Origin: Clostridia bacterium
GTDB lineage: Bacteria; Bacillota; Clostridia; Oscillospirales; Acutalibacteraceae
Assembly (NCBI GenBank): GCA_017452785.1
Contig: JAFTLT010000057.1
Coordinates: 1 to 64,000 of the forward strand
DNA: 64,000 nucleotides
Reading direction: 5' to 3'
Position numbers and translations under genes: made by a program. The notes beneath the pieces were generated by a model. The model was not told the origin of the DNA, ran no database searches, and saw nothing but the letters and a program-made list of their open reading frames with translations. The first letter of the stretch is position 1. The number at the start of each line of letters is the position of its first letter. Positions 1 to 64,000 of the stretch are shown here, piece by piece.

Positions 1-12
1 ACTTTCGTCCAT
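1..12 (-). CDS. First four codons of a minus-strand phage gene, truncated by window edge
   Basis: An ATG at 12-10 on the minus strand follows an AGGAGGT-type ribosome binding site at about 20-25. Only Met-Asp-Glu-Ser is visible before the edge. It follows the late-regulator-like gene and a probable terminator, so it may begin the phage late (packaging/structural) region. The product cannot be named. Confidence 0.45.
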
Positions 13-143
13 GGATTCGACCTCCTTTTTGGTTTTGTTGGTGTCGCTACCTTCATTATACCATAGGAGGTCTTTTTTATTACAATGAACGCTTCCGCTT
101 TCTCGTTCCCACAAGTAAAACTTGTGGTTGTTATAGATAATGC

Positions 144-180
144 AAAAACCGCCCGGCAAAATCCGAACGGTTTTCTATGA
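144..180 (-). terminator. Probable intrinsic terminator after the early gene block
   Basis: On the minus strand a stem AAAACCGTTCGG / CCGGGCGGTTTT (with two G-U pairs) is followed by a short T run. It lies downstream of the DUF1492-like gene and would close the leftward early transcript. Confidence 0.55.
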
Positions 181-263
181 AGTGATAATGCAAAGTATTC
201 AGCTTTTGTCGAAACTTTACATTTTACAGTTTAGCAGACATCTATAGTGAAATTCAATGAAAT

Positions 264-680
264 TTAGTGAAATGTTTGAGGGATTTCGATTTTATTTAGT
301 GCTTGTCTGTGAATTTGCTTTACCCTTCTTTCGGTATAATTCATTTGCACACTGATTTTTTCAAATTTCATAAACTCTATGTATCTAAGCCTCAAAACAA
401 GTCTCTCATCATCATTTGAAACAGCGTTGATGGTATCCCATATTTCATTTTTTAAGGCAATACAGCGTTCAAGCTCTGCGTTAATTTTATTCTTAAGTTC
501 AGTGATTTTTTCGATTATACCGTCAATACCGGTGTCTGTGGGTGTGCCTTGTACTCTTTCGGAGAAATCAGCTCCCGATAATCCTGTAGCCTGACTCCAC
601 AATCGCTCAAGTTCTCTTTTATCACTCTCAATGAAAGCGTTCAACCTTCTTGCTTGACTCAAATATTGCTGTGCCGTCAT
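264..680 (-). CDS. DUF1492/ArpU-like phage transcription regulator with sigma region 4-like end
   Basis: A 138-residue protein. Residues about 1-85 look helical and charged. The C-terminal 50 residues (DDERLVLRLRYIEFMKFEKI then YTERRVKQIHRQAL) have the layout of a sigma-70 region 4 helix-turn-helix. Such small proteins commonly end phage early operons in Gram-positive phages, where ArpU/RinA-type members switch on late genes. The ATG at 680 is preferred because AGGTG sits six bases upstream; in-frame GTG/ATG codons further upstream overlap that site. It is the last early gene before the likely late region, which suits a late-gene activator. The role is inferred from position and fold resemblance only. 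Confidence 0.7.
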   Translation of the reverse strand: MTAQQYLSQARRLNAFIESDKRELERLWSQATGLSGADFSERVQGTPTDTGIDGIIEKITELKNKINAELERCIALKNEIWDTINAVSNDDERLVLRLRYIEFMKFEKISVQMNYTERRVKQIHRQALNKIEIPQTFH

Positions 681-695
681 TTGCATCACCTGCCT

Positions 696-1091
696 TTACA
701 ATTCATAAATTTCCACATATAGTCCCGTCACATTTGCCCAAAACTTTTCCACTATTTCACTTACAACAAGCGCATCATCTTTCCAAAAGTGCAAATCTGT
801 CATAACATCCTTAAGAAGTTTCTGAAGATTATCTGTATCAGGCTTTGTTGTTTTATATTCGCCGTTTTTATGTTTACCTGTTATCGGGAAGCACCATTTG
901 ACGAGAATCCTTACCGCTTTTGAAAACGGCTGCTCAGGGGCATATTTTGAAAGATTAGCCATCAACTTTTGTCTTGCATCTTTGAGTTCGGCAGGCTCAT
1001 AAACAACAGGTTTACCGTTGACTACATGAATTTTCTTTTCCTGATGTGTTACTGTCGGGATTTTCATTGGGATAAAAAATTTAATTTCCAA
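696..1091 (-). CDS. RusA-family Holliday junction resolvase
   Basis: A 131-residue protein matching RusA in size and motifs. KPDTDNLQKLLKD (about residues 83-95) carries the conserved aspartates, and FWKDDALV follows with the third acidic position. RusA enzymes cut four-way DNA junctions made during phage recombination and replication, using Mg2+ held by those aspartates. The start appears to be TTG at 1091 with AAAGGAAA about ten bases upstream; an internal ATG eight codons in is possible. It belongs to the leftward early operon, between the structured region at 1.1-1.35 kb and the late regulator. Confidence 0.85.
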   Translation of the reverse strand: MEIKFFIPMKIPTVTHQEKKIHVVNGKPVVYEPAELKDARQKLMANLSKYAPEQPFSKAVRILVKWCFPITGKHKNGEYKTTKPDTDNLQKLLKDVMTDLHFWKDDALVVSEIVEKFWANVTGLYVEIYEL

Positions 1092-1141
1092 ATTGCAATT
1101 ACTTTCCTTTCGTTTGAAATTTTGCTTTTGTCACGTTATGC

Positions 1142-1350
1142 ATGGTTGGGGATAACGCCCGCTTTCAGCGTTATCCTACCAACATGCGTGACGGAGTGCG
1201 GCGGGGATTTTTATTACCCGTAAGGGTAAGTGTTTTCCGCCACAGTGTGGATAACATGTTTTCCCCTGTTTCCCACACTCGTGTGAAAAACAGAAATTTA
1301 TGTTTTCCGCCACAGTGTGGATAACAGAATTTTTATGTTATCCACACTCG
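1142..1350. other. Structured repeat region with three perfect DnaA boxes (candidate phage origin)
   Basis: This short non-coding gap holds three exact matches to the DnaA box TTATCCACA: 1246-1254 (minus), 1316-1324 (minus) and 1338-1346 (plus). A 26-base direct repeat occurs at 1231-1256 and 1301-1326. The second copy forms a 13-bp hairpin with 1336-1348. A further imperfect hairpin lies at about 1146-1182. It abuts the 3' end of the primase-helicase gene. Origin or host-DnaA-binding function is inferred from these motifs. Confidence 0.6.
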
Positions 1351-3566
1351 TCATTTTTTAATACTTTTCCTGTAGTTTTATCTACAAAATAGCCATATTT
1401 CTTTATCCAATCCCTGACAGTTCTTTCATTCATATCAAGTGCTATTGACAAATCTTTTACTGTAGGTTCGTCACCATAGTTACAAGTGTTATATGCATTT
1501 TCAAACTTAATTTTGTTTTTCTCACTTTTCTTCTGTGCACTGTCTTTATGCTTATTTATTGCTTTTTGCCAAGCAGGTTTATCATCCATTTCAATATCAC
1601 TCAACACACCGCTTTCATCGTTTCTGTGAACAGGATAATCGAACCACAGATTAAGAGGCTGAAACTTCGGAAACTCACGGAGAGTGCCTTCAACACGCCA
1701 TGCTGTCAGACTCTGAGCCTTCTTTGATATTTCATCGATTTCTTTGATGATGTTCGCATAAGTCTGTTGCGGAAGATTTTCTTTACAGTATTCTTTAATT
1801 GTTTTGATGTTGCAAAGGTCGTCTCTGCTCAAATCATCGTGCCATGTATTCCCCTTGAAACGGTTGAGATATTTAATGCATATATCACAGGCGGCGTTAT
1901 CTTCTTGCTGTGTTTTAAGTGCATCTGTAATTTCAAGTTCAATGAGGTCAAGAAGGGCATCCGGGTCACGGGCAAAAACACCTGAGCCTGATGCTCTGTC
2001 CATACTCTTTTTACCGCCCTGTGCACCTTTCGAGTGATGATGGCAGTAGATAACCGCACAACCAAGTTCGGTGCATACCTTGTCAAACTGATTGCAGAAA
2101 TGTGCCATTTGATCTGCACTGTTTTCGTCACCTGTGATAACCTTGTATATAGGGTCTATGATAATAGCTATGTAATTCTTTTTCAGTGCCCTTCTGATTA
2201 GTTTTGGTGCAAGTGAGTCCATAGGAACACTTCGCCCTCTGAGGTTCCATATATCAATACTGCTAAGATTTTTAGGGGGTATTTTCAATGCGGTATAAAC
2301 ATCTTTAAAGCGATGTAGACAAGAGGCTCTGTCAAGTTCAAGATTAACATAAAGCACTTTACCTTTTGCGCAGGAAAAGCCGAGCCAAGGGGCACCTTCT
2401 GCAATTGATACACAAAGTTCAATAAGTGCATAGGATTTTCCCGCTTTACTTGGTCCTGCAATGAGCATTTTATGACCTTGTCTAAGAACACCATCAATAA
2501 GTGGCGGTGCAAGAGGCGGAAGATTATCCCATTGTTCACTAAGGCTTTCAGTATCAGGCAAATCATCATTCATGCCCTCAATCCACTCTTTCCATTCATT
2601 AAAAGAGCCTTTGCCGATATTGGCATCAACAATAAATTGCTTTTGGCCTTTTCTTTCTATACCGGGCATACGGGAAAGCCTTGAAGGGTTTCTGTTCTGA
2701 CTGTCAATTTCAAGACCGTTCTTCTTGCATATCATATAAAGGAATTCAACCCTTTTGCGGTACTCTGTATAATCTGCTGCTTCAATTTTTACAATAGCGT
2801 GAAGGCTCTTCCCACCTGAATGAACGAGTATGGCAACAGGCAACTCAAGTTCTCTGATTATGGCATTTTGTTTATCAATTTCCATAACATCAGATTCAAC
2901 CAAAGCGTATCTAAAATCAGTAACATTGTCATTTTTTATTCCCTTGCCGTCAAGCGGATTGAAACGTATCCATGCACCAGCTTCACGGTTATAGTCGCCA
3001 ATAATAGCGCCTATATCACCGCCACATTTATTAAGTTCCTGTATAAGTTCACCTGCTGTTTTTGAATATATCCCTTTTGTAGGCATATATCTTCCGTCTT
3101 TTTCCCATGTTTCAGTAACAAAACCTACGGTTTCCGTTGAGTCGAAAAGTGTTTCTATGTATGTAGTCAGTTCCTTAACAGGATCAAAATCTTTCGGTGG
3201 GTGTATTTCTTCTGATTCAAGCCAGTTTCTGTCAACAATAACATAATCATCTTTACCGACGATTTCATCATCCCAGTCGAGTTCACGACTATCTTTTTCG
3301 GGTCTGAACCCTCCGTCAAACGCCATTTGCATAACTGTGGCAAAGGTAACATTTGCACCTGCAGCTCCATTAAAAGTTTTCCATTTTCTTTCACATTCTC
3401 CAGGATGATATCTGTTATCGTTCTGACTCCACTTATCCCATATATCACATGAAAAACCTTCATCTTTCAGTGCCATTCCTACATTGATCCATTCCTGATA
3501 TGAAAGATTTGCCGGATTAATGAAAGAAAGGACTTCACTAATATTTTCATTTGTAATATTTATCAT
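1338..3566 (-). CDS. Phage replicative primase-helicase (PriCT-like, AEP-like and RepA/AAA_25 helicase regions)
   Basis: A 742-residue protein. Residues about 5-75 resemble a PriCT-type module (YQEWINVGMALKDEG). A middle part to about 310 has archaeo-eukaryotic-primase-like features (FRYALVESD, VHSGGKSLHAIVKI, NPSRLSRMPG). The second half is a RecA-fold hexameric helicase with Walker A AGPSKAGKS, Walker B IAIIIDPI, and HHHSKG. The last 60 residues look like a helix-turn-helix (TVKDLSIALDMNERTVRDWI). It should prime and unwind DNA at the phage origin. ATG at 3566 has GGAG eight bases upstream. Its 3' end overlaps the DnaA-box region. It is one fused protein rather than separate primase and helicase. 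Confidence 0.85.
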   Translation of the reverse strand: MINITNENISEVLSFINPANLSYQEWINVGMALKDEGFSCDIWDKWSQNDNRYHPGECERKWKTFNGAAGANVTFATVMQMAFDGGFRPEKDSRELDWDDEIVGKDDYVIVDRNWLESEEIHPPKDFDPVKELTTYIETLFDSTETVGFVTETWEKDGRYMPTKGIYSKTAGELIQELNKCGGDIGAIIGDYNREAGAWIRFNPLDGKGIKNDNVTDFRYALVESDVMEIDKQNAIIRELELPVAILVHSGGKSLHAIVKIEAADYTEYRKRVEFLYMICKKNGLEIDSQNRNPSRLSRMPGIERKGQKQFIVDANIGKGSFNEWKEWIEGMNDDLPDTESLSEQWDNLPPLAPPLIDGVLRQGHKMLIAGPSKAGKSYALIELCVSIAEGAPWLGFSCAKGKVLYVNLELDRASCLHRFKDVYTALKIPPKNLSSIDIWNLRGRSVPMDSLAPKLIRRALKKNYIAIIIDPIYKVITGDENSADQMAHFCNQFDKVCTELGCAVIYCHHHSKGAQGGKKSMDRASGSGVFARDPDALLDLIELEITDALKTQQEDNAACDICIKYLNRFKGNTWHDDLSRDDLCNIKTIKEYCKENLPQQTYANIIKEIDEISKKAQSLTAWRVEGTLREFPKFQPLNLWFDYPVHRNDESGVLSDIEMDDKPAWQKAINKHKDSAQKKSEKNKIKFENAYNTCNYGDEPTVKDLSIALDMNERTVRDWIKKYGYFVDKTTGKVLKNDECG

Positions 3567-3576
3567 TTATTTCTCC

Positions 3577-5157
3577 TTATGCCGGTATATATTCTGCAGG
3601 TGTTATGTTTCTTGGCACAATCCATCCGTTTGCGGCGATACGGTCAATTAGTTTCTTCGCATGTTCAAATTGCCATGTACCGACATGCTGAAAACCTCTG
3701 CTTTCAAGGAAACGTATCTGTTTAGGCGTTGTAAGTCCGTTGTCTCTACGCTTTGAAAGTCGATCGAGAAGCATTTGAGCTTTACCTGCATTGTCAATCT
3801 CATCGGGAAGTATACCCAGTTTTTCAAGAGTATTTTTTTGTTTTGCAGTTGGCGGTGCCATTTCCCAACCAAAAGAAGGAACATAGCTTGATAAATCCTC
3901 TGCTTGAATAGACATTTCAAACTGCAATGGATCTACAAGCTTCTTTTTACGTTTCCTCATTTCGGCAAGCTGTTTTGCAAGAGATTCTTCTCGTTCTGCC
4001 ACAACATCACTCTGTGCTTTGCTTTCAGCTTCTTCGATATCCATAGGACAAGCAGCACTTTCAAGATTTTTAGTCATTTTTCTTGCAACCTCATCACTCT
4101 GACATATAAGGTGTGCAGGACGGCAAAGTTCATGTTTTTCCGTATGCCAAAGAAAATCGAGTAAAAGAAGATCCTTTTTACCAGGATATAAACGTGTTCC
4201 GCGACCTACCATTTGACAATAAAGACCCCTGACTTTAGTCGGTCTTAAGACAATAACACAATCCACAGAAGGACAGTCCCAACCTTCGGTTAAGAGCATA
4301 GAATTACAAAGTACATTATACTTACCTTCATCAAAATCTTTGAGAATTTCTGCTCTGTCCGAGCTATTTCCATTGACTTCGGCAGCTCGAAAACCTTTTT
4401 CGTTGAGGATATCTCTGAATTTCTGTGAAGTTTTTACAAGAGGAAGAAACACGACTGTTTTTCTGTCACTGCAATTCTTAATCATTTCATCGGCTATTTG
4501 GTGCAAATACGGGTCAAGAGCCGTTCCGACCTCACTTGCCTTGAAATCACCTGCCTGAGTTGAAACACCGCTCAAATCGAGTTTTAAAGGTATTGTAAGT
4601 GCTTTGATAGGTGATAGGAATCCTTCTTTTATAGCCCTCGGTAACGTATACTCATAAGCAAGAGAATTAAAGACCTGGCCGAGATTACGCATATCACCTC
4701 TGTCAGGGGTTGCGGTAACACCCAATACTTTCGCATTACTGAAATGTTCCAGAACTCTTAAATAACCTTCGGTTAACGCGTGATGCGCTTCATCAATTAT
4801 AATTGCCCCGAAATAATCAGATGAAAACTTTGAAAGCCTGTTTTCACGCATAATAGATTGTACCGAACCAACAGTTACACGGTACCACGAACCGAGGCAT
4901 GTTTCCTCTGCTTTTTCTACCGCTGTTTTTAAACCTGTTACTTTTTCTATCTTGTCGCTCGCCTGAGTTAAAAGTTCTCCTCGGTGAGCGAGTATTAAGA
5001 CACGCTCACCGTTCTTTACAAGCTCTTCTGTTACTTTTGCAAAAACAATTGTTTTTCCGCAACCCGTAGGCAACACCAGAAGAGTTTTTTGTATACCCTT
5101 ATCCCATTCATCGAAAACAGCGGTTTTGGCTTCATTTTGATATGGTCTGAGTTCCAT
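3577..5157 (-). CDS. Phage SF2 DEAH-box helicase
   Basis: A 526-residue helicase of the type III restriction/RecQ-like SF2 group. Motifs in order are RPYQNEA near the N-terminus, PTGCGKT (Walker A), IIIDEAHH (motif II), GVTATPDRGD (motif III), LLTEGWDCP (motif V) and QMVGRGTR (motif VI). After the core (about residue 350) come a basic coiled-coil stretch and two helical repeats that start TAKQKNTLEKLG and TPKQIRFLESRG, seen in many Firmicutes phage helicases. Its start overlaps the DUF669 stop by one base, so translation is coupled. The likely role is DNA unwinding in replication or recombination; the exact substrate cannot be read. Confidence 0.88.
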   Translation of the reverse strand: MELRPYQNEAKTAVFDEWDKGIQKTLLVLPTGCGKTIVFAKVTEELVKNGERVLILAHRGELLTQASDKIEKVTGLKTAVEKAEETCLGSWYRVTVGSVQSIMRENRLSKFSSDYFGAIIIDEAHHALTEGYLRVLEHFSNAKVLGVTATPDRGDMRNLGQVFNSLAYEYTLPRAIKEGFLSPIKALTIPLKLDLSGVSTQAGDFKASEVGTALDPYLHQIADEMIKNCSDRKTVVFLPLVKTSQKFRDILNEKGFRAAEVNGNSSDRAEILKDFDEGKYNVLCNSMLLTEGWDCPSVDCVIVLRPTKVRGLYCQMVGRGTRLYPGKKDLLLLDFLWHTEKHELCRPAHLICQSDEVARKMTKNLESAACPMDIEEAESKAQSDVVAEREESLAKQLAEMRKRKKKLVDPLQFEMSIQAEDLSSYVPSFGWEMAPPTAKQKNTLEKLGILPDEIDNAGKAQMLLDRLSKRRDNGLTTPKQIRFLESRGFQHVGTWQFEHAKKLIDRIAANGWIVPRNITPAEYIPA

Positions 5158-5612
5158 TAGAAACCACCGTATTTAGACGAAGAAACGGAGTTATTATTTT
5201 CCGGGGCAATGAAGGATTTGATTTTGTTATACTGATTACCATTGTATGTATCAACATATACCTTACACTTTCCTTTGGCACCAATAACATTCTGCCAATT
5301 CATTCGCACCTTTTCACCATGTTTCTTTTCACCGATAGACAGGAAGAAAGCCGAAAGCAGTCCTTCCATTTTAGTGTGCAGGAACAGATTGTGATTGATA
5401 ACAGTGCTTTCACCGTTGTTTCCGTAAACTTTAATGGTAAGAATTGCTTTCTTACACGGCGGGAGTTTATCAGAGCCATTATGATTGCCTCTTTCAAATT
5501 TGATTACTTCAAAATCATATACACCTTCAGGCAAAAGAGTGAACTCGCTTTCGTTTTCAATTTCATCATCCCAATCAAGGGCACGGTTAAAATCTTCTCT
5601 TAATGTTGACAT
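5157..5612 (-). CDS. DUF669 phage protein, probable single-strand-binding partner
   Basis: A 151-residue protein with the DUF669 layout: N-terminal FNRALDWDDEIE, then a beta-rich middle (GVYDFEVIKFERGN, AILTIKVYGNNGE, INHNLFLH) and a flexible acidic/serine tail ending KYGGF. DUF669 genes sit in phage recombination blocks beside Sak4-like ATPases, as here, and are thought to act like single-strand-binding proteins. That role is inferred from context. The stop overlaps the next helicase start (TAATG). Confidence 0.8.
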   Translation of the reverse strand: MSTLREDFNRALDWDDEIENESEFTLLPEGVYDFEVIKFERGNHNGSDKLPPCKKAILTIKVYGNNGESTVINHNLFLHTKMEGLLSAFFLSIGEKKHGEKVRMNWQNVIGAKGKCKVYVDTYNGNQYNKIKSFIAPENNNSVSSSKYGGF

Positions 5613-5628
5613 AATTAATTTTCCTTTC

Positions 5629-6675
5629 TTATCTTAAGTTATTTTTTATATATTCAACTACCTTATCCCAATGAGGAATAAGCCAGCCATTTATGAAATC
5701 GTCATCATACACACTAATAGGTGTATCGACAGGATAGTGTCCACCTCTTTCAAATACTACCCTTCTCACCTCTTCTTCGGTCACACCGGCAGAATTCATA
5801 AGGTCTTTTACAGCTTTTGGAATCCCGTCATCTGTTTCAGGTTTCACGGGAATAAATTCAGGAACAGGATCATCATCAATTATCTCTATGAAATCTTCGT
5901 GTTGTACTGTTCTTACCGTTTGCGGTTGTGAAACTATATCAACGGAGAAATTTGGCAATATATGAGCAAAGGCATCAAATTCCATAGGAATTTCTTCAGG
6001 AAGCCCATCACGATTTTTCGCATCCCAACAGGGATGATGACTTGTGTACATAATGCGTTTACCGCCTTGTGCTTTGAATTTTTTCCCTTTATCATCGGAT
6101 GCGACGGCAAAGGTTTTATAATTAGCAAAAAACACTGCATCGGCCCATTCCTTTATAAGAGGCGAAATTTGTGAACTTGTTTTCTTACCGAGTTTTAATT
6201 CCCAACGATCATAAGCTCCCATTTCATCAGGTTGTTCAAATTTACGAAGCTGCGCGTGAGCTGTAAGCACCACATTGACACCCTTGTTTATAACTTCATC
6301 AAGTTGCATAAGGAAACGCCCGAACTCTTCTTTTTCGTAAACATAACCGTTTCCATATCCGAAATCTTCAATTCCGTTCTTTTTATGCACATCACAAATT
6401 TGTTTAATACAAAGCTGTTCAGCCCAGTCTATCGTATCAATAACGAGTGTTTCGCAAACCAAAGGATTGTTTATAACATATCTTATTTGCTCACACAGCA
6501 TTTGCCATGATGTAGGTTTGTCGAAACGTCGAACATCAAGTTTCTTTGTACTGCCTTCCGTATCAATAAACAATGGCGTAGGAAACTTTGAGGCGAGCGT
6601 ACTCTTACCGATACCTTCGGGGCCATATATAACGACCTTCTGTGCCGACTTAACAATTCCTGATGTAATATTCAT
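5629..6675 (-). CDS. Sak4-like RecA-fold ATPase (phage single-strand annealing)
   Basis: A 348-residue protein whose first 240 residues are an AAA_24/Sak4-like RecA core: Walker A GPEGIGKST (about residues 19-27), IDTEGST, LVIDTIDWAE as Walker B, and VVLTAHAQ with a sensor-like glutamine. The C-terminal 100 residues are acidic and end in a small helical region. Sak4 proteins anneal single strands with an SSB partner; the neighbouring DUF669 gene fits that. ATG at 6675 follows GGAGTG and overlaps the upstream stop. Phage membership is clear; annealase activity is inferred from the family. Confidence 0.8.
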   Translation of the reverse strand: MNITSGIVKSAQKVVIYGPEGIGKSTLASKFPTPLFIDTEGSTKKLDVRRFDKPTSWQMLCEQIRYVINNPLVCETLVIDTIDWAEQLCIKQICDVHKKNGIEDFGYGNGYVYEKEEFGRFLMQLDEVINKGVNVVLTAHAQLRKFEQPDEMGAYDRWELKLGKKTSSQISPLIKEWADAVFFANYKTFAVASDDKGKKFKAQGGKRIMYTSHHPCWDAKNRDGLPEEIPMEFDAFAHILPNFSVDIVSQPQTVRTVQHEDFIEIIDDDPVPEFIPVKPETDDGIPKAVKDLMNSAGVTEEEVRRVVFERGGHYPVDTPISVYDDDFINGWLIPHWDKVVEYIKNNLR

Positions 6676-7955
6676 TAAAATTCACTCCAATCTTTTTTTA
6701 CTGTTGTGTTTTTAGTAGGTTGAGCAATCATCCCGTCTTCAATGATAATTGAACATTCATCTCCGGTACTTACTCTTGTTGCAATAGCCTGAAGATTTTC
6801 GTTTTCGAGCCATTGACCAAACTCTTTTAGCGTATCTTCGTCCATTTGTTCAAGTTTATCAAGAAGAACAAAGCCGCATTCAGAATTAAGTTTTCTGACA
6901 ATTGCAGTAGAAACTCTAAGCTGTTCAGACCCTGACATAGCATCCCATTTTTTACCTTTATAGATAAGTTCACCTTCTTCAACAGAGAGTTCCGGGAGCG
7001 GTAAATTTGCATTTTTGAGCAAATCTGTTTTCTGCTTTCTTATATCATTGAGCTTTTCTGTTAGACTTTCATACTGTTTACGATAGCCCTCTGCATCCAT
7101 TTCAGCTTTTTTCCTATCGAGATTAGCCCTGATTTTCTGATTAAGTTCATCAATCTGACAGATATTTGCTTCAAGCTCAGATGTGCTTTCATCGATAAGT
7201 TCTTCAGCTGTTTTACAAGCTATTTCAAGATCAAGTTCTAATTGTGAGAGTTCATCTGTCATTTTTTTTAGTTGTTCTTTTGTTCTGGAAATTCTCCCTG
7301 AAAGTTCATTTCTTTTTAATTCAAGTTCATAGGCTTTGTCGCGCTTACGCTGATTTTCACCGTTTCGCGCAAGTATTTCCTGTTGCTGTTTAATGAGTTC
7401 AGAAGCGGAAATTATTTCATCAGGAACACCCGTATACTGGGGCATTTCAAGAGCAAATTTTTTCTTTTGGTCGGCAATTTGACCTATTGCGTGACGGCGA
7501 TTATACACATCAGTTTCTTCTCTTTCAAGAGTGTATAATGTATCTCCCACGCCGATTATTTGTAAAAGCACATTAGCTTTTTCTTTACCGGTACCTTCCA
7601 TAAATTTAGGGACATCAAGTGCGAAGGTTTCTACAAACCTATTTAAAAGGTTCTGACCTGCAAGTCTGCCTGAAGGGTCGATAACCTTAAGACTACTGTT
7701 TTTCCCTTTTCTTTCTACAATGATACCGTTAGAAAGTTCAATTTTTAAGTACGGTTCTACCAGAGCACCGTCACGCACATGGTTAGAAGGTTTAAAACGA
7801 TCACCTCCGAGAGCCCATGCAATAGAGTCAAGAACAGATGTCTTTCCTTGATTGTTTTTACCACCGATTATTGTCAAACCTGACGATGTTGGGGTGTATT
7901 GAAGCATTTTTATACGCTTCACATTTTCGATTTCAAAACTATTGATTTTTACCAT
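6675..7955 (-). CDS. SMC/RecN-like AAA ATPase of phage recombination block
   Basis: A 426-residue ATPase with split ABC-type head: N-terminal INSFEIENVKRI and Walker A GGKNNQGKTS, a long coiled coil (about residues 190-310), then signature-like MSGSEQLRVS and Walker B CGFVLLDKLEQMDEDT, ending in a D-loop/H-loop region. This resembles RecF/SbcC-type proteins but with a short coiled coil. It probably manages DNA ends or gaps with the Sak4-like and DUF669 proteins. ATG at 7955 is chosen because AGGAGT lies just upstream and homology begins at MVKINSF. An upstream in-frame extension to 8072 overlaps another small gene and is rejected. Confidence 0.82.
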   Translation of the reverse strand: MVKINSFEIENVKRIKMLQYTPTSSGLTIIGGKNNQGKTSVLDSIAWALGGDRFKPSNHVRDGALVEPYLKIELSNGIIVERKGKNSSLKVIDPSGRLAGQNLLNRFVETFALDVPKFMEGTGKEKANVLLQIIGVGDTLYTLEREETDVYNRRHAIGQIADQKKKFALEMPQYTGVPDEIISASELIKQQQEILARNGENQRKRDKAYELELKRNELSGRISRTKEQLKKMTDELSQLELDLEIACKTAEELIDESTSELEANICQIDELNQKIRANLDRKKAEMDAEGYRKQYESLTEKLNDIRKQKTDLLKNANLPLPELSVEEGELIYKGKKWDAMSGSEQLRVSTAIVRKLNSECGFVLLDKLEQMDEDTLKEFGQWLENENLQAIATRVSTGDECSIIIEDGMIAQPTKNTTVKKDWSEF

Positions 7956-7959
7956 TTTT

Positions 7960-8136
7960 TTACTCCTTTTGATTTTTAGTTTTAGGAATCCATTTGTCAT
8001 TGAAAAGGCAATGATTATACCTTTCATTCGGATAAGTACATTTACCGTCAATTTGTCTGCCGCAACTGTCACAAGGATTAAGTGGAGGCGGATTGATCAA
8101 ATCATTTAATGTAATTTGCCCCTTGTCTTTTTTCAT
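7960..8136 (-). CDS. Small cysteine-rich phage protein (58 residues)
   Basis: A 58-residue ORF fills the gap between two phage genes. It starts with ATG at 8136, has GAAAGGA about ten bases upstream, and its stop lies just before the SMC-like start. CDSCGR at residues 26-31, a further Cys in GKC and an HC pair about 20 residues later could bind a metal, as in small zinc ribbons. The start overlaps the preceding stop by one base (TAATG), the same coupling used across this operon. No function can be assigned. Confidence 0.65.
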   Translation of the reverse strand: MKKDKGQITLNDLINPPPLNPCDSCGRQIDGKCTYPNERYNHCLFNDKWIPKTKNQKE

Positions 8137-8522
8137 TACGGTTCACGTCCTTTCTGCCGTTCATCGGCGAAATAATAAGAATATCCGCTGTCATTGTAAG
8201 AGAACACCCGTATGCCCATAAACTTAATCGCAGGCACATCATCTTTGCCGCAGAGAAGCTGATATAGTGGCTCTGACATAAATATCACTGTCGGCTTTCT
8301 GCCGTCATTTTTCATAGTGTAGTAAAATATGTTTTCCTGTATGGTGTTTATGTAGCACTGTTGTTTATGGTTGAATGTTCTTGACTGGGCTTTCGCCACT
8401 CTTATCACTCCCTTCTTTGTACTCTGCCGAGTCTTCCCGGTAATCCTCACATGAAAGCACGGTGAACTCTTTAACGAAGCAATGTTTACGGCGGATGCAT
8501 TATCGCAGTTTGGGTTATCCAT
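8136..8522 (-). CDS. Phage hypothetical protein
   Basis: A 128-residue protein not recognised as a known family. The second half (FMSEPLYQLLCG, GIRVFSYNDSGYSYYF) has a compact alpha/beta look, and the first 35 residues look disordered. ATG at 8522 overlaps the upstream stop (ATGGATAA), which argues for translational coupling; an ATG nine bases earlier is also possible. An internal start further downstream cannot be excluded. Confidence 0.5.
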   Translation of the reverse strand: MDNPNCDNASAVNIASLKSSPCFHVRITGKTRQSTKKGVIRVAKAQSRTFNHKQQCYINTIQENIFYYTMKNDGRKPTVIFMSEPLYQLLCGKDDVPAIKFMGIRVFSYNDSGYSYYFADERQKGREP

Positions 8523-8877
8523 CTGAGGCACTCTGCCTTTCTACAAGTGTTTTTTCTGCTTCTTCACGGGTGAGGAATACGGTTTTGCCGATTTCGCTTT
8601 CAGGGAACACCTCGCCCGAATATACAATCCCCGAAACTAAATCCGTATGCAGAAACAAATTTGAGCAAGTCCCGATTTCAATAAATCGTACTCTAAATTC
8701 TGATATAAAATTTCTTGTGATTTCATATATCGAAGCACCCACCTTGCACGGCGGTCTTATCCAACCGTCTGAAAGAATTCTTTCAGCGTATGCTGTCGCA
8801 ATCATTTTCCTGTCGTTTGAATCTGCAACAATCATCGGCTTTGAAATCAACTCAATCAGCTCTTCTCTGTCAGTCAT
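8515..8877 (-). CDS. Phage hypothetical protein
   Basis: A 120-residue acidic protein. It ends IGKTVFLTREEAEKTLVER, a tail shared by many small Clostridia phage proteins of unknown role. The middle holds predicted beta strands (ASIYEI, FRVRFIEIG). It overlaps both neighbours by a few bases within the leftward early operon. No function can be inferred. Confidence 0.65.
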   Translation of the reverse strand: MTDREELIELISKPMIVADSNDRKMIATAYAERILSDGWIRPPCKVGASIYEITRNFISEFRVRFIEIGTCSNLFLHTDLVSGIVYSGEVFPESEIGKTVFLTREEAEKTLVERQSASDG

Positions 8878-9067
8878 TTTTTAAACACCTCGCTTTTTTA
8901 AGTGCTTCTTTTAACAGTGTCTGTACCTGCTCACTGATAAGGCTGTTATCCTGACAGCATAAAAAACCTTTGTTGTGATATGCCAATGTTTCAAGTGCTA
9001 ATGCAACACGAACATAGTCCATAGGGTTATCGCTTACCATTTCACACGGTTTCAATTCATTCTGCAT
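8870..9067 (-). CDS. Small phage hypothetical protein
   Basis: A 65-residue helical protein (DYVRVALALETLAYH, EQVQTLLKEALKKA). The ATG at 9067 is preferred over an upstream GTG because AAGGAG sits about nine bases before it. It overlaps the next gene by eight bases. It resembles no family I can name. Confidence 0.6.
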   Translation of the reverse strand: MQNELKPCEMVSDNPMDYVRVALALETLAYHNKGFLCCQDNSLISEQVQTLLKEALKKARCLKND

Positions 9068-9072
9068 TGTTG

Positions 9073-9513
9073 TCACTCCTTTTCAAATCTCAATTTCATT
9101 TGTGCAGGATATAAATCAACCTCAGGTCTTCGTTTTCCTGTCCACCTCAATCCACCTGCTTGCCCTATGCACTTATATCCGCTCGCTTTCAATGATGCTC
9201 CGTTTTCACTTTCAAGGATATAAGTAATAATCTTCTTATATCCCATAGCCCTTGCGGCCCTCCAACAAGCTCCGTACAATATTGAACAAGCGTTTTTCGT
9301 ACCATCGGTACAACACCTACTTACCTCGAGCGTTAATCCATCATCAAGGTATCTACTTACAGGTCTGCCAACAATAGCAACACCAACAATTTTTTCACCG
9401 TCAGTTGCTCCAATTGAAAACTTGTGACCAACAACAGGCTTATGGTGACGGTGGTATCTTTCAACAAAGGCGTTTGCCTCAGCAAGACTCACAGGAACAA
9501 TATCAAGTGACAT
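9073..9513 (-). CDS. XF1762-family phage protein with GNAT-like fold
   Basis: A 146-residue protein matching the XF1762 family common in phages: N-terminal VSLAEANAFVERYHRHHK, GATDGEKIVGVAIVGRPVSR, EVSRCCTDG, then CWRAARAMGYKKIITY and a Trp-rich tail. The order of a binding loop followed by RAARAMGY recalls N-acetyltransferases, but no substrate is known. ATG at 9513 overlaps the upstream stop as TGATG, so translation is probably coupled. Confidence 0.8.
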   Translation of the reverse strand: MSLDIVPVSLAEANAFVERYHRHHKPVVGHKFSIGATDGEKIVGVAIVGRPVSRYLDDGLTLEVSRCCTDGTKNACSILYGACWRAARAMGYKKIITYILESENGASLKASGYKCIGQAGGLRWTGKRRPEVDLYPAQMKLRFEKE

Positions 9514-9824
9514 CAACCCTCACCTGCCATTTCTTTTACAAGGTTGTCGATAAGTTCAGCAGTATCCAAAAGGCCGTCTTCTTCTGTGTGGTAGAAGTCA
9601 TCAAGATATTCTTTCAACCTCTCTGCAAACACCCTGAGCGTTTCGTTTTGGATTTCCAAAATGTGTTGTTCAAGACATTCGTAAGCCTTTTGCAACTTTT
9701 CAATCTCTGCCTTTTGGCGGTCATTTTCGCTTTCTAATTTTTCAATCGTGTCAGCCGCCAAATTCAACAAAGTGTCGCTGAACATACATCGCCTTAATGC
9801 ACTTATAATTTCTTTAATTGTCAT
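9513..9824 (-). CDS. Coiled-coil phage hypothetical protein
   Basis: A 103-residue protein. ATG at 9824 follows AAGGAGA. Residues about 20-75 form a heptad-like coiled coil (DTIEKLESENDRQKAEIEKL) and the acidic C-terminus is helical. Upstream in-frame codons belong to the overlapping previous gene. Proteins of this shape are frequent in Clostridia phage early regions; no role is known. Confidence 0.6.
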   Translation of the reverse strand: MTIKEIISALRRCMFSDTLLNLAADTIEKLESENDRQKAEIEKLQKAYECLEQHILEIQNETLRVFAERLKEYLDDFYHTEEDGLLDTAELIDNLVKEMAGEG

Positions 9825-10128
9825 AATCGTTCTCCTTACTCCAACGCACATTGGAAAAACCGTCCACAGATAATGAGCTATCTTCAAAATACGGTTTCAA
9901 AAAATTCTTTTGTTGTTCTGTTAAAAAGTTCTTCCAACGAATACGCCACTGTTTAACGCCCAACTGTGAAATTGTTATGGAAACAAATCCACAATCGTGT
10001 AGTTTTTCATCTGCCCTGTTTGCCGTTTCATCTTTCAAGATTTTTCTTGCTGTACCGATATGTTCATAAACGCCGCAAGGGTAGAAATCTCCGTTTGGAG
10101 ATAACCAACCTGTCGATAATTCAGGCAT
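9814..10128 (-). CDS. Phage hypothetical protein
   Basis: A 104-residue protein beginning ELSTGWLSPNGDFYPCG and continuing EKLHDCGFVSITISQL, then LTEQQKNFLKPYFE. This reads as a small phage protein family that handles an internal beta module, with no assigned function. AGGGTGGGTG precedes the start. Its last bases overlap the coiled-coil gene. Confidence 0.6.
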   Translation of the reverse strand: MPELSTGWLSPNGDFYPCGVYEHIGTARKILKDETANRADEKLHDCGFVSITISQLGVKQWRIRWKNFLTEQQKNFLKPYFEDSSLSVDGFSNVRWSKENDYDN

Positions 10129-10131
10129 TTT

Positions 10132-10431
10132 TTACACCCACCCTTCTTTTGTTCTTTTGCTGACAAAATCCCTTAATTCCTTTAGGTTTTTTTCTGATGT
10201 TTCCTTGCAATATTCCACATATTCCTCGTCAACTTCATCACCTTTTTTTGTTTTTAGCGAAGAATAAAATGCGTAGTATTGTAGAGCGGCACTCGCTAAA
10301 GTAAGGATTTTTTCATAGTCTCTACTTGCGTGTATAAATCCTGTTAAGTCGTATGGATTTGGCGAAGGTGCAGGACATTTAATTGCAAGACTTGCAATTT
10401 CAACAAGAAAATCACATTCTTTTTGTGTCAT
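10132..10431 (-). CDS. Small helical phage hypothetical protein
   Basis: A 99-residue, mostly helical protein (ECDFLVEIASLAIKC, YEKILTLASAALQYYAFY) with a charged C-terminal half. It starts at an ATGA overlap with the upstream gene, whose end supplies AAGGAG. No known family. Confidence 0.55.
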   Translation of the reverse strand: MTQKECDFLVEIASLAIKCPAPSPNPYDLTGFIHASRDYEKILTLASAALQYYAFYSSLKTKKGDEVDEEYVEYCKETSEKNLKELRDFVSKRTKEGWV

Positions 10432-10667
10432 TCTGTATCACTCCTTAATGAAAGTTCGATGCCGTCAATATTTCCGAGTAATTTGTTTTGACAATGGCAA
10501 AGTAAATTATCTATGTCGCACACACGACTTTCTTTATTTTGAGTTCTTATAAAAGAAAGTACCCTATCAACTGATTGAATTCGATAATCTCTTTTCAATA
10601 TCTCGTTTTTTAATTCCATTTCTTTAATTTCTAATCTTGCTTTTTCTACTTGCTCATAAGTAATCAT
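10428..10667 (-). CDS. Small phage hypothetical protein
   Basis: A 79-residue protein with an N-terminal helix of coiled-coil character (EQVEKARLEIKEMELKNEIL). Its start and end both use the same junction, a ribosome site followed by TGATACAGAATGA, so that stop and next start overlap. Repetition of that junction in two adjacent genes suggests local duplication of a coupling signal. Function unknown. Confidence 0.55.
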   Translation of the reverse strand: MITYEQVEKARLEIKEMELKNEILKRDYRIQSVDRVLSFIRTQNKESRVCDIDNLLCHCQNKLLGNIDGIELSLRSDTE

Positions 10668-11158
10668 TCTGTATCACCTTCTTCACTTCCGCTATAACTC
10701 ACATCTATTGCCTGACCGCAATTACTGCAATAGTTTTCAAAATATTCGTTTACACCTGCTTCATATGTACCTACGACAGTACCGCAAACAGGGCAACAAA
10801 GGTGAAAATCAATATCATATTCACCTGATATGTCTATTCCTCGATTTGTTTCCTCTTCGGTTGCCTTTTTCGGTATCTGCTTTTCAACCGCTTCTTTGAC
10901 CTTTTCAAAGGTTTCTTCATCGGCACAGTAGATTGCATAGTCTTCGTTTAAAACCCTTGCTTTACCGTCTTTTCCGAAAACAAGAGTGAGTGATTTATCC
11001 TGCTCGATTGTTTCCTGAAGCGGTTTTTCAAGTGCATTTTTTGCCATACTTACCGCACAATAAACTTCAATATCACTATATGCAAATTTTATTCTCTGCA
11101 AATCACACTGTTTGTGCAGGAACATTTCTAAAATTTCAAGTGCTTCCTGTGGTGTCAT
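10664..11158 (-). CDS. Phage protein with C-terminal zinc ribbon
   Basis: A 164-residue protein. ATG at 11158 overlaps the upstream stop (ATGA). The C-terminal 45 residues contain CPVCG and, about 18 residues later, CSNCG, a four-cysteine zinc ribbon. The rest is charged and helical. It may bind DNA or partner proteins; nothing more specific is supported. Confidence 0.65.
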   Translation of the reverse strand: MTPQEALEILEMFLHKQCDLQRIKFAYSDIEVYCAVSMAKNALEKPLQETIEQDKSLTLVFGKDGKARVLNEDYAIYCADEETFEKVKEAVEKQIPKKATEEETNRGIDISGEYDIDFHLCCPVCGTVVGTYEAGVNEYFENYCSNCGQAIDVSYSGSEEGDTE

Positions 11159-11451
11159 TTCTCTGCGCCTTCTTTCATTTCCCCCCAGCTGCAAAAATCA
11201 TTTCGCTTGCAAGTTGCGTTAGTACCATCATCAAAAATATAACAACAACCATACTCATCGATGTCAGTGAAATATTTGCAGTCTTTGCACCTTACAACCT
11301 CAACCACATCTGATGAGGGAAGGTTTTTCAAAATCCTCGGTACAAGTATTGTTGCAAATTCGTCAAATGCGCCGCTTGCTGTTGGATATTCAGATTCATA
11401 AGTATCACGAATTTCTTTAATTGCTTTGTTACGCTCTATGTATTCAGGCAT
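11155..11451 (-). CDS. Small phage protein with cysteine cluster
   Basis: A 98-residue protein of a type common in Clostridia phages: N-terminal PEYIERNKAIKEI, then VVEVVRCKDCKY, further cysteines and the end CSWGEM. The CxxC pairs point to a small metal site. Function unknown. Confidence 0.7.
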   Translation of the reverse strand: MPEYIERNKAIKEIRDTYESEYPTASGAFDEFATILVPRILKNLPSSDVVEVVRCKDCKYFTDIDEYGCCYIFDDGTNATCKRNDFCSWGEMKEGAEK

Positions 11452-11466
11452 TTTTTATCACACTCC

Positions 11467-12320
11467 TTATATTTCATCACCCAAAATAAGTCTTATTTGG
11501 TTCGGGTCTTCGCCCATCCACCACTCGAAACACTCCTGTCCGTTCTTCCAACGGTACCGGGAAGGGTCTGCGGCTATCATTCGGTCAAAGGCCTTAATGT
11601 ACATCTCTTTATACTTCGGATATCGCCTGAATTCCATATAACGCTTTTTGTCAGCCATAGGACAACCGATACAACCCACACGGTCAAAACCGCATTGATA
11701 AAGAGGATTTGATTGACAATCGCAATCGTGTAGATAATCCCACACATCAGTTTCAGACCAATCGATAATCGGGTTTACAACGGTTTTTGCCCTCATTTGA
11801 CAGCGTTCAAAGAGTTGCCTTTTATCATCGTTGTCGTTGGTTAAAACAATCTTTTTTCTTTGTCTGAGTTGTAATCACCGTATATTCCTAAGTTGTTTTT
11901 ACGAGCAACACTTTCTGCCCAACGTACACCTGTAGCAATAGCCCTGCCGTCACCGGAAGTCTCTTTCAGTACCGCACAGCAATATCTCATAAGCCTTGTC
12001 GGCGGCGTTTTCTTAATAGGGATAAGCTCCCACATGGATATGCGCTTACCTTTATACTTCGAGTATTCAACAGTGCATTTGATACCGAGTTCTTCAAGCT
12101 CTTTAAAACGCTGACGAATATATCTGACAGTTTCGGGTGCATCTGCTGTTGTGTGAGAATTGACAACCTCAAAGTTTATCCCTGCACGCAGGGCAAGCTC
12201 AACAAGAACATCACTGTCCTTACCGCCTGAGTAGCATATCATCAACGGCTTATCGTAGTAGTGCTCTGACATCATAGCTCCTTGCCTGAGCCGTTCAAAG
12301 GCTTGTTTTTCTTTATCCAT
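11467..12320 (-). pseudogene. PAPS reductase-like phage protein, split by a one-base frameshift
   Basis: Two adjoining frames make one phosphoadenosine-phosphosulfate reductase-family protein. The first (12320-11841) has the PP-loop SGGKDSD and YCCAVLK. The second (from about 11850) has the WSETDVWDYL region and CIGCPMADKKRY followed by MEFRRYPKY. The frames join if one A is restored in the A6 run at 11857-11852, giving a continuous KKIVLTNDNDDKRQLFERC. Phage members of this family are often of unknown substrate and some act in DNA modification (Dnd-like) or sulfur transfer. Either the gene is broken, or the run reflects a sequencing/assembly error. Canonical -1 slippage is not in the right register. 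Confidence 0.8.
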
Positions 12321-12522
12321 TTTGCTTTACCCCATAAAAATATTCTCCGCACTTTTGACCTTTCTTTTTGCATAAAGCCATCCTAAGCATTTTGTTTTCC
12401 CACCTCAGGTCAAAATCACTGTCAAAGAGTCGCTTGTTTTTAGCTATAAGCTCACGGTTCTGCTTTTTAAGAACTATATTCTCATCAACGAGAGCCTTTA
12501 ATTTCTTTTTGCTTACGAACAT
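12313..12522 (-). CDS. Small coiled-coil phage protein
   Basis: A 69-residue lysine-rich protein with a strong heptad region (KALVDENIVLKKQNRELIAK). GAGGGGG lies about ten bases before ATG at 12522. Its end overlaps the PAPS reductase-like start. Function unknown. Confidence 0.55.
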   Translation of the reverse strand: MFVSKKKLKALVDENIVLKKQNRELIAKNKRLFDSDFDLRWENKMLRMALCKKKGQKCGEYFYGVKQNG

Positions 12523-12658
12523 TGTTCTTTACCCCCTCAAACCATTCATCAAACTTGTCTTCAAGTGCAATAAACTGTTTTTCAAATATGATACCGATTA
12601 TAATGAGCGTAACTAACGCAAAAAATGTTGTTGTGAAATTGCTGAATAATTCAGGCAT
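12485..12658 (-). CDS. Small phage membrane protein
   Basis: A 57-residue protein with one hydrophobic helix (FFALVTLIIIGIIF) and a charged cytoplasmic tail. ATG at 12658 follows AGAAGTG; an upstream in-frame GTG is less likely. It overlaps the following coiled-coil gene by 38 bases. It could be a superinfection-exclusion or early host-takeover peptide, but that is speculation. Confidence 0.5.
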   Translation of the reverse strand: MPELFSNFTTTFFALVTLIIIGIIFEKQFIALEDKFDEWFEGVKNNVRKQKEIKGSR

Positions 12659-12866
12659 TGCTTTCACTTCTTTCTTTTATGTAATTTTTGATTACATCTC
12701 TATCAAAACGGTGGCAATTTCCAACTTTGATTGATGGAATTATATTTTCTCTTGCATACTTTCTGATTGTCTGAGCGTTTAAATTCAAAAGTTGTGCAAC
12801 TTCTTCAGGTGTTAGAACTAAAGGCATTTGCTCCCAATCCCGGAAAAACACTATTTTCTTACGCAT
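12651..12866 (-). CDS. Excisionase-family helix-turn-helix protein
   Basis: A 71-residue MerR/Xis-like DNA-binding protein: LTPEEVAQLLNLNAQTIRKY forms the helix-turn-helix, and IPSIKVGNCHRFDRDVIKNY is the winged part that ends such domains. GAGGTG precedes ATG at 12866. In a prophage this could be the excisionase, although it lies over 3.7 kb from the integrase, so it may instead be another regulator. Confidence 0.72.
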   Translation of the reverse strand: MRKKIVFFRDWEQMPLVLTPEEVAQLLNLNAQTIRKYARENIIPSIKVGNCHRFDRDVIKNYIKERSESNA

Positions 12867-12882
12867 ATCTTTACACCTCAGC

Positions 12883-13194
12883 TCATCCCTGCATATCCGC
12901 AATATCGGAAGGTTGTTCTGTATTTTCTTTTTTTGCATTTTGATAAAATATTGACGCTAATTCAAAAAGTGTTTTCTGGTGTTGTTTGAGTTGATTTATT
13001 GCCGCATCGAGTATAGCGCTGAACCGCATTTCGTATGGTCCAAGTGTTATGAAAGCCTTATCTCCTGTGACTGCTTTATCGAAAATTTCTGTGACAACAA
13101 CACATATAAGATCTTCTACTCTTTCAAGTTCATAACTTAAACCTTCAAGATCTGAGGCTACATTAAAGTTGCTTTTAGTTTCTTTTTTTGACAT
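12883..13194 (-). CDS. Phage hypothetical protein
   Basis: A 103-residue acidic helical protein (LEGLSYELERVEDLICVVV, AILDAAINQLKQHQKTLFEL). It is the first early gene leftward from the antirepressor. No family recognised. Its 5' side faces the candidate small RNA on the other strand. Confidence 0.6.
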   Translation of the reverse strand: MSKKETKSNFNVASDLEGLSYELERVEDLICVVVTEIFDKAVTGDKAFITLGPYEMRFSAILDAAINQLKQHQKTLFELASIFYQNAKKENTEQPSDIADMQG

Positions 13195-13215
13195 TGTTTT
13201 AATTTCAGTCCTTTC

Positions 13216-13244
13216 TTGACTTTAAGAAGCGGACAATGTATAAT
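13216..13244 (+). promoter_or_regulatory. Consensus promoter for a candidate small RNA
   Basis: TTGACT at 13216-13221 and TATAAT at 13239-13244 are separated by exactly 17 bases on the plus strand, between two leftward genes. No convincing ORF follows. Confidence 0.6.
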
Positions 13245-13250
13245 TTATGT

Positions 13251-13321
13251 ATCCACTTCTTTTTGATAGATTTGGTGTTGAACTCTTGCACTTGCTTGGT
13301 CGGCGCGGCAAGAGTTTTTTT
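13251..13321 (+). ncRNA. Candidate phage small RNA (about 70 nt)
   Basis: A short transcript would begin about 13251 from the promoter at 13216-13244. It would stop at a strong intrinsic terminator, stem AACTCTTGC (13281-13289) with GCAAGAGTT (13308-13316) followed by a T run. The T run is on the plus strand, so this is not the terminator of the leftward genes. It lies immediately 3' of the antirepressor gene and upstream of the early operon. A regulatory RNA is the simplest reading. A 40-codon ORF in it has no ribosome binding site. Confidence 0.5.
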
Positions 13322-13328
13322 GTTTGCT

Positions 13329-14018
13329 TTAAAATTTGCATAACAGACGGAACGTTTCTCTACCTTTAGGTGTTACAAGTGTTTGTGTTCCGCTCCATGC
13401 TGTTTTCTCGTTGTAACATTCCTTGACTTCAAAAAGACCTTTTTCAGCGTGTTCTGCGTAAGGCATCAACTTGCCCTTCTTATCACGGTATATGTACTTT
13501 TTGTCAACCAAGAACTTTATGAAGTCACGCTCCTTAATACAGAGCTGCTTTGCAGTTTCACGGAAACTTGTAAGAAGATTTCTGTCAACAAGCTCATCGA
13601 AATAATCGGCTTTCGGCTGCATTATCTGATTGTCGACAGTAAGTTTAGAAACTGTAGAAGAAAGTCTGCTTATTGTTTCTTCAGCCATTTTTAAAGCTCT
13701 TGCCATAACTGCTTCTGGTGTATTCCACTGTCTTTCAATAGCAATAAAATATTGTCTGCACAGCTTGCCTTTTTCGTTTCTCTGAAGCATACAGATTTCC
13801 TTTGCCATTTCCATGGTGAGCTGATGGTCAGTGCTTGGTCTGCCTCCAGTACTTTTACTCAAAAATGAGTGAAAGTCCTTTTCTTCTTCAAAACCATACT
13901 CACACATTCTTGGAAACCAGTCGTTATAAGCTGTCTTAACTTCCAGAGCCTCGTGCAAATCTCTGCCACTCACTGTAGGGGTCTCATTTTGATAGTTGAT
14001 TTTTACTAATTCGTGCAT
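13329..14018 (-). CDS. Phage antirepressor (AntA/AntB N-domain, KilAC C-domain)
   Basis: A 229-residue two-domain protein. Residues about 1-95 are AntA-type: SGRDLHEALEVKTAYNDWF, YGFEEEKDFHSF and HQLTMEMAKEICMLQRNEKG. Residues about 120-229 are a KilAC-type DNA-binding region (SFRETAKQLCIKERDFIKFL, DKKYIYRDKKGKL, then a TPKGRE end). Such proteins release the phage repressor and trigger induction. GAGGTG precedes ATG at 14018. A 17-base operator-like repeat at 14069-14085 lies just upstream, so the gene is probably under lysogenic repression. Confidence 0.87.
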   Translation of the reverse strand: MHELVKINYQNETPTVSGRDLHEALEVKTAYNDWFPRMCEYGFEEEKDFHSFLSKSTGGRPSTDHQLTMEMAKEICMLQRNEKGKLCRQYFIAIERQWNTPEAVMARALKMAEETISRLSSTVSKLTVDNQIMQPKADYFDELVDRNLLTSFRETAKQLCIKERDFIKFLVDKKYIYRDKKGKLMPYAEHAEKGLFEVKECYNEKTAWSGTQTLVTPKGRETFRLLCKF

Positions 14019-14068
14019 TTTTTCACCTCACTTTCTTTTTTATTTTTTCTTTGGTCGGCGGATTGTTG

Positions 14069-14085
14069 GTTCACATTTCGTGTAC
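14069..14085. promoter_or_regulatory. Repressor operator copy between cro-like and antirepressor genes
   Basis: The 17-mer GTTCACATTTCGTGTAC is identical to the copy at 14311-14327 in the divergent switch. It has GTxCAC/GTGxAC half-sites around a 5-base centre. It sits in the gap before the antirepressor gene. Confidence 0.6.
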
Positions 14086-14289
14086 CTAACTTGCAAAAAA
14101 AAGCTCTTCAACGGTTGTATTATAGTATCGGGCAAGCTTTACCTTTATTTCATCCCTCGGCATTCTTTTCCCTGATTCGTACATAGCGAGCGCAGATGTG
14201 CTTATTCCGCAATCACTTGCGACCTTCTCCTGAGTCTTATTTCCTCTCAGGGTGCTAAGTCTTTTACCAACTTTGATAGGATTAATCAT
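14086..14289 (-). CDS. Cro-like XRE-family regulator
   Basis: A 67-residue single-domain helix-turn-helix protein: KVGKRLSTLRGNKTQEKVAS, SALAMYESGKRMPRDEIKVK. ATG at 14289 follows GGGAGGTGA; the upstream in-frame extension would cross the operator and is rejected. It is divergent from the S24 repressor and first on the leftward transcript, as Cro is in lambdoid switches. It probably competes for the same operators to favour lytic growth. Confidence 0.8.
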   Translation of the reverse strand: MINPIKVGKRLSTLRGNKTQEKVASDCGISTSALAMYESGKRMPRDEIKVKLARYYNTTVEELFFAS

Positions 14290-14310
14290 ATGTTCACCTC
14301 CCGTATAAAA

Positions 14311-14411
14311 GTTCACATTTCGTGTACATCGTTATATTAGCATAGCAAAAACCATTTGTCAACACTTTTCGTGAATTTTTTCTTGACAAATTTCACGAAG
14401 CGTGATAATAT
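14311..14411. promoter_or_regulatory. Divergent lysogeny switch: two consensus promoters and operators
   Basis: The leftward promoter has TTGACA (14362-14357, minus) and TAATAT (14339-14334) with a 17-base spacer. The rightward promoter has TTGACA (14383-14388) and TAATAT (14406-14411), also 17 bases apart. An operator copy GTTCACATTTCGTGTAC lies at 14311-14327 over the leftward start point. TCACG-AAG-CGTGA (14393-14405) abuts the rightward -10 box. A related half-site TTTTCGTGAA lies between the promoters. The two promoters use identical hexamers, so the operators should decide which one fires. Confidence 0.8.
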
Positions 14412-14430
14412 ATCGTCAGAGGTGAAAAAA

Positions 14431-15060
14431 ATGTTTTTTAAACGATTAAAGGAATTACGCGTTTCCCGAAACATGACACAAAGTCAACTTGCGGATTTGC
14501 TCGGTGTTGCTAAAAGCACCGTGAGTATGTATGAAAACGGGCGAAGAGAACCCGACCTTGAAACACTTGAGGCTATTGCAGATATTTTCAATGTGGATTT
14601 AAATTCTCTTGCAAGCAGCAAAGATGCAAATATATTTTTGAAAATACCTAATATAATGCCCCTTCCCGATGCCAAGGTTATTCCATTGCTCGGCGACATT
14701 GCTTGTGGAGAACCTATACTTGCAACAGAAAACATTGCTGACTATGTAAAGATAGATATGTCAATTGATGCGGACTTTGCCCTCAGATGTAAAGGCGACA
14801 GTATGATAAACGCCCGTATATTTGATGGAGATATCGTTTATATAAGACAGCAATCAGATGTTGATGACGGTGACATTGCTGCTGTTCTTATAGGTGAGGA
14901 AGCTACCTTAAAAAAAGTCTACAAAACGGAAAGCAAAATCGTTCTTCGACCCTGTAACCCTATGTATGAAGATATTGTATATTTATGTGATGAGTTAAAC
15001 GATATAAGAATACTTGGCAAAGCAATAATGTTTACAAGTTTAGTAAGGCACGGAAAATAA
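14431..15060 (+). CDS. CI-type repressor (XRE helix-turn-helix plus S24 peptidase)
   Basis: A 209-residue LexA/CI-like protein. Residues 1-60 are an XRE domain (MTQSQLADLLGVAKSTVSMY). Residues about 85-209 are an S24 domain: IACGEP is the likely self-cleavage region, CKGDSMI carries the serine, and EEATLKKVY the lysine. DNA damage should cause RecA-assisted cleavage and prophage induction. ATG at 14431 has AGAGGTG six bases upstream; an earlier in-frame ATG at 14356 lies upstream of the promoter and is rejected. It is divergent from the Cro-like gene. Confidence 0.9.
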   Translation: MFFKRLKELRVSRNMTQSQLADLLGVAKSTVSMYENGRREPDLETLEAIADIFNVDLNSLASSKDANIFLKIPNIMPLPDAKVIPLLGDIACGEPILATENIADYVKIDMSIDADFALRCKGDSMINARIFDGDIVYIRQQSDVDDGDIAAVLIGEEATLKKVYKTESKIVLRPCNPMYEDIVYLCDELNDIRILGKAIMFTSLVRHGK

Positions 15061-15165
15061 TAAAAAATATTTCTGTTACTTTATAACTTTTTTGACACTA
15101 TACATAGGGAAATTATCCCTGAAAATTAAAATATCGCCCTCATGCGGTGGAAAGAAGGAAAAGTA

Positions 15166-16419
15166 ATGAAAGAACTGTCAAAAAAGATTTTGAAGATTAT
15201 TAAGACTTTCTGTGGAGTAATATTTTCATTGTGCGCTGTAGCTTCTGTGGGTCTACTTTTTGATAAAGAAGCTTCAGGAGCGACTATACCAGCACTCTTA
15301 CTTATCGGAATCTGTGGATATCTTGCCTATATTTGTCTTAAGAAACCTAAAAAGCCTGAACCAGTAATTAGAAATGTATATGCTAATAAAGAGGATTTTT
15401 CTAAAGGAATACCTTTAGAAAGTGAAAAAGCAAGAAATCAAAAGGTTACTCTTCCTGTTCAACAAAAAAATCATAGTAGCATTTATTCGTCAACTAATCG
15501 CATAATTGAAGAAACCGATTTTAGCAAAGCTACAAGCATAGATGAATTAAATCAACTCTCTATGCTTCGTTCCGATAAACTTTACGAGGATCGGCAAAAG
15601 AGAATTGCATCATTTGACCCTTATGAAGCTATAAAATTGAATATACCACCAAAGCCGCTTGACTCTGTAAAGAAAAATTTTCTCAAACAAATTGCAGGAC
15701 AGCCAATAGATAATCCAAATGTTTGGGGCTACTGGACATATGAATATTCATTAGATTTTTCAAAAGTTATGACCGAGCTTTTATCAATGCATTATTTATC
15801 TGTTGTTGGAAAAGACAAAATTTTACCTAAATTGACTACACCTGAACTAAAAAGGATTCTTTCTGATTTCAATTTAAAAGTTTCAGGAAAAAAAGCAGAT
15901 TTGCTTAATCGAATAGAGACTAACATTGACCCTTATGACCTTGAGGAATATTTTTCAGAGGATGCCAAGTTTTATTATCTCACCGAGCGTGGCGAAGAAG
16001 CTCTGCAAAATTTATCCGATTCAGCAACCAAGGATACCGACTTTGAAGACGAATGTCTGAATCTTATAATTAACGGCGATGTAAACAGTGCATATAAACA
16101 TATTTGCAAACATGAAATGAAAAAAGTTATACCACGAGGTCTTGGCATTGATTGGTCAGAAGAACTTAATAATGGTTTATCTGATTATCAAATTTCAGAA
16201 TATACTCATTTTTTAGAAGCAGATATCGAATTACCTGATGAATTATTAGAATTTGAGATACAGTTTAAAGCGTGTTGCATACTCTGTATTATGCTCGGTA
16301 TGCAAGCGTTGAAAATATCTAAAACATTCAGACGAATAACAGGAGCATATAACATATCAAATGGAGTTTTAAATTCAAATCTTCAAAAATATCAGTTTGA
16401 GCTTTTAGATGGATTTTAA
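15166..16419 (+). CDS. Membrane-anchored SAP-domain protein, lysogenic cargo candidate
   Basis: A 417-residue protein between the repressor and integrase. Residues about 9-60 give two hydrophobic helices, then a long polar linker. Residues about 225-260 form a SAP motif (TTPELKRILSDFNLKVSGKK then ADLLNRIE), a fold usually binding DNA or RNA. The C-terminal half is helical with no family I recognise. ATG at 15166 has AAGAAGGA upstream. Genes in this position are often expressed in the lysogen as superinfection immunity or host-benefit functions, so that is a reasonable guess. A membrane-tethered nucleic-acid-binding module is unusual. Confidence 0.7.
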   Translation: MKELSKKILKIIKTFCGVIFSLCAVASVGLLFDKEASGATIPALLLIGICGYLAYICLKKPKKPEPVIRNVYANKEDFSKGIPLESEKARNQKVTLPVQQKNHSSIYSSTNRIIEETDFSKATSIDELNQLSMLRSDKLYEDRQKRIASFDPYEAIKLNIPPKPLDSVKKNFLKQIAGQPIDNPNVWGYWTYEYSLDFSKVMTELLSMHYLSVVGKDKILPKLTTPELKRILSDFNLKVSGKKADLLNRIETNIDPYDLEEYFSEDAKFYYLTERGEEALQNLSDSATKDTDFEDECLNLIINGDVNSAYKHICKHEMKKVIPRGLGIDWSEELNNGLSDYQISEYTHFLEADIELPDELLEFEIQFKACCILCIMLGMQALKISKTFRRITGAYNISNGVLNSNLQKYQFELLDGF

Positions 16420-16615
16420 GCTCAGACATTCAAAGAGCTAAATATCGAATTATAAAAAAATAAAGCCCCCTTTCGGGAGCTCATGTATTCCTTCTCCACC
16501 GACCAAAGCGAAAAGGAATGCGTAAAAACACATAATCCAATGATTTATCACCAAGGGATTACTTTATCATTTTACCATAAGTAACTCCCTGAAATCAAGT
16601 AAAGGAGCAAAAATT
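16420..16615. other. Non-coding spacer before integrase, hairpin-rich
   Basis: It holds a hairpin AGCCCCC/GGGAGCT at about 16463-16481 that may end the SAP-gene transcript. It also holds ATTCCTT/AAGGAAT inverted repeats spaced about 20 bases apart (16486-16520) that could be integrase arm or accessory sites. No ORF is supported. Confidence 0.4.
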
Positions 16616-17743
16616 ATGGCAAAAAAAAGAAGTGACGGACGGTATCGCACCAAGGTATATGATGCCGAAGCACAAAAATACAGGTATATCTATGCAAGTT
16701 CTGTCTCAGAGCTGAAGAAGAAGGAAACTGAGCTCAGGAACCAACTGGCGAAGGGTATTGACATATCAAGTGCCGACGACAGCTTCAGTCAGTGGCTTGA
16801 AAGAGTAAAAAGAAGCAAGAAAACAGAACTCACCGAGGCCGAGTATCAGACCTTCTGCTTCAGAGCTGATTATTTTTGCGAAAAAGTGGGCAATTTGCCT
16901 TTAAAGAGCATAAGGCAACAACTTCTTCAACCTTATATAGACAAGCTATTTGAGGCAAACCCTTCAACAGGAAGGGCAACGTCAAAAAGAACTATACAGC
17001 GTTATATTTCTGCTGTGTCGGCGGTGTTTGAATATGCTATTGAAAACAGAGCAGCAGAGTTCAACCCTTGCCAATACCTGAAGGTACCCAAAAGAGCAAA
17101 AGTGGAAGAGCGCAGAGCACTGAGCCAAAAAGAGAGACAATGGGTCGAAGAACTCGAACACCGCGCACAGCCTGCAGCAATGCTTATGATGTATTCAGGG
17201 CTGAGAAGAGGAGAAGCCACCGCCTTGCAGTGGTCTGACATTGATTTTAAAAATAAGACTATCACAGTAAATAAGTCCTACGACTTTAAAAACAATGAAA
17301 TTAAATGCCCAAAAACAGAAGCAGGCGTCAGGGTTGTCACCGTTCCGGATAAGCTCATCACTTATCTTGAGAGCCTTGAAAAAAAGAGTCTGTATGTTTT
17401 GACTACCTCAAGCGGTAAGATGATGACCAATTCATCGTGGCAAACTATGTGGAGCAGTTATATGATAGACCTAAACCTTGCATATGGTAAAGCTATAGAG
17501 AAGAGAAGCAAAAGCGACCCCAGGGGGCAGATTATAACAATAGAGCCCTTCTCCCCACACTGCCTTAGACATACCTTCTGCACAATAATGTATGAGGCAG
17601 GTATCGATGTACTGACAGCTAAAGAGCAAATGGGCCACAATGATGTAAAAACCACCTTAGCAATATACACACATCTTGATAAGCAGCATAAGAAAAAGAA
17701 CCTCTCAAAGCTCAATGAATACCTACAAACAGGCACCGATTAA
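16616..17743 (+). CDS. Tyrosine recombinase, phage integrase
   Basis: A 375-residue integrase of full length. Residues 1-50 are an arm-binding beta domain (DGRYRTKVYDAEAQKYRYIY), about 60-165 the SAM-like core-binding domain, and 175-370 the catalytic domain. Catalytic features include SGLRRGEATALQW (Arg), HCLRHTFCT (His-x-x-Arg) and THLDKQ after the nucleophile Tyr in AIYTHLD. It should integrate and excise the prophage at the tRNA-Cys gene next door. AAGGAG precedes ATG at 16616, and a hairpin terminator overlaps the stop. Confidence 0.92.
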   Translation: MAKKRSDGRYRTKVYDAEAQKYRYIYASSVSELKKKETELRNQLAKGIDISSADDSFSQWLERVKRSKKTELTEAEYQTFCFRADYFCEKVGNLPLKSIRQQLLQPYIDKLFEANPSTGRATSKRTIQRYISAVSAVFEYAIENRAAEFNPCQYLKVPKRAKVEERRALSQKERQWVEELEHRAQPAAMLMMYSGLRRGEATALQWSDIDFKNKTITVNKSYDFKNNEIKCPKTEAGVRVVTVPDKLITYLESLEKKSLYVLTTSSGKMMTNSSWQTMWSSYMIDLNLAYGKAIEKRSKSDPRGQIITIEPFSPHCLRHTFCTIMYEAGIDVLTAKEQMGHNDVKTTLAIYTHLDKQHKKKNLSKLNEYLQTGTD

Positions 17744-17758
17744 AACGGTGCTTTTTTT
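17733..17758 (+). terminator. Integrase terminator
   Basis: GCACCG/CGGTGC hairpin with a run of eight T. The left arm is inside the last codons of the integrase. Confidence 0.8.
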
Positions 17759-17907
17759 TGACCCCTTTTTGACCCCCAAACTGACCCCCATATTTGTGAT
17801 TTTTTGTATTGTTTTGTGTTGTTTTACGCACCTAAAAAAGAAAAAAATCGAAAAAGAAAAAGCCCCGAAACCCTTGTAAAATCAAGGCTTTTAGGACTTT
17901 TTTATCT

Positions 17908-17982
17908 TGGAGGTACCACCCGGATTTGAACCGGGGCATAACGGTTTTGCAGACCGTGGCCTTACCGCTTGGCTATGGTACC
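17908..17982 (-). tRNA. tRNA-Cys(GCA), likely prophage attachment site
   Basis: Reads as a complete cloverleaf on the minus strand: acceptor GGTACCA/TGGTACC, anticodon loop CTGCAAA (GCA), T-loop GGTTCAAATCC and encoded CCA. Its 3' end points at the integrase gene, the usual arrangement when a tyrosine integrase uses a tRNA 3' end as attB. Attachment-site use is inferred. Confidence 0.9.
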
Positions 17983-17987
17983 ATATA

Positions 17988-18063
17988 TGGAGCGGATGAC
18001 GAGGCTCGAACTCGCTACCTCCACCTTGGCAAGGTGGCGCTCTACCAGATGAGCTACATCCGC
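17988..18063 (-). tRNA. tRNA-Gly(GCC)
   Basis: Minus-strand cloverleaf with acceptor GCGGATG/CATCCGC, anticodon stem-loop containing TTGCCAA (GCC), T-loop GTTCGAGCC and encoded CCA. Second-to-last in the Val-Asp-Gly-Cys transcript. Confidence 0.93.
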
Positions 18064-18078
18064 ATTTTTAACTTAAAA

Positions 18079-18155
18079 TGGCGACCCGGAACGGGCTCGA
18101 ACCGTCGACCTCTAGCGTGACAGGCTAGCGTTCTAACCAACTGAACTACCGGGCC
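18079..18155 (-). tRNA. tRNA-Asp(GTC)
   Basis: Minus-strand cloverleaf with acceptor GGCCCGG/CCGGGTC, anticodon loop CTGTCAC (GTC), T-loop GGTTCGAGCC and encoded CCA. Confidence 0.93.
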
Positions 18156-18158
18156 AAA

Positions 18159-18234
18159 TGGTGGGAACAACAGGGCTCGAACCTGTGACCCTCTGCTTGT
18201 AAGGCAGATGCTCTCCCAGCTGAGCTATGCTCCC
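18159..18234 (-). tRNA. tRNA-Val(TAC)
   Basis: Minus-strand cloverleaf with acceptor GGGAGCA/TGTTCCC, anticodon loop CTTACAA (TAC), T-loop GGTTCGAGCC and encoded CCA. First gene of the four-tRNA cluster in its transcription direction. Confidence 0.93.
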
Positions 18235-18327
18235 ATCTTGCCGTCACTGTCGTAACGACTTGTATACTATACCAAAAAACTTTTGGTTTGTCAATGGGTA
18301 TTTTCAAATTTTTTGAAAAAATTTTTA

Positions 18328-18471
18328 TTATAAAAAAGTGAAGACAACATCTTCGCTTTCAGCTTCGTTATCATCAGGGAAATAGTTATCGAACACAAAA
18401 GAAAAAATTCCTTTGATTCGCTGCACGAAGTTCTTGAGCGAAAATATTATCACACTTAAAGGATCAAACAT
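18328..18471 (-). CDS. Small protein of 47 residues, own consensus promoter
   Basis: ATG at 18471 follows GGGAGGTAA seven bases upstream, and a consensus promoter lies at 18539-18511. The product starts with an amphipathic hydrophobic part (LSVIIFSLKNFVQRIKGIFS) and ends with an acidic tail (NEAESEDVV). It could be a membrane-surface peptide or toxin-like small protein. It stands alone between the tRNA cluster and ddh. No family is recognised; the reality of the gene rests on the promoter and ribosome site. Confidence 0.6.
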   Translation of the reverse strand: MFDPLSVIIFSLKNFVQRIKGIFSFVFDNYFPDDNEAESEDVVFTFL

Positions 18472-18510
18472 AACTATTACCTCCCTGCTGCTTTTGTGAT
18501 TGTTTCTATT

Positions 18511-18539
18511 ATATTATATCTTATTGATTAACTTGTCAA
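18511..18539 (-). promoter_or_regulatory. Consensus promoter of the 47-residue gene
   Basis: On the minus strand TTGACA (18539-18534), a 17-base spacer, and TAATAT (18516-18511), about 40 bases before the start codon. Confidence 0.7.
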
Positions 18540-18706
18540 CACAATTTTAATATTCTATTAAAGATAATGGTTTTCTGACAGCATTTTATATATTTTACCT
18601 TTTAAAAAAAGTTCAATTTTGTTAATGGTGTCAGTTGATTAGAAAAAATTGAGATGTTATAATTAATCAGTAATATTTGGTTTATACCACGAGGAGATGT
18701 TCACCT

Positions 18707-19687
18707 ATGAAAATAGCTATTTACGGTTACGGCAACCTCGGCAAAGGTGTCGAGAATGCCATAGCAAAAAACAGCGATATGACTCTTGTTGCCGTCTTTA
18801 CAAGACGTGACCCTGCGAGTCTTAAAATTTCAAGCGAAAATGTACCCGTAGTATCTGTTGACGATATACTTAAATGGAAAGATGATGTTGATGTACTCAT
18901 CATCTGCGGCGGCAGTGCAACTGATCTGCCTGAAATGACACCGTACCTTGCCAAAAACTTTAATGTTGTTGACTCATATGACAATCATTCGCAGATTTCA
19001 AAGCACTTTGCCAATGTTGACAAAGAAGCTCTTGCAGGCAAAACCACTGCTCTTATTTCCTGCGGTTGGGATCCTGGAATGTTCTCACTTAACCGCCTTT
19101 ATGCCAATGCAGTTTTACCTGACGGAAGCGATTATACCTTCTGGGGCAAAGGAGTGTCTCAGGGCCACAGCGATGCTATCCGCCGCATTGAGGGCGTTAT
19201 AGATGCACGTCAGTACACAGTGCCCGTTGAAGAAGCAATCGAGAGGGTAAGAAGCGGCGAAACACCTGATTTCACTGCAAGAGACAAGCACACAAGAGAA
19301 TGCTTTGTTGTTGCCGAAGAAGGCGCAGATAAAGAAAAAATCCGTGAGGCAATTGTCACAATGCCTGCTTATTTTGAGCCCTATAACACCACAGTGACGT
19401 TCATCACAATGGATGAAATGAAAAAATATCACAGTGAGCTTCCTCACGGTGGCAGTGTTATCCGTACCGGCAAAACAGGCAAAAATGACAGCCACAACCA
19501 TGTTATTGAGTATAAGCTTACCCTCGACTCAAACCCTGAGTTTACCGGCAGTGTACTCACAGCTTTTGCAAGAGCTGTTTACCGCATGGCTCAGAGAGGC
19601 GATTGCGGCTGCAAATGTGTTTTTGATGTTGCGCCAGTGGACCTTTCAGCAACTGACCGCAGTGAGCTCATTGCACACCTGCTGTAA
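18707..19687 (+). CDS. ddh: meso-Diaminopimelate dehydrogenase
   Basis: A 326-residue enzyme, the usual family length. It makes meso-diaminopimelate from tetrahydrodipicolinate with ammonia and NADPH in one step. The N-terminal nucleotide fold shows YGYGNLGKG at residues 5-13. Substrate-binding features include ISCGWDPGMFSLNR and FWGKGVSQGHSDA, and NDSHNHVIEY near the C-terminus. ATG at 18707 has GAGGAG upstream; the longer frame is rejected. It precedes lysA by 27 bases, giving a two-gene lysine/peptidoglycan precursor operon. Confidence 0.93.
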   Translation: MKIAIYGYGNLGKGVENAIAKNSDMTLVAVFTRRDPASLKISSENVPVVSVDDILKWKDDVDVLIICGGSATDLPEMTPYLAKNFNVVDSYDNHSQISKHFANVDKEALAGKTTALISCGWDPGMFSLNRLYANAVLPDGSDYTFWGKGVSQGHSDAIRRIEGVIDARQYTVPVEEAIERVRSGETPDFTARDKHTRECFVVAEEGADKEKIREAIVTMPAYFEPYNTTVTFITMDEMKKYHSELPHGGSVIRTGKTGKNDSHNHVIEYKLTLDSNPEFTGSVLTAFARAVYRMAQRGDCGCKCVFDVAPVDLSATDRSELIAHLL

Positions 19688-19714
19688 AATAAATATTAAA
19701 AGGAAAGATAAAAT

Positions 19715-21013
19715 ATGATATGTGAAAACATAACCGCAAATGGCAACCACCTTTATTTTGCCGCTCTTGATACTGTGGACCTTGCCAAAAAGCACGGCAC
19801 TCCCCTTTATCTTATGGACGAAAACCGTATACGCAGTAACTGCCGTATTTATCTGAATGCCATGAAGAAATATTTCGGTGAAGGCAGTCACCCTCTTTAT
19901 GCAAGTAAAGCAGCTTCTTTTAAGAGAATATATGAAATTATGAAAGAGGAAGGCATGGGCATTGACCTTGTTTCCCCCGGTGAAATTTACACCGCAGTCA
20001 AGGCAGACTTTCCTATGGAAAACTCCTTCTTTCACGGCAACAATAAAACTGACAGTGATATAGCCCTTGCAATGGATAAGGGTGTGGGCTATTTCATGGC
20101 TGACAATATGTGTGAGCTCAAGGCAGTTAACACTCTGGCAAAAGAAAAAGGTATAACACAAAAGGTTATTATCCGTCTGACCCCCGGCATTGACCCCCAC
20201 ACCTATGCAGCAGTTGCCACAGGCAAGGTGGACTCAAAGTTCGGTGTTGCTATTGAAACAGGTCAGGCTGACGAATTTGTTAAAGAAGCAATCACCTTTG
20301 AGAATATCGAAATCGTCGGCTATCACTGCCATGTCGGCTCACAGGTTTTTGACGAAGAAGGCAGCGTATATCTTGACGCTTCGACAATTATGCTTTCTTT
20401 CGGTGCTGAAATGCAGAAGAAATACGGCGTAGAAATGAAAATACTCAATATGGGTGGCGGCTTTGGCGTACGCTATACAGATGCTGACCCTTATATGGAT
20501 ATTGATGGCAATATTGAAAAGCTTGCCGAACACATAAAGAATGAGACTGCACGTTTTGGCATAAGCATGCCAAAAATCCTTATGGAGCCCGGCAGAAGCA
20601 TTGTTGCAGATGCAGGTATGACTCTTTACTCTGTTGGCACCGTTAAAGAAATCACAGGCTATAAAAACTATGTTTCAATCGACGGCGGTATGACAGACAA
20701 CCCAAGATATGCTCTTTACGGCTCAAAATATACGGTTCTGCTGGCAAACAGAATGGATGAAGAAAAAGACTTCACTGCCGATGTTGCAGGCCGCTGCTGT
20801 GAAAGCGGTGACATAATTCAGCCTGATGTTAAAATGCCGAAGCCCCAGAGAGGCGATATTATAGCTGTTTGCACCACAGGTGCTTACAACTATTCAATGG
20901 CATCAAACTATAACCGCATTCCCCGCCCACCCGTTGTAATGATAAGCGGCGGCAAGGATTATGTGGCTGTCAAGCGTGAAAGCTTTGAAGACCTCATCAG
21001 GAACGACCTTTGA
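19715..21013 (+). CDS. lysA: Diaminopimelate decarboxylase
   Basis: A 432-residue PLP enzyme that converts meso-diaminopimelate to lysine, directly after ddh. It shows the PLP lysine motif YASKAASFK (about residues 61-69), HCHVGSQ, GGGFGV for phosphate binding, EPGRSI, and CESGD with the catalytic Cys of the partner subunit. The C-terminal beta domain contains AYNYSMASNYN. AAAGGA lies upstream of ATG at 19715. Enzymes act as cytosolic dimers. No lysine riboswitch is visible upstream of ddh. Confidence 0.95.
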   Translation: MICENITANGNHLYFAALDTVDLAKKHGTPLYLMDENRIRSNCRIYLNAMKKYFGEGSHPLYASKAASFKRIYEIMKEEGMGIDLVSPGEIYTAVKADFPMENSFFHGNNKTDSDIALAMDKGVGYFMADNMCELKAVNTLAKEKGITQKVIIRLTPGIDPHTYAAVATGKVDSKFGVAIETGQADEFVKEAITFENIEIVGYHCHVGSQVFDEEGSVYLDASTIMLSFGAEMQKKYGVEMKILNMGGGFGVRYTDADPYMDIDGNIEKLAEHIKNETARFGISMPKILMEPGRSIVADAGMTLYSVGTVKEITGYKNYVSIDGGMTDNPRYALYGSKYTVLLANRMDEEKDFTADVAGRCCESGDIIQPDVKMPKPQRGDIIAVCTTGAYNYSMASNYNRIPRPPVVMISGGKDYVAVKRESFEDLIRNDL

Positions 21014-21293
21014 TTAATTATGAATGAGGAAAACCCCTCAGTCACTTCGTGACAGCTCCCCTTTCAGTGGAGCCAAGATTATGGTTGCACCTGTCGGTGT
21101 ATTTTTATCGGAATTGCGGGAAGGTCACATTAATAGGGTAATTACTACCCGCAGAATATTATAAGCATAAACAGCTCGGAAGTTTCATTGAACAACCGAG
21201 CTGTTTGATTATTTTGTTTTTGTGTGTACACGGGTAATCAAGAACCACAGGGACACGCAGCACCCCACCTAATGGGCAGAGTGCTATGTTAGT
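21014..21293. other. Intergenic region with repeat and terminator
   Basis: About 280 bases. At 21044-21075 a short CACTTCGTGA palindrome followed by CTCCCCTTT resembles dispersed extragenic repeats of Clostridia. A terminator lies at 21169-21206. No gene seen. Confidence 0.5.
21169..21206. terminator. Terminator of ddh-lysA (possibly bidirectional)
   Basis: AAACAGCTCGG pairs with CCGAGCTGTTT around a 16-base loop, followed by a T-rich tail. Confidence 0.7.
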
Positions 21294-21839
21294 TTAATTA
21301 AAGTAAACTTTCCTTCCATCCACAAGCATATAATGTTCGTTTGCAAATGAATCTAAAAAACCATAAATGAAAGTTGAATCATTTAATTGTTTAACATTGC
21401 TCTTAATAATCTTATTATCACCACTATACACTTCTATTGTCTTATCAACGGAACCAATTGTTCCTACAACATAATAGTCATCAGTATTTTTTATATGGTA
21501 GACCTCTAATGTTCCTGATGAATTAAATGTATAGGATAACCTTTCGCAAGAAGCTATACTAACAACCTTATATCCATTCCCTTTATTCTCTGCAAATTCA
21601 TAAGAATATGTGCTTTCACTACTTAAATAATAAATCATACAAGAATTATCACCATATATTATATTCTCAATAGTTCCATCACAACAATTATCAAATAATT
21701 CTTCCGGTGTTCTATAAGTTACAAAATTCCTTTTAAGTGGCATTAAACACAATGTGAAACAAAGAATCAAAATAGTAAAAAGCAATAAATTTCTTTGTAT
21801 TTTCTTATTATGATTTATACATTTGTATAGTCTATCCAT
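21294..21839 (-). CDS. Membrane-anchored extracytoplasmic hypothetical protein
   Basis: A 181-residue protein with one N-terminal transmembrane helix (about residues 18-36, LLLFTILILCFTLCL) and a beta-rich external part with many Tyr and Ser residues. No family is recognised. It is a single gene between two terminators, so probably monocistronic. The start at 21839 has no clear ribosome site, so the exact start is uncertain. Confidence 0.6.
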   Translation of the reverse strand: MDRLYKCINHNKKIQRNLLLFTILILCFTLCLMPLKRNFVTYRTPEELFDNCCDGTIENIIYGDNSCMIYYLSSESTYSYEFAENKGNGYKVVSIASCERLSYTFNSSGTLEVYHIKNTDDYYVVGTIGSVDKTIEVYSGDNKIIKSNVKQLNDSTFIYGFLDSFANEHYMLVDGRKVYFN

Positions 21840-22147
21840 TTATAACCACCTACGGCAATTTCTACAAACACTAATTCTATTTATAGACACGAGCTTTCCG
21901 TCAGCATATCCATACCAATAAATTGTTGAACCTACCTGCTTTGTTGTTCTTAACCACTATCATAATTATAAACTATTCTTTATTCGGTGTCAACATTATT
22001 CCATTTGAGCTGACCGAGTTCGTAAAACAGAAGTCTACCTAACCAAAATCACCCACCTGACTTTTGTGAGCAGGTGGGTACTGATATTATCGATGTATTC
22101 AGCTGCTGCTCCCCTCTTCGGCAGAGTACAGCCGGATATTTTTAGTT
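21840..22147. other. Intergenic region with long hairpin and a dispersed repeat
   Basis: A 9-bp hairpin ACCCACCTG/CAGGTGGGT lies at 22051-22079 without a T run. CTCCCCTCTTCGGCAGAGTA at about 22107-22126 recurs, with one difference, just 3' of prmA at 63384-63403. No gene seen. Confidence 0.55.
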
Positions 22148-23593
22148 TCAGGCTTTAGTGTAATCAAGAGGAATATCAAACAGTGATGCGTCTGCTGAGT
22201 CGCTGAGCTTTGACACTGTGATTGCGCTTTCACTGCCGTCGGCATATTTTGTGTAAATGGCTGAAAGTGTATCTTCGCCGGTGAAATAGAACTCCATATA
22301 TCTGCCGTATTTTGCTTCGGTGAAGCTCTCACAGATTAAGCCATTTTTATATTCAGCCTTGACTTCACCCATTTTTTCTGCAGTGAAAATCTCTCTGAGT
22401 GCAGCTAAAAGTATATGTAATTCTTCACTTTCGGCAGCGGTTCTGTACTTTTTATTGTTGACATCGAGCACAGTTACATTGCCTGTTTCTGTGTTATAAA
22501 TATATGCAGTTGAAGCACCGTTCACTGTTTCTTTGAGATAAATCTTGCCCATTCTCAGAGCTAAAACGCTGTCAACCTTGCCGTAGGTGGGATGCTGCTC
22601 TGAATATTCAATATAAAGCTCATTGCCGCCTAAAATCTCACTTATCATCTCAGCTCTGTAAACATCAAGGTTTGCTTTGGCAGTATATGCGGTATATTTG
22701 TCACCGAGAAGCGCAAAGGCGGTCTTGCCGTCTTTTTTGCTGAAAGCCTTAATTGCAAAGGTGTAAGCACTGCCACTGTTAAGACCGACCACGGTGCAGC
22801 TTGTGTTTTCACCGCCGTAGGTTCTGTCAATTACACTGTATTCGCCGTTTTTATAAGAATATACTCTGTATCCGTCTGCTCCCTCAACCTTGTTCCAAGT
22901 GAGTGTTATGCTGTCCACGGCCGATACTGCGCTGACAATTTCTGCCTTGCCTGAAGCGGAAAGGGCTGTCTTGCATGTAGCATAGGATGAAGCCCATACA
23001 GTGCCCTTGGCAGTCTTTGCATAAGCCTTTATGCCGAAGGTGTATTTATTGAAATTACTATCAAGCTCTGCAGTGTAGCTTGTCTTTGAAGCTGAAAGTG
23101 TCTTGAGTGCTTTCCACTCGCCCTCAGCATTTTTAAGATAAATGCGATATCCGCTTGCACCGGGGAGCTTATCCCACTTAAGAGCAATGCCGTCTTCACC
23201 TATGGAAGCAGTGAAATTCCGAGCCTTAGACAGCGCCTTTGTTTTTGCGGTTACGGTACCGTAGGCCTTACCTAATACCTTCTCACCGTTTTTAACAGTA
23301 TAGTGTCTGACAGCGAATTTATAGGTGCTTGATGCAATAAGGTCTTTAGCTGTATATGAAACCTTCTTTGTGTCAGACAGCTTTTTCCATTTACCGTCAA
23401 CCTGCTTGAAAACACGGTAGCCATCAGCATTTTTTACCTTTTCCCATGTGAGGATAACGCTGCTTGAGGTTGTTTCTTTAACCTTCGGCTGTGCCTTTGT
23501 TACTGCCTTAGCAGCTGAAGCGAACAGTGTGCAGGCTGAAATCATAACAAGCACACACATAAAAGTTACAAGTAATTTCTTCGCAATTTTCAT
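22148..23593 (-). CDS. Secreted protein with three FN3 domains and a LolA-like C-terminal region
   Basis: A 481-residue exported protein. Residues 1-28 are a signal peptide ending near ASAAKA. Three fibronectin type III repeats follow (about 32-120, 120-210, 215-305), recognised by LTWEKVKNADGYRVF, LKWDKLPGASGYRIY and LTWNKVEGADGYRVY. The C-terminal 170 residues are beta-rich and end SLFDIPLDY, reminiscent of LolA-type folds. AAAGGAG precedes ATG at 23593. It is a tandem paralogue of the next gene. Likely cell-surface or secreted binding protein; ligand unknown. Confidence 0.82.
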   Translation of the reverse strand: MKIAKKLLVTFMCVLVMISACTLFASAAKAVTKAQPKVKETTSSSVILTWEKVKNADGYRVFKQVDGKWKKLSDTKKVSYTAKDLIASSTYKFAVRHYTVKNGEKVLGKAYGTVTAKTKALSKARNFTASIGEDGIALKWDKLPGASGYRIYLKNAEGEWKALKTLSASKTSYTAELDSNFNKYTFGIKAYAKTAKGTVWASSYATCKTALSASGKAEIVSAVSAVDSITLTWNKVEGADGYRVYSYKNGEYSVIDRTYGGENTSCTVVGLNSGSAYTFAIKAFSKKDGKTAFALLGDKYTAYTAKANLDVYRAEMISEILGGNELYIEYSEQHPTYGKVDSVLALRMGKIYLKETVNGASTAYIYNTETGNVTVLDVNNKKYRTAAESEELHILLAALREIFTAEKMGEVKAEYKNGLICESFTEAKYGRYMEFYFTGEDTLSAIYTKYADGSESAITVSKLSDSADASLFDIPLDYTKA

Positions 23594-23652
23594 TGTTATT
23601 ACTCCTTTGATTTAATGAATAGATTATATCAAAGCACTGCATTTTTGTCAAC

Positions 23653-23682
23653 AAAAAGGGACTGCGCTTTTCGGCACAGTCC
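23653..23682 (-). terminator. Terminator between the two FN3 genes
   Basis: On the minus strand GGACTG/CAGTCC with an internal GC/GC pair and CGAAAAG-type loop is followed by CTTTTT. It ends the transcript of the upstream FN3 gene. Confidence 0.75.
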
Positions 23683-23690
23683 ACTCTTTA

Positions 23691-25466
23691 TCAGTATAAC
23701 ACATTATATTTTACATATTGATACTTTTTAGGCACGCTGAAAACAGAGCTGCTTGCCTTGCTCTTAAGCTGCTGTGAAATGAAGATAGTTTCAGGGTCAT
23801 CATTTTCACTTATACAGAAGCCCTCAAAATTGCCGTCATCATCGAAATAATATCTCATGGGCATAGCTGTTACTGCATCGGTATAAGTCTCACAAATTGA
23901 CGAATAACCGTCAAACTCCGAATCGTCATAAGCAGTCACGCCCTCAATTTCACCTATTCTGATAAGCTCATCAAACATAAAGAGCATTTCTTTATAGCCT
24001 GAGCCCTCAGGAGCTATTGTATAGCGTTTTGTGCTGTCAAAAATAATATATGTTCTGTCTGTCTTTTCACTGTAAAGATATTCGGTCACATTATCACCGT
24101 AGGTCTCACGAAGGAATATCTTGCCCTTTGTTCTTGCAAAAACATAGTCTACTCTTATGCTGCCCTCATAGGTATACTGTCTGAATTTAAAGCAGACATT
24201 TTCAGCATCCAGCTTCTTTTTAAGGTTTTCCACTCTGTAGGCATCAACTGTCTTTTTTGTTGTTCTTACACGGTACTCTGCACCATAAGGATAATATGTA
24301 ACTGTACCGTCCTCTTCGGTTTTATAAGCTCTAATCTTAAACGGATAAGACTCATCGCATTCCAACTCAGTGGCAGTATATGAGGTTATATCATTGCTGT
24401 CAATATCAGCAACCTTTTCATAGCTGTAGTAGCTTGAAGCTCTGCCCAAATTCACATAAACCTCATAGCCTGTTGCCTGCTCAACTCTTCGCCAATTAAC
24501 AGTAATACTGTCTTGAGTAGAATCACTCATAAGGATATCTGCCTTTAACGGGTCAACCATATCGATTTCTCTTGTGCTGTAAGGTCCCCAGATTATGCCG
24601 TCACTGCCTTTGGCATATGCTCTTATTCTGAAATACCACTTTTCATCTGCCGAGCGCTCGTGAATCATATAACCTGTAACATTTGATTTAAATGTATCTA
24701 CTCTTTCCCAAGCGCCCTTTTCACCTTTTTTGATATACAGACGATAGCCTGTTGCACCTTCAAGGCTGTCCCATGTTATGGAAATATCTTCTTCTGTTCC
24801 CTTAACAACAAAAGATTGCACATATCCCAGTTCTTTTGATGTTCTGACACTTATCTGACCGTAAAACTTTGCGGCTTTTGAGCTGCTGCCTGTAATATAA
24901 TAGGGTTTTACGGCAAATTTATATTTTGTGTCGGCAGTGAGACCTGTAATTGTGCAGCTTTCTTCCCACACATTACCTATCTTCTTCCACTTGTCGTTAA
25001 CTCTTTTATAAATGTAATAGCCGTCAGCATCTCTGAGCTTATTCCAATAAAGGGTGACATTGCTCGCCTCGGCAGAGTATAGCTTAATATTAACAGCCTC
25101 TTTTTTAGTCTTGACGGTAACATAAGAATAAGAACTCATATTATTCTTGCCCATATGGTGTCTGACAGCAAATTTATATGTAGTGTTCGGTTTCAGTTCG
25201 TTTACGGTATAGCTTGTAGTAGTGTAAATATGAGAAGCCTCAAACCATTTTATCTGTTTCCATTTACCGCTGACCTGCTGATAAATAACTGTGCCGAAAC
25301 CTTTGTATTCCTTCCATGACAAAGTTACACTGTACATAGTAGATGTTGCCTTAAGATTTTCGGGCTTGCCCACATTAAATTTAACCGCACTGCCCTGAAA
25401 GACAAACACCGACAAAAGCATAAGTGCACATAAAAAAGCGGCTAAAAGTTTTTTCATAGTCTTCAT
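23691..25466 (-). CDS. Secreted protein with four FN3 domains, paralogue of the neighbour
   Basis: A 591-residue exported protein with a signal peptide (LLAAFLCALMLLSVFVF) and four fibronectin type III repeats ending near residue 405. Repeat signatures include LSWKEYKGFG, LYWNKLRDADGYYIY, ITWDSLEGATGYRLY and VNWRRVEQATGYEVY. The C-terminal 185 residues align in order with the tail of the adjacent FN3 protein (DAYRVENLKKKL, KGKIFLRETYG, SVFSVPKKY). AAAGGAGG precedes ATG at 25466. Tandem duplication with gain or loss of one FN3 unit is the simplest history. Confidence 0.82.
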   Translation of the reverse strand: MKTMKKLLAAFLCALMLLSVFVFQGSAVKFNVGKPENLKATSTMYSVTLSWKEYKGFGTVIYQQVSGKWKQIKWFEASHIYTTTSYTVNELKPNTTYKFAVRHHMGKNNMSSYSYVTVKTKKEAVNIKLYSAEASNVTLYWNKLRDADGYYIYKRVNDKWKKIGNVWEESCTITGLTADTKYKFAVKPYYITGSSSKAAKFYGQISVRTSKELGYVQSFVVKGTEEDISITWDSLEGATGYRLYIKKGEKGAWERVDTFKSNVTGYMIHERSADEKWYFRIRAYAKGSDGIIWGPYSTREIDMVDPLKADILMSDSTQDSITVNWRRVEQATGYEVYVNLGRASSYYSYEKVADIDSNDITSYTATELECDESYPFKIRAYKTEEDGTVTYYPYGAEYRVRTTKKTVDAYRVENLKKKLDAENVCFKFRQYTYEGSIRVDYVFARTKGKIFLRETYGDNVTEYLYSEKTDRTYIIFDSTKRYTIAPEGSGYKEMLFMFDELIRIGEIEGVTAYDDSEFDGYSSICETYTDAVTAMPMRYYFDDDGNFEGFCISENDDPETIFISQQLKSKASSSVFSVPKKYQYVKYNVLY

Positions 25467-25524
25467 ATTATTTTCCTCCTTTTGTTTGCTACATAAAAAT
25501 TATATCAGCAAAGGCACTACCTTG

Positions 25525-27039
25525 TCAAGAAATGGAAATATTTTCATTTCCTTCCATTTCAAAGTTGAAGCAAGGTCTCTTATTACACTGGCGGGGTATG
25601 CAAGTGAAATTCTTCAGCGTCACTGCATGCGCGTCCCTGATAAAAAGACCGTAAACAGGAAGTTCCCAATAGGGGCTTTCTTCATGAGAATTGGTATAGA
25701 TACTGCAAAGACGTGTTATTTCGGGGTACTCCAACATTGCTTCATAACCTACACCACCCTCACGGATGTAAATTTCTTCATCGCTTTCACGATATTTTAT
25801 GTTGATATTTTCAAACACCGCATTTTGAACCTCATAGACTTCACCGTTATGCACTGTACCCGTAATTGCCGAGGGCAATGAAACATCTTCGGCAATAATA
25901 TTGCGAAGGGTGATATTTTTGAGTGAACCCGGCTTAATGTTTCTTCTGTTGGCCAACCATAAAAGAAAAGCCGATGTAATGCCTTTCATTTTTACATTCT
26001 CAACAGTTATATCACTTACATTTCCGCCACAGTCGGACTGAATTGAAATTCCGCTGTAACCACCCGTAGTGCCGTTCATAAAAAATTCGCAGTCACGAAC
26101 AGTAACATTTTTAACGTCCCTATAAACAGTTGTGCCAATTTTAAAGCAATTTGCAAGACTCATAACCTTACAGTTTTCAACAAGTATATTTTCAATATTC
26201 TTATCTCCATCTGCTTTTATGCATATTCCGTCGTCACCCGTTGCAACATAGCAGTGTTTTATTTCGGCGTTACTGCAACAGCTAAGGTCAAATCCGTCAG
26301 AGTTTGCCACATGATAATTGCTGTTAATTATTACATCTTTTATTTTTATATTTTCACATTCAAAAAGGTTGCAGGTCCAGCAAGCAGTTTCATAAAGCTC
26401 GATGTTGTGTATATCAATATTTTTGCCGTCTCTAAGCTCTATGAGATTAACTCTGCCGCTGTTTTCCTTTTCAAAGCGTATTCTTGCCCTGAAATTCATT
26501 ATATAGCTTTTAAGGTGAAACTTTTCAAAAGGTAACAGTGTTTCAGGGCACTTTGCATTCTTGCAATAAGTTGCACCGCTTCCGTCTATTCGTCCGCCGC
26601 CGCAGATTGTAATATTATCGGCTTTGTCACTGTAAATAAAGCCGTACCTTGCCCTTGAAGCAACATCATGTATTTCACCGAAAGCAAGAGACTCAGCGGC
26701 GTTTCTATTAGTCTCATAATCAATGCATTTAAGTGTCCCCTTAACAAAAAGTGTCACATTGCTTTTAAGCTCCACTCTTGAACAGATATATGTTCCTTCA
26801 GGCACAAGCACAGTGCCACCGCCATTTGCACTGACAGCAGAAATCGCACTATTCACGGCCCTTGTGTTAACTGTGTAAGACTCCTTTTCCCCTGCACCGA
26901 AATCTGTTATGCTTACATATCTTTCAGGCAGTTTTTCCTCATAAAGATAATCAGAAAAAGGGATATTTCTGTCAAAATCACGGATTTGACTTTTTTGCCT
27001 GACATAAGCAAAATCCACTGCACCGTTATCAAATGCCAT
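25525..27039 (-). CDS. Glycoside hydrolase family 28 (polygalacturonase-like), cytoplasmic
   Basis: A 504-residue right-handed beta-helix enzyme. GH28 acid residues are in NSDGFDL and TGDDGICIK, with CFKIGT near the usual basic motif and ITDFGAG/GGGTVLVPEGTY typical of the N-terminus. It would cleave galacturonide bonds in pectic oligosaccharides. There is no signal peptide, so it probably acts on imported oligomers. ATG at 27039 is preferred; a TTG at 27051 overlapping the upstream gene is an alternative. It follows the GH43-like gene by five bases, so they are co-transcribed. Confidence 0.85.
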   Translation of the reverse strand: MAFDNGAVDFAYVRQKSQIRDFDRNIPFSDYLYEEKLPERYVSITDFGAGEKESYTVNTRAVNSAISAVSANGGGTVLVPEGTYICSRVELKSNVTLFVKGTLKCIDYETNRNAAESLAFGEIHDVASRARYGFIYSDKADNITICGGGRIDGSGATYCKNAKCPETLLPFEKFHLKSYIMNFRARIRFEKENSGRVNLIELRDGKNIDIHNIELYETACWTCNLFECENIKIKDVIINSNYHVANSDGFDLSCCSNAEIKHCYVATGDDGICIKADGDKNIENILVENCKVMSLANCFKIGTTVYRDVKNVTVRDCEFFMNGTTGGYSGISIQSDCGGNVSDITVENVKMKGITSAFLLWLANRRNIKPGSLKNITLRNIIAEDVSLPSAITGTVHNGEVYEVQNAVFENINIKYRESDEEIYIREGGVGYEAMLEYPEITRLCSIYTNSHEESPYWELPVYGLFIRDAHAVTLKNFTCIPRQCNKRPCFNFEMEGNENISIS

Positions 27040-27044
27040 ATATA

Positions 27045-27941
27045 TCACCAACCAAAATGCTCTAAAACTCTATTGTATTCTTCTTCGCTGACAGTGAGCA
27101 TTGAACCGTGTCTGGGTGAAAAATCAAGGAAGTATTGACTATCATCAACCTTTTCAAAATTGACATAATCCTTGGTTTTCTGCATAACATATCTTCCCTT
27201 ACCGTAAGAATCCATAATGAGGATTTTGTCATCAGTGCCGTAAATTTTATACATACAGCAGCCCTCAGTGGCCTCATCAAAAAGGGTTATATTTTTATTT
27301 TCAGGCTCTTTATACGGGCCTGTCAGCTTATCAGAGTAAACATAGCATATATACTTTTCGTTTTCGTCTTTATAGTACATATAAAAAGTGCCGTTATTTT
27401 CAATAATATCTGCATCAATTGCATCTTTTCCGCAAGGGGGTGCATAGAGAATGGCAGGCGCAGTTTCAAGCTGTCTGAAATCTTTAGTGTAGGCGTACCA
27501 CATAACAGTGTTAGTCCATTCATCGCTCTTTTCATTGTGCTGACAGTTTGCCCAATAAATCATATACATTTCTTTTTCTTTATCATAAAAGACCTCAGGT
27601 GCCCAAGTGCGGCAAGAGCCTTCAAGACCGTAAGAGATCATATCGATAACAGGATACTGCTCCCAGTTTATCAAGTCGTCACTGTGCCAGACACACATTG
27701 CATGGTTAGAGCTCCAGCCTGCCTCAGAGCGCATATCGGTACCGATAATATAAAAAGAGCTGTCCTGTGCACGGAAAATATAAGGATCTCTTATACCCTT
27801 AGTGCCGAGCTTATTAAACAAAATGGGCTTGTTACCGTTAAGCGGCTTAAAGTGATAGCCGTCTTCACTCAAAGCGTAATTAATGGACTCTTTTTCAGGC
27901 TCATTGCCTGTGAAATAGCAAAAAAGATACTTATTATACAT
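27045..27941 (-). CDS. Glycoside hydrolase family 43-like enzyme (arabinosidase/xylosidase type)
   Basis: A 298-residue single-domain five-bladed propeller protein. RDPYIF carries the general-base Asp region, WAPEVFYD the typical GH43 blade motif, DAIDADI the pKa-modulating Asp region and TEGCCMY a likely acid Glu. No signal peptide. With the GH28 enzyme it suggests breakdown of arabinose-decorated pectic oligosaccharides in the cytoplasm. The substrate cannot be read from sequence. Confidence 0.82.
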   Translation of the reverse strand: MYNKYLFCYFTGNEPEKESINYALSEDGYHFKPLNGNKPILFNKLGTKGIRDPYIFRAQDSSFYIIGTDMRSEAGWSSNHAMCVWHSDDLINWEQYPVIDMISYGLEGSCRTWAPEVFYDKEKEMYMIYWANCQHNEKSDEWTNTVMWYAYTKDFRQLETAPAILYAPPCGKDAIDADIIENNGTFYMYYKDENEKYICYVYSDKLTGPYKEPENKNITLFDEATEGCCMYKIYGTDDKILIMDSYGKGRYVMQKTKDYVNFEKVDDSQYFLDFSPRHGSMLTVSEEEYNRVLEHFGW

Positions 27942-28110
27942 ACTGCACCTACTTGAAATTTAATTCGACTAATTATATAATGTAAGTGCTGCAAAGTCAA
28001 TAAAAACAGTGTCGAAAGATAATTTTAACAGCATTGTGCTAATAATATAAACATTTCTTTAACAAACCTGCATTAAACTTGTAGTAAAATAAAATAGGAG
28101 GCTAAATTTT

Positions 28111-28788
28111 ATGTTTAAAATTCTTGTTCTTGAAGATGACAGAGAGCTCAACCGCACTGTCTGCTCATATCTCAACAGAAGCGGTTATTACTGTACAGGC
28201 TGTCTTAATGCAGATGAGGCTTATGCTGCAATGAGTGAAAACGTGTTTGATATAATTATTTCAGATATTATGATGCCCGATGTCAATGGTTTTGAGTTTG
28301 CTAAGAGTGTACGCGCTACAGATAAGGAGACACCCATACTTTTTATCACCGCCAGAGACGATTTCACATCTAAGCAGCTCGGTTTTGATGCAGGCATTGA
28401 TGACTACATGGTCAAGCCTGTTGACCTTGGCGAGCTTGTGCTCAGAATTCAGGCACTTCTCAGACGTGCAAAAATTGTTTCGAGCAAAAAACTTGTCATC
28501 GGCGATTTTGTTATGAATATGGACGAAAGAACAGCTAAGCTTGACGGTAAGGAAATTACGCTGACAGCAAGAGAATTCAATCTTCTTTACAAACTCCTCT
28601 CCTACCCTAAAAAGACCTTTACCCGTTCACAGCTTATGGAGGAATTCTGGGAGGCAGAAACCTCATCAAGTCCAAGAACAGTTGATGTTTACATTGCAAA
28701 GCTCAGGGATAAGCTGGCAGACTGCAAGGACTTTGATATTTTCACAGTACACGGTCTTGGTTATAAGGTAGTAATCAATGAAAAATAA
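28111..28788 (+). CDS. OmpR/PhoB-family response regulator
   Basis: A 225-residue regulator. Receiver domain at 1-120 with acidic pair EDD (8-10), phospho-acceptor D52 in ISDIMMPD, a conserved Thr/Ser region FITARDD and Lys in MVKPVDL. The C-terminal winged helix (about 125-225) includes LTAREFNLLYKLLSYPKKTF and RTVDVYIAKLRDKL. AGGAGG precedes ATG. It overlaps its sensor kinase gene by 11 bases. Confidence 0.93.
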   Translation: MFKILVLEDDRELNRTVCSYLNRSGYYCTGCLNADEAYAAMSENVFDIIISDIMMPDVNGFEFAKSVRATDKETPILFITARDDFTSKQLGFDAGIDDYMVKPVDLGELVLRIQALLRRAKIVSSKKLVIGDFVMNMDERTAKLDGKEITLTAREFNLLYKLLSYPKKTFTRSQLMEEFWEAETSSSPRTVDVYIAKLRDKLADCKDFDIFTVHGLGYKVVINEK

Positions 28789-29866
28789 AAAAAACAGAAA
28801 AGACAAGAGAATAAAGTTTTCGCTTTTCAGCATATGGAATTTTCTCTTTTATTTTATACTTGCAGCCTTTATGGTAACCTGCAGCTTTATGCTGTTTTTC
28901 CAAAGAGGCGATGCTGAAACTGATATTATTATACTTAATGAAACTCTGAGCACAAGAGCTTTTTACACTTTGGGAAATATTCTGTTTCTCTGCGTTATGT
29001 TCAGCATTTTTGATTCAATAAAAAAGAGAATTACCGTCGGTCGCCCTGTTGAAAGAATACTTGATGCAACACACAGAATTACAAAAGGTGACTTTTCTGT
29101 CAGAATAAAGCCCCTTAACCCCATTGCAAGACGAAATGAATTTGATGTTATTATTGAGGACTTCAATAAAATGGCTGAGGAACTTTCAACAACAGAAACG
29201 CTGAAAACGGATTTTATAGCAAACGTATCACATGAAATCAAAACTCCCCTTGCTGTGATACAGAACTATGCTACTTTGCTGCAGGATCCGACTCTCAGTG
29301 AAGAACAAAGACTGAAGTACACCGAAAACATCTCTGATGCATCAAAGCGCCTCAGCGGACTCATAACCAATATTCTGCGTCTGAATAAACTGGAAAATCA
29401 GCAGATATTCCCCAGCAATAAGCCCTATAATCTCAGTGAGCAGCTCTGCGAATGTATTCTTATTTTTGAGGACAAACTGGAAAAGAAAGCTCTGAACCTC
29501 GAAATAGATTTAGACGAAACCATAATCATTAATGCAGACAGCGAGCTTTTAGACCATGTCTGGATAAACATACTTTCAAATGCAATTAAATTCACCGACA
29601 ACGGCGGTACCGTATCAGTCACCTTAAAAAGAGAAAAGGGCAAAGCTGTGGTCAGAATATCAGACACCGGCTGCGGCATGAACGAAGATATAGGCATACA
29701 CATTTTTGAGAAGTTTTATCAGGGCGACACTTCGCACTCAACAAGAGGCAACGGACTCGGTCTTGCTCTTGTAAAGAGAGTAATTGACATTACAAGCAGC
29801 GAAATTCAGGTTGAGAGTGAGCTCAACAAGGGCACCACCTTCACTGTACTGCTGCCGATTAACTAA
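28778..29866 (+). CDS. Sensor histidine kinase with HAMP domain
   Basis: A 362-residue kinase. Two transmembrane helices (about 15-45 and 65-85) flank a short external loop, so it probably senses membrane or intramembrane signals. HAMP follows (RPVERILDATHRITKGDFSV), then the phospho-acceptor His in NVSHEIKTPLAV, N-box NILSNAIKFT, G1 SDTGCGM and G2 GNGLGLALV. It partners the upstream response regulator. No antibiotic transporter is next to it, so the stimulus is unknown. Confidence 0.93.
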   Translation: MKNKKNRKDKRIKFSLFSIWNFLFYFILAAFMVTCSFMLFFQRGDAETDIIILNETLSTRAFYTLGNILFLCVMFSIFDSIKKRITVGRPVERILDATHRITKGDFSVRIKPLNPIARRNEFDVIIEDFNKMAEELSTTETLKTDFIANVSHEIKTPLAVIQNYATLLQDPTLSEEQRLKYTENISDASKRLSGLITNILRLNKLENQQIFPSNKPYNLSEQLCECILIFEDKLEKKALNLEIDLDETIIINADSELLDHVWINILSNAIKFTDNGGTVSVTLKREKGKAVVRISDTGCGMNEDIGIHIFEKFYQGDTSHSTRGNGLGLALVKRVIDITSSEIQVESELNKGTTFTVLLPIN

Positions 29867-29904
29867 ACTATATGACTTTATAAATAATCACAGGAGAAAT
29901 TACA

Positions 29905-30282
29905 ATGGACAACAAGACCTTTCACTATTCATACTCCCCGACAGAAAAACAGGAAATCGAAGAAATCAAAAAGAAATATGAGCCGTCAAAGGAAGAAAGT
30001 ATGGCTCAGAGAATAAAGCAAATGGATAACAACGTTGAAAACTCTGCAACTATAGCCTCAATTGCTTTCGGCTTATTTTTTGCATTGGTTTTTGGAGCAG
30101 GACTTAGCCTTTGCCTTGCATATGAAATGTATGTTTACGGAGCTGCCATAGGCCTCATAGGAATGGCAGGCATGAGCACTACCCCGTTTTTCTGCAGCCG
30201 TTACAAAGAAAAGAAAAAGAATAAAACAGCTAAAAAGATAATTGAGCTTTGCAATGAGTATTTAAACAACAACGCTCAATAA
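29905..30282 (+). CDS. Small membrane protein, two helices
   Basis: A 125-residue protein with a charged N-terminal half, two close hydrophobic segments (about 49-90) and a basic lysine-rich tail. AGGAG precedes ATG at 29905, 38 bases after the kinase stop, so it probably belongs to the two-component operon. It could be a regulator or accessory of the kinase. No family recognised. Confidence 0.7.
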   Translation: MDNKTFHYSYSPTEKQEIEEIKKKYEPSKEESMAQRIKQMDNNVENSATIASIAFGLFFALVFGAGLSLCLAYEMYVYGAAIGLIGMAGMSTTPFFCSRYKEKKKNKTAKKIIELCNEYLNNNAQ

Positions 30283-30301
30283 TCTCAGACAAGCGATTAA
30301 A

Positions 30302-30340
30302 GAAAAATCAATGATTTTATTAAATTCATTGATTTTTCTA
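30302..30340 (+). terminator. Terminator of the two-component operon
   Basis: AAAAATCAATGA pairs with TCATTGATTTTT around a 13-base loop. The right arm supplies the T run. Confidence 0.75.
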
Positions 30341-30369
30341 TTGACTATTTTTTTGATTTGTGTTAATAT
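30341..30369 (+). promoter_or_regulatory. Promoter of tRNA-Leu
   Basis: TTGACT (30341-30346), 17 bases, TAATAT (30364-30369). The tRNA starts about 130 bases further on, leaving a structured leader of unknown role. Confidence 0.7.
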
Positions 30370-30497
30370 AACTAAGCTGTTTAAAACAGCTTTGCGGATT
30401 AAGCGTATATGCTCCGCCTCGGATTGCTCTGCCGTGTAAAATTTAAGAGCACTTTTGTGTATGTTTCAGCATTGAGTAACGCAAACCAACTAAATAT

Positions 30498-30585
30498 GCG
30501 GATGTGGCGGAATTGGCAGACGCGCTAGATTCAGGTTCTAGTGAAAGTTAATTTCATGTGGGTTCAAGTCCCGTCATCCGCACCA
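30498..30585 (+). tRNA. tRNA-Leu(CAG)
   Basis: An 88-base class II tRNA with acceptor GCGGATG/CATCCGC, anticodon loop containing TTCAGGT (CAG), a long variable arm and encoded CCA. It is followed by a terminator, and the accessory region begins just downstream, so it may also be an integration hotspot. Confidence 0.93.
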
Positions 30586-30591
30586 AACCAG

Positions 30592-30639
30592 AAAAATCCG
30601 AACCAAATTTTCCCAATAGGAAAAGGGTTCGGATTTTTT
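30592..30639 (+). terminator. Terminator of tRNA-Leu
   Basis: AAAAATCCGAACC pairs with GGTTCGGATTTTTT across a 20-base loop. Confidence 0.8.
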
Positions 30640-30706
30640 GTTTATATCTGAAATATTGCATATGATTATAGCTCTGCAATCAAACGATTACAGAGCCTTT
30701 TTCAAT

Positions 30707-31030
30707 TTATGTTATGTTAATGCTAATTTTGCCAAAAATGCTATCATTAATTTTTATACAAAGTGTATTAGACACAAAGGAAAAAGAGCTGTCTTTAGTA
30801 GTAAATGTATTAGAACAGTCTCCGTATATGGTATGCAAATCTTCAATTATTATTTGGCCAACATCTCCATTTACGGTTACATTTACTACTAAAAATCCAG
30901 GACCATAGTCTTTTCCGTTTGAATGAATAAGAATTGTGGCTCTATGCCTTTTTGTTTTTAATTCATTGCTTGCAATATATTGTTTAAGAGCTGATATTGA
31001 TTCAGTTGAAATATTTGTTTTTATATCCAT
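30707..31030 (-). CDS. Hypothetical protein next to Hachiman
   Basis: A 107-residue protein with N-terminal helix (ESISALKQYIASNELK) and a beta-rich remainder (FLVVNVTVNGDVGQIIIEDL). No family is recognised. It is the last minus-strand gene after HamB, with a 126-base gap, so it may be unrelated to the defence pair. A weak ribosome site (TGAGGTAATT) precedes the start. Confidence 0.6.
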   Translation of the reverse strand: MDIKTNISTESISALKQYIASNELKTKRHRATILIHSNGKDYGPGFLVVNVTVNGDVGQIIIEDLHTIYGDCSNTFTTKDSSFSFVSNTLCIKINDSIFGKISINIT

Positions 31031-31156
31031 AATTACCTCATTGTTGTTTTTGTAATTTTACTTCATTAAAATAAAAATATTTTTTCTCACAAAAAAGATT
31101 TCAAAAGCATATGCATAAAATCATAACAGAGTTCATTAAACTGCATATTACACAAA

Positions 31157-33499
31157 TTAGATATTGGGTACAAAACGCTTTATTATGTTGTATCTTTCAG
31201 GTTCTAACTCTTCGATACCATTATTAAAAACAATTTCTTCCTGATTTATATCCTTTATGTAGTTTTCGGCCCACTCAATATCTTCAAAAGTAAGACCATA
31301 ACGTAGCATCCATATATGCCTATCACTATCCGTACCATATTTGACATATTTGGCAAGCTTTTCTGCTCTTGAGTCTTGTGTAGATTCATAATATTTTTGA
31401 AATGCTGCATAAAAAATATCACTCAAATGAAATCCAATAGTTTTATCCAAATAATCATATGTATCAAAAACAATTCTGTCATAATCTACTTCATTTGCTT
31501 TTATTTCCCTATTTCCGAACATACTGTACAAATTCAACTTCTTATTAGGCAACTCATTGCATTCCGAAACAAACGCAGCATAGAGATTATTCAGTTGTAC
31601 TTGATATCTTAATTTATTTACGCCCACTGAAGATTTAATTTTTTCTTTTAAATCCCTTCTTTCTTTTAGACGACTCGCATAAGCATAACGATAAAAACAT
31701 ATATCTTTAAATGTTTTACAATGAATCTTCCAAATTAAAATTTTAATAGCTGTATTTAAAACACCTTTTTCACCATCGGCAAGCGGACGCTTTAGATACG
31801 AGGAATACAGACGTTCAAATTGTAAATACAGATTCAATTTAAATTCAATATCATCATTGATAGATTTCAATGAAACTAGTTTATCTCCTTGAAACATACT
31901 ATTAAGCAATTGATTTACTATTTCTTGAGTATCTTTATCTGACAGTTTATCAAGTTGATCTTCAGTTAAATTATACTCATCTGATAAAGTATTAGATAAT
32001 ATCGCGTCCTTAAAATCCTTATAATCATCATCAATATCATCGTCTTCTAATAAAGATATATCTTTAAGAGTATCATCAGATGTCATAATCCTTCTAAATT
32101 CAGACATATTACTGCTTTTTACAACTACACTTCCGTAGTCAAACTTAGATTCTAAAGTTGAGCGACCAGCTCTACCAATTAAGTTTTTTAACGAAAGCGG
32201 TCTGCTGGCTTGAAAAGTATTTAAGAAAACAACCTCAAAAGGCATATTAATTCCTTGCTCTAATGTAGATGTTGCAAAACAAATACGGCAAAAACCTTTT
32301 TGAGTAAATTGTTCTAGAATTAATCTCGCCTGTAACGGTAAAGAACCATGATGAACAACTATCCCTCTTTTTAACAAAAATAACATATTAGAATATTTGT
32401 CCATATTCTTATCATCTGTAGCGCCTAAATAGTCCTTAATTTGATTTATTAGTGTTTGGGCTTCATTATTATTAATTGGCTTACATACACTTATATATTT
32501 ATCAAAGTCGCTAAAAACTGTTTTTTTATATATGCTTGTTTTTGTAGTATATATTAATACACTTCCACCATGTTCAATGGCTTTCATAATCGGATCAAAA
32601 TCACAGGCAATTTTCTTATTTCCCATTATGTCTTTATCTATCCCAAAGTGATAAAACTTGTCGTTGTCATATGCATAAAAAATTTGTCCTACATTTTTTT
32701 GGATATATTGGTGCGAAGATGATATATCAGTTTGGAAATGATTTTTTATTATTTGTGCTTCCGGATTAGCTACAAAAGGATGAGCAAATACAAATTTAGC
32801 ATGTGGGTATGTTTTCTGTATTCTTCTTACAATACTATCAAAAAACATACCTCTGGTAGAATCTTCATTGCTAAGTTGAGCCTCATCGAACAGGAAATAC
32901 TCAATATCAAAATCATTTTTATGTTTAAATAATTCTTTACATCTTTCCGGAGTAACTATAAAAATGCTTCTTCTTGCATAACGAGTATTGATTTTATCGA
33001 TAAAAGTTAGAATATTAACGCTTTTATCAGGAATAGCATCAGTGATTCTATTATAGTATTCATTAATTAGTGCTCTTGACGGTACAACAATAACTATGTC
33101 TTTAGTGGAAGAATTAATTACATTTCTAAAAACAAAAGATTTTCCTGTACTGGTAGGAGCTGAAAAACTAAAGCATTGATTGTTATTGATTTCTTGAACG
33201 ATATTTGCTTGTACCGGAGTATATGAATAATTATATGTAGTTTTTATATACCTTTTATACATGCCGAATATTACATCCGTAAGAGAGTTAACGGGAACCT
33301 TTTTATAATGAACTCCCATATACTTTAATATTTGATTACTGTATTTTTGAAAAACTTCATTCTCATATATATAAAGATAAGACAGTATTTCTAAAACCGT
33401 TGTAGAAATTGGGCCATCAGTATATAGCTTCGTAATTGCATAATTAAAAATACTGTCTATTTCTTGATGCTCAATGATTTTTTGTATTACATTATTCAT
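31157..33499 (-). CDS. hamB: Hachiman helicase HamB
   Basis: A 780-residue SF2 helicase. Motifs in order: Walker A APTSTGKS (about 114-121), IVVPSRAL (motif Ia), FDEAQ (motif II, about 200), FATSTLEQGINMP (motif V) and NLIGRAGRS (motif VI), then a 350-residue helical C-terminus. In characterised Hachiman systems HamB translocates on DNA and controls the HamA nuclease, causing DNA loss when phage or damage compromises DNA integrity. It overlaps hamA by four bases (ATGA). The region is notably AT-rich. Identification rests on order, size, motifs and the HamA partner. Confidence 0.88.
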   Translation of the reverse strand: MNNVIQKIIEHQEIDSIFNYAITKLYTDGPISTTVLEILSYLYIYENEVFQKYSNQILKYMGVHYKKVPVNSLTDVIFGMYKRYIKTTYNYSYTPVQANIVQEINNNQCFSFSAPTSTGKSFVFRNVINSSTKDIVIVVPSRALINEYYNRITDAIPDKSVNILTFIDKINTRYARRSIFIVTPERCKELFKHKNDFDIEYFLFDEAQLSNEDSTRGMFFDSIVRRIQKTYPHAKFVFAHPFVANPEAQIIKNHFQTDISSSHQYIQKNVGQIFYAYDNDKFYHFGIDKDIMGNKKIACDFDPIMKAIEHGGSVLIYTTKTSIYKKTVFSDFDKYISVCKPINNNEAQTLINQIKDYLGATDDKNMDKYSNMLFLLKRGIVVHHGSLPLQARLILEQFTQKGFCRICFATSTLEQGINMPFEVVFLNTFQASRPLSLKNLIGRAGRSTLESKFDYGSVVVKSSNMSEFRRIMTSDDTLKDISLLEDDDIDDDYKDFKDAILSNTLSDEYNLTEDQLDKLSDKDTQEIVNQLLNSMFQGDKLVSLKSINDDIEFKLNLYLQFERLYSSYLKRPLADGEKGVLNTAIKILIWKIHCKTFKDICFYRYAYASRLKERRDLKEKIKSSVGVNKLRYQVQLNNLYAAFVSECNELPNKKLNLYSMFGNREIKANEVDYDRIVFDTYDYLDKTIGFHLSDIFYAAFQKYYESTQDSRAEKLAKYVKYGTDSDRHIWMLRYGLTFEDIEWAENYIKDINQEEIVFNNGIEELEPERYNIIKRFVPNI

Positions 33500-34182
33500 A
33501 CATTCACCGCCACAAATATTAATTCCTTATATTGTGATAATTCAGCATATTTTTTGTGTTTTTTTATTCCGCTTATAATCCTATCAGATGATGTTGTTTT
33601 TGAAGAAAACGCAATAGAATATGCCTTTTCACCCTCATGAACGGCATCCAAAGCCTTTTCGCTAAAAAATTTATCTATATCATTTATATCAGATATATCT
33701 TGTTTTGTACGAATAAATCTTGCGACTTGAGTCATACCTACCCCATATGCATTTTGTTTAGCTAAATATTTTGCCTCACCAAAAATTACTATATCGTCAC
33801 TATTTGCAGAATAAAAGTCAAATCCAGGATTACCGATTACTTGTTCTTTAAAAAGTTCCGCTAAAGGAATATCAAGATAACCAAACTTTTGCACAATAGC
33901 TTCTCTAGCTAGTTCAGAAACTACATATTCTCCGGTGTCACTCGTCACTCTATCATCTTTTCCAATTTTCATATTTCGTGCTAAATACTTTGCCGTTTCA
34001 GTTGCTCTTTCTTCGAAACTAGATCGTATATATTTTTTATCGAATCTTGAAATCCAGGATAAATCTGATAGTATGGTTATGATTTCTTTTATTGTAATTG
34101 ATAAATCCTCAACATCTACCCTGATAAACGAAACATTGGTGTTGGGTGAAAAATCTACTGTCCTGTGTTCGAGTATTTTCAT
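33496..34182 (-). CDS. hamA: Hachiman effector HamA (DUF1837)
   Basis: A 228-residue DUF1837 protein with a PD-(D/E)xK-type nuclease core: acidic residue in TSDTGEYVVSELA, NPGFDFYSA carrying the Asp, then FGEAKYL with Glu and Lys (residues about 136 and 138). The C-terminal half has IRTKQDI and a closing strand. HamA is held inactive by HamB and degrades DNA when released. ATG at 34182 is chosen for its AGGAG eight bases upstream; an ATG at 34236 would add 18 residues. Coupled translation with hamB. Confidence 0.87.
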   Translation of the reverse strand: MKILEHRTVDFSPNTNVSFIRVDVEDLSITIKEIITILSDLSWISRFDKKYIRSSFEERATETAKYLARNMKIGKDDRVTSDTGEYVVSELAREAIVQKFGYLDIPLAELFKEQVIGNPGFDFYSANSDDIVIFGEAKYLAKQNAYGVGMTQVARFIRTKQDISDINDIDKFFSEKALDAVHEGEKAYSIAFSSKTTSSDRIISGIKKHKKYAELSQYKELIFVAVNV

Positions 34183-34370
34183 TATGTTCTCCTGTGAAAT
34201 GTCATCAATGAAATTTTTAAAAATAATGACGTACATATAGTTATAGATATTTTATTATATTTTAAATAGGGATTAAATTCCAATACATTTACAAAAACGC
34301 TTCGATTTTCGACAAAAATGCTTGTTTTTCGACCCAGTCGCGCCATTTTTCAATCCGCACATTCGACAAG

Positions 34371-34414
34371 GCCTCCTTTAATTTGTACAATTAAGCTACA
34401 AAATTAAAGGAGGC
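34371..34414. repeat. Long inverted repeat covering the TnpV ribosome binding site
   Basis: GCCTCCTTTAATTTGTA (34371-34387) and TACAAAATTAAAGGAGGC (34397-34414) pair over 17 bp with one bulge around a 9-base loop. The right arm contains the AGGAGG of tnpV, so the structure would hide the ribosome site. Confidence 0.75.
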
Positions 34415-34421
34415 TATTTTT

Positions 34422-34787
34422 ATGTCAAACAAAAACACAATCCAATACCGCCAAGTTGGCGATTATCTCATTCCGAACCTCATGTTACCGCCTGAAGAAG
34501 TAAGTGTTACCCTCGGCAAATGGGGAATAATGTATAAGTCTTATCTTGAAAAGCATAAGAAGGTGTTTTTTAGTTTGCTGCTTAGTCAAGGTAAGCTATA
34601 TCAGCATTGTGCTGAGGTTGAAAATCAGGCAAGAGACATATATGATACTCTTATTGAGCAGATGAAAGAAAGCGAAGGTGTAACAGAGCAACTGAAAGAA
34701 GCTAATCAGTTGGAGTGGGTATGCCGTATGCAAAACATTGAAGCAAGGGCAAGAGAGGTTATAACAACTGAACTAATTTATACATAA
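34422..34787 (+). CDS. tnpV: Transposon-encoded protein TnpV
   Basis: A 121-residue TnpV-family protein: QVGDYLIPNLMLP, LGKWGIMYKSYLEKHK and EGVTEQLKEANQLEWVCRMQ are the characteristic blocks. TnpV occurs in Clostridia mobile elements beside large serine recombinases; its biochemical role is not established. AAAGGAGG precedes ATG but lies in a hairpin. It marks the likely left part of the element. Confidence 0.85.
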   Translation: MSNKNTIQYRQVGDYLIPNLMLPPEEVSVTLGKWGIMYKSYLEKHKKVFFSLLLSQGKLYQHCAEVENQARDIYDTLIEQMKESEGVTEQLKEANQLEWVCRMQNIEARAREVITTELIYT

Positions 34788-34803
34788 TGCCACTTTCAAA
34801 ATA

Positions 34804-34986
34804 TTGACTTTCTTGGTGCAGAAGAGTATAATTATAGAAAATTACTGAAAGGTAGGTGGGCAAAATGACAATGAATCTTAATCTTATGACTTGGAGAGCC
34901 GTTTTGTCCGTTTACGATTGATGTAAAATATCTTTCTGAACTCACAGGCATCTCCGTACATTTTCGGAGGTGCCTTAATTTTTTGT
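34804..34986 (+). promoter_or_regulatory. Promoter, leader peptide and attenuator upstream of the 35.0-38.2 kb cassette
   Basis: TTGACT (34804-34809), 17 bases, TATAAT (34827-34832). A leader ORF follows at 34865-34921, then an 11-bp terminator AGGCATCTCCG/CGGAGGTGCCT (34946-34975) with a long T run just before the first gene. GGAGAGCC (34893-34900), inside the leader ORF, can pair with GGCATCTCC (34947-34955) in the terminator arm, giving an antiterminator. This is the layout of ribosome-controlled attenuation; function is inferred. Confidence 0.65.
34865..34921 (+). CDS. Leader peptide (18 residues)
   Basis: ATG at 34865 with GGTAGGTGGG upstream encodes MTMNLNLMTWRAVLSVYD and stops 24 bases before the terminator. 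The Trp-Arg-Ala codons overlap the putative antiterminator arm, so ribosome pausing there could change the RNA fold. A regulatory leader rather than a functional protein. Confidence 0.5.
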   Translation: MTMNLNLMTWRAVLSVYD

Positions 34987-35000
34987 CGGAGGTATGCAAT

Positions 35001-35603
35001 ATGAAACTTTTAGTTATCCGCCATGGAGAATCAGAGGCAGATTTGCTTGATGTACACAAAGGCAGAGCAGATTTTGCATTAACCGAGCGAGGACACAGAC
35101 AAGCCGAGGCTATGTCAGATTATGTGTCTAAAAACTATAGTGTCTCAAAAATATATGCAAGCACCTTAACAAGGGCAAAGCAAACAGCCGTACATTTATC
35201 AGAAAAAACAGACATTCCCATTGTTTTTGATGAGAATCTTATGGAATTTAATAACGGGCTTCTTGCAAGCTTGCCAAGAGCAGTTGTAAGAGAAAAATAT
35301 CCTGAAATTCCTGATTTGCCGATTGATAAAGCAGTTTACGGACAAGAGTCTCAGATTGAATTCAGACAGAGAGCCGAAAATGCACTTTCAAGAGTTATTA
35401 GAGAATCTCAAAAAGATGAAACTATTGCTATTGTCTCTCACGGTGGAATGATAAATCAGTTGTATCGTTCACTGTTTGAGATGCCTATTGATTGTAAGTT
35501 TTTCTTTAATACCGCTGACACAGGCATTCATATTTGGAACTTGACTGACACAGAAAGACGAGTTATAAAAGCTAATTATGACGAACACACCAAAGGAATT
35601 TAA
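35001..35603 (+). CDS. Histidine phosphatase family protein (phosphoglycerate mutase-like)
   Basis: A 200-residue enzyme with the RHGESEAD phospho-histidine motif (residues 7-14), STLTRAKQTA, a glutamate region MEFNNG and SHGGMINQLYR with the second His. Such small members dephosphorylate varied metabolites; the substrate is unknown. CGGAGG precedes ATG at 35001. It is first in the attenuator-controlled cassette and its last codon lies nine bases before the GNAT gene. Confidence 0.82.
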   Translation: MKLLVIRHGESEADLLDVHKGRADFALTERGHRQAEAMSDYVSKNYSVSKIYASTLTRAKQTAVHLSEKTDIPIVFDENLMEFNNGLLASLPRAVVREKYPEIPDLPIDKAVYGQESQIEFRQRAENALSRVIRESQKDETIAIVSHGGMINQLYRSLFEMPIDCKFFFNTADTGIHIWNLTDTERRVIKANYDEHTKGI

Positions 35604-35611
35604 GGAAAATC

Positions 35612-36241
35612 ATGATTACACTTATCGAATATTTAAATAACCCTTGCGGTACTCTTTCTATTCCGTATTGGAAAGCTAAAAATATTACAATTCCGCCTGA
35701 CATGAAAATTTTGCACGACAATGATTTCAGTGCAAATATACTATCAGATTATACAGACGAAAAATATTTTCGGTTATACCACAATCTCAAAGGAATTCCG
35801 AAAGTTACAACTAATGATTTTGAAATTACAACAGCAACACGGAAAGATATTAAAGCAATCGTGCATATAATAAACGATTCATATACGGACATCTCTGTAA
35901 ACAAAGAGCTTATTAAAAGTTATACCAAGACACCAGTTTACAATGTAGCTTTGTGGATTATGGTCAAGGAAAAAGCAACGGATAAATATGTAGGTTGCGG
36001 AATAGCTGATTTTGATGCAGAAACGAAAGAACTTATCTTAGAATGGATACAGGTATTGCCACAATATAGAGGAAAGAAAATCGGTCAGTTAATAGTAACA
36101 GAACTACTGTCCAAAATGAAAGATGTTGCAGATTTTGCAACTGTTTCAGGCAAAGTAGATAATACGACTAACCCTGAAGCACTATATAGAAAATGTGGAT
36201 TCGCCGGTGATGATGTATGGCATATTCTGCATAAGAAATGA
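35612..36241 (+). CDS. GNAT-family N-acetyltransferase
   Basis: A 209-residue protein; the GNAT domain is in the C-terminal 140 residues. ITTATRKDIKAIVHIINDSY opens the fold, LEWIQVLPQYRGKKIGQLIV carries the acetyl-CoA pyrophosphate loop, and NPEALYRKCGF is the last strand-helix. The N-terminal 70 residues form an extra domain. Substrate unknown; antibiotic acetylation is possible given the cassette setting but not shown. Confidence 0.8.
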   Translation: MITLIEYLNNPCGTLSIPYWKAKNITIPPDMKILHDNDFSANILSDYTDEKYFRLYHNLKGIPKVTTNDFEITTATRKDIKAIVHIINDSYTDISVNKELIKSYTKTPVYNVALWIMVKEKATDKYVGCGIADFDAETKELILEWIQVLPQYRGKKIGQLIVTELLSKMKDVADFATVSGKVDNTTNPEALYRKCGFAGDDVWHILHKK

Positions 36242-36254
36242 TGAGGTGATGCTT

Positions 36255-36734
36255 ATGGCAAAAGTATATTTAATCTGCGGTAAAATCTGCTGCGGTAAAA
36301 CTACATATGCAGAGAAACTTTGTGCTAAAAATAATGCTGTGTTGCTCTCGGTTGATGAGATAACACTTGCTCTTTTCGGGCAGCATTGCGGTGATAAACA
36401 CGATGAATATGTTGAAAGAATAGAAAAATATCTGTCAAATAAATCCTTAGAGCTTATTCAAAACGATATTAATGTCGTTCTTGACTGGGGCTTCTGGACC
36501 AACGCAGAACGAAAATCTGTAAAAGAATTTTACAAATCCCGTGGTATTGAATGTGAACTTCATTACATTGTTATCAGCGATGAAACTTGGAAATATCGCT
36601 TAAATAAGAGAAATATTGCTGTGCTTGCAGAAGAAACAAATGCCTATTATGTTGATGATAATCTTGCTGTCAAAGTTGCTTCAATATTTGAAGTTCCGGA
36701 TGAAGATGAAATAGATGTTATTCAAGAAATGTAA
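36255..36734 (+). CDS. P-loop kinase-like protein (AAA_33/zeta-like)
   Basis: A 159-residue nucleotide-binding protein with Walker A CGKICCGKTTY (residues about 8-18), Walker-B-like VVLDWGFW, and a lid-type Arg motif KYRLNKRN. The shape is that of small ATP-dependent kinases that phosphorylate nucleotides, sugars or antibiotics. ATG at 36255 has GAGGTG six bases upstream; earlier in-frame starts overlap the GNAT gene. Substrate unknown. Confidence 0.75.
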   Translation: MAKVYLICGKICCGKTTYAEKLCAKNNAVLLSVDEITLALFGQHCGDKHDEYVERIEKYLSNKSLELIQNDINVVLDWGFWTNAERKSVKEFYKSRGIECELHYIVISDETWKYRLNKRNIAVLAEETNAYYVDDNLAVKVASIFEVPDEDEIDVIQEM

Positions 36735-36746
36735 GGAGTGATAAAT

Positions 36747-37535
36747 GTGATTTATAGAGTGGATGATTTTATAGAGAACAATATAAATCCCATAACCAAT
36801 TCTGAATACGGTTCATCTTGGATGGTATTAACTCTTCCCTCTGATATAGATACACCTATGTTTGTTGGTGCGAACAATGGTTGTGCTTATACTATAAAAA
36901 TCAACAAACAGCTTCACGACGATTGGAAAATGGCTATCGGCGATTTTATCGGATACTGCGATGCCAATAATCTGAACGGCATTTTAGCAATTACAGAAGA
37001 TGAATATAATGATGTTCAAAGTTATTACGCAGGGCACAATAATAATGAAACAAATCTCCGTGATTATGAACCGAAAATCTTAGTGCATAGTACCTCAATG
37101 GAAAACTGGATTCAAATACAAAAAGACGGTATGCTCAAAAGTTGGAATAGTCTCAATATCACTGACAAAGAGCCTATTGGTAAACTACTTGGTGACCCTG
37201 TTCATTTTAGTGATTACATTATGTTCGGTGGTGGTGTCAGCGGTGAAATCGTTGTAAACTCAAAACAAACAGGCAAAATTGTAATGGATATTAATGCTGA
37301 ATATAAAACAGGAGCAAGACTTTATTTTGATGCCGAGAAGATTGCAAAAGACGGGTTGCTTGTTCGTGACGGTGCACATATCAAGGTTAAGGATTTCTTA
37401 CCGCTTGAACCGTATCTTATTTGGGTAGCAACTTGGGATAGCATTGGGTTGGAAAGTCAATTGTCCACACCAAAAATTTTTGCAGAGCTGTCAAATGAAA
37501 AATTCAATAGTTTTCAAAATTTCGATAAAAGATAG
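36747..37535 (+). CDS. Protein with KptA/ART-like C-terminal domain
   Basis: A 262-residue protein. The N-terminal 110 residues are not recognised. Residues about 112-255 follow the RNA 2'-phosphotransferase (KptA) order: LVHSTSMENWIQIQKDGM, PVHFSDYIMFGG, GKIVMDINAEYKTGARLYFD, then HIKVKDFLPLEPYL. KptA and ADP-ribosyltransferases share this NAD-binding fold, so it may transfer ADP-ribose to RNA, protein or a small molecule. GTG at 36747 is chosen because AAGGAG is about eight bases upstream. Full catalytic set not confirmed by eye. Confidence 0.55.
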   Translation: MIYRVDDFIENNINPITNSEYGSSWMVLTLPSDIDTPMFVGANNGCAYTIKINKQLHDDWKMAIGDFIGYCDANNLNGILAITEDEYNDVQSYYAGHNNNETNLRDYEPKILVHSTSMENWIQIQKDGMLKSWNSLNITDKEPIGKLLGDPVHFSDYIMFGGGVSGEIVVNSKQTGKIVMDINAEYKTGARLYFDAEKIAKDGLLVRDGAHIKVKDFLPLEPYLIWVATWDSIGLESQLSTPKIFAELSNEKFNSFQNFDKR

Positions 37536-37545
37536 AGGTGAAATG

Positions 37546-38232
37546 ATGAAAAAGTTAGTTAACCAATGGGATAAAGCGGCCAAGAAATATACAAAAGACC
37601 AAGAGCAGTCTGATTTTGTTGAAAGCAACAAGCGAGTTGTAAAAACTCGTTTTCAGAATATGTCAGGTCAAAAAGTATTAGATTTAGGTTGCGGCTACGG
37701 ATATTATACTGATTATTTCAAAAGTATCGGAGCAGATGTAATAGGTGTTGACGGTTCTGCGAATATGATTGATATTGCCCGTTCGCGTTATGAAAACTGT
37801 ACTTTTGATATATGCGATATTACAGAAGAACTTCCTTATGAAAATGAAAGTTTTGATTTAATCTTTTGTAATCAGGTTTTAATGGATGTTGAAAATATAG
37901 AAAAAGTATTTTCTGAATGTTACAGAGTATTAAAACCGGGCAGTATTTTTTACTACTCTATCGTCCATCCGGCATTTTATGATAGTGAATGGGTTAAAGA
38001 TAAAAAAGGTTTTTGTTACGGTAAAACCATTAGCTCATACATTGCACCTTATTCCTTTACAAATGAGTTTTGGGGCAAAACAGAACATTTTCACCGTTCG
38101 TTGGCTTGCTATCTGAATGTAGCCGCAGAACAAGGTTTTACTTTAAAATATGTTGAAGAACCTGTATCCTATGATGGTGTAACCAAAAATAAGGATTTGC
38201 CGTTGTTCTTTTTTGCTGAATATCAAAAATAA
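37546..38232 (+). CDS. Class I SAM-dependent methyltransferase
   Basis: A 228-residue methyltransferase with motif I VLDLGCGYGYYTDYF, acidic loop GVDGSANMIDIA, post-I CDITEELPYENESFDLIFC, and VLKPGSIFYYSIVHP. No RNA- or DNA-target domain is visible, so a small-molecule target is likely. GAGGTG lies upstream of ATG at 37546, 10 bases after the KptA-like gene. It is last in the five-gene cassette. Confidence 0.82.
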   Translation: MKKLVNQWDKAAKKYTKDQEQSDFVESNKRVVKTRFQNMSGQKVLDLGCGYGYYTDYFKSIGADVIGVDGSANMIDIARSRYENCTFDICDITEELPYENESFDLIFCNQVLMDVENIEKVFSECYRVLKPGSIFYYSIVHPAFYDSEWVKDKKGFCYGKTISSYIAPYSFTNEFWGKTEHFHRSLACYLNVAAEQGFTLKYVEEPVSYDGVTKNKDLPLFFFAEYQK

Positions 38233-38245
38233 ATTACACTTTATA

Positions 38246-38274
38246 TTGATTTGTTTGGCACGGATAAGTATAAT
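38246..38274 (+). promoter_or_regulatory. Promoter after the cassette
   Basis: TTGATT (38246-38251), 17 bases, TATAAT (38269-38274), upstream of the membrane-anchored protein gene. Confidence 0.6.
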
Positions 38275-38309
38275 TAAAAATGACAATATAAATAGTCTAA
38301 AAGAAAGAT

Positions 38310-38810
38310 GTGATTGTATTGAAAAAGAGCATTAAGATTCTTTTCATCATAGTGCCTGTAATAGCAGTTATATGTTTGCTATGCGTGTTTTCTTCTAATA
38401 AAACAACTAATGGAATAGACAGCATCGAAGATTATGAGGCTATTTTTCAATCTGTTGACGAGTTGAATTTCTATATTGGAGATAATAATTTTTATAGCAC
38501 TCAATCCCCGAACAAAGAACTAAAAACAATTAAAAAAGTTGAAATAAACGCTAATCCCATTTCAGAAGATAGAAGCAAAGACAAAGATTTTGAACATAAA
38601 ATTATAATCAATAACGATTATATAATTTACATAAACAACGATTTTGCTGAAATGTGGTTAGATGATACAAAAAATATCAATATTAATTACACCAGAAACT
38701 CTTGGAACAAAGAAGTAGAGGAAGGTATCCTGCCTTCATTTTTATATACTGTTGAAAATCCTGAGATTCTTAAAGACCTGTTTCAACAACATATCCAACA
38801 TCTCAACTAA
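38310..38810 (+). CDS. Membrane-anchored extracytoplasmic hypothetical protein
   Basis: A 166-residue protein with one N-terminal transmembrane helix (ILFIIVPVIAVICLLCVF) and an external polar part. Start is GTG at 38310 or TTG at 38319; neither has a strong ribosome site. No family is recognised. It has its own promoter and a terminator follows, so it is a single-gene unit. Confidence 0.6.
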   Translation: MIVLKKSIKILFIIVPVIAVICLLCVFSSNKTTNGIDSIEDYEAIFQSVDELNFYIGDNNFYSTQSPNKELKTIKKVEINANPISEDRSKDKDFEHKIIINNDYIIYINNDFAEMWLDDTKNININYTRNSWNKEVEEGILPSFLYTVENPEILKDLFQQHIQHLN

Positions 38811-38820
38811 TTGCATTCAT

Positions 38821-38864
38821 ATCCCCGTTGTCGCAGTGCCACTGCTTCAACGGGGATTTTTTTG
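38821..38864 (+). terminator. Intrinsic terminator
   Basis: ATCCCCGTTG pairs with CAACGGGGAT, followed by seven T. Ends the 38,310 gene. Confidence 0.85.
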
Positions 38865-39002
38865 TTATAGTGCATAATTCACAGTCGGTCTTGATTGTGC
38901 AGTCCGACAAAGTTCGATATTTTTTACAAAAAGCGTGTTGCTTTTTTCGGTTAACTACACTTTATAAATATAAGACAAATTTTATTTTAAGGAAAAGTAA
39001 CT

Positions 39003-39485
39003 ATGGAAGTAAAAGAAATCGGACAACCAAAAACCAAAGCGGAAATAACGGAGCTATTGTCAGACAACGGATTATCGTGCATCCCGATTACATACTACGG
39101 CTGTGACGGTCTGTTTGTGCCGTTTGAAGACTGTGTAAACTGTGACTGCTCATCCGGAATTCCCGTGACCACCTGCAACAAGGATATTTGCATTGTCTAT
39201 CCTCACGAGATTGTGTACATCGCCATTGAGGGCAGAAAATCCGTGATGTATCTGACGGATAGAAAACTTGAAACCTATCACCCCATTGAGCACTGGAAAA
39301 CCGTCCTCGACGAAAAATCCTTCGCCCAACCGCATTACAGCTACATAGTCAATCTAAACTATGTTGCGGAAGTGTCAAAGGAGTTTGTTAAAGTGAGATA
39401 CGGGGATAAGGAAGAGCTGGTTTACACCTCGTCAAGGAAGATTGGGGCGTTTAAGAAGGCTGTGAGCGAGTTTTGTGAAAAATAA
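39003..39485 (+). CDS. LytTR-family DNA-binding regulator without receiver
   Basis: A 160-residue protein. Residues 1-65 include a cysteine-rich stretch (CVNCDCSSG, TTCNKDICIV). Residues about 66-158 are a LytTR domain (EIVYIAIEGRKSVMYLTDRK, FAQPHYSYIVNLNYVAEV). There is no phospho-receiver, so it may respond to a ligand, metal or redox via the cysteines. AAGGAAA precedes ATG. It lies 228 bases upstream of the four-gene operon and is the best local candidate regulator for it. Confidence 0.8.
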   Translation: MEVKEIGQPKTKAEITELLSDNGLSCIPITYYGCDGLFVPFEDCVNCDCSSGIPVTTCNKDICIVYPHEIVYIAIEGRKSVMYLTDRKLETYHPIEHWKTVLDEKSFAQPHYSYIVNLNYVAEVSKEFVKVRYGDKEELVYTSSRKIGAFKKAVSEFCEK

Positions 39486-39712
39486 GCGTTTTTGTCGAAA
39501 AATGGAGCTTTTTTGCATATTGGATTGAAAAAAACTAAATTCATAGATACTATAAATATCGCAAAAAACAACAATCATTGGAGTTTTAATAATTAAACAT
39601 ACAATATGAATTAAATTTATTAATTGACAAAATTTATTTTAAAGCAATGCACTGCTTTAAAATAATAGGCTTTTATATTTGCAAAAAGATTACTAAAAAG
39701 GGGTTATATTTA

Positions 39713-40498
39713 ATGAACAGCAAGAAAGCGTTAAAAAAGAAGTTACGAGTAAAAAAAGTTACATTGCAAAGAAAAAAATATTATTACATTAACCCAATAG
39801 TTAGACTATGGTTGTTTATTATTGGAAAAAGAGATAGTAAGAAAAACATATGCAATTCAGGAAGTTTTCCTTTTGTTGATTTTCAAAAATCAAAGATTAA
39901 TAAATATGCATCCACAATCATGTATAATTTTGAAAGAAAAACGATGTCACTATTTGCCAATTTCGATAAACAACTTACAATGTTGGAACAACAATCATAT
40001 ATAGTAACGGAATTAATCGAAAGACTTGAAAATAAACTCTATCCAGAAGAAATTGTAATTTCAAGTAATGCAAACTTGCCCAACGATATTAAAGAAATGT
40101 TAGAAGTTAAACGTATTAGTGAAAAAAATTTAGAAGAAACAGCTATTAAAATTAGGCGTTTTAGAGAGTATCAACAGAACTTGGCCCCTGTAAGAAAAGA
40201 GCTCTTTAATGAAATGCAGAAACTTCTAGCAATTTATCAGGTTTTGTGTTTTTATGCTGCAAACATCGATGGAATACATAAACAAGCCAATATGCTGATT
40301 AAACAATATATATCGTATATTAATATGAAGATTTCCATATATAAACGTGGTTGGATCACAAATAATAGTCAGAGTGAAAATATTCCTGAACTGTTAGAAA
40401 CAGACATTTTCCTATTATTGGTTCCAAACAGGACGATTTATATTGATGACAAAATAAAAAGAATAATAGAAGATTATGATAAAATAATGAATAATTGA
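39713..40498 (+). CDS. Operon gene 1: cytosolic coiled-coil protein
   Basis: A 261-residue basic protein not recognised as a known family. After a lysine-rich start it has a helical body with coiled-coil segments (about 90-170: FDKQLTMLEQQSYIVTELIE, ISEKNLEETAIKIRRFREY) and FNEMQKLLAIYQVLCFYAAN. No signal peptide. ATG at 39713 follows AAAAGGGG; an earlier in-frame start is less well supported. First of four tightly spaced genes, with spacings of 22, 11 and 12 bases, so probably co-translated subunits. Confidence 0.7.
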   Translation: MNSKKALKKKLRVKKVTLQRKKYYYINPIVRLWLFIIGKRDSKKNICNSGSFPFVDFQKSKINKYASTIMYNFERKTMSLFANFDKQLTMLEQQSYIVTELIERLENKLYPEEIVISSNANLPNDIKEMLEVKRISEKNLEETAIKIRRFREYQQNLAPVRKELFNEMQKLLAIYQVLCFYAANIDGIHKQANMLIKQYISYINMKISIYKRGWITNNSQSENIPELLETDIFLLLVPNRTIYIDDKIKRIIEDYDKIMNN

Positions 40499-40520
40499 AA
40501 CTAGATGTAGGAGTGTATCT

Positions 40521-41012
40521 ATGGCAATTTTTGTTTCTAAAAAAACGCTAAAAATCAATAAGTTCAATATTAGAGATTATCTTCCAAAAAGAATCAAGAT
40601 GAAATTACCAAAAAAAGACAAGTCAATCGTCATGGAGTTCGGTCCCTTCGATGGTATTTCTAGAATCCCATTCGGTGGAGATGTCTTTGGAGAATATGCA
40701 ATAAACCCCTCAACAGAAAAGTTTGAATCTTATTTATCAGAAGAATTATCACTAATACTTGAAATGTCGCCTGAATGTGTTGACGGTCAAAATGGAAATG
40801 TACTTGATAATATAATAGATAAATGGCAGGAAATAGCTGAAAAGAATATTGACGAGCAGAGAAATATGCGAAGTATTGCTTTAAAAACTATCGTCAATTC
40901 AAGGACCTCGAATTTAAAACAAGCAGAAGAATACATAAAATATGAAGAAGAAGAACTAAAAAAAATTGATGATCATCTAATTGAATTAAAACAAAAAATT
41001 AAAAATAGATAG
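40521..41012 (+). CDS. Operon gene 2: small cytosolic protein with coiled-coil tail
   Basis: A 163-residue protein. The first 80 residues are basic then mixed alpha/beta (IVMEFGPFDGISRIPFGGDV), and the C-terminal 60 form a charged coiled coil (LKQAEEYIKYEEEELKKIDD). No signal peptide or known motif. AGGAG precedes ATG. Coiled-coil tails in genes 1, 2 and 3 of the operon may mediate assembly. Confidence 0.7.
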   Translation: MAIFVSKKTLKINKFNIRDYLPKRIKMKLPKKDKSIVMEFGPFDGISRIPFGGDVFGEYAINPSTEKFESYLSEELSLILEMSPECVDGQNGNVLDNIIDKWQEIAEKNIDEQRNMRSIALKTIVNSRTSNLKQAEEYIKYEEEELKKIDDHLIELKQKIKNR

Positions 41013-41023
41013 GAGGTAATAAA

Positions 41024-41920
41024 ATGCAAGGAACAGAATTTGAAATCAAGAATAGTGTAAATAGCTTTTCATTAGAAACTGATGAATTTGGAAATATAGA
41101 ATCTTGGTCGATAAAAAATATGCCAAGCAATATTAGTGCGAGTTTTAAAAAGAAGAAAAAGCGTAAAGATAAAGATCGTGAGAATTTTCTTACAACAGGC
41201 ATACCGCAAATAGGCACTACATATCCAGTCCCTCTAGATAGAGAAGATTTAATTGATTTTGAATATAAAGTTGATCAATGGTATTGTAGATCATGGGTAT
41301 CAATAGTCTCTTTTCTGATTGCAGTGTTTGTGGATGGATTTTGTTTTTTTGAATCAATTGGACATGCTTTTAGTGACCCTGTAATAAAAATTGTTGCAAT
41401 AATTGGTGCTGTACTAGCTGTAGATGCATTACCGATATTTTTTGCATATAACCTTAGGAAAACTCAAATTAAAGAAAAAAGCATGCATATTATTCTTTGT
41501 ATATTGAGTTTATTTGTTTTTATTATTGTGTTAGGTATTTTAGCTTACACATGTATTGGATATGACGAAGGAGGTATGCTATCCCTAATGGTTTTGTTCA
41601 TTATACCAATTGCAACTTCCAGCTTTTGTTTTACCGCGGCTTATATAACTTATGACCCTTTGAAAAATGAGTTAATAAAATACAGCAAACTAAGAATGCA
41701 CAGGATGGAAAATATAAACCAACTTAAAGCATTAATACAGGAAATAGAAGTTGACCCTGATTATGAAACAAAAATGACGGAAATTGAAAATGAAAGATAT
41801 GATAGCGCAAAGAAAAGAATAAAACAATTAAGCGATATGTATAAAGCTATAGTTAGAATTAAACTTGCTGAATTTTTAAAAATTCCTGCCGATACATCTG
41901 ATTTATCACAAAAATTTTAG
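41024..41920 (+). CDS. Operon gene 3: four-helix membrane protein with cytosolic ends
   Basis: A 298-residue protein. A polar N-terminal 85 residues is followed by four predicted transmembrane helices (about 91-113, 120-143, 154-178, 184-209) and a C-terminal coiled coil (MENINQLKALIQEIEVDPDY, KKRIKQLSDMYKAIVRIKLA). AGGAGG precedes ATG. It would anchor the complex in the inner membrane, with both ends in the cytosol next to the products of genes 1 and 2. No family recognised. Confidence 0.72.
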   Translation: MQGTEFEIKNSVNSFSLETDEFGNIESWSIKNMPSNISASFKKKKKRKDKDRENFLTTGIPQIGTTYPVPLDREDLIDFEYKVDQWYCRSWVSIVSFLIAVFVDGFCFFESIGHAFSDPVIKIVAIIGAVLAVDALPIFFAYNLRKTQIKEKSMHIILCILSLFVFIIVLGILAYTCIGYDEGGMLSLMVLFIIPIATSSFCFTAAYITYDPLKNELIKYSKLRMHRMENINQLKALIQEIEVDPDYETKMTEIENERYDSAKKRIKQLSDMYKAIVRIKLAEFLKIPADTSDLSQKF

Positions 41921-41932
41921 GAGGTTTATTAT

Positions 41933-43150
41933 ATGAGATATATTAAATTGATTTTGTGCACACTTGTGTTTACAATAATTCTTACAGGATGTGACAATTT
42001 AACTGCTGAACCGCCCACACAAATTACAGATGTGTGCGTATTACTTGGTGATTTTTCAAATGCAAAAGATGCAGATTTATCTGCAATAAGCGAATGTGTT
42101 GATCCAACAGTTAATTCAAAGGTTAATTTTACTATTTATGCGCTTGATGGAGCACCAGAAGACATAGTTTTAACAAGCGAATATAATAATGGCAACAGAA
42201 CTTCTCCTGATGTAATGAGAGATCACTATGGAAAGTTTGTACATAATGATTTAATCCCAAAAATAAATAATGCTGTACCAAATCAAGAAGAAATAGACAT
42301 TTTAAATGGTTTGTATATGGCAGAAAAGCATCTATCAAAATCAAAAGCAGATTGCAAAAAGTTGCTAATATTTAGCACAGGCATACCTACATCGGGTTAC
42401 ATAAACTTTTCAAACAGTAGTAATATTATCAACTACAATGATGATGAATTGGACTCCTTGATGCAAGAATTTAAAGCAAAAAATCTTTTGCCGAATTTAA
42501 CCGGAATTGAAGTATATTGGTTTAACATTTGCGAAACTGTTGAGCCCCAAATTACTCCTAATAGAGCTAACGCAGTTAAGATTGAAAATTTTTGGAAAAA
42601 TGTTTTTGCAAATTGCGGAGTTGATGAAAAGAATATATCTTTCAATTATTCAATACTTGATAGTAAAAATTCTTCCGAAACAGACAAATACCCGTTTGTT
42701 ACACCTGTTATGTTTGAAGACGAAGAGATTATTTGGTGTTTTACAGATGAAACTGTCCAGTTTAATCCTGGTGAATCAACCTTTTTAAATGAAGAGTTGG
42801 TTTACAAGACTCTCAAGCCTTATGCAGAAAAAATTTGTGATACAACATCAAAAAAATTTATTCTTGTAGGAAGTACAGCAACTTTTGGCGATAAAGACGA
42901 ATGTTTGAAATTGAGCTTAGAAAGAGCAGAAGAAGTAAAAAAAGTATTGTGCAAATATGGAGTTTTACCTAATCGTTTGCTAACATTTGGTATTGGACAA
43001 AATGAAGTTGGTAACAATCTTACTAATCGAGTTGTTGACGTAGAGAACGGTAGTTTTGTTGAAGAACTAGGCAAATTAAACCGAAAAGTTATGGTTGTGG
43101 ATGCATCAACTGCATTAGGAAAACAACTTCTTCAAGAGCTAGAAAATTAA
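41933..43150 (+). CDS. Operon gene 4: lipoprotein with VWA-like and OmpA-like domains
   Basis: A 405-residue lipoprotein. The signal peptide ends LTGC with lipid-anchored Cys20. Residues about 30-230 resemble a von Willebrand A fold (VCVLLGDFSNAKDAD, then KLLIFSTGIPTSG), although the metal site looks degenerate. Residues about 285-375 match the OmpA peptidoglycan-binding pattern (FILVGSTATFGDKDE, LSLERAEEVKKVLCKYGV, RLLTFGIGQNE). It should sit outside the membrane and touch the cell wall. AGGAGG precedes ATG. VWA plus OmpA in one lipoprotein on a mobile element is uncommon. Confidence 0.75.
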   Translation: MRYIKLILCTLVFTIILTGCDNLTAEPPTQITDVCVLLGDFSNAKDADLSAISECVDPTVNSKVNFTIYALDGAPEDIVLTSEYNNGNRTSPDVMRDHYGKFVHNDLIPKINNAVPNQEEIDILNGLYMAEKHLSKSKADCKKLLIFSTGIPTSGYINFSNSSNIINYNDDELDSLMQEFKAKNLLPNLTGIEVYWFNICETVEPQITPNRANAVKIENFWKNVFANCGVDEKNISFNYSILDSKNSSETDKYPFVTPVMFEDEEIIWCFTDETVQFNPGESTFLNEELVYKTLKPYAEKICDTTSKKFILVGSTATFGDKDECLKLSLERAEEVKKVLCKYGVLPNRLLTFGIGQNEVGNNLTNRVVDVENGSFVEELGKLNRKVMVVDASTALGKQLLQELEN

Positions 43151-43245
43151 TTGAATTCTTTTACATATTTTTTAGTCATAGAATACAAGAAACTTATATT
43201 TTATAAAAAATGCAACATTTATTTTGACGTTTGCCTAAGAGTATT

Positions 43246-44163
43246 TTATAAGCTTTTAGTTTGTTGTTTAGAGAAAATGCTACTCTCCAATATTCCCTTC
43301 ATCTCCTCATACCCCTTCTGCAAAGCAACCCTCACACTTTCCTCTTCTGACAATTCATTAAGCATTGCAATCTCTTTATACGTTTTCTTCTTACGGCGGA
43401 CCTTAACGGGTTCGCCGTTTTTGTCTTTTTGCATCTCAAATATACTGTGACATTCAGGGCAGAAAGCAAGATTATCAGCAATCATCAGCTGTGTACCGAT
43501 ATCAAGTTCATTATATGCACCCCATACTGCCTCAGACTGCTCTTTTCGGATAAGCTCAAGCTCGGGATTGAAGGTGTTATCACTTGTTACATCTTCTGCA
43601 GTTTCTTCTGAATCTTCATCACAGTATTCCTTATAAAAGGGTATAAACAAGGTGTTACAGAGACCGGCAGCAATAAGCTCACAGGTGAATTTAGGTGAAC
43701 GGTCAATCTGTTCCGCAATTTTTTCAATGTTTTCTTGAGTAGCTGTTTCACCGCACTCTCTGCAAAGAGCCATAGCCTTGCGGAGCATTTTATCCTCATC
43801 GGCATTCGGTATGGTAAGACCGTGCCTCATTGAACGGATATATTCGTGAATCTCATGCTCATAATAATATTTTGCAAAATAAAGGAACGGTACGTTCTGT
43901 GATAAATCATACTTTTCAAGAGCTTTGTAAAGTCCGTGAACAAATACCATTTTCAAATCAGCAAAATGCCCCTGCATAGCATAGTTGTGCACTATGCCGT
44001 AAATCTTATCATTGAGCCTTGGCTCATAAAAGTGCAGAAAGTAGTTAAAATAGCTTTCATCCTTCTCGGTCAGGTAAAGCTCAATATATTCCTGCAAGGA
44101 TTTCCTTTCCTTCGGTGCCGTGGCACAGTGAAACATATATAAATCTTCTTCCCATTTTTTCAT
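43246..44163 (-). CDS. Sigma-70-like factor with inserted zinc-finger motif
   Basis: A 305-residue protein. Residues about 60-125 resemble sigma region 2 (MQGHFADLKMVFVHGLYKAL, KYYYEHEIHEYIRSMRHGL), about 130-175 region 3, and the C-terminal 80 residues region 4, interrupted by CPECHSIFEM and a charged loop. AAAGGAT precedes ATG. Related proteins occur in Clostridia mobile elements. It could direct RNA polymerase to element promoters. It is paired with the DUF6076 gene upstream on the same strand. Confidence 0.65.
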   Translation of the reverse strand: MKKWEEDLYMFHCATAPKERKSLQEYIELYLTEKDESYFNYFLHFYEPRLNDKIYGIVHNYAMQGHFADLKMVFVHGLYKALEKYDLSQNVPFLYFAKYYYEHEIHEYIRSMRHGLTIPNADEDKMLRKAMALCRECGETATQENIEKIAEQIDRSPKFTCELIAAGLCNTLFIPFYKEYCDEDSEETAEDVTSDNTFNPELELIRKEQSEAVWGAYNELDIGTQLMIADNLAFCPECHSIFEMQKDKNGEPVKVRRKKKTYKEIAMLNELSEEESVRVALQKGYEEMKGILESSIFSKQQTKSL

Positions 44164-44181
44164 TATGCCACATCCTTTCCG

Positions 44182-45309
44182 TTACTTTGTCTCCGTATCA
44201 GCGTAAAGCTTTTTACGGCTTAAATCCTTTTTGTACTGTGTTTTGAAATATTCCGGGTCACGCTTGGCTAAAAGCATTCTGTTCCTTGCTATTACCTTTG
44301 CCTTTTCTGCAAAAGCAGGTGTAATTGTACCTCGTAAAGCTTCGGTACGGATACAACTGCAACGCTTATTGTAAATATCCATAATGGGATTGTTTTCTGA
44401 AAGCTCTTTTTTACGGATAGCGGCAGCATACTGTCTGCAGGTAAGCTTCTGACCGTTTATCTTTTCAGGTGCTATTCCGTTGGTACAGTATTTCTGCTTT
44501 CTTGCACTCTGCATAAGGAAATACTTGCCGCATACCTCACATCTTTTAGGATAATGACCGTAGTGTAATCCCTCAAAGAAATCCGTAATAATGAAGCTGT
44601 AAAAGCTGTCAAAGTATAGCTTTCTTGCAACAGTAGTGTACTGACTCTTTATGTTTTTCCTGACCTCAACAAACTCTTCATTTACAGAGAATGTCTTGTT
44701 ACCGAATATCTGCTTTGCGATTGGTAAGAGATGTCCCTCATCGTGCTTTTCAATGTCAGGCAGAGAATTAACAAAAGCAACAAGATTTTTATGAGCATAG
44801 TACATATCGTCACTGATGTTATTGAAGAATGTAATAATTCCGATTAACTCATTTATGATATCTTCACACTCGTTTATATACTCAAAATCGCAATGGCGAT
44901 AAGCAGTATCGACTATAACTTCATATTGAGGTATAAGTCCTATTTCGGCTCTTCGTACCAAGTAATCACAGATACGCTGACCTGTATCTTTGCTGAACAG
45001 AAATGCTACTCTTTCTCGGATAGCATCAAAGTCAAGAGTACTGTAAACAGTAATATTTGGCAGAGCCTTCAGCTCCTCAAGAAACATTCTGCCTGTATCG
45101 GTAAAATTACGGATATTTAGATAGCCGCACCTTAACTGTTTGAGAATATTATGGTTAATTTCGTCTGAAAAGACAGAAATTCTTGCGGCGGTATCATTTT
45201 TATAAAAAACATTCAAAAAATTTGTTGCGAATATACCGGCGGGATAGTTCTTTTTGTTCCAATATGCTCTTCCGTCACGGTATGCGACAGTCACAGAAAA
45301 GGCTCCCAT
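44182..45309 (-). CDS. DUF6076-like zinc-finger protein
   Basis: A 375-residue cytosolic protein. The central and C-terminal part has RCEVCGKYFLM and, about ten residues later, RKQKYC, with a further Cys in CRQYAAAIRKKE, as in a CGNR-like finger, followed by a basic tail. This agrees with DUF6076 proteins of gut Clostridia. GGAGATG precedes ATG at 45309. It is translated just before the sigma-like gene (18-base gap), which suggests that the two act together. Function unknown. Confidence 0.6.
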   Translation of the reverse strand: MGAFSVTVAYRDGRAYWNKKNYPAGIFATNFLNVFYKNDTAARISVFSDEINHNILKQLRCGYLNIRNFTDTGRMFLEELKALPNITVYSTLDFDAIRERVAFLFSKDTGQRICDYLVRRAEIGLIPQYEVIVDTAYRHCDFEYINECEDIINELIGIITFFNNISDDMYYAHKNLVAFVNSLPDIEKHDEGHLLPIAKQIFGNKTFSVNEEFVEVRKNIKSQYTTVARKLYFDSFYSFIITDFFEGLHYGHYPKRCEVCGKYFLMQSARKQKYCTNGIAPEKINGQKLTCRQYAAAIRKKELSENNPIMDIYNKRCSCIRTEALRGTITPAFAEKAKVIARNRMLLAKRDPEYFKTQYKKDLSRKKLYADTETK

Positions 45310-45725
45310 AGTGCTTTTTCATCTCCTTTTTTGAATTTTTGAGGTTATTTTACTATCTTTTACGAGCGAAAAGTGTCAAAAACTGTAATTTTACTAAATT
45401 GCTGTTTTTGTGTTACGGATTTACATTTTCACTTGTTACTCTATAATGGGCGATTTTTCAAAAGTTCCCTATTAATTATATATAGGGAGGTAAAAATCAC
45501 ACCTATCCGATGTCAAAATAATTGTATCATACCTGATTGCATTATACAAATTTCAGAGTCCCATAAAACGGACTTTAATGTGCTTTCTTTGTTCGCCTCA
45601 ACTCTTCAGAACTATAGATGAATCATATATAAATTATCAATAGTTTTATTATCTTGTTAAATCCTGCCGTTTGTGATATTATATTTAGTAACATTTATTA
45701 AGATTAACAAAGGAAGTGACAATTA
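45310..45725. other. Intergenic region with a rightward promoter
   Basis: About 415 bases between divergent genes. On the plus strand TTGTTA (45654-45659), 17 bases, TATTAT (45677-45682) should drive the membrane protein gene. No gene is supported; an 82-codon frame at 45373 lacks a ribosome site. Confidence 0.5.
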
Positions 45726-46409
45726 ATGAACAAATCAAATTATAAAGAAAAGAAGATTGTTAAATTTGCTGTTCTAATATTTATATTTATAATGATTATC
45801 TTGCCGTTGGTTTTAAAAATCCCGCCCATAAAACAACTAGTATTATTTATGTTGTCTTTTACAAACAATGAAGCGTATAAAGTTGCATTTGTAGAGTTTG
45901 TTGGTGCAATTATAGGTGGGGTTATAGCAATATGTGGTTCTGTGTGGCTTCAAGCTAGAGTGGATGAAAAAGAAGAAAAAGCCAAGATTAAACAATATGC
46001 TTGTATTGTTTACAATGATTTAGACTTGGCTTTTAAAGATTTAATTAAAATGTTTAGAGATACAGAGTTAAGATGTAAGCTAAAATATATAAACGGACCT
46101 GATAATGTGAAGACATTTTCTGAAGTTGCAATTGGTCGAAGAATTCATTTAAGTCCAAACTGGATTTCTGATGTTGCGCAATTAAATGGTGTCCTAACTA
46201 GAATTGAAATACAAAGAATATATCATTATTATGGACTTTTAGTTGAAATTGATTGTGCTTTGCAATCCAAAGATCCTAATAATATTGTAGAAATATACGC
46301 TTCACATATAGAATATCTAGTTTCTGGTAACGAAAGGAAAGTACATAGTTATTGTGATTCCGATTTAAAAAAACTAAGGTCGCTTGCTGATTTGGATGTT
46401 AACCAGTAG
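45726..46409 (+). CDS. Membrane hypothetical protein, two helices
   Basis: A 227-residue protein. Two hydrophobic helices (about 12-30 and 55-75, VGAIIGGVIAICGSVWLQA) are followed by a cytosolic helical domain of about 150 residues. No family recognised. AAAGGAAGTG precedes ATG. It stands alone with its own promoter and terminator-like hairpin (46436-46463). Small two-helix proteins with large cytosolic parts are frequent among mobile-element cargo. Confidence 0.6.
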   Translation: MNKSNYKEKKIVKFAVLIFIFIMIILPLVLKIPPIKQLVLFMLSFTNNEAYKVAFVEFVGAIIGGVIAICGSVWLQARVDEKEEKAKIKQYACIVYNDLDLAFKDLIKMFRDTELRCKLKYINGPDNVKTFSEVAIGRRIHLSPNWISDVAQLNGVLTRIEIQRIYHYYGLLVEIDCALQSKDPNNIVEIYASHIEYLVSGNERKVHSYCDSDLKKLRSLADLDVNQ

Positions 46410-46435
46410 AAGTAATATTGTAAACTTTATATTCG

Positions 46436-46463
46436 CACCTGTTACTTTAGTAGTAGGTGTTTT
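46436..46463 (+). terminator. Intrinsic terminator
   Basis: CACCT/AGGTG hairpin, loop of about 13 bases, T run. Its loop sequence (GTTACTTTAGTA) is close to that of the terminator at 49466-49500. Confidence 0.55.
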
Positions 46464-46661
46464 TTATACCCAAAATCCGGCAAATGAATATTGCGTTAGA
46501 TTTTTTCCGTTTATATAATAACTGCCCCCACCAATTAGTTTTCAGATGGATGGAAAGTATAGTTGAGGGAGGCAAAATGACAAAGAAAAACTGCTCTCAC
46601 GAGTGAAGTGACCCCAAAAAGTTAGACAAAGTTTTTTAGAAAAACTTGTGCAAATTAAATA

Positions 46662-47465
46662 TTAAGCAGCAAAAATGGCTTGAGATCTGTGCATAGCAGG
46701 TGTCAAGCCATTTAATTTTAGCTTGATTCTGCGATTGTTGTAATAATCAAGATATTCTTCTAACTCGTTTCTGAAATGTTCTATTGAGTCAAATTCTTGC
46801 AGGTATAACAGTTCTGTTTTCAGTAATCCAAAGAAATTTTCAATTACTGCATTATCCAAGCAGTTCCCTTTACGGCTCATACTCTGCTGTATTCCTTTAT
46901 CAATTAACATCTTTTGATATTGTTTGTGTTGATAATGCCAACCCTGGTCTGAATGAAGAATTAGATTTGTATTATCAGGTATTTTTTCAAATGCCTTATT
47001 AAGCATTTCTGTAACCATACTCAAATATGTATGTTCGCAAATTGTGTATGATACAATATCACCACTGTATAAATCGAGGATAGGTGAAAGATAAAGTTTT
47101 TGGTCAAACAAACTGAACTCTGTTACATCGGTAACCCATTTCTCATTTGGTTTTGAAGCTACAAAATTCCTTTCAAGTAAATTAGGTGCAATTTTCCCTA
47201 CTTCACCTTTGTAAGACTTGTATTTCTTCATCCTGACTTTACACACCAGATTAAGCTGTTTCATAAGCTTTTGTACGGTCTTATGGTTGATTTCGAAGCC
47301 TCTGTTATGTAGTTCTTTAGTTACTCTGCGATAACCGTATCTTCCTTTGTTCTCTATGTAAATACTTGATATTTCTTCTTTAATTTCGAAGTATTTATCC
47401 TCATCATTTCTGTGTTTCACATAGTAGTAATACGTACTTCGAGGGATTCCGGCTATTTCTATCAA
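46662..47465 (-). CDS. IS3-family transposase OrfB (integrase core)
   Basis: A 267-residue rve-type catalytic part. It starts in the linker (IAGIPRSTYYYY), has the HTH_21 region GRYGYRRVTKEL, and the DDE triad regions WVTDVTEFS, LHSDQGWHYQH and NAVIENFFGLLKTE. Normally made as an OrfAB fusion by frameshift near the end of orfA (GAGAAAAAGCG at about 47510). It closes with LNGLTPAMHRS. Intact as far as can be seen. Confidence 0.88.
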   Translation of the reverse strand: MIEIAGIPRSTYYYYVKHRNDEDKYFEIKEEISSIYIENKGRYGYRRVTKELHNRGFEINHKTVQKLMKQLNLVCKVRMKKYKSYKGEVGKIAPNLLERNFVASKPNEKWVTDVTEFSLFDQKLYLSPILDLYSGDIVSYTICEHTYLSMVTEMLNKAFEKIPDNTNLILHSDQGWHYQHKQYQKMLIDKGIQQSMSRKGNCLDNAVIENFFGLLKTELLYLQEFDSIEHFRNELEEYLDYYNNRRIKLKLNGLTPAMHRSQAIFAA

Positions 47466-47500
47466 TAATGATATTTTAAAATCATGCCTCAGCTCCCAAA

Positions 47501-47848
47501 TTACTTTCGCTTTTTCTCTTGCCGTACCCTCTCGGCAACCAAGGCATTCAATTTTTTTAAGTATGCATTCTCCGCTCTTAATCGTTGTACTTCTGCTATT
47601 AAATCTTCTTCAACTTCTTTAGGTAGTTTTCTTGGACGACCTGTGCTTTTTCTTCCTCTGCGTTCAATGTACAAACCTTCAGGTCCTTCTTCAAGATATA
47701 TTCGCTCCCATCCTGTAACCACAGTATCAAACGAAACACCGAACTGCCTTGCAGCTTCTTTGTAGCTTAACTTTTCTTTGTGCATTGTTTCTACTACTTT
47801 TTGCTTGAATTCATCTGTGTATTTTTTGTTTGGTATTCCTTTTGGCAT
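47501..47848 (-). CDS. IS3-family transposase OrfA
   Basis: A 115-residue DNA-binding protein with a helix-turn-helix (LSYKEAARQFGVSFDTVVTG) and a leucine-zipper-like tail (LRAENAYLKKLNALVAERV). It ends EKKRK at an A-rich stretch that can shift ribosomes into the OrfB frame. GAGGGG precedes ATG at 47848. Confidence 0.85.
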   Translation of the reverse strand: MPKGIPNKKYTDEFKQKVVETMHKEKLSYKEAARQFGVSFDTVVTGWERIYLEEGPEGLYIERRGRKSTGRPRKLPKEVEEDLIAEVQRLRAENAYLKKLNALVAERVRQEKKRK

Positions 47849-47934
47849 AAAAAATCACCCCTCCTGTTAAACATTATATCACAATGTCTAACATTTGGGG
47901 TGCATTTCAGAGGAGAGCAGTTATACACTAAATA

Positions 47935-48417
47935 TTAAAGATACATTTCCAATTCTAAACATTTCCATTCTTCGCCGAGAACAGTATATGTTTCTGTCTT
48001 TTCTAAAACAACATCTTTAAAGCCAACAGCTTTATAACAATAATAAGCCGATTCATTATTTTCAAATACACCTAAAGAAACCTTTTTTGCACCATAGATT
48101 TCTTTTGCACATTTCAAACCTACCTGAAGCATTGCTTTACCGTATCCTTTGCCACGCTTTGCAGGGTCAACAACTACAAACCCAAACCTCAGTTCATCAA
48201 AACTTTCTGATGGTCTTCTCATTGTAAAGAATCCTACAATCTCATCATCTTCAATAACAGTAAAAGCCATAAGATTTTCAACGAAGCAGAATTTCTTTTT
48301 GCTTATTGGATACTTACCCATAACTCCTGCAGACCACTTGTAAAAAGATATTTTATCTTTGCTCCAGGAAAGTATTATATCTGCATCATTTTTGTTATAA
48401 GGTCTTAATCTTAACAT
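47935..48417 (-). CDS. GNAT-family N-acetyltransferase (RimJ/RimL type)
   Basis: A 160-residue acetyltransferase: RPYNKNDADIILSWSK at the start, FVVVDPAKRGKGYGKAMLQV as the acetyl-CoA loop, and ESAYYCYKAVGFKD near the end. Substrate unknown. GGGGGG precedes ATG. It forms a leftward group with the HIT and Nudix genes. Confidence 0.83.
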   Translation of the reverse strand: MLRLRPYNKNDADIILSWSKDKISFYKWSAGVMGKYPISKKKFCFVENLMAFTVIEDDEIVGFFTMRRPSESFDELRFGFVVVDPAKRGKGYGKAMLQVGLKCAKEIYGAKKVSLGVFENNESAYYCYKAVGFKDVVLEKTETYTVLGEEWKCLELEMYL

Positions 48418-48454
48418 TTGTATCCCCCCTTAATTAACTGTTTTAATTCTATTT

Positions 48455-48946
48455 TCATAAGAGATTTTCCAATTCTGCAAGCAGTTTTGTTTTCATATCT
48501 TCCAATTCGTCGGGAGAAGGCTTGTTATCTTCTGACCACATTATCTCCTTTGGTAACCACCAAACAGGACCTTTGCCTTTGTTTCCATAATCCAACAAAT
48601 CACCGGCTTTTCTCGGAAAGATATGCCAATGTAAATGAATATCGCCATTGCCGAGACATTCGTAGTTTATCTTTTCTGCACCGAAAGTATTTTTTACAGC
48701 TTCAGCTACTATTGTCATTTCAAGCAAATATTTTGTTCTGAAATCGATATCCAAATCAAAAAGCTCAACAACGTGCTGTTTACAAATGAATAATGAGTAG
48801 CCGTAAAAATGATGATTCCATCCTAAAATAACATAGCCGGTTTCAAGTTCTTTTACAAACCACGGATTTTCACCTTTTTTGATTTGCTCAATAACATTGC
48901 ACATGTCACATTTTACTTTATTAAAAGGACTGAATTTAATTTTCAT
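48455..48946 (-). CDS. HIT-family nucleotide hydrolase or transferase
   Basis: A 163-residue protein with the histidine triad DIHLHWHIFPRK and N-terminal CDMCNVIEQIKKGENPW that holds a Cys pair. HIT enzymes hydrolyse nucleoside polyphosphates or phosphoramidates. AGGAGG precedes ATG and overlaps the Nudix stop, so the two nucleotide-cleansing enzymes are coupled. Confidence 0.82.
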   Translation of the reverse strand: MKIKFSPFNKVKCDMCNVIEQIKKGENPWFVKELETGYVILGWNHHFYGYSLFICKQHVVELFDLDIDFRTKYLLEMTIVAEAVKNTFGAEKINYECLGNGDIHLHWHIFPRKAGDLLDYGNKGKGPVWWLPKEIMWSEDNKPSPDELEDMKTKLLAELENLL

Positions 48947-49394
48947 TATTTTCTCCTCCTGAATTAGTTTTCAACTTCTCTGCATATTGTTCCAATGCCC
49001 AATTCTGCATTTCAGCAAACATTTTACCTTTTATTTCCTCATATTTGAACCACATTAAAATATGGTCTGTTTCTGTTGGCTCAGAAATTTTTTCGTTGAG
49101 TTCACCAATGTAATAACTCCGAATTGGATGGAAATACCCTAATTTAGGATGTGTGGTATAGGTTTCAGCAGAACATAATTTTTCTTTTATTGTAGCAGTA
49201 TAGCCGGTTTCTTCAATACATTCTCTTTTTACGCAATCCTCGTGGCTTTCGTTTCCATCTAAACCTCCACCAAGAAGAAAGTATCCTTTATCAGTTCTTA
49301 TTACACCTATTTTATTGTTATGAACAGGGATTAAATATGCACCTTCTCTATCTGCATATTCAGCTTTTTCTTTAATACCAAATACTTTATGCAT
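48936..49394 (-). CDS. Nudix hydrolase
   Basis: A 152-residue Nudix protein with box GGGLDGNESHEDCVKREC then IEETGY, which binds Mg2+ and cleaves nucleoside diphosphate-linked molecules. Substrate unknown. ATG at 49394 has GGGGGTG upstream. First of the Nudix-HIT-GNAT group. Confidence 0.85.
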   Translation of the reverse strand: MHKVFGIKEKAEYADREGAYLIPVHNNKIGVIRTDKGYFLLGGGLDGNESHEDCVKRECIEETGYTATIKEKLCSAETYTTHPKLGYFHPIRSYYIGELNEKISEPTETDHILMWFKYEEIKGKMFAEMQNWALEQYAEKLKTNSGGENNEN

Positions 49395-49465
49395 ATTTGC
49401 ACCCCCGTAATTCTAATAAACACATTATATCATATCAACACCACAAATTTCAATCCGTTTACATA

Positions 49466-49500
49466 CACCTGTTACCTCAAAAGTATCAGGTGCTTTTTTA
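49466..49500 (+). terminator. Intrinsic terminator upstream of the partition/mobilization block
   Basis: CACCTG/CAGGTG around a 15-base loop with a T run. Similar in layout and loop to that at 46436-46463. Confidence 0.65.
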
Positions 49501-49566
49501 TATTCAAAATTCTAAATGAAAGGAAGTGTTTATCTTTAACATTCGTGACAGACCCATTTTCCCACC

Positions 49567-49590
49567 GCACCCACGAGGGTGCTTTTTTTA
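49567..49590 (+). terminator. Second intrinsic terminator upstream of parM-like gene
   Basis: GCACCC ACGA GGGTGC followed by seven T. Confidence 0.75.
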
Positions 49591-49640
49591 TGCCCAAATC
49601 TATTATCTAACAAAATTTTAATTCAAAGGAGTAATTCAAA

Positions 49641-50561
49641 ATGAAGAAATTTAACGATGTAATCATCATCGGTGTTGACCACGGTTATGGCAACATCAAA
49701 ACTGCAAACCACTGTTTCAGAACAGGCATTACAGCTTATGATTCAGAGCCGCTTTTCACAAAGGATATGCTTATTTACGGTGGAAAGTATTATCTTATCG
49801 GTGAAGGACACAAGGAGTTCCTACCCGACAAAATCAAAGACGAGGACTATTATGCCCTCACCCTTGTGGCGATTGCAAAGGAGTTAAGTGTTGAAAACTT
49901 AACGGAAGCCACAGTTCACATTGCGGCAGGTCTACCCCTCACTTGGACTGCAGGTCAGAAAGAGAGCTTCAAAGCATATCTTACAAAGAATGAAGAAGTA
50001 ACTTTCACTTGGCAGCATACGGAGTACAAAATTAAAATCGCAGGTGCAAGCATCTATCCGCAGGGATATGCGGCGGTTTCGCAGTTTGCAACCAAAATGG
50101 ATGGTGTAAACCTTGTAGCTGACATTGGCAACGGTACTATGAATGTGCTCTATGTCATTAACGGCAGACCGCAGTCAGAGAGAATGTACACAGAAAAGTT
50201 CGGCACGCATTTCTGTACTGTTGATATCCGTGAGGCCTTCCTCAGAAAAACACAGAGAGAAATCAATGAGCACATTATTGATGAGGTTCTGTGTAAGGGT
50301 ACTGCAAACATTGTTCAGGCGGATATGAAGATTATCAAGGCAGAGGTACAGAAGTATGTAGCTGAAATCTTTCACAGGCTCCGTGACCACGGATACGATG
50401 AAAATACTATGCTTCTGTGTATTACCGGAGGTGGCGGTTGCCTTATAAAGAATTTCTATAAGTTCAATGCAGACCGCATTCAGTTCGTTGATGATATCTG
50501 TGCGGCGGCAAAGGGTTATGAGTACCTTGCCGAAACTATGATGAAAAGTGGCAAGATATGA
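49641..50561 (+). CDS. parM: ParM/StbA-family actin-like ATPase
   Basis: A 306-residue actin-fold protein. Phosphate 1 is VDHGYGNIKT, phosphate 2 VADIGNGTMNV and the adenosine region CITGGGG. In plasmids ParM filaments push DNA copies apart with an adaptor, ParR, bound to a centromere. AAAGGAG precedes ATG. The stop overlaps the next gene (ATGA), which is ParR-sized. Presence on an integrative element suggests a circular or replicating stage that needs segregation. Confidence 0.85.
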   Translation: MKKFNDVIIIGVDHGYGNIKTANHCFRTGITAYDSEPLFTKDMLIYGGKYYLIGEGHKEFLPDKIKDEDYYALTLVAIAKELSVENLTEATVHIAAGLPLTWTAGQKESFKAYLTKNEEVTFTWQHTEYKIKIAGASIYPQGYAAVSQFATKMDGVNLVADIGNGTMNVLYVINGRPQSERMYTEKFGTHFCTVDIREAFLRKTQREINEHIIDEVLCKGTANIVQADMKIIKAEVQKYVAEIFHRLRDHGYDENTMLLCITGGGGCLIKNFYKFNADRIQFVDDICAAAKGYEYLAETMMKSGKI

Positions 50562-50887
50562 GTGAGTACCGCATAAATGTCCGCTTTAATTTAAGCGACA
50601 CAGAACACACGAAAATCATTGATTATCTGAACAGCCTTGATAAAGAAAAGTATAAGTCAAGAAATCAGTTTATCATTGATGCGATTAAATCGGCTATTGC
50701 TTATACAGAGAAACAGACGGCAGATGATGAACTTATCCAAAAGTTTCGTGAAATTCTGAAAGAGGAACTGTGCGGCATTTCAGTTACTGCAGCATTTCCT
50801 TCTTCGGCGGGTATTGATATGGAATTGACAGAGGAGCAGAAACTGAAAAATGATGCAGGGGCGATTGCCTTTCTTGATATGTTTTAA
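50558..50887 (+). CDS. ParR-like partition adaptor
   Basis: A 109-residue protein with a ribbon-helix-helix-like N-terminus (INVRFNLSDTEHTKIIDYLN, KYKSRNQFIIDAIKSAI) and an acidic C-terminus. Position and coupling to the ParM gene make it the likely centromere-binding adaptor. No family motif is decisive. Confidence 0.65.
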   Translation: MSEYRINVRFNLSDTEHTKIIDYLNSLDKEKYKSRNQFIIDAIKSAIAYTEKQTADDELIQKFREILKEELCGISVTAAFPSSAGIDMELTEEQKLKNDAGAIAFLDMF

Positions 50888-50940
50888 CGGTGCCAAAACA
50901 TTCAGATTTCGGAGCCGCAGACAAAAATGCAATAAAAAAC

Positions 50941-50958
50941 GGCACCGCTTACGGTGCC
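50941..50958 (+). terminator. GGCACCG hairpin
   Basis: GGCACCG CTTA CGGTGCC, 7-bp stem, between the ParR-like and DUF3847 genes. No T run follows; it may be a site for a protein or an mRNA stabiliser. A further GGTGCC copy lies at 50890. Confidence 0.4.
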
Positions 50959-50979
50959 AACAGATTGGAGGTGATATTT

Positions 50980-51177
50980 ATGACCGAGGATGAGAAAAAG
51001 CTGATTCAAGCCAAGCACAGACTTGAACAGGCAGAAAACCGCAACCGTAAAAAGGAACGCACAGAGCGAAACCACAGACTTATTGTAGAGGGTGCGATTT
51101 TAGAGAAGCTGTTACCTGAAATCAAGACTATGAACTTTACTGATATTGAGGGGTATTTACTCGAAAAGCTGAATTAA
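50980..51177 (+). CDS. DUF3847-family protein
   Basis: A 65-residue helical protein: DEKKLIQAKHRLEQAENRNRK, then RLIVEGAILEKLLPE, as in DUF3847 proteins found beside relaxase genes of Gram-positive mobile elements. GGAGGTG precedes ATG at 50980. Probably a mobilization accessory protein; role unproven. Confidence 0.75.
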   Translation: MTEDEKKLIQAKHRLEQAENRNRKKERTERNHRLIVEGAILEKLLPEIKTMNFTDIEGYLLEKLN

Positions 51178-51194
51178 AGGCTTATATATTTCCC

Positions 51195-51238
51195 TTAAGG
51201 GCGCACTTACTCACCACCGTAAAGGCGGTGCAGTGCGC
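51195..51238 (-). other. oriT: oriT with IncQ/MobQ-type nick site
   Basis: On the minus strand GTAAGTGCGCCCTTA (51210-51196) matches the RSF1010/IncQ nick core TAAGTGCGCCCT. The usual adjacent hairpin, CACCG/CGGTG (51215-51230), lies on its 5' side, with an outer GCGCACT/AGTGCGC pair. It lies 1.4 kb before the MobA/MobL relaxase gene, the matching family. Cleavage would fall in the GCG/CCC region by analogy. Confidence 0.8.
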
Positions 51239-51340
51239 TCTCCGAGGGTGTAGACGAAAAATCACTATTACTTCTCAGCCGTGACCGCATATTCCTTCGA
51301 TAGCAGATTTAGTATACAAATTTATTATATAATCCTCTTA

Positions 51341-52537
51341 TCAACTGTTCTTATACGCTTCATCAATGCGTTCACATACAAGTTCAGGCGTTATTTCATC
51401 CCAATAATTAAAATATACAACTTTAATTCCATTTAATTCACTTAATTTTCTTTTCTCTTCATCACGCTTTTTTACTTTTTCATAAGCTTCTGCTCCGCCA
51501 AAAAATTCAACAGGTTCAAAGTGTTGTTTTCCCTGATATTCAACAGCAATTTTAAGTTTTGAAATAAAAACATCATATGACATTTGTCCACCGAAAGAAC
51601 TGTGCAAGAAAAAAGGGCGATATTGAGAAACAACACCATAATCTCTATAGTACTTTTTGATTATCTTTAACACATATTCTTCAGTCTTCCATTTGTACTC
51701 AGGTTTACTGTATTGTATTTTTTCTATGTAAGCAAACTTGCCTAATTTAGCTTTTTGCACACTATCTCTAACTGCATTATAAATATCAATTTCATCTCGA
51801 AAATATTGGGCAGGCAGAGAATAATAAAGCAGGTTTTCTTGTAATCTACGGAACATTCGTTGTCCTTTGTGAGAAAAAAGACTATCAACAAAATCTTCAT
51901 CAACAAATCTATTGAATTCGGATAAACCAATGCCATCCAGTCTTTTGTTTCCATATGCACTGTGAGCTAAATTATCTGCAATTTTCAAAACGAAAGGGTG
52001 CACCTTTCCTTTGATTGCATCTGCAACAAAAGAAATTTTCCCATCAGCTGCTTTGAGTTCAAAAATAACAATTGTATATGGAATTCCTTCCCAAGCATCT
52101 AATCGTTCTTTCAGCTTGATTTCGGGACAATGTTCCATAACATAGTCTGCGTGAGAAAAAATACCATTTGAAAGATATTTGGCATTGGCACCTTTAAATC
52201 TTGCATATCTAACAAATGTAGTGTATGCACCTATTTCTTCCTGTATTTCACGCATAAATGATCCGTGCTTATAATTAGGAAGTAAGGTGTTTGGTGTTAA
52301 TTCCTCAATATCAACACCACAAACTCCCTCGGAAAGATACCATTTTCTATTTTCTTCAATAGTCATAAAGTCACAATGAACATCGTATTTTATGTAAAAT
52401 ACCACTGTATCGGCGAAAACGACAACCATATCGTTATCAGTAATTAAATATTTTTGCATATCATAATTTTCATATAAACTGAAAAACTTTTTAACAACCA
52501 TTTCGGCATATTGTCGAGTTAATGAATTTAATTCCAT
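51341..52537 (-). CDS. Predicted nuclease with Vsr/PD-(D/E)xK-like C-terminus
   Basis: A 398-residue protein. The C-terminal 100 residues contain MSYDVFISKLKIAVEYQGKQ, then HFEPVEFFGG, and KKRDEEKRKLSELNGIKVVY: an Asp, then Glu-x-Gln, typical of Vsr-fold nucleases. The first 290 residues are unrecognised and mixed. ATG at 52537 follows GAGGTG; the longer frame is rejected since it would overlap the relaxase start. It is divergent from the relaxase gene. It may be a defence or competition nuclease; alternatively a DNA-processing enzyme. Confidence 0.68.
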   Translation of the reverse strand: MELNSLTRQYAEMVVKKFFSLYENYDMQKYLITDNDMVVVFADTVVFYIKYDVHCDFMTIEENRKWYLSEGVCGVDIEELTPNTLLPNYKHGSFMREIQEEIGAYTTFVRYARFKGANAKYLSNGIFSHADYVMEHCPEIKLKERLDAWEGIPYTIVIFELKAADGKISFVADAIKGKVHPFVLKIADNLAHSAYGNKRLDGIGLSEFNRFVDEDFVDSLFSHKGQRMFRRLQENLLYYSLPAQYFRDEIDIYNAVRDSVQKAKLGKFAYIEKIQYSKPEYKWKTEEYVLKIIKKYYRDYGVVSQYRPFFLHSSFGGQMSYDVFISKLKIAVEYQGKQHFEPVEFFGGAEAYEKVKKRDEEKRKLSELNGIKVVYFNYWDEITPELVCERIDEAYKNS

Positions 52538-52620
52538 TGTTTTCACCTCGCAGAACCTTTGTTTGACAATTATACCACACCTAAACCACCACCAACAACA
52601 ACTTAACAAAAGAAAGGACG

Positions 52621-54375
52621 GTGATACCCGCAATTTATCACCTTGAAGCAAAAGTCATAACCCGTGGTGTTGGTCGCTCGGCCGTAGCCGCAAGTGCATA
52701 TATGAGCTGCAGTGAAATCACTAACGAATATGACGGCGTAAAACACGATTACACCAGGAAAGGCGGTCTTGTATATGAGAAAATCTTTCTTCCGTCACAC
52801 GCTCCGCCCGAATGGTGCGACAGAAGTAAGTTATGGAACGCAGTTGAGGAAACAGAGAAAACAAGGGACAGCCGTTTGGCAAGAGAGTTCATTGTTGCTC
52901 TGCCTGTTGAAGTCAGCCGTGAAAGGCAGATTACAGAGACAGAAGAATTTGCAAAAGCTCTTGCCCGTGACGGTATGTGTGTTGATGTCTGTATTCACGA
53001 TACGGGTGAAGGTAATCCTCACGCTCACATTATGGCAACTGTCAGACCGTTAAATCCTGACGGTACTTGGCAAAGAAAAACCGAAAAAGAATATCTATGT
53101 ATCAGAGACGGTAAGGAACAAGGCTTTACCGCCTCTGAATTTTTATGTGCAAAAAACGAGGGTTGGGAAAAGCAGTACCAATATTTTATTGACGGTAAGA
53201 AAGTATATCTGCCACCTTCAAAGGCTGACGGTTATAAGAGAGTAAACAAATACCCGAAAAGCACAAAGTACGGCAGACAGAATCCCATAAGCGAGCGTTG
53301 GAACAGTGACGAACAGCTATATGAATGGCGAAAGCTATGGGCAGATATTGTAAACCGAGATTTAGAAGAAAAGAACATTGAGCCTATTGACCATCGAAGC
53401 TTTGTTGCAAGAGGAATACTTCTGCAACCGACTATTCACGAGGGTGTTTCAAGCAAGAAAATGAAGAAGAAAGGCAAAGTCACAGAGAGAATGAGAATCA
53501 ACATTCTCATCCGTAAGGACAACAGCCTGATTATCAGCCTTCGTAAAACTGTTCAGGCACTTACAGAGCTTGTTATAACTGCGGCAAAGCTGCTCTTGCC
53601 TGCACTTGCAGATGCTCTTGAGGGTATCCGTGTAAGTATGATTATCCTTGAATGTGAAAGAAAGAGCATTAACCGAATGAAGCATCAGGCTATGAATGAA
53701 GTCCGTGATGCAGATGAGTTTTATGTGTACTTTCATAAGCTGCAGGAAGATATTAAGATAGCAGAAGAAAAGCTCAAAGAAGCAAAGAAAAAATTGAAGC
53801 TCACTCCAAAGGTTATGAAGCAGAAGTATAACGAAGCTAATTATTATGTCGGTCACTATGAATTTGAACTTAAAGAACTGAACTTTAAAATGCAGAATAT
53901 TCTCTCACAAAATGAATGCGAAACCGAACAGGATATTGTTAATGCAAAATCATACTTTGAGAAAATGCGTCGGTTTGAAATTCCGAAACTTGAAGCTGAA
54001 GAAAAGAGAATGGAAGCAGAAATTCAAAAGACACTTACTCAGTACCAAGAAACCGAAAAACAGGCTGATGAAGCAGATGCAGAAGAACTGAAAAACGAAA
54101 GGATGAAAATCCGCTCCGAAAAAGAGAAAGAGGCAAGGCAAAAAGCTGAAGCAGATTACAACATCAGCGAATACGATTTCAACCGAAGCGTTGATACCGT
54201 TTCAAAGCTCATAGGTGAGCCGCCACCTCATTATCTTACCAAGGCTGAAATAGCAAGACAGGAAGAATATGCCCGATATGTAAAGCAGCAGGAAGAAAGG
54301 CAGCGGCAATTTGAAGAACGGCGTAAGAACCGTAATAATCAAAATATTAAGAATAAAAATGAAAGGAGCCGATAA
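52621..54375 (+). CDS. MobA/MobL relaxase (MobQ family)
   Basis: A 584-residue relaxase. The N-terminal 200 residues are catalytic: AIYHLEAKVITRGVGRSAVA, FIVALPVE and GNPHAHIMATVRPL, the His-rich metal motif. From about residue 340 long coiled coils extend to the end. It should nick oriT at 51.2 kb and lead the strand into a recipient via a helper's secretion system. Start is GTG at 52621 with AAAGGA upstream. Confidence 0.88.
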   Translation: MIPAIYHLEAKVITRGVGRSAVAASAYMSCSEITNEYDGVKHDYTRKGGLVYEKIFLPSHAPPEWCDRSKLWNAVEETEKTRDSRLAREFIVALPVEVSRERQITETEEFAKALARDGMCVDVCIHDTGEGNPHAHIMATVRPLNPDGTWQRKTEKEYLCIRDGKEQGFTASEFLCAKNEGWEKQYQYFIDGKKVYLPPSKADGYKRVNKYPKSTKYGRQNPISERWNSDEQLYEWRKLWADIVNRDLEEKNIEPIDHRSFVARGILLQPTIHEGVSSKKMKKKGKVTERMRINILIRKDNSLIISLRKTVQALTELVITAAKLLLPALADALEGIRVSMIILECERKSINRMKHQAMNEVRDADEFYVYFHKLQEDIKIAEEKLKEAKKKLKLTPKVMKQKYNEANYYVGHYEFELKELNFKMQNILSQNECETEQDIVNAKSYFEKMRRFEIPKLEAEEKRMEAEIQKTLTQYQETEKQADEADAEELKNERMKIRSEKEKEARQKAEADYNISEYDFNRSVDTVSKLIGEPPPHYLTKAEIARQEEYARYVKQQEERQRQFEERRKNRNNQNIKNKNERSR

Positions 54376-54376
54376 A

Positions 54377-55234
54377 ATGGCTAATAAAAAATTAAAAGCA
54401 CCGGTAAATATCCCGGTAGAAAAAATTCACCCCTTTGAGGGACATCCGTATAAGGTTCTTGACAATGAAGAGATGAACACACTCATTGAAAGCATACAGC
54501 AGAAAGGTGTTATCTCACCTATTGTTGTAAGACCTCTTGATAATACAAATGATGAATACGAGATTATCTCAGGTCATCGACGTCTGAGAGCATCAGTGAA
54601 AGCAGGGCTGGAAACAGTACCTGCTTTAATTTATGCCGTAAGCCGTGATGAAGCGGCTATTATGCTCGTTGACAGTAATCTGCACAGAGAGCACATCCTT
54701 CCTTCGGAAAAGGCGTTTGCTTACAAGCTGAAGCTTGAGGCATTAAATCATCAGGGTAAAACTTTTGGACAAGTTGGCCAAAAGTACAGCAGAGATTTAA
54801 TGGCTGAGTCCGTTGATGAAAGTTCAAGGCAAATACACCGCTATATTCGTCTTACAAATCTTATCCCCGAACTTCTTGACCTTGTTGATGAAGGGCGAAT
54901 AGCATTTACCCCTGCAGTAGAGCTTTCTTATCTGAACGAAGTAGAACAGGCAGATTTAGTTGAAGAAATCCGTGTCTGTGTTGCTACTCCAAACTTATCT
55001 CAGGCACAAAGGCTTCGTGCAATCAGCAGAGAAGAAGGTTTAACTCCTGAGCATATAGGCGAAATCTTGGCTGAGGAAAAAGCAAATCAAAAGCCAACGG
55101 TAAAATTCTCTGTTGAACGCTTACAGAAGATTGCTCCTAAAATTAAAGAAAGTGACCTTGAAAACTTTGTGCTGAAAGCCTGTGAGCACTATTACAGATA
55201 TCTTCAGCGACAGCGAAACAGGGATGCGAGATAA
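54377..55234 (+). CDS. ParB/RepB/Spo0J-family protein
   Basis: A 285-residue protein with an N-terminal ParB domain (VNIPVEKIHPFEGHPYKVLD, EIISGHRRLRASVKAG, a CTPase-type site) and a KorB-like helix-turn-helix (SSRQIHRYIRLTNLIPELLD). No ParA partner is seen. ATG at 54377 follows AAAGGAG, two bases after the relaxase stop. It could regulate transcription or assist partition together with the ParM pair. Confidence 0.85.
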   Translation: MANKKLKAPVNIPVEKIHPFEGHPYKVLDNEEMNTLIESIQQKGVISPIVVRPLDNTNDEYEIISGHRRLRASVKAGLETVPALIYAVSRDEAAIMLVDSNLHREHILPSEKAFAYKLKLEALNHQGKTFGQVGQKYSRDLMAESVDESSRQIHRYIRLTNLIPELLDLVDEGRIAFTPAVELSYLNEVEQADLVEEIRVCVATPNLSQAQRLRAISREEGLTPEHIGEILAEEKANQKPTVKFSVERLQKIAPKIKESDLENFVLKACEHYYRYLQRQRNRDAR

Positions 55235-55245
55235 GGAGGTAGCCT

Positions 55246-55446
55246 ATGGGTGATGAAGTAAAAATTAATTATAGCGAAACCAATGTTAATGATAATCTCA
55301 GCGGTGTTCTCATTTCAGAGGATGCCGCTGAATCTCTTGTCAGATGTGTTCTTCCCGATATTGTGTCATTCTTTGAAAGTGAAAACGGCAGAAAAGAGTT
55401 TAAAGAATGGGACAAGGATTGGGATAAATTAAAGGAAATCGAATAA
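55246..55446 (+). CDS. Small acidic hypothetical protein
   Basis: A 66-residue acidic protein (SEDAAESLVRCVLPDIVSFF, FKEWDKDWDKLKE). AAGGAGG precedes ATG, 11 bases after the ParB-like stop. It belongs to the mobilization operon. Unknown function; possibly an anti-restriction or regulatory peptide. Confidence 0.6.
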   Translation: MGDEVKINYSETNVNDNLSGVLISEDAAESLVRCVLPDIVSFFESENGRKEFKEWDKDWDKLKEIE

Positions 55447-55546
55447 AGAAACGGCGGGTGCGATGTAAAAGTCGCATCCGCACATTTAACAAAAACAAGT
55501 ATATGAATTACAATATTTACAGTAAATCAAAGGAGGTAAAATATAT

Positions 55547-57076
55547 ATGATAGGCGTTATCTACGCAAGATACTCTTCCGATAATCAGAAGGAAGAAAGT
55601 ATTGACGGTCAGCTTCGTGAATGTAAAGCCTATGCCGAAAAGAATGGCATCCAAATAGTTGATACCTATATCGACAGAGCATTATCTGCCAAAACCGATA
55701 ACAGACCAAGATTTCAGCAGATGATAAAAGACAGTGCTTCGAAGCATTTTGAGGTTATCCTTGTATGGAAGCTTGACCGCTTTGCCCGTAACAGATATGA
55801 CTCTGCTCATTACAAAAATATGCTTCGTAAAAACGGAGTTAAGGTTGTATCTATAACCGAAACCATATCTCAGGGTGCGGAGGGTATTCTGCTCGAAAGC
55901 TTGCTTGAAGGTATGGCTGAATACTACTCTGTTGAGCTTGCAGAAAAGGTTACAAGAGGCATGATGGAAAATGCTCTTAAGTGTAAATACAACGGTGGTA
56001 CCTTGCCGATAGGTTACAAAGTAGATAAAGAGCAGAATTATTTAATTGATGAGGTTACGGCACCTGCGGTAGTTTTAGCTTTCAAGAGCTATGCCGAGGG
56101 TATGTCAATGCAACACATTGCAAATATGCTCAATTACCAAGGTGTACGCACTCACAAGAAAACCAAGTTGGATGTTGACATTGTTGCCCGTATGTTACAC
56201 AACCGAAAATATATTGGTGAATACAAATTTAAAGATGTTATTACACCGGGAGGAATTCCCGCAATAGTAGATAAGGAGTTGTTTGAATTGGTACAGGAAA
56301 AAATGAAGCAGAATAAGAAGGCCCCTGCAAAGCACAAAGCGGAAGATGAATATCTTCTGACTACAAAGCTCTATTGCGGCAAGTGTCAGTGTCTTATGGT
56401 AGGTGAAAGCGGTACAAGCAGAACAAAGTTTGTACACCGATACTACAAGTGTGTTAGCGTAAAAAATCACAAGGACTGTGACAAGAAAACAGTTAAAAAG
56501 ACTTGGATTGAGGATATTGTTGTTGACAGTATCCGCAGGCTCATTATGAATGATGAAACCATTGAGTTTTTAACTGACCAGGCACTTGAAACCTTTAATA
56601 AAGAAAGCACTGTTCTCCCTATTCTGCAAAAACAATATGCGCAGACGCTTACGGCAATCAACAATCTTATTACAGCTATGGAAAAAGGTATTATCACACC
56701 TACTACCAAAGAGCGTATGGAAGAGCTTGAAGCGGAAAAGAGCGAGCTTTCAATCAGGATTATGAAAGAGGAAATGTCAAGGCCAAAACTTACCCGTGAG
56801 GAGATTTTATATTGGTTCTACAAGTTCCGTAAACTTAATCCAAAGAAGCTTGACCACAGAAGAACATTAATAAATAACTTTGTGAACTCAGTATTCTTAT
56901 TTGAAGACAGAATGGTAATTACCTTCAACTTCAAAGATGGTACTGAAACCATAACCTTTGCCGACCTCGAAAAGTCGGCATTGGGTTCGGATTTGAAAGT
57001 GTCAGGTGCACCAAAACTGCTTTGGGAGAGATCTCAGAGCAGTATTTTTTCTACCAAAAACCTGCCGGGCATATAA
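55547..57076 (+). CDS. Large serine recombinase (TnpX-like)
   Basis: A 509-residue large serine integrase. Residues 1-145 are the resolvase domain (YARYSSDNQKEESIDGQL with catalytic Ser, VWKLDRFARNRYDS), about 155-260 the recombinase domain, about 275-310 a zinc ribbon (YCGKCQCLM, then KCVSVKNHKDC), then a coiled coil. It excises and inserts the element as a circle. AAGGAGG precedes ATG. Size and zinc ribbon match TnpX-type enzymes. It marks the right end. Confidence 0.9.
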   Translation: MIGVIYARYSSDNQKEESIDGQLRECKAYAEKNGIQIVDTYIDRALSAKTDNRPRFQQMIKDSASKHFEVILVWKLDRFARNRYDSAHYKNMLRKNGVKVVSITETISQGAEGILLESLLEGMAEYYSVELAEKVTRGMMENALKCKYNGGTLPIGYKVDKEQNYLIDEVTAPAVVLAFKSYAEGMSMQHIANMLNYQGVRTHKKTKLDVDIVARMLHNRKYIGEYKFKDVITPGGIPAIVDKELFELVQEKMKQNKKAPAKHKAEDEYLLTTKLYCGKCQCLMVGESGTSRTKFVHRYYKCVSVKNHKDCDKKTVKKTWIEDIVVDSIRRLIMNDETIEFLTDQALETFNKESTVLPILQKQYAQTLTAINNLITAMEKGIITPTTKERMEELEAEKSELSIRIMKEEMSRPKLTREEILYWFYKFRKLNPKKLDHRRTLINNFVNSVFLFEDRMVITFNFKDGTETITFADLEKSALGSDLKVSGAPKLLWERSQSSIFSTKNLPGI

Positions 57077-57087
57077 CTCGGCAGGTT
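57059..57087 (+). terminator. Hairpin at the end of the recombinase gene
   Basis: AACCTGCCG/CGGCAGGTT stem overlapping the stop codon. The T-tail is weak. Confidence 0.55.
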
Positions 57088-57125
57088 CTGTAATATACAG
57101 TTTTTTGCGTGGATATGCTCCCCTG

Positions 57126-57545
57126 TCAGCTTTTCAGCTGCTCATTTAATTTCTTGCTGACTTTACGCACGCAGACGTATACAATTCCCCAGACGATGAA
57201 ATAAACAGTGACAAATATTACGGTGAATATTGCAATCACTTGCGCCTTAAAGGGTATCCATGAGTTAATTATATAGCATACACTATATGCCACATAAATC
57301 AGACTGAAATGACAAAGCAGTGATTTTGGCACACTCCAGTGCTCTATCTGATTAAACACGCTTGCACCTGACTGCAAAAAGGCTAAAATATATGTAGATA
57401 CCACCGCAGTGAAAATCTCAGTTCCGCTAAGTGAAAATTGCGGCAGGGTACACGATAGAATAAGCATAATTATTGACATAACTATAGGTCCGAAGCCGCC
57501 AAACATGAGACCTCTGTGTAAAAATTCTTTAAGGTATTTATTCAT
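57126..57545 (-). CDS. DUF3021 membrane protein
   Basis: A 139-residue protein with four hydrophobic segments (GPIVMSIIMLILSC, AVVSTYILAFLQSG, LIYVAYSVCYIINS, VIFVTVYFIVWGIVYV). DUF3021 proteins are encoded beside LytTR regulators, as here, and probably act as their membrane sensor or inhibitor. Its start touches the regulator's stop (one shared base), so translation is coupled. Confidence 0.85.
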   Translation of the reverse strand: MNKYLKEFLHRGLMFGGFGPIVMSIIMLILSCTLPQFSLSGTEIFTAVVSTYILAFLQSGASVFNQIEHWSVPKSLLCHFSLIYVAYSVCYIINSWIPFKAQVIAIFTVIFVTVYFIVWGIVYVCVRKVSKKLNEQLKS

Positions 57546-57976
57546 TATAAACCCAACCTTTCTTTAACTGTTTTCATTTGCCTTCTTGACACATAATCCT
57601 TGTGCGAGTTTTTAAATATAACAAGCATCGTGCCCGAAATTGATGTGTCGAATCTCTCAATCTTTCTGATATTCGCTATGCAGGACTGATTGATTTTAAC
57701 AAAGTTTTGTGATAAGGTTTCTTCAAGGTGATAAAGCCTGCATTTCAGCTGCAGCTTTTCATTTTCAGTCAATGCATAAATCTTACCTGAATCCACAATA
57801 AAGCAATAAACCTCATCCGGTGTGAGAGCTACAGTATACTTATCTGTGTAACCAATCAGCTGAAGGTCACAGTCACTGACAAGGCGCTCAATTTCGTCAA
57901 CAAGCTTCGTTCTCTGTTTGGTGTAAACAATCACCTCCTCTTCTCTTTCGTCTGTAACATAAGCTGTAAATTTCAT
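57545..57976 (-). CDS. LytTR-domain transcription regulator
   Basis: A 143-residue protein with a short N-terminal part and a LytTR DNA-binding domain (about 45-143): YCFIVDSGKIYALTENEKLQ, FVKINQSCIANIRKIERFD and KDYVSRRQMKTVKERL. ATG at 57976 follows AAGGAGTGA. Paired with DUF3021, the usual autoregulated membrane-coupled pair. It probably controls its own operon and efflux genes elsewhere. Confidence 0.86.
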   Translation of the reverse strand: MKFTAYVTDEREEEVIVYTKQRTKLVDEIERLVSDCDLQLIGYTDKYTVALTPDEVYCFIVDSGKIYALTENEKLQLKCRLYHLEETLSQNFVKINQSCIANIRKIERFDTSISGTMLVIFKNSHKDYVSRRQMKTVKERLGL

Positions 57977-58076
57977 GAAATCACTCCTTACATCTGAAAT
58001 ATATATCATACCACCTGCTTTTTCAAGTAATTTTAAGTCTTCGGCTATTCAGACAAATTATTCGGCAGGGTACATA

Positions 58077-58108
58077 AAAAAGCAGACAACTCTGTGGCTG
58101 TCTGCTTT
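58077..58108 (-). terminator. Terminator of the symporter gene
   Basis: On the minus strand AAAGCAGACA/TGTCTGCTTT followed by a T run. Confidence 0.8.
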
Positions 58109-58124
58109 AAGCTTTAATATGAAA

Positions 58125-59729
58125 TTATTCTTCAATTGTGCCCGTTTTTGCCATTTCAAATTCGTCTTCGATTTCCTTTGAGGGCTTCTTAGTCAGAAGT
58201 GAAACAACAACTATAAATGCACATGAAACGAGGAATGCAGGCATAAGCTCATAAATTGAGAAGATGCCGCCGAATGCAGGCTTGAGAGCCAGCTTCCAGA
58301 TGAAGACCATTGCAGCACCTGAAACCATACCTGCAATAGCACCGGGATAGGTTGTTCTCTTCCAGAAAAGTGAGAAGAGCATTATGGGACCGAAGGTTGC
58401 ACCGAAGCCTGACCATGCGAAGGAAACTATATCAAAGATAACGCTTTCCTCATCCCATGCAATTGCTATGCCGATTATTGAAATTATTAGAAGTGCAATT
58501 CTTGACACCCACATAACTGATTTGTCATCTGCATCTTTCTTTGTCAGCTTTTTGAAAAGGCTTGTTGCCTTAGGTGACTTTTCATAGATATTCTTTGCAA
58601 AAGCTGAGGAAGCAATGAGAAGATATGAATCAGATGAGCTGATTGTTGCGGCAAGAATACCTGCCATAACAACACCTGCAAGCAGTGCAGGAAGAAGTGC
58701 CTGTGAAAGATTGATAAAGATATTCTCTGCTCCGGCACTTGAGAGAAGACTTGCCTCTGCCGGGAAGATTGCTCTGCCGATAACACCGATGCAAACTGCA
58801 GCAAAGAGTGAAATGAAAACCCATACAGTTGCAATACGGCGTGACTTCTTAAGCTCGCTTGTCTTTCTGATTGCCATAAATCTCAGAAGCACCTGAGGAA
58901 TACCGAAGTAACCAAGACCCCATGATGCAGTTGAAAGAATGGTAAGAAGACCGTATTCGCTTGCCTCGCCGAACTGAGGAACACCGTTAATTACTGTCTG
59001 AACACCGTCAATAGTCTGGGGTGTTGCCATGCTCGTGAGTGAAAGATATCCGGGAATTGCCTGAGCATTAGCAATAACTGCATCAATACCGCCTGCGTTG
59101 ATGGTACCTGTAACAAGAACCGTAACGAGAGCCACAACCATAACGATAGCCTGCATAAAGTCAGAAACGCTCTCAGCAAGAAAACCGCCAAGGAAGGTGT
59201 AGAACACAACGAAAACTGCACCGACGATAAGCATTGAATGATAGCTGTAACCAAAAAGTGTGCTGAAAAGCTTACCGCAGGTTACAAAACAGCTCGAAGC
59301 GTAAACAGTGAAGAAAATAAGAATAAATACAGCTGAAAGAGTCATAATGATATTCTTCTTTTCGTGATATCTGTTTGAGAAAAATTCGGGAATTGTAATA
59401 GCGTTGCCTGCAACTGAAGAATATTTTCTCAGACGCTTGGCAACAACAAGCCAGTTGACATATGTACCGATAGCAAGGCCGATAGCCGTCCACGCTGCGT
59501 CAGCAATGCCGCACCAATAAGCAACACCGGGCAGACCCATAAGCAACCAGCCACTCATATCTGAAGCTTCAGCGCTCATTGCTGCAACCCAAGGTCCGAG
59601 TGTTCTGCCACCGATAAAGTAATCCTCTGAGCTTTTGTTTGAACGTTTGGCATAAAAAAGACCGATGCCTATAACAATAAGCATATAGCCTGCCATTGCA
59701 AGAAAAATTTTTAAAGTTGATGAATCCAT
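58125..59729 (-). CDS. Sodium:solute symporter, PutP-like
   Basis: A 534-residue SSS-family transporter with about 13 transmembrane helices. Signature features include SAEASDMSGWLLMGLPG near residue 55, GKLFSTLFGYSY, and SSSDSYLLIASSAFAKNIYE in the mid-part that holds Na+-site serines. Closest resemblance is to Na+/proline symporters. ATG at 59729 follows GGAGG-type sequence; the longer frame is rejected. Proline as substrate is inferred from overall similarity only. Confidence 0.87.
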   Translation of the reverse strand: MDSSTLKIFLAMAGYMLIVIGIGLFYAKRSNKSSEDYFIGGRTLGPWVAAMSAEASDMSGWLLMGLPGVAYWCGIADAAWTAIGLAIGTYVNWLVVAKRLRKYSSVAGNAITIPEFFSNRYHEKKNIIMTLSAVFILIFFTVYASSCFVTCGKLFSTLFGYSYHSMLIVGAVFVVFYTFLGGFLAESVSDFMQAIVMVVALVTVLVTGTINAGGIDAVIANAQAIPGYLSLTSMATPQTIDGVQTVINGVPQFGEASEYGLLTILSTASWGLGYFGIPQVLLRFMAIRKTSELKKSRRIATVWVFISLFAAVCIGVIGRAIFPAEASLLSSAGAENIFINLSQALLPALLAGVVMAGILAATISSSDSYLLIASSAFAKNIYEKSPKATSLFKKLTKKDADDKSVMWVSRIALLIISIIGIAIAWDEESVIFDIVSFAWSGFGATFGPIMLFSLFWKRTTYPGAIAGMVSGAAMVFIWKLALKPAFGGIFSIYELMPAFLVSCAFIVVVSLLTKKPSKEIEDEFEMAKTGTIEE

Positions 59730-59928
59730 TGATTTTCCTCCGATCAAATAAATAGGAGTTTATTCTATCACATTTTTTTAGCTTTGTAAAGTAGTAAATC
59801 GTTGAAATTAATTATTAAGTCGAAAAAAGTAATAAGATTTCTTTTCGCCAATGTTAACATCTTTCATAAAATATAGACTTTAACAGTAGGTTGTGTTAGT
59901 ATATAAAAAAGTATTGTGAGGTAAAAAA

Positions 59929-60465
59929 ATGAATTTAGCAAATAAACTGACGGTCTTCCGTCTTGTACTCGTGCCGTTTTATTTGGTGTTTATGCTTTTT
60001 GATTTCACGGCATATAACCGATATATTGCTCTTGGAATATTTATAATTGCAACCATAACAGATAAGCTTGACGGCAGCATAGCAAGAAAATATAATATGA
60101 TAACATCCTTCGGCAAATTTATGGACCCGATTGCAGATAAGCTCCTTGTTTGTTCCGCACTTGTTTGCCTGACATCACTTGACGAAATTCCTGCATGGGT
60201 GGTCATAACCATAATTGCAAGAGAATTTTTAATAAGCGGCATAAGAATTATTGCGGCTGAGGGCGGTGTTGCCATTGCAGCCTCTTGGTGGGGTAAAACA
60301 AAAACAATTGCTCAGATGGTAATGACAATTGTTATAATAGCTGATATTGATGCACTCTTTATTGTCGAGCAGATTTTGATTTATCTGTCTTTGCTGCTCA
60401 CTGTCATATCTGCCGCAGACTATCTCATTAAGAACAAAAATGTACTTACATTTAAGGATAAATAA
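59929..60465 (+). CDS. pgsA: CDP-diacylglycerol-glycerol-3-phosphate 3-phosphatidyltransferase
   Basis: A 178-residue membrane enzyme making phosphatidylglycerol phosphate from CDP-diacylglycerol. The CDP-alcohol phosphotransferase motif is TDKLDGSIARKYN with MDPIADKLLV further on. Several transmembrane helices. GTGAGG precedes ATG. It runs in the same direction as metG. Confidence 0.92.
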   Translation: MNLANKLTVFRLVLVPFYLVFMLFDFTAYNRYIALGIFIIATITDKLDGSIARKYNMITSFGKFMDPIADKLLVCSALVCLTSLDEIPAWVVITIIAREFLISGIRIIAAEGGVAIAASWWGKTKTIAQMVMTIVIIADIDALFIVEQILIYLSLLLTVISAADYLIKNKNVLTFKDK

Positions 60466-60475
60466 CTTATTGATA

Positions 60476-60513
60476 TTGACAAACAGCTCCCTTTATTGGT
60501 AAAATAAAGGGAG
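60476..60513 (+). promoter_or_regulatory. metG promoter overlapping pgsA terminator hairpin
   Basis: TTGACA (60476-60481), 18 bases, TAAAAT (60500-60505). A hairpin CTCCCTTTA/TAAAGGGAG (60488-60513) overlaps the same sequence, so ending of pgsA and start of metG transcription share DNA. Confidence 0.6.
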
Positions 60514-60540
60514 TAATTATTTTGAAAGGAAGTTATGTTT

Positions 60541-62478
60541 ATGAATAAAGGTAAGTTTTATATCACCACCGCAATTGCATACACTTCAAGAAAACCCCAC
60601 ATCGGCAACAGCTATGAAATTGTGCTGACAGATGCAATTGCCCGCTTCAAGAGATTTCAGGGCTATGATGTTTTCTTCCTCACAGGCACTGACGAACACG
60701 GTCAGAAAATTGAGGAATATGCAAAGAGCGCAGGTGTAACACCCAAGGAGTATGTTGACAAGGTTGCTGCTGAAATAAGAGGGATCTGCGACACACTCAA
60801 CACCACATATGACAAGTTTATCAGAACAACAGACGATTATCACGAAAAGGTTGTTCAGAAGATATTCAAGAAGCTCTATGATCAGGGCGATATTTATAAG
60901 AGCGAATATGAAGGTCTTTACTGCACTCCCTGCGAAAGCTTCTGGACTGAGGCTCAGCTTGTTGACGGCAAATGCCCTGACTGCGGCAGAGAAGTAAAAA
61001 AAGCAAAGGAAGAGGCATATTTCCTTCGTCTGTCAAAGTATCAGAAGCAGCTTGAAGAATATATCGAAAGCAACGATAACTTCATCTATCCTGAATCACG
61101 CAAGAAGGAAATGCTCAACAACTTTATAAAGCCGGGACTTCAGGATCTCTGCGTTTCAAGAACATCCTTTAAATGGGGCATCCCTGTTTCATTTGACGAT
61201 AAGCATGTTGTTTACGTTTGGATCGATGCACTTTCAAACTATATCACTGCTCTCGGCTATGACCCCGACGGCAGCGGTGAGCTTTACAATAAATACTGGC
61301 CTGCAGATGTGCACATCATCGGTAAGGATATTGTGCGTTTCCACACAATTTATTGGCCCATTATGCTTATGGCACTTGGTGAGCCTTTACCCAAGCAGGT
61401 TTACGGTCACCCGTGGCTTCTTTTCGGCACCGATAAGATGTCAAAATCAAGAGGCAATGTTATTTATGCTGACGAGCTCTCACAGCTTATTGGTGTTGAT
61501 GCTGTAAGATATTATCTTCTCTCAGAAATGCCTCACGCTAATGACGGCTCAATCTCATATGAAACAATCATTGAGAGATATAACTCAGACCTTGCCAACA
61601 CTCTCGGCAACCTTGTTAACAGAACAGTTGCTATGACCAACAAGTATTTCGCAGGTGAAATCAAGGCTCCCACAGCTGCAGCGGCACTTGACGATGAGCT
61701 TAAGGCATTCGCACTTGAAACACTCAAAACAGTTGAAAGCAAGATTGACTCTTATCATATGGCAGATGCTGTTGAGGCTGTTATCAACCTTGCAAAGCGT
61801 TGTAACAAATATATTGACGAAACTGCTCCCTGGGCACTTGCAAAGGACGAAGCAAACCATGAGAGACTCGGCACAGTGCTTTATAATCTCCTCGAAGGCA
61901 TCCGTTATATTGCCGTTCTTCTCAAAGCATTTATGCCTGACACATCAAAGGCTATTCTTTCACAGATTAACTGTGATATTGACTCATATGAAAGCCTTGG
62001 CTCATTCGGTGCACTCCTTGCAGGCGGCAAGGTTGGCGAAGCTACTCCCCTGTTTGCCCGTATTGATGCTGAAAAGATGCTCGCTGACATAGAGGCTCAG
62101 CAAAAGGCAGCTCAAGCTAAGGAAAAGAGTATTGAAGAAATTGAAGGCGTTGCAAAAATCGGCATTGAAGATTTTGCCAAGGTTGACCTCAGAGTTGCAA
62201 AAGTCATTGACTGTGAACCCGTTAAGAGAGCTAAAAAGCTTCTTAAGCTCACACTTGACGACGGCACCGGCAAAGACAGAACTGTAGCTTCAGGCATCGC
62301 TAAATGGTACAAGCCCGAAGACCTTATAGGCAAGAGCGTTATTGTTGTGTCAAACCTTAAGCCTGCCGTGCTTTGCGGAGTTGAAAGTCAGGGCATGATT
62401 CTTGCAGCGGACTGCAGTGAAGATGATGTTAAGGTTATTTTTGTTGACGGCATTCCTGCAGGCTCAAAGGTAAGATAA
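60541..62478 (+). CDS. metG: Methionine-tRNA ligase
   Basis: A 645-residue enzyme charging tRNA-Met. HIGH-like site PHIGNSYEI, zinc site CTPCESFW with CPDCGREV, KMSKS site DKMSKSRGNV (about 300), anticodon-binding helices, and a C-terminal tRNA-binding OB domain (FAKVDLRVAKVIDCEPV). ATG at 60541 is chosen because AAGGAAG is eight bases upstream; ATG at 60535 is too close. It lies one base before tatD. Confidence 0.96.
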   Translation: MNKGKFYITTAIAYTSRKPHIGNSYEIVLTDAIARFKRFQGYDVFFLTGTDEHGQKIEEYAKSAGVTPKEYVDKVAAEIRGICDTLNTTYDKFIRTTDDYHEKVVQKIFKKLYDQGDIYKSEYEGLYCTPCESFWTEAQLVDGKCPDCGREVKKAKEEAYFLRLSKYQKQLEEYIESNDNFIYPESRKKEMLNNFIKPGLQDLCVSRTSFKWGIPVSFDDKHVVYVWIDALSNYITALGYDPDGSGELYNKYWPADVHIIGKDIVRFHTIYWPIMLMALGEPLPKQVYGHPWLLFGTDKMSKSRGNVIYADELSQLIGVDAVRYYLLSEMPHANDGSISYETIIERYNSDLANTLGNLVNRTVAMTNKYFAGEIKAPTAAAALDDELKAFALETLKTVESKIDSYHMADAVEAVINLAKRCNKYIDETAPWALAKDEANHERLGTVLYNLLEGIRYIAVLLKAFMPDTSKAILSQINCDIDSYESLGSFGALLAGGKVGEATPLFARIDAEKMLADIEAQQKAAQAKEKSIEEIEGVAKIGIEDFAKVDLRVAKVIDCEPVKRAKKLLKLTLDDGTGKDRTVASGIAKWYKPEDLIGKSVIVVSNLKPAVLCGVESQGMILAADCSEDDVKVIFVDGIPAGSKVR

Positions 62479-62479
62479 A

Positions 62480-63250
62480 ATGTATAAGAATATTTTTGAC
62501 ACTCATGCACATTATGATGATGAGCGTTTCAATGAGGACAGAGATGAACTTCTGTCCTCTCTGTTTAAAGGAAGCGTTTCACACATTATAAACTGCGGCT
62601 GCGATTTAAAATCGAGCCTTACCACAATTGAGCTTGCTGAAAAGTACCCTCAGCTTTATGCTGCAATTGGCGTTCACGCTCACGAGGCAAGTGATTGTAC
62701 GGCTGAAGATTTAGCCGAAATTAAAAAGCTCTACAGCCACAGTAAGGTTGTAGCAGTAGGCGAAATAGGTCTTGACTATTATTATGATTTTTCGCCCAGA
62801 GACAGGCAGATTGAGGTTTTCACTCAGCAGGTGAAACTTGCCAATGAGCTGGACCTGCCCGTCATTATCCACGACAGAGAGGCTCACGAGGACACCCTGA
62901 ATATTTTAAAAGACCTGAGACCCAAAGGTGTTGTTCACTGCTTTTCAGGCTCAAAAGAAATGGCAGAGGAAATCGTCAAGCTAGGACTTTACATCGGTCT
63001 TGGCGGTGCTGTCACCTTCAAAAATGCAAGGCGACCCATTGAGGTTGCGGAGTATCTGCCTCTTGACAGACTTCTTCTTGAAACAGATGCACCTTATATG
63101 ACACCTGTGCCTTTCAGGGGCAAGAGATGCGATTCTGCCCACATAGCCTACACTGCTGAAAAAATTGCAGAAGTAAAGAGTATGGATGTGCAGGAGCTTA
63201 TTGATATCTGCAACAGAAACGCAAAAAAACTCTTCGGCATAAATGAGTAA
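62480..63250 (+). CDS. tatD: TatD-family DNase/deacylase
   Basis: A 256-residue metal-dependent hydrolase with DTHAHYDD, GVHAHEA, VGEIGLDYYYD, HDREAH, HCFSGS and ETDAPYM. The family includes 3'-5' DNases and D-aminoacyl-tRNA-type hydrolases. It is translated directly after metG, a common arrangement in Firmicutes (metG-tatD). Confidence 0.92.
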   Translation: MYKNIFDTHAHYDDERFNEDRDELLSSLFKGSVSHIINCGCDLKSSLTTIELAEKYPQLYAAIGVHAHEASDCTAEDLAEIKKLYSHSKVVAVGEIGLDYYYDFSPRDRQIEVFTQQVKLANELDLPVIIHDREAHEDTLNILKDLRPKGVVHCFSGSKEMAEEIVKLGLYIGLGGAVTFKNARRPIEVAEYLPLDRLLLETDAPYMTPVPFRGKRCDSAHIAYTAEKIAEVKSMDVQELIDICNRNAKKLFGINE

Positions 63251-63412
63251 AGTTTTTTGATTACTTTTTTACAAAAAAGTAATGCCTGCCCGGCGAGGGC
63301 AACAAAGGAAATAATAAAAGTGCAACCGACAGAGAGCTTTTTCTGTCGGTTGTTTTAATGAAGTTTTACCTCTGTGACACTCTACTCCCCTTTTCGGCAG
63401 AGTACACGCAAT
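63251..63412. other. Intergenic region with palindrome, terminator and dispersed repeat
   Basis: Palindrome ATTACTTTTTTACAAAAAAG plus TAAT at 63260-63283; terminator at 63322-63356; CTCCCCTTTTCGGCAGAGTA at 63384-63403 resembles the copy at about 22107. Confidence 0.6.
63322..63356 (+). terminator. metG-tatD terminator
   Basis: CAACCGACAGA/CTGTCGGTTG stem with T tail. Confidence 0.85.
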
Positions 63413-64000
63413 TCATAATTTTTTCGTCTCAAAGCAGACCCAACCGCCCTTGGTGTGTCTTGCCACAATTTCAAAGCCGTACTTTGCGAATGCATCAATA
63501 ACATCCTGCTCTCTTGTGTCGATAATGCCTGAGGTGATAAAAAGAGCATCGTCCTTCATAAACTTCGCCACATCCTTGCAGAACATAATGATAACATCAG
63601 CCACAATATTAGCCACAACCACATCATATTTGCCCTCAACCTTATCTGTCAGGTTGCCCTGAAGAATGGTATATTCGGGCTCACGAAGGTTGTTAACTTC
63701 GCCGTTTTCCTGAGCGGTTTTAACGGCAAGTGCGTCAATGTCAACGCCAACTGCCTTTTCGGCACCAAGAAGAAGTGAAGCAATTGAAAGTATGCCACTT
63801 CCGCAGCCAATATCAAGCACACTGACACCGGGCTTTATGTGCTTTTCAAGAGTTTCAAGGCAAAGGCGTGTTGTTTCGTGGGTACCTGTGCCAAAAGCAA
63901 GACCCGGCTCAATGTTGAGCACCGCCCTGCCCTGAGGGTCATATTCATCTTCCCAAGTAGGTCTTATGAGGAGCTTCTCACCAACGGGAATGGGGTGAAA
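63413..64000 (-). CDS. prmA: Ribosomal protein L11 methyltransferase, N-terminus outside window
   Basis: The reading frame stays open to the window edge, so at least 195 residues are visible and the N-terminal third is missing. Motifs: EPGLAFGTGTHETTRLC, VLDIGCGSGILSIAS for SAM, ANIVADVII and GWVCFETKKL at the end. PrmA methylates ribosomal protein L11 at several lysines and the N-terminus. The internal Met often taken as a start (63922) lies within the conserved core and is not the real start. It is convergent with tatD. Confidence 0.93.
   Translation of the reverse strand, partial: FHPIPVGEKLLIRPTWEDEYDPQGRAVLNIEPGLAFGTGTHETTRLCLETLEKHIKPGVSVLDIGCGSGILSIASLLLGAEKAVGVDIDALAVKTAQENGEVNNLREPEYTILQGNLTDKVEGKYDVVVANIVADVIIMFCKDVAKFMKDDALFITSGIIDTREQDVIDAFAKYGFEIVARHTKGGWVCFETKKL

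Follow-up and report, generated by a model that had tools for sequence, protein, structure and literature searches.

The question raised by this locus is what kind of complex is encoded by four closely spaced genes, here called A to D, and whether that complex could serve in bacterial immunity. The genes lie in the window, a 64,000-nucleotide stretch of DNA from a Clostridia bacterium, in which a first-pass annotation had pointed to them as an operon joining the cytosol, the membrane, and the cell wall. The positions of the genes and of their main features are listed in Table 1.

Table 1. Features of the four-gene cassette and two of its neighbors in the window
Feature	Position	Strand	Basis	Description
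Gene A	39713..40498	+	ORF	261 aa, no membrane helix, Lys/Arg-rich N terminus
Gene B	40521..41012	+	ORF	163 aa, no membrane helix
Gene C	41024..41920	+	ORF	298 aa, membrane protein with four membrane helices followed by a helical tail (low-confidence model)
Gene D	41933..43150	+	ORF	405-aa lipoprotein
C, first membrane helix	41294..41350	+	Hydropathy	Residues 91-109
C, Asp104 codon	41333..41335	+	Aligned C proteins	Inside first membrane helix
C, fourth membrane helix	41576..41632	+	Hydropathy, alignment	Residues 185-203, with P195 and T198
D, lipobox LTGC	41981..41992	+	Sequence pattern	Residues 17-20
D, alpha/beta domain	42020..42649	+	Model, Foldseek, homolog match	Probably vWA-like, about residues 30-239
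D, OmpA-like domain	42761..43018	+	Pfam	Residues 277-362
HamB helicase of Hachiman	31157..33499	-	PADLOC	Neighbor outside cassette
Receiver-less LytTR regulator	39003..39485	+	Pfam	Neighbor, probably outside cassette

Topology and domains of the encoded proteins

The open reading frames were found as annotated, all on the same strand and separated by 22, 11, and 12 bp (A-B, B-C, and C-D, respectively). The proposed topology was also recovered, in that A and B lack membrane helices, as expected of cytosolic proteins; C has four hydropathy helices (residues 91 to 109, 123 to 141, 156 to 174, and 185 to 203); and D has the signal segment and lipobox (Cys20) of a lipoprotein, the lipobox pattern being present in 11 of the 13 D proteins. 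The coiled coils that had been ascribed to A, B, and C were not confirmed: a heptad test gave nonsignificant p values of 0.097 with A, 0.117 with B, and 0.14 with the C tail.

No match of A, B, or C to Pfam and other family models reached a curated cut-off; in NCBIfam, C had a subthreshold match to YtaF, a sporulation protein, with an E value of 8.6e-4 and a score of 18.8 bits where 149.6 are required. Protein A has G-K-R-D at residues 38 to 41, with G38 and D41 invariant in seven aligned proteins, and protein B carries the motif VDGQNGNVLDNII. The Asp in the first helix of C was kept in all 15 aligned C proteins, and the Pro and Thr of the fourth helix were each present in 12 of the 15, both being absent from the three Actinomycetota proteins. 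The predicted structure of C, which is of low confidence (mean pLDDT of 50.6), shows past the fourth membrane helix a long helix and another that runs back.

The OmpA-like domain assigned to D was recognized by Pfam (E value of 1.4e-8) and by Foldseek, which matched the D model (mean pLDDT of 64.3) to Pal, OmpA, and MotB domains. As to the VWA-like domain, the model has an N-terminal domain of alternating alpha/beta structure, and Foldseek matched the model to chains of Ku70/80, which carries a vWA-type domain, with an E value of about 1e-6 over about 250 columns and a TM-score of only 0.26 (rmsd of 8.6). The Streptomyces homolog of D matched VWA_2 at 4.7e-4, under the Pfam cut-off, and the domain in D has no DxSxS metal-site motif. 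We conclude that it is probably vWA-like.

In OmpA domains, an Asp and an Arg bind diaminopimelate (PMC6572160). The ligand-site Arg (Arg331 in the window protein) was kept in all 16 D proteins with an OmpA domain, so that D has both the fold and this Arg in common with the C-terminal domains of Pal, MotB, and OmpA. It differs from these peptidoglycan anchors at the canonical peptidoglycan- or diaminopimelate-binding Asp position, which is Ala or Ser in 15 of the 16 (Ala in the window protein) and Asp in one. Four D proteins (those of G667 and G740 and two from Rhodococcus; G numbers denote the genomes searched) have an Asp one residue after the canonical site.

Distribution of the cassette

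The four genes recur together in other genomes, so that their grouping is more than chance; the first-pass annotation had named a lack of such co-occurrence as a refutation, and its reading was not refuted. Among 13 Clostridia loci, A-B-C-D stand in a row in 10, D lies 10 kb off in one (G307), and two are cut by contig ends. Judged by this gene order, A-B-C-D is a conserved unit whose genes travel together. In a sample of 150 genomes from the family, 4 had the cassette, and the two other members of the genus included there were without it.

Divergent versions of the cassette gene types were found on Nocardia and Rhodococcus plasmids. The link between Clostridia and Actinomycetota had a profile E value of 6e-43 for D and was weak for C (hhalign, 31%, E value of 5e-4), and no profile link across the phyla was obtained for A. 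When plasmids were searched, window D gave no match at 1e-5, Rhodococcus D only three already known plasmids, Nocardia C only itself (E≤0.01), and Streptomyces D itself and seven matches to the OmpA part. No relative was found in viral contigs, and phage records yielded none with window D and only two Pal-type partial matches with Rhodococcus D. A scan of genome contigs found three known loci again. No description of the gene set was found in a search of the literature on sets of these features, mostly open access and exclusive of bioRxiv preprints.

Several candidate loci were rejected. Weak C matches in G253, G299, G375, and G512 (of 9 hits in 391 genomes) and in G110, G587, and G869 (of 8 hits in 394 genomes) were attributed to chance, as no A, B, or D was recognized alongside; in G512 a contig end cuts the side where D would lie. 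Only the OmpA part or the signal segment was matched in 33 of 35 D matches in 348 genomes of the phylum, in 6 of 10 and 8 of 10 in two sets of 120 genomes, and in G098 (among 4 D matches in 197 genomes).

Neighboring genes and the explanations they favor

The closeness to defense genes that had been remarked on in the window was borne out at cassettes in several other genomes, where TIR, TIR-kinase, Card1-like, and Cas10 genes were found. In G145, genes for an SpbK-type TIR protein, a 195-aa protein, and a ParA-type ATPase lie in a single contiguous run with A-B-C-D, all on the same strand. The TIR gene, upstream of A to D, has a match to the spbK model (PADLOC, 1.1e-86) that covers nearly its full length. 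The neighbors were a TIR-kinase and a kinase-Card1 in G036; a PP2C, a Card1-like/CARF-nuclease protein, and three TIRs in G307; and, in G449, a HATPase-TIR whose TIR part fell below the Pfam cut-off, a C5 methylase, and an AbiE pair. Cas10 was near the cassette in G740 and G1341, the latter also having RAMP and a separate vWA gene after D (VWA_2, 2.2e-6). The Streptomyces D gene run likewise includes a TIR gene. Of 15 TIR_2 matches, 7 lay within 10 kb of the cassette, in 4 of the 13 genomes (P of 4.5e-6), and 5 within 5 kb, in three genomes (P of 5.7e-5). Since defense genes cluster in islands, this adjacency may be hitchhiking.

The cassette could instead be a module that maintains the envelope or responds to stress on it, has no immune role, and is borne by accessory DNA as mere cargo. 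In it, D would sense or hold wall material and C with A and B would signal damage. The OmpA-like domain and lipoprotein anchor of D fit such a module, as do the window genome (89.8% complete), with 0 TIR_2 matches, and five genomes (G441, G609, G667, G1234, and G1273) in which no defense gene was found near the cassette by a scan that covered TIR_2 and Cas10 genome-wide and other neighbors mostly by eye. The patchy distribution, the closeness of TIR genes beyond chance, and the SpbK-type gene in one run with A to D argue against it, and we regard this explanation as unlikely, if a serious contender.

Genes of mobile elements were also observed. The actinomycete copies are on plasmids, two of them with a relaxase gene less than 9 kb from D; the window has relaxase and serine recombinase genes 9 to 14 kb from the cassette; and G036 and G1341 have VirD4-like ATPases near it, in both cases with a ClpP-type protease gene adjoining one. 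All of these would suit a function in surface or entry exclusion or in DNA or protein transfer, with the complex blocking or serving a conjugation apparatus. Among the neighbors scanned with Pfam, however, transfer proteins occurred in G036 and G1341 only, and we hold such a function to be quite improbable. The diversity and exchangeability of the neighboring enzymes would also be expected of cargo in a contact-dependent competition or toxin-export system. Yet the conserved A-D set has no secretion ATPase or channel, and the recognized neighbors are of TIR, kinase, phosphatase, and nuclease types, which are known mainly from intracellular immunity; we give this system very little credence.

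In the window itself, the report of a nearby Hachiman system was confirmed as to HamB (PADLOC, 1.3e-60); the adjoining HamA candidate (33496-34236) had no PADLOC match. Hachiman is a separate system about 5.5 kb from the cassette. The receiver-less LytTR regulator said to precede the cassette does exist (Pfam, 6.7e-14). It was rejected as a part of the cassette, as was a downstream sigma-like gene, because no homolog was found by phmmer (E≤0.01) among ORFs or neighbors, respectively, at other loci.

Proposed role and comparison with known systems

We propose, with confidence that is evenly balanced and from sequence evidence, that A-B-C-D may form an envelope-spanning sensor and transducer module of bacterial immunity, made of families other than those of ZorAB. 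Outside the membrane, D would touch the wall or some other partner at the surface; C would transmit this contact into the cytosol, perhaps with the movement of ions or protons at its Asp; and A and B would dock on the cytosolic tail of C and pass the change on to effectors that can be exchanged, such as TIR NADases, TIR-kinases, or a Card1-like nuclease. The trigger might be a phage entering the cell, lysis, or some other insult to the envelope that disturbs the complex. Speaking against this reading are the lack of TIR_2 matches in the window genome, the five genomes in which the scan described above found no defense gene, the Ala or Ser at the canonical Asp position of D, the low confidence of the C and D models, and the weakness of the C link across phyla, with none for A. 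In the window, where no effector was recognized, the effector could act in trans or be an unrecognized protein, or the cassette might act alone. Being small and clonable, the module lends itself to direct tests, for which its invariant Asp and the run with the SpbK-type gene offer handles.

The TIR gene of G145 relates the cassette to SpbK, a TIR NADase triggered by the phage portal YonE, for which the available part of the source mentions no membrane module (PMC12847820); in G145, the TIR gene stands with the membrane module A-D. The iSTAND ternary conflict systems are immune-type operons that include, after a membrane segment, an OmpA domain or another domain associated with the wall (Kaur et al. 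2020, PMC7159879). They resemble the cassette in having a wall-associated OmpA domain in an immune-type operon and differ in that theirs is fused to an effector. Ternary systems of the iSTAND/VMAP kind have a vWA-MoxR pair with an NTPase; neither a MoxR nor an iSTAND component was found with Pfam among nine window proteins (A to D and five flanking genes), and the vWA-like domain occurs only within D. The stators of the flagellar, Ton, and Tol systems have an Asp in the membrane core; the Asp in the first helix of C is on the other type of subunit.

Few bacterial immune systems sense envelope trouble, and among those that are well studied, to our knowledge, only Zorya has an outside domain of the OmpA type. 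In agreement with the first-pass annotation, no convincing match to ZorA-D was found, the only one being that of the OmpA part of D to PADLOC ZorB, with an E value of 0.03; ZorC, ZorD, and ZorE had no PADLOC match among the nine window proteins. By sequence, C had no MotA/ExbB match in Pfam (MotA_ExbB, E≤1) or, by profile, among PDB chains (E≤1), and it matched no PADLOC model. Membership in Zorya was rejected on the lack of a MotA, ExbB, or ZorA match and on the placement of the OmpA domain on a lipoprotein. The likeness is one of plan. Zorya is described as a membrane complex that spans the envelope, with an OmpA-like domain on the outside, a helical extension in the cytosol, an Asp within the membrane, and effectors that can be exchanged (PMC11890865); all of these recur in our proposal. 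In Zorya, however, the OmpA domain is on the single-helix membrane protein ZorB, which also has the membrane Asp, whereas in the cassette it is on the lipoprotein D behind a vWA-like domain, the membrane Asp belongs to the four-helix protein C, and two extra cytosolic proteins, A and B, are present. The cassette would thus work in the mode of ZorAB and its exchangeable effectors, with different protein families as its parts.

More tentatively, and as a possibility of which we are doubtful, the cassette may represent a new class of immune receptor spanning the Gram-positive envelope, in which a vWA/OmpA lipoprotein, an ion-coupled four-helix transducer with its own Asp and unrelated to MotA/ZorA, and two adaptors lead to interchangeable TIR, kinase, or nuclease effectors, as a convergent counterpart of Zorya common to Clostridia and Actinomycetota. 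If this is true, a second, apparently unrelated design for envelope sensing, Gram-positive and able to swap effectors of the TIR, kinase, and CARF-nuclease types, would stand beside Zorya and make such sensing a recurring principle of immunity.

Gene order and conservation in Clostridia

The four open reading frames that the first-pass annotation had proposed as an envelope-spanning complex were all found on the forward strand, separated by 22, 11 and 12 bp, with AGGAGG-type sites readable upstream of C and D. Hydropathy analysis bore out the four membrane helices of C and indicated none in A or B, while D exhibited the signal segment and lipobox (LTGC) of the lipoprotein it had been taken for. 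Its OmpA-like domain was also confirmed, Pfam OmpA (1.4e-8, residues 277 to 362) being the sole match of A to D to exceed a curated cut-off. Below cut-off, D matched several NCBIfam OmpA-type models and, across the OmpA stretch, PADLOC ZorB (E 0.03), and C matched NCBIfam YtaF (8.6e-4).

Coordinates of the cassette genes and of other features at the cassette loci
Feature	Sequence	Position	Strand
Gene A (261 aa)	window	39713-40498	+
Gene B (163 aa)	window	40521-41012	+
Gene C (298 aa)	window	41024-41920	+
Gene D (405 aa)	window	41933-43150	+
Sigma-factor-like gene and adjacent DUF6076 gene (1.5e-45), convergent with cassette	window	43246-45309	-
Transposase-like genes (from sequence), MobA/MobL relaxase (3.6e-81), serine recombinase (1.4e-31)	window	46662-57076	
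Repeated 24-29 bp stretch at tRNA-Leu gene start	window	30494-30519	
D frame stopping at residue 305, ahead of OmpA-like domain; truncated or naturally short	L020 (G441)	8366-9283	
ClpP-type protease gene adjoining VirD4/TraG-like ATPase gene	L031 (G036)	2265-4444	
ClpP-type protease gene adjoining VirD4/TraG-like ATPase gene	L098 (G1341)	4191-6067	
Additional VirD4-like gene	L005	7086-8714	
Very large protein near cassette, kinase-like and Card1-like endonuclease domains	L005	16015-19872	
Very large protein near cassette, kinase-like and Card1-like endonuclease domains	L022	6653-11176	

Few of the genomes searched with D or C contained relatives. Queried by itself, D matched 4 of 197 genomes of the order (3 real), and a C profile matched 4/150 in the family (4 real), 8/394 in the order (5 real) and 9/391 in the class (5 real by gene context). 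A full-length D profile matched 2/348 genomes of the phylum and, in further samples, 4/120 and 2/120; since the samples overlap, these counts are not additive. The 13 distinct cassette loci all fell within the class of the window. The absence of the four genes together elsewhere had been named beforehand as refuting the proposal; A, B, C and D were consecutive at 10 of the 13 loci, on the same strand, with intergenic gaps of -134 to 71 bp. Two large overlaps in G1341 probably reflect starts called too far upstream. In G307, A-B-C were together with D about 10 kb further on, and contig ends cut two loci (G441, leaving C and D; G1273, leaving D).

The first A and B profiles were built from three loci, and recognition elsewhere was counted apart from those, with E-values that refer to small ORF sets. 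A was recognised in G307, G609, G667, G1234 and G1341 and assigned from position alone in G449, G740 and G746; for B, these were G307, G609, G667, G740 and G1341, and G449, G746 and G1234, respectively. Of 12 C proteins, 10 showed four hydropathy helices and two showed three at the threshold used; of 13 D proteins, 11 carried the lipobox pattern. Judged from these comparisons, A-B-C-D is a conserved unit.

Downstream in the window, the sigma-factor-like gene matched NCBIfam FliA/WhiG far under cut-off (9.7e-7) and had no homologue near other cassette loci, and the region with the relaxase looks like a mobilizable element. The tRNA-Leu stretch recurs in the genus as exact or near-exact extra copies, located approximately 135 to 380 bp from tRNA-Leu-like copies in G1447, G1442, G572 and G1453; the extra copies are possibly attachment-site remnants.

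Predicted anatomy of C and D

In an alignment of 15 C proteins, the sole invariant column was an Asp in the first membrane helix (15/15; Asp104 in the window). In the fourth helix, Pro195 and Thr198 were present in 12/15, missing from the three Actinomycetota proteins. The low-confidence C model (4 sequences in the alignment, pLDDT 50.6, pTM 0.35) showed four helices, the fourth continuing as a helix over residues 185 to 242, and a returning helix at 253 to 285; it is too weak for fold comparison.

The D model (pLDDT 64.3, pTM 0.49) comprised an N-terminal domain of alternating alpha/beta structure and an OmpA-like C-terminal domain. Foldseek matched Pal, OmpA and MotB domains, with 1.7e-7 as the best value. 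It also matched Ku70/80 chains at 9.9e-7 over about 250 columns (TM 0.26, rmsd 8.6), the matching stretch of D not being given in the output. Since Ku contains a vWA-type fold, these matches suggest such a fold in D, and the VWA-like domain of the first-pass annotation is probable. A Streptomyces D gave a sub-cut-off VWA_2 match (4.7e-4) and has DDSAS at the position of G-x-x-x-N in most other D proteins.

In Acinetobacter baumannii OmpA, the Asp of the GxTD motif and an Arg are described as binding diaminopimelate (PMC6572160, in the part consulted). Among the 16 D proteins having the OmpA domain, the Arg was always present and the Asp position was occupied by Ala (13), Ser (2) or Asp (1). 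Because this position is mostly Ala or Ser, a role for D as a plain peptidoglycan anchor seems doubtful. An Asp one residue further on was found in G667, G740 and both Rhodococcus D proteins.

Immune genes near the cassette

Pfam or PADLOC scans covered selected neighbours, and the remainder were judged by eye. The proximity to defence genes first seen with HamB, the Hachiman helicase, in the window extended to G036, G145, G307, G449, G740 and G1341, giving 7/13 loci, or 8/13 with the kinase/PP2C pair of G746. In G145, a TIR gene (PADLOC spbK, 1.1e-86), a 195-aa protein and a ParA-type ATPase (AAA_31, 1.4e-15; its sequence was read as having hydrophobic segments) precede A-B-C-D in a one-strand run whose gaps or overlaps do not exceed about 35 bp. 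The G036 locus has a TIR-kinase gene divergent from A, TIR-Sel1 and further TIR genes, a kinase (6.1e-13) fused to a domain resembling Card1 (6.9e-6, narrowly missing the cut-off), two VirD4-like ATPases and a ClpP-type protease. G307 has PP2C, three TIR genes and a 1507-aa protein matching kinase (0.011, weak), Card1 (1.5e-4, under cut-off) and PADLOC CARF_PDDEXK (1.2e-10). Found elsewhere were a HATPase protein with a sub-cut-off TIR match, a C5 methylase and AbiEii/AbiEi (G449); Cas10 (G740); Cas10 with RAMP, and a vWA gene after D (G1341); and a kinase that carries Sel1 repeats and matches AAA_16/NB-ARC below threshold, together with PP2C (G746). No defence-type gene was seen among the neighbours scanned or judged by eye in G441, G609, G667, G1234 and G1273; one G441 neighbour resembles, at 35.7% over 112 aa, part of a TIR-TPR protein encoded at the G036 locus.

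G036 and G1341 are genomes of different families, and their ClpP and VirD4 proteins are homologous between the two (33.7% and 23% identity). Between the domains of the very large L005 and L022 proteins (kinase-like match weak in G307), no Pfam family was found at the thresholds used.

A TIR_2 search of all 13 cassette genomes gave 15 matches in 7 genomes, of which 5, 7 and 9 lay within 5, 10 and 20 kb of the cassette. Under uniform placement, P was 4.5e-6 at 10 kb (G036, G145, G307, G449) and 5.7e-5 at 5 kb (three genomes, G449 dropping out). For Cas10, a limit of 12 kb, picked post hoc, took in 2/5 matches (P 9.7e-4); at 10 kb there was one match only (P 0.044). Because uniform placement ignores island clustering, the TIR_2 proximity is evidence that the cassette is associated with immune DNA, not that the two have a function in common. 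In the main rival explanation, the cassette would serve envelope maintenance and be carried as cargo.

Actinomycetota relatives and comparison with known systems

A tblastn search of plasmids with the G036 D matched five records: Rhodococcus NS1, Nocardia PE-7 and Rhodococcus DN22 at a coverage of at least 80%, a Streptomyces record at 73%, and a partial, Pal-type match. In Nocardia, the A-like and B-like genes come first, followed by the four-helix C-like gene, a gene for 163 aa and D; on the Rhodococcus plasmids the parts are confined to stretches of about 7 and 14 kb and differ in order and orientation. Genes on these plasmids were designated A-like or B-like from their size, position and composition. 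Profile-profile comparison of Clostridia with Actinomycetota gave 100% for D (E 5.8e-43, 340 columns), 31% for C (E 5.2e-4, 188 columns, first-helix Asp aligned), 20% for B (E 0.0012, 40 columns) and no match for A. Scans with the Clostridial HMMs for C, A and B picked up no Actinomycetota protein, and the Nocardia C matched itself alone among plasmids at E<=0.01. On these results, sequence homology is firm for D, probable for C and suggestive for B, and A is equated by position only.

The Streptomyces run encodes a TIR protein, an NTPase-like protein (nSTAND3 at 0.044 only), a 301-aa product, D and a multi-helix protein; the last of these carries an Asp in the first helix and has a non-significant match to the C profile. 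Related large tetratricopeptide-repeat genes surround D on both Rhodococcus plasmids (L113, L115), with a CHAT-domain gene (6.5e-9) on that of DN22, suggesting a larger conflict-type locus.

The literature search returned no paper recognised as describing the A-B-C-D gene set; excerpts on iSTAND and related systems (PMC7159879), MotAB evolution (PMC12505986) and SpbK (PMC12847820) served as background. With the hydropathy topology, conserved Asp, co-conservation and TIR linkage as observed, we give roughly even chances to the cassette being an envelope sensor/transducer for immune effectors. A to D would assemble into a complex that senses and then passes on a signal, perhaps with ion coupling, to effectors under its control. 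The analogy behind this reading is ZorAB, which, in the portion of the source consulted (PMC11890865), combines an outside OmpA-like domain, a cytosolic helical tail, a membrane Asp and exchangeable effectors. Membership of Zorya itself was rejected: no MotA/ExbB component was recognised by sequence profile, and D does not have the ZorB architecture. No Zorya effector was found among the nine window proteins scanned.
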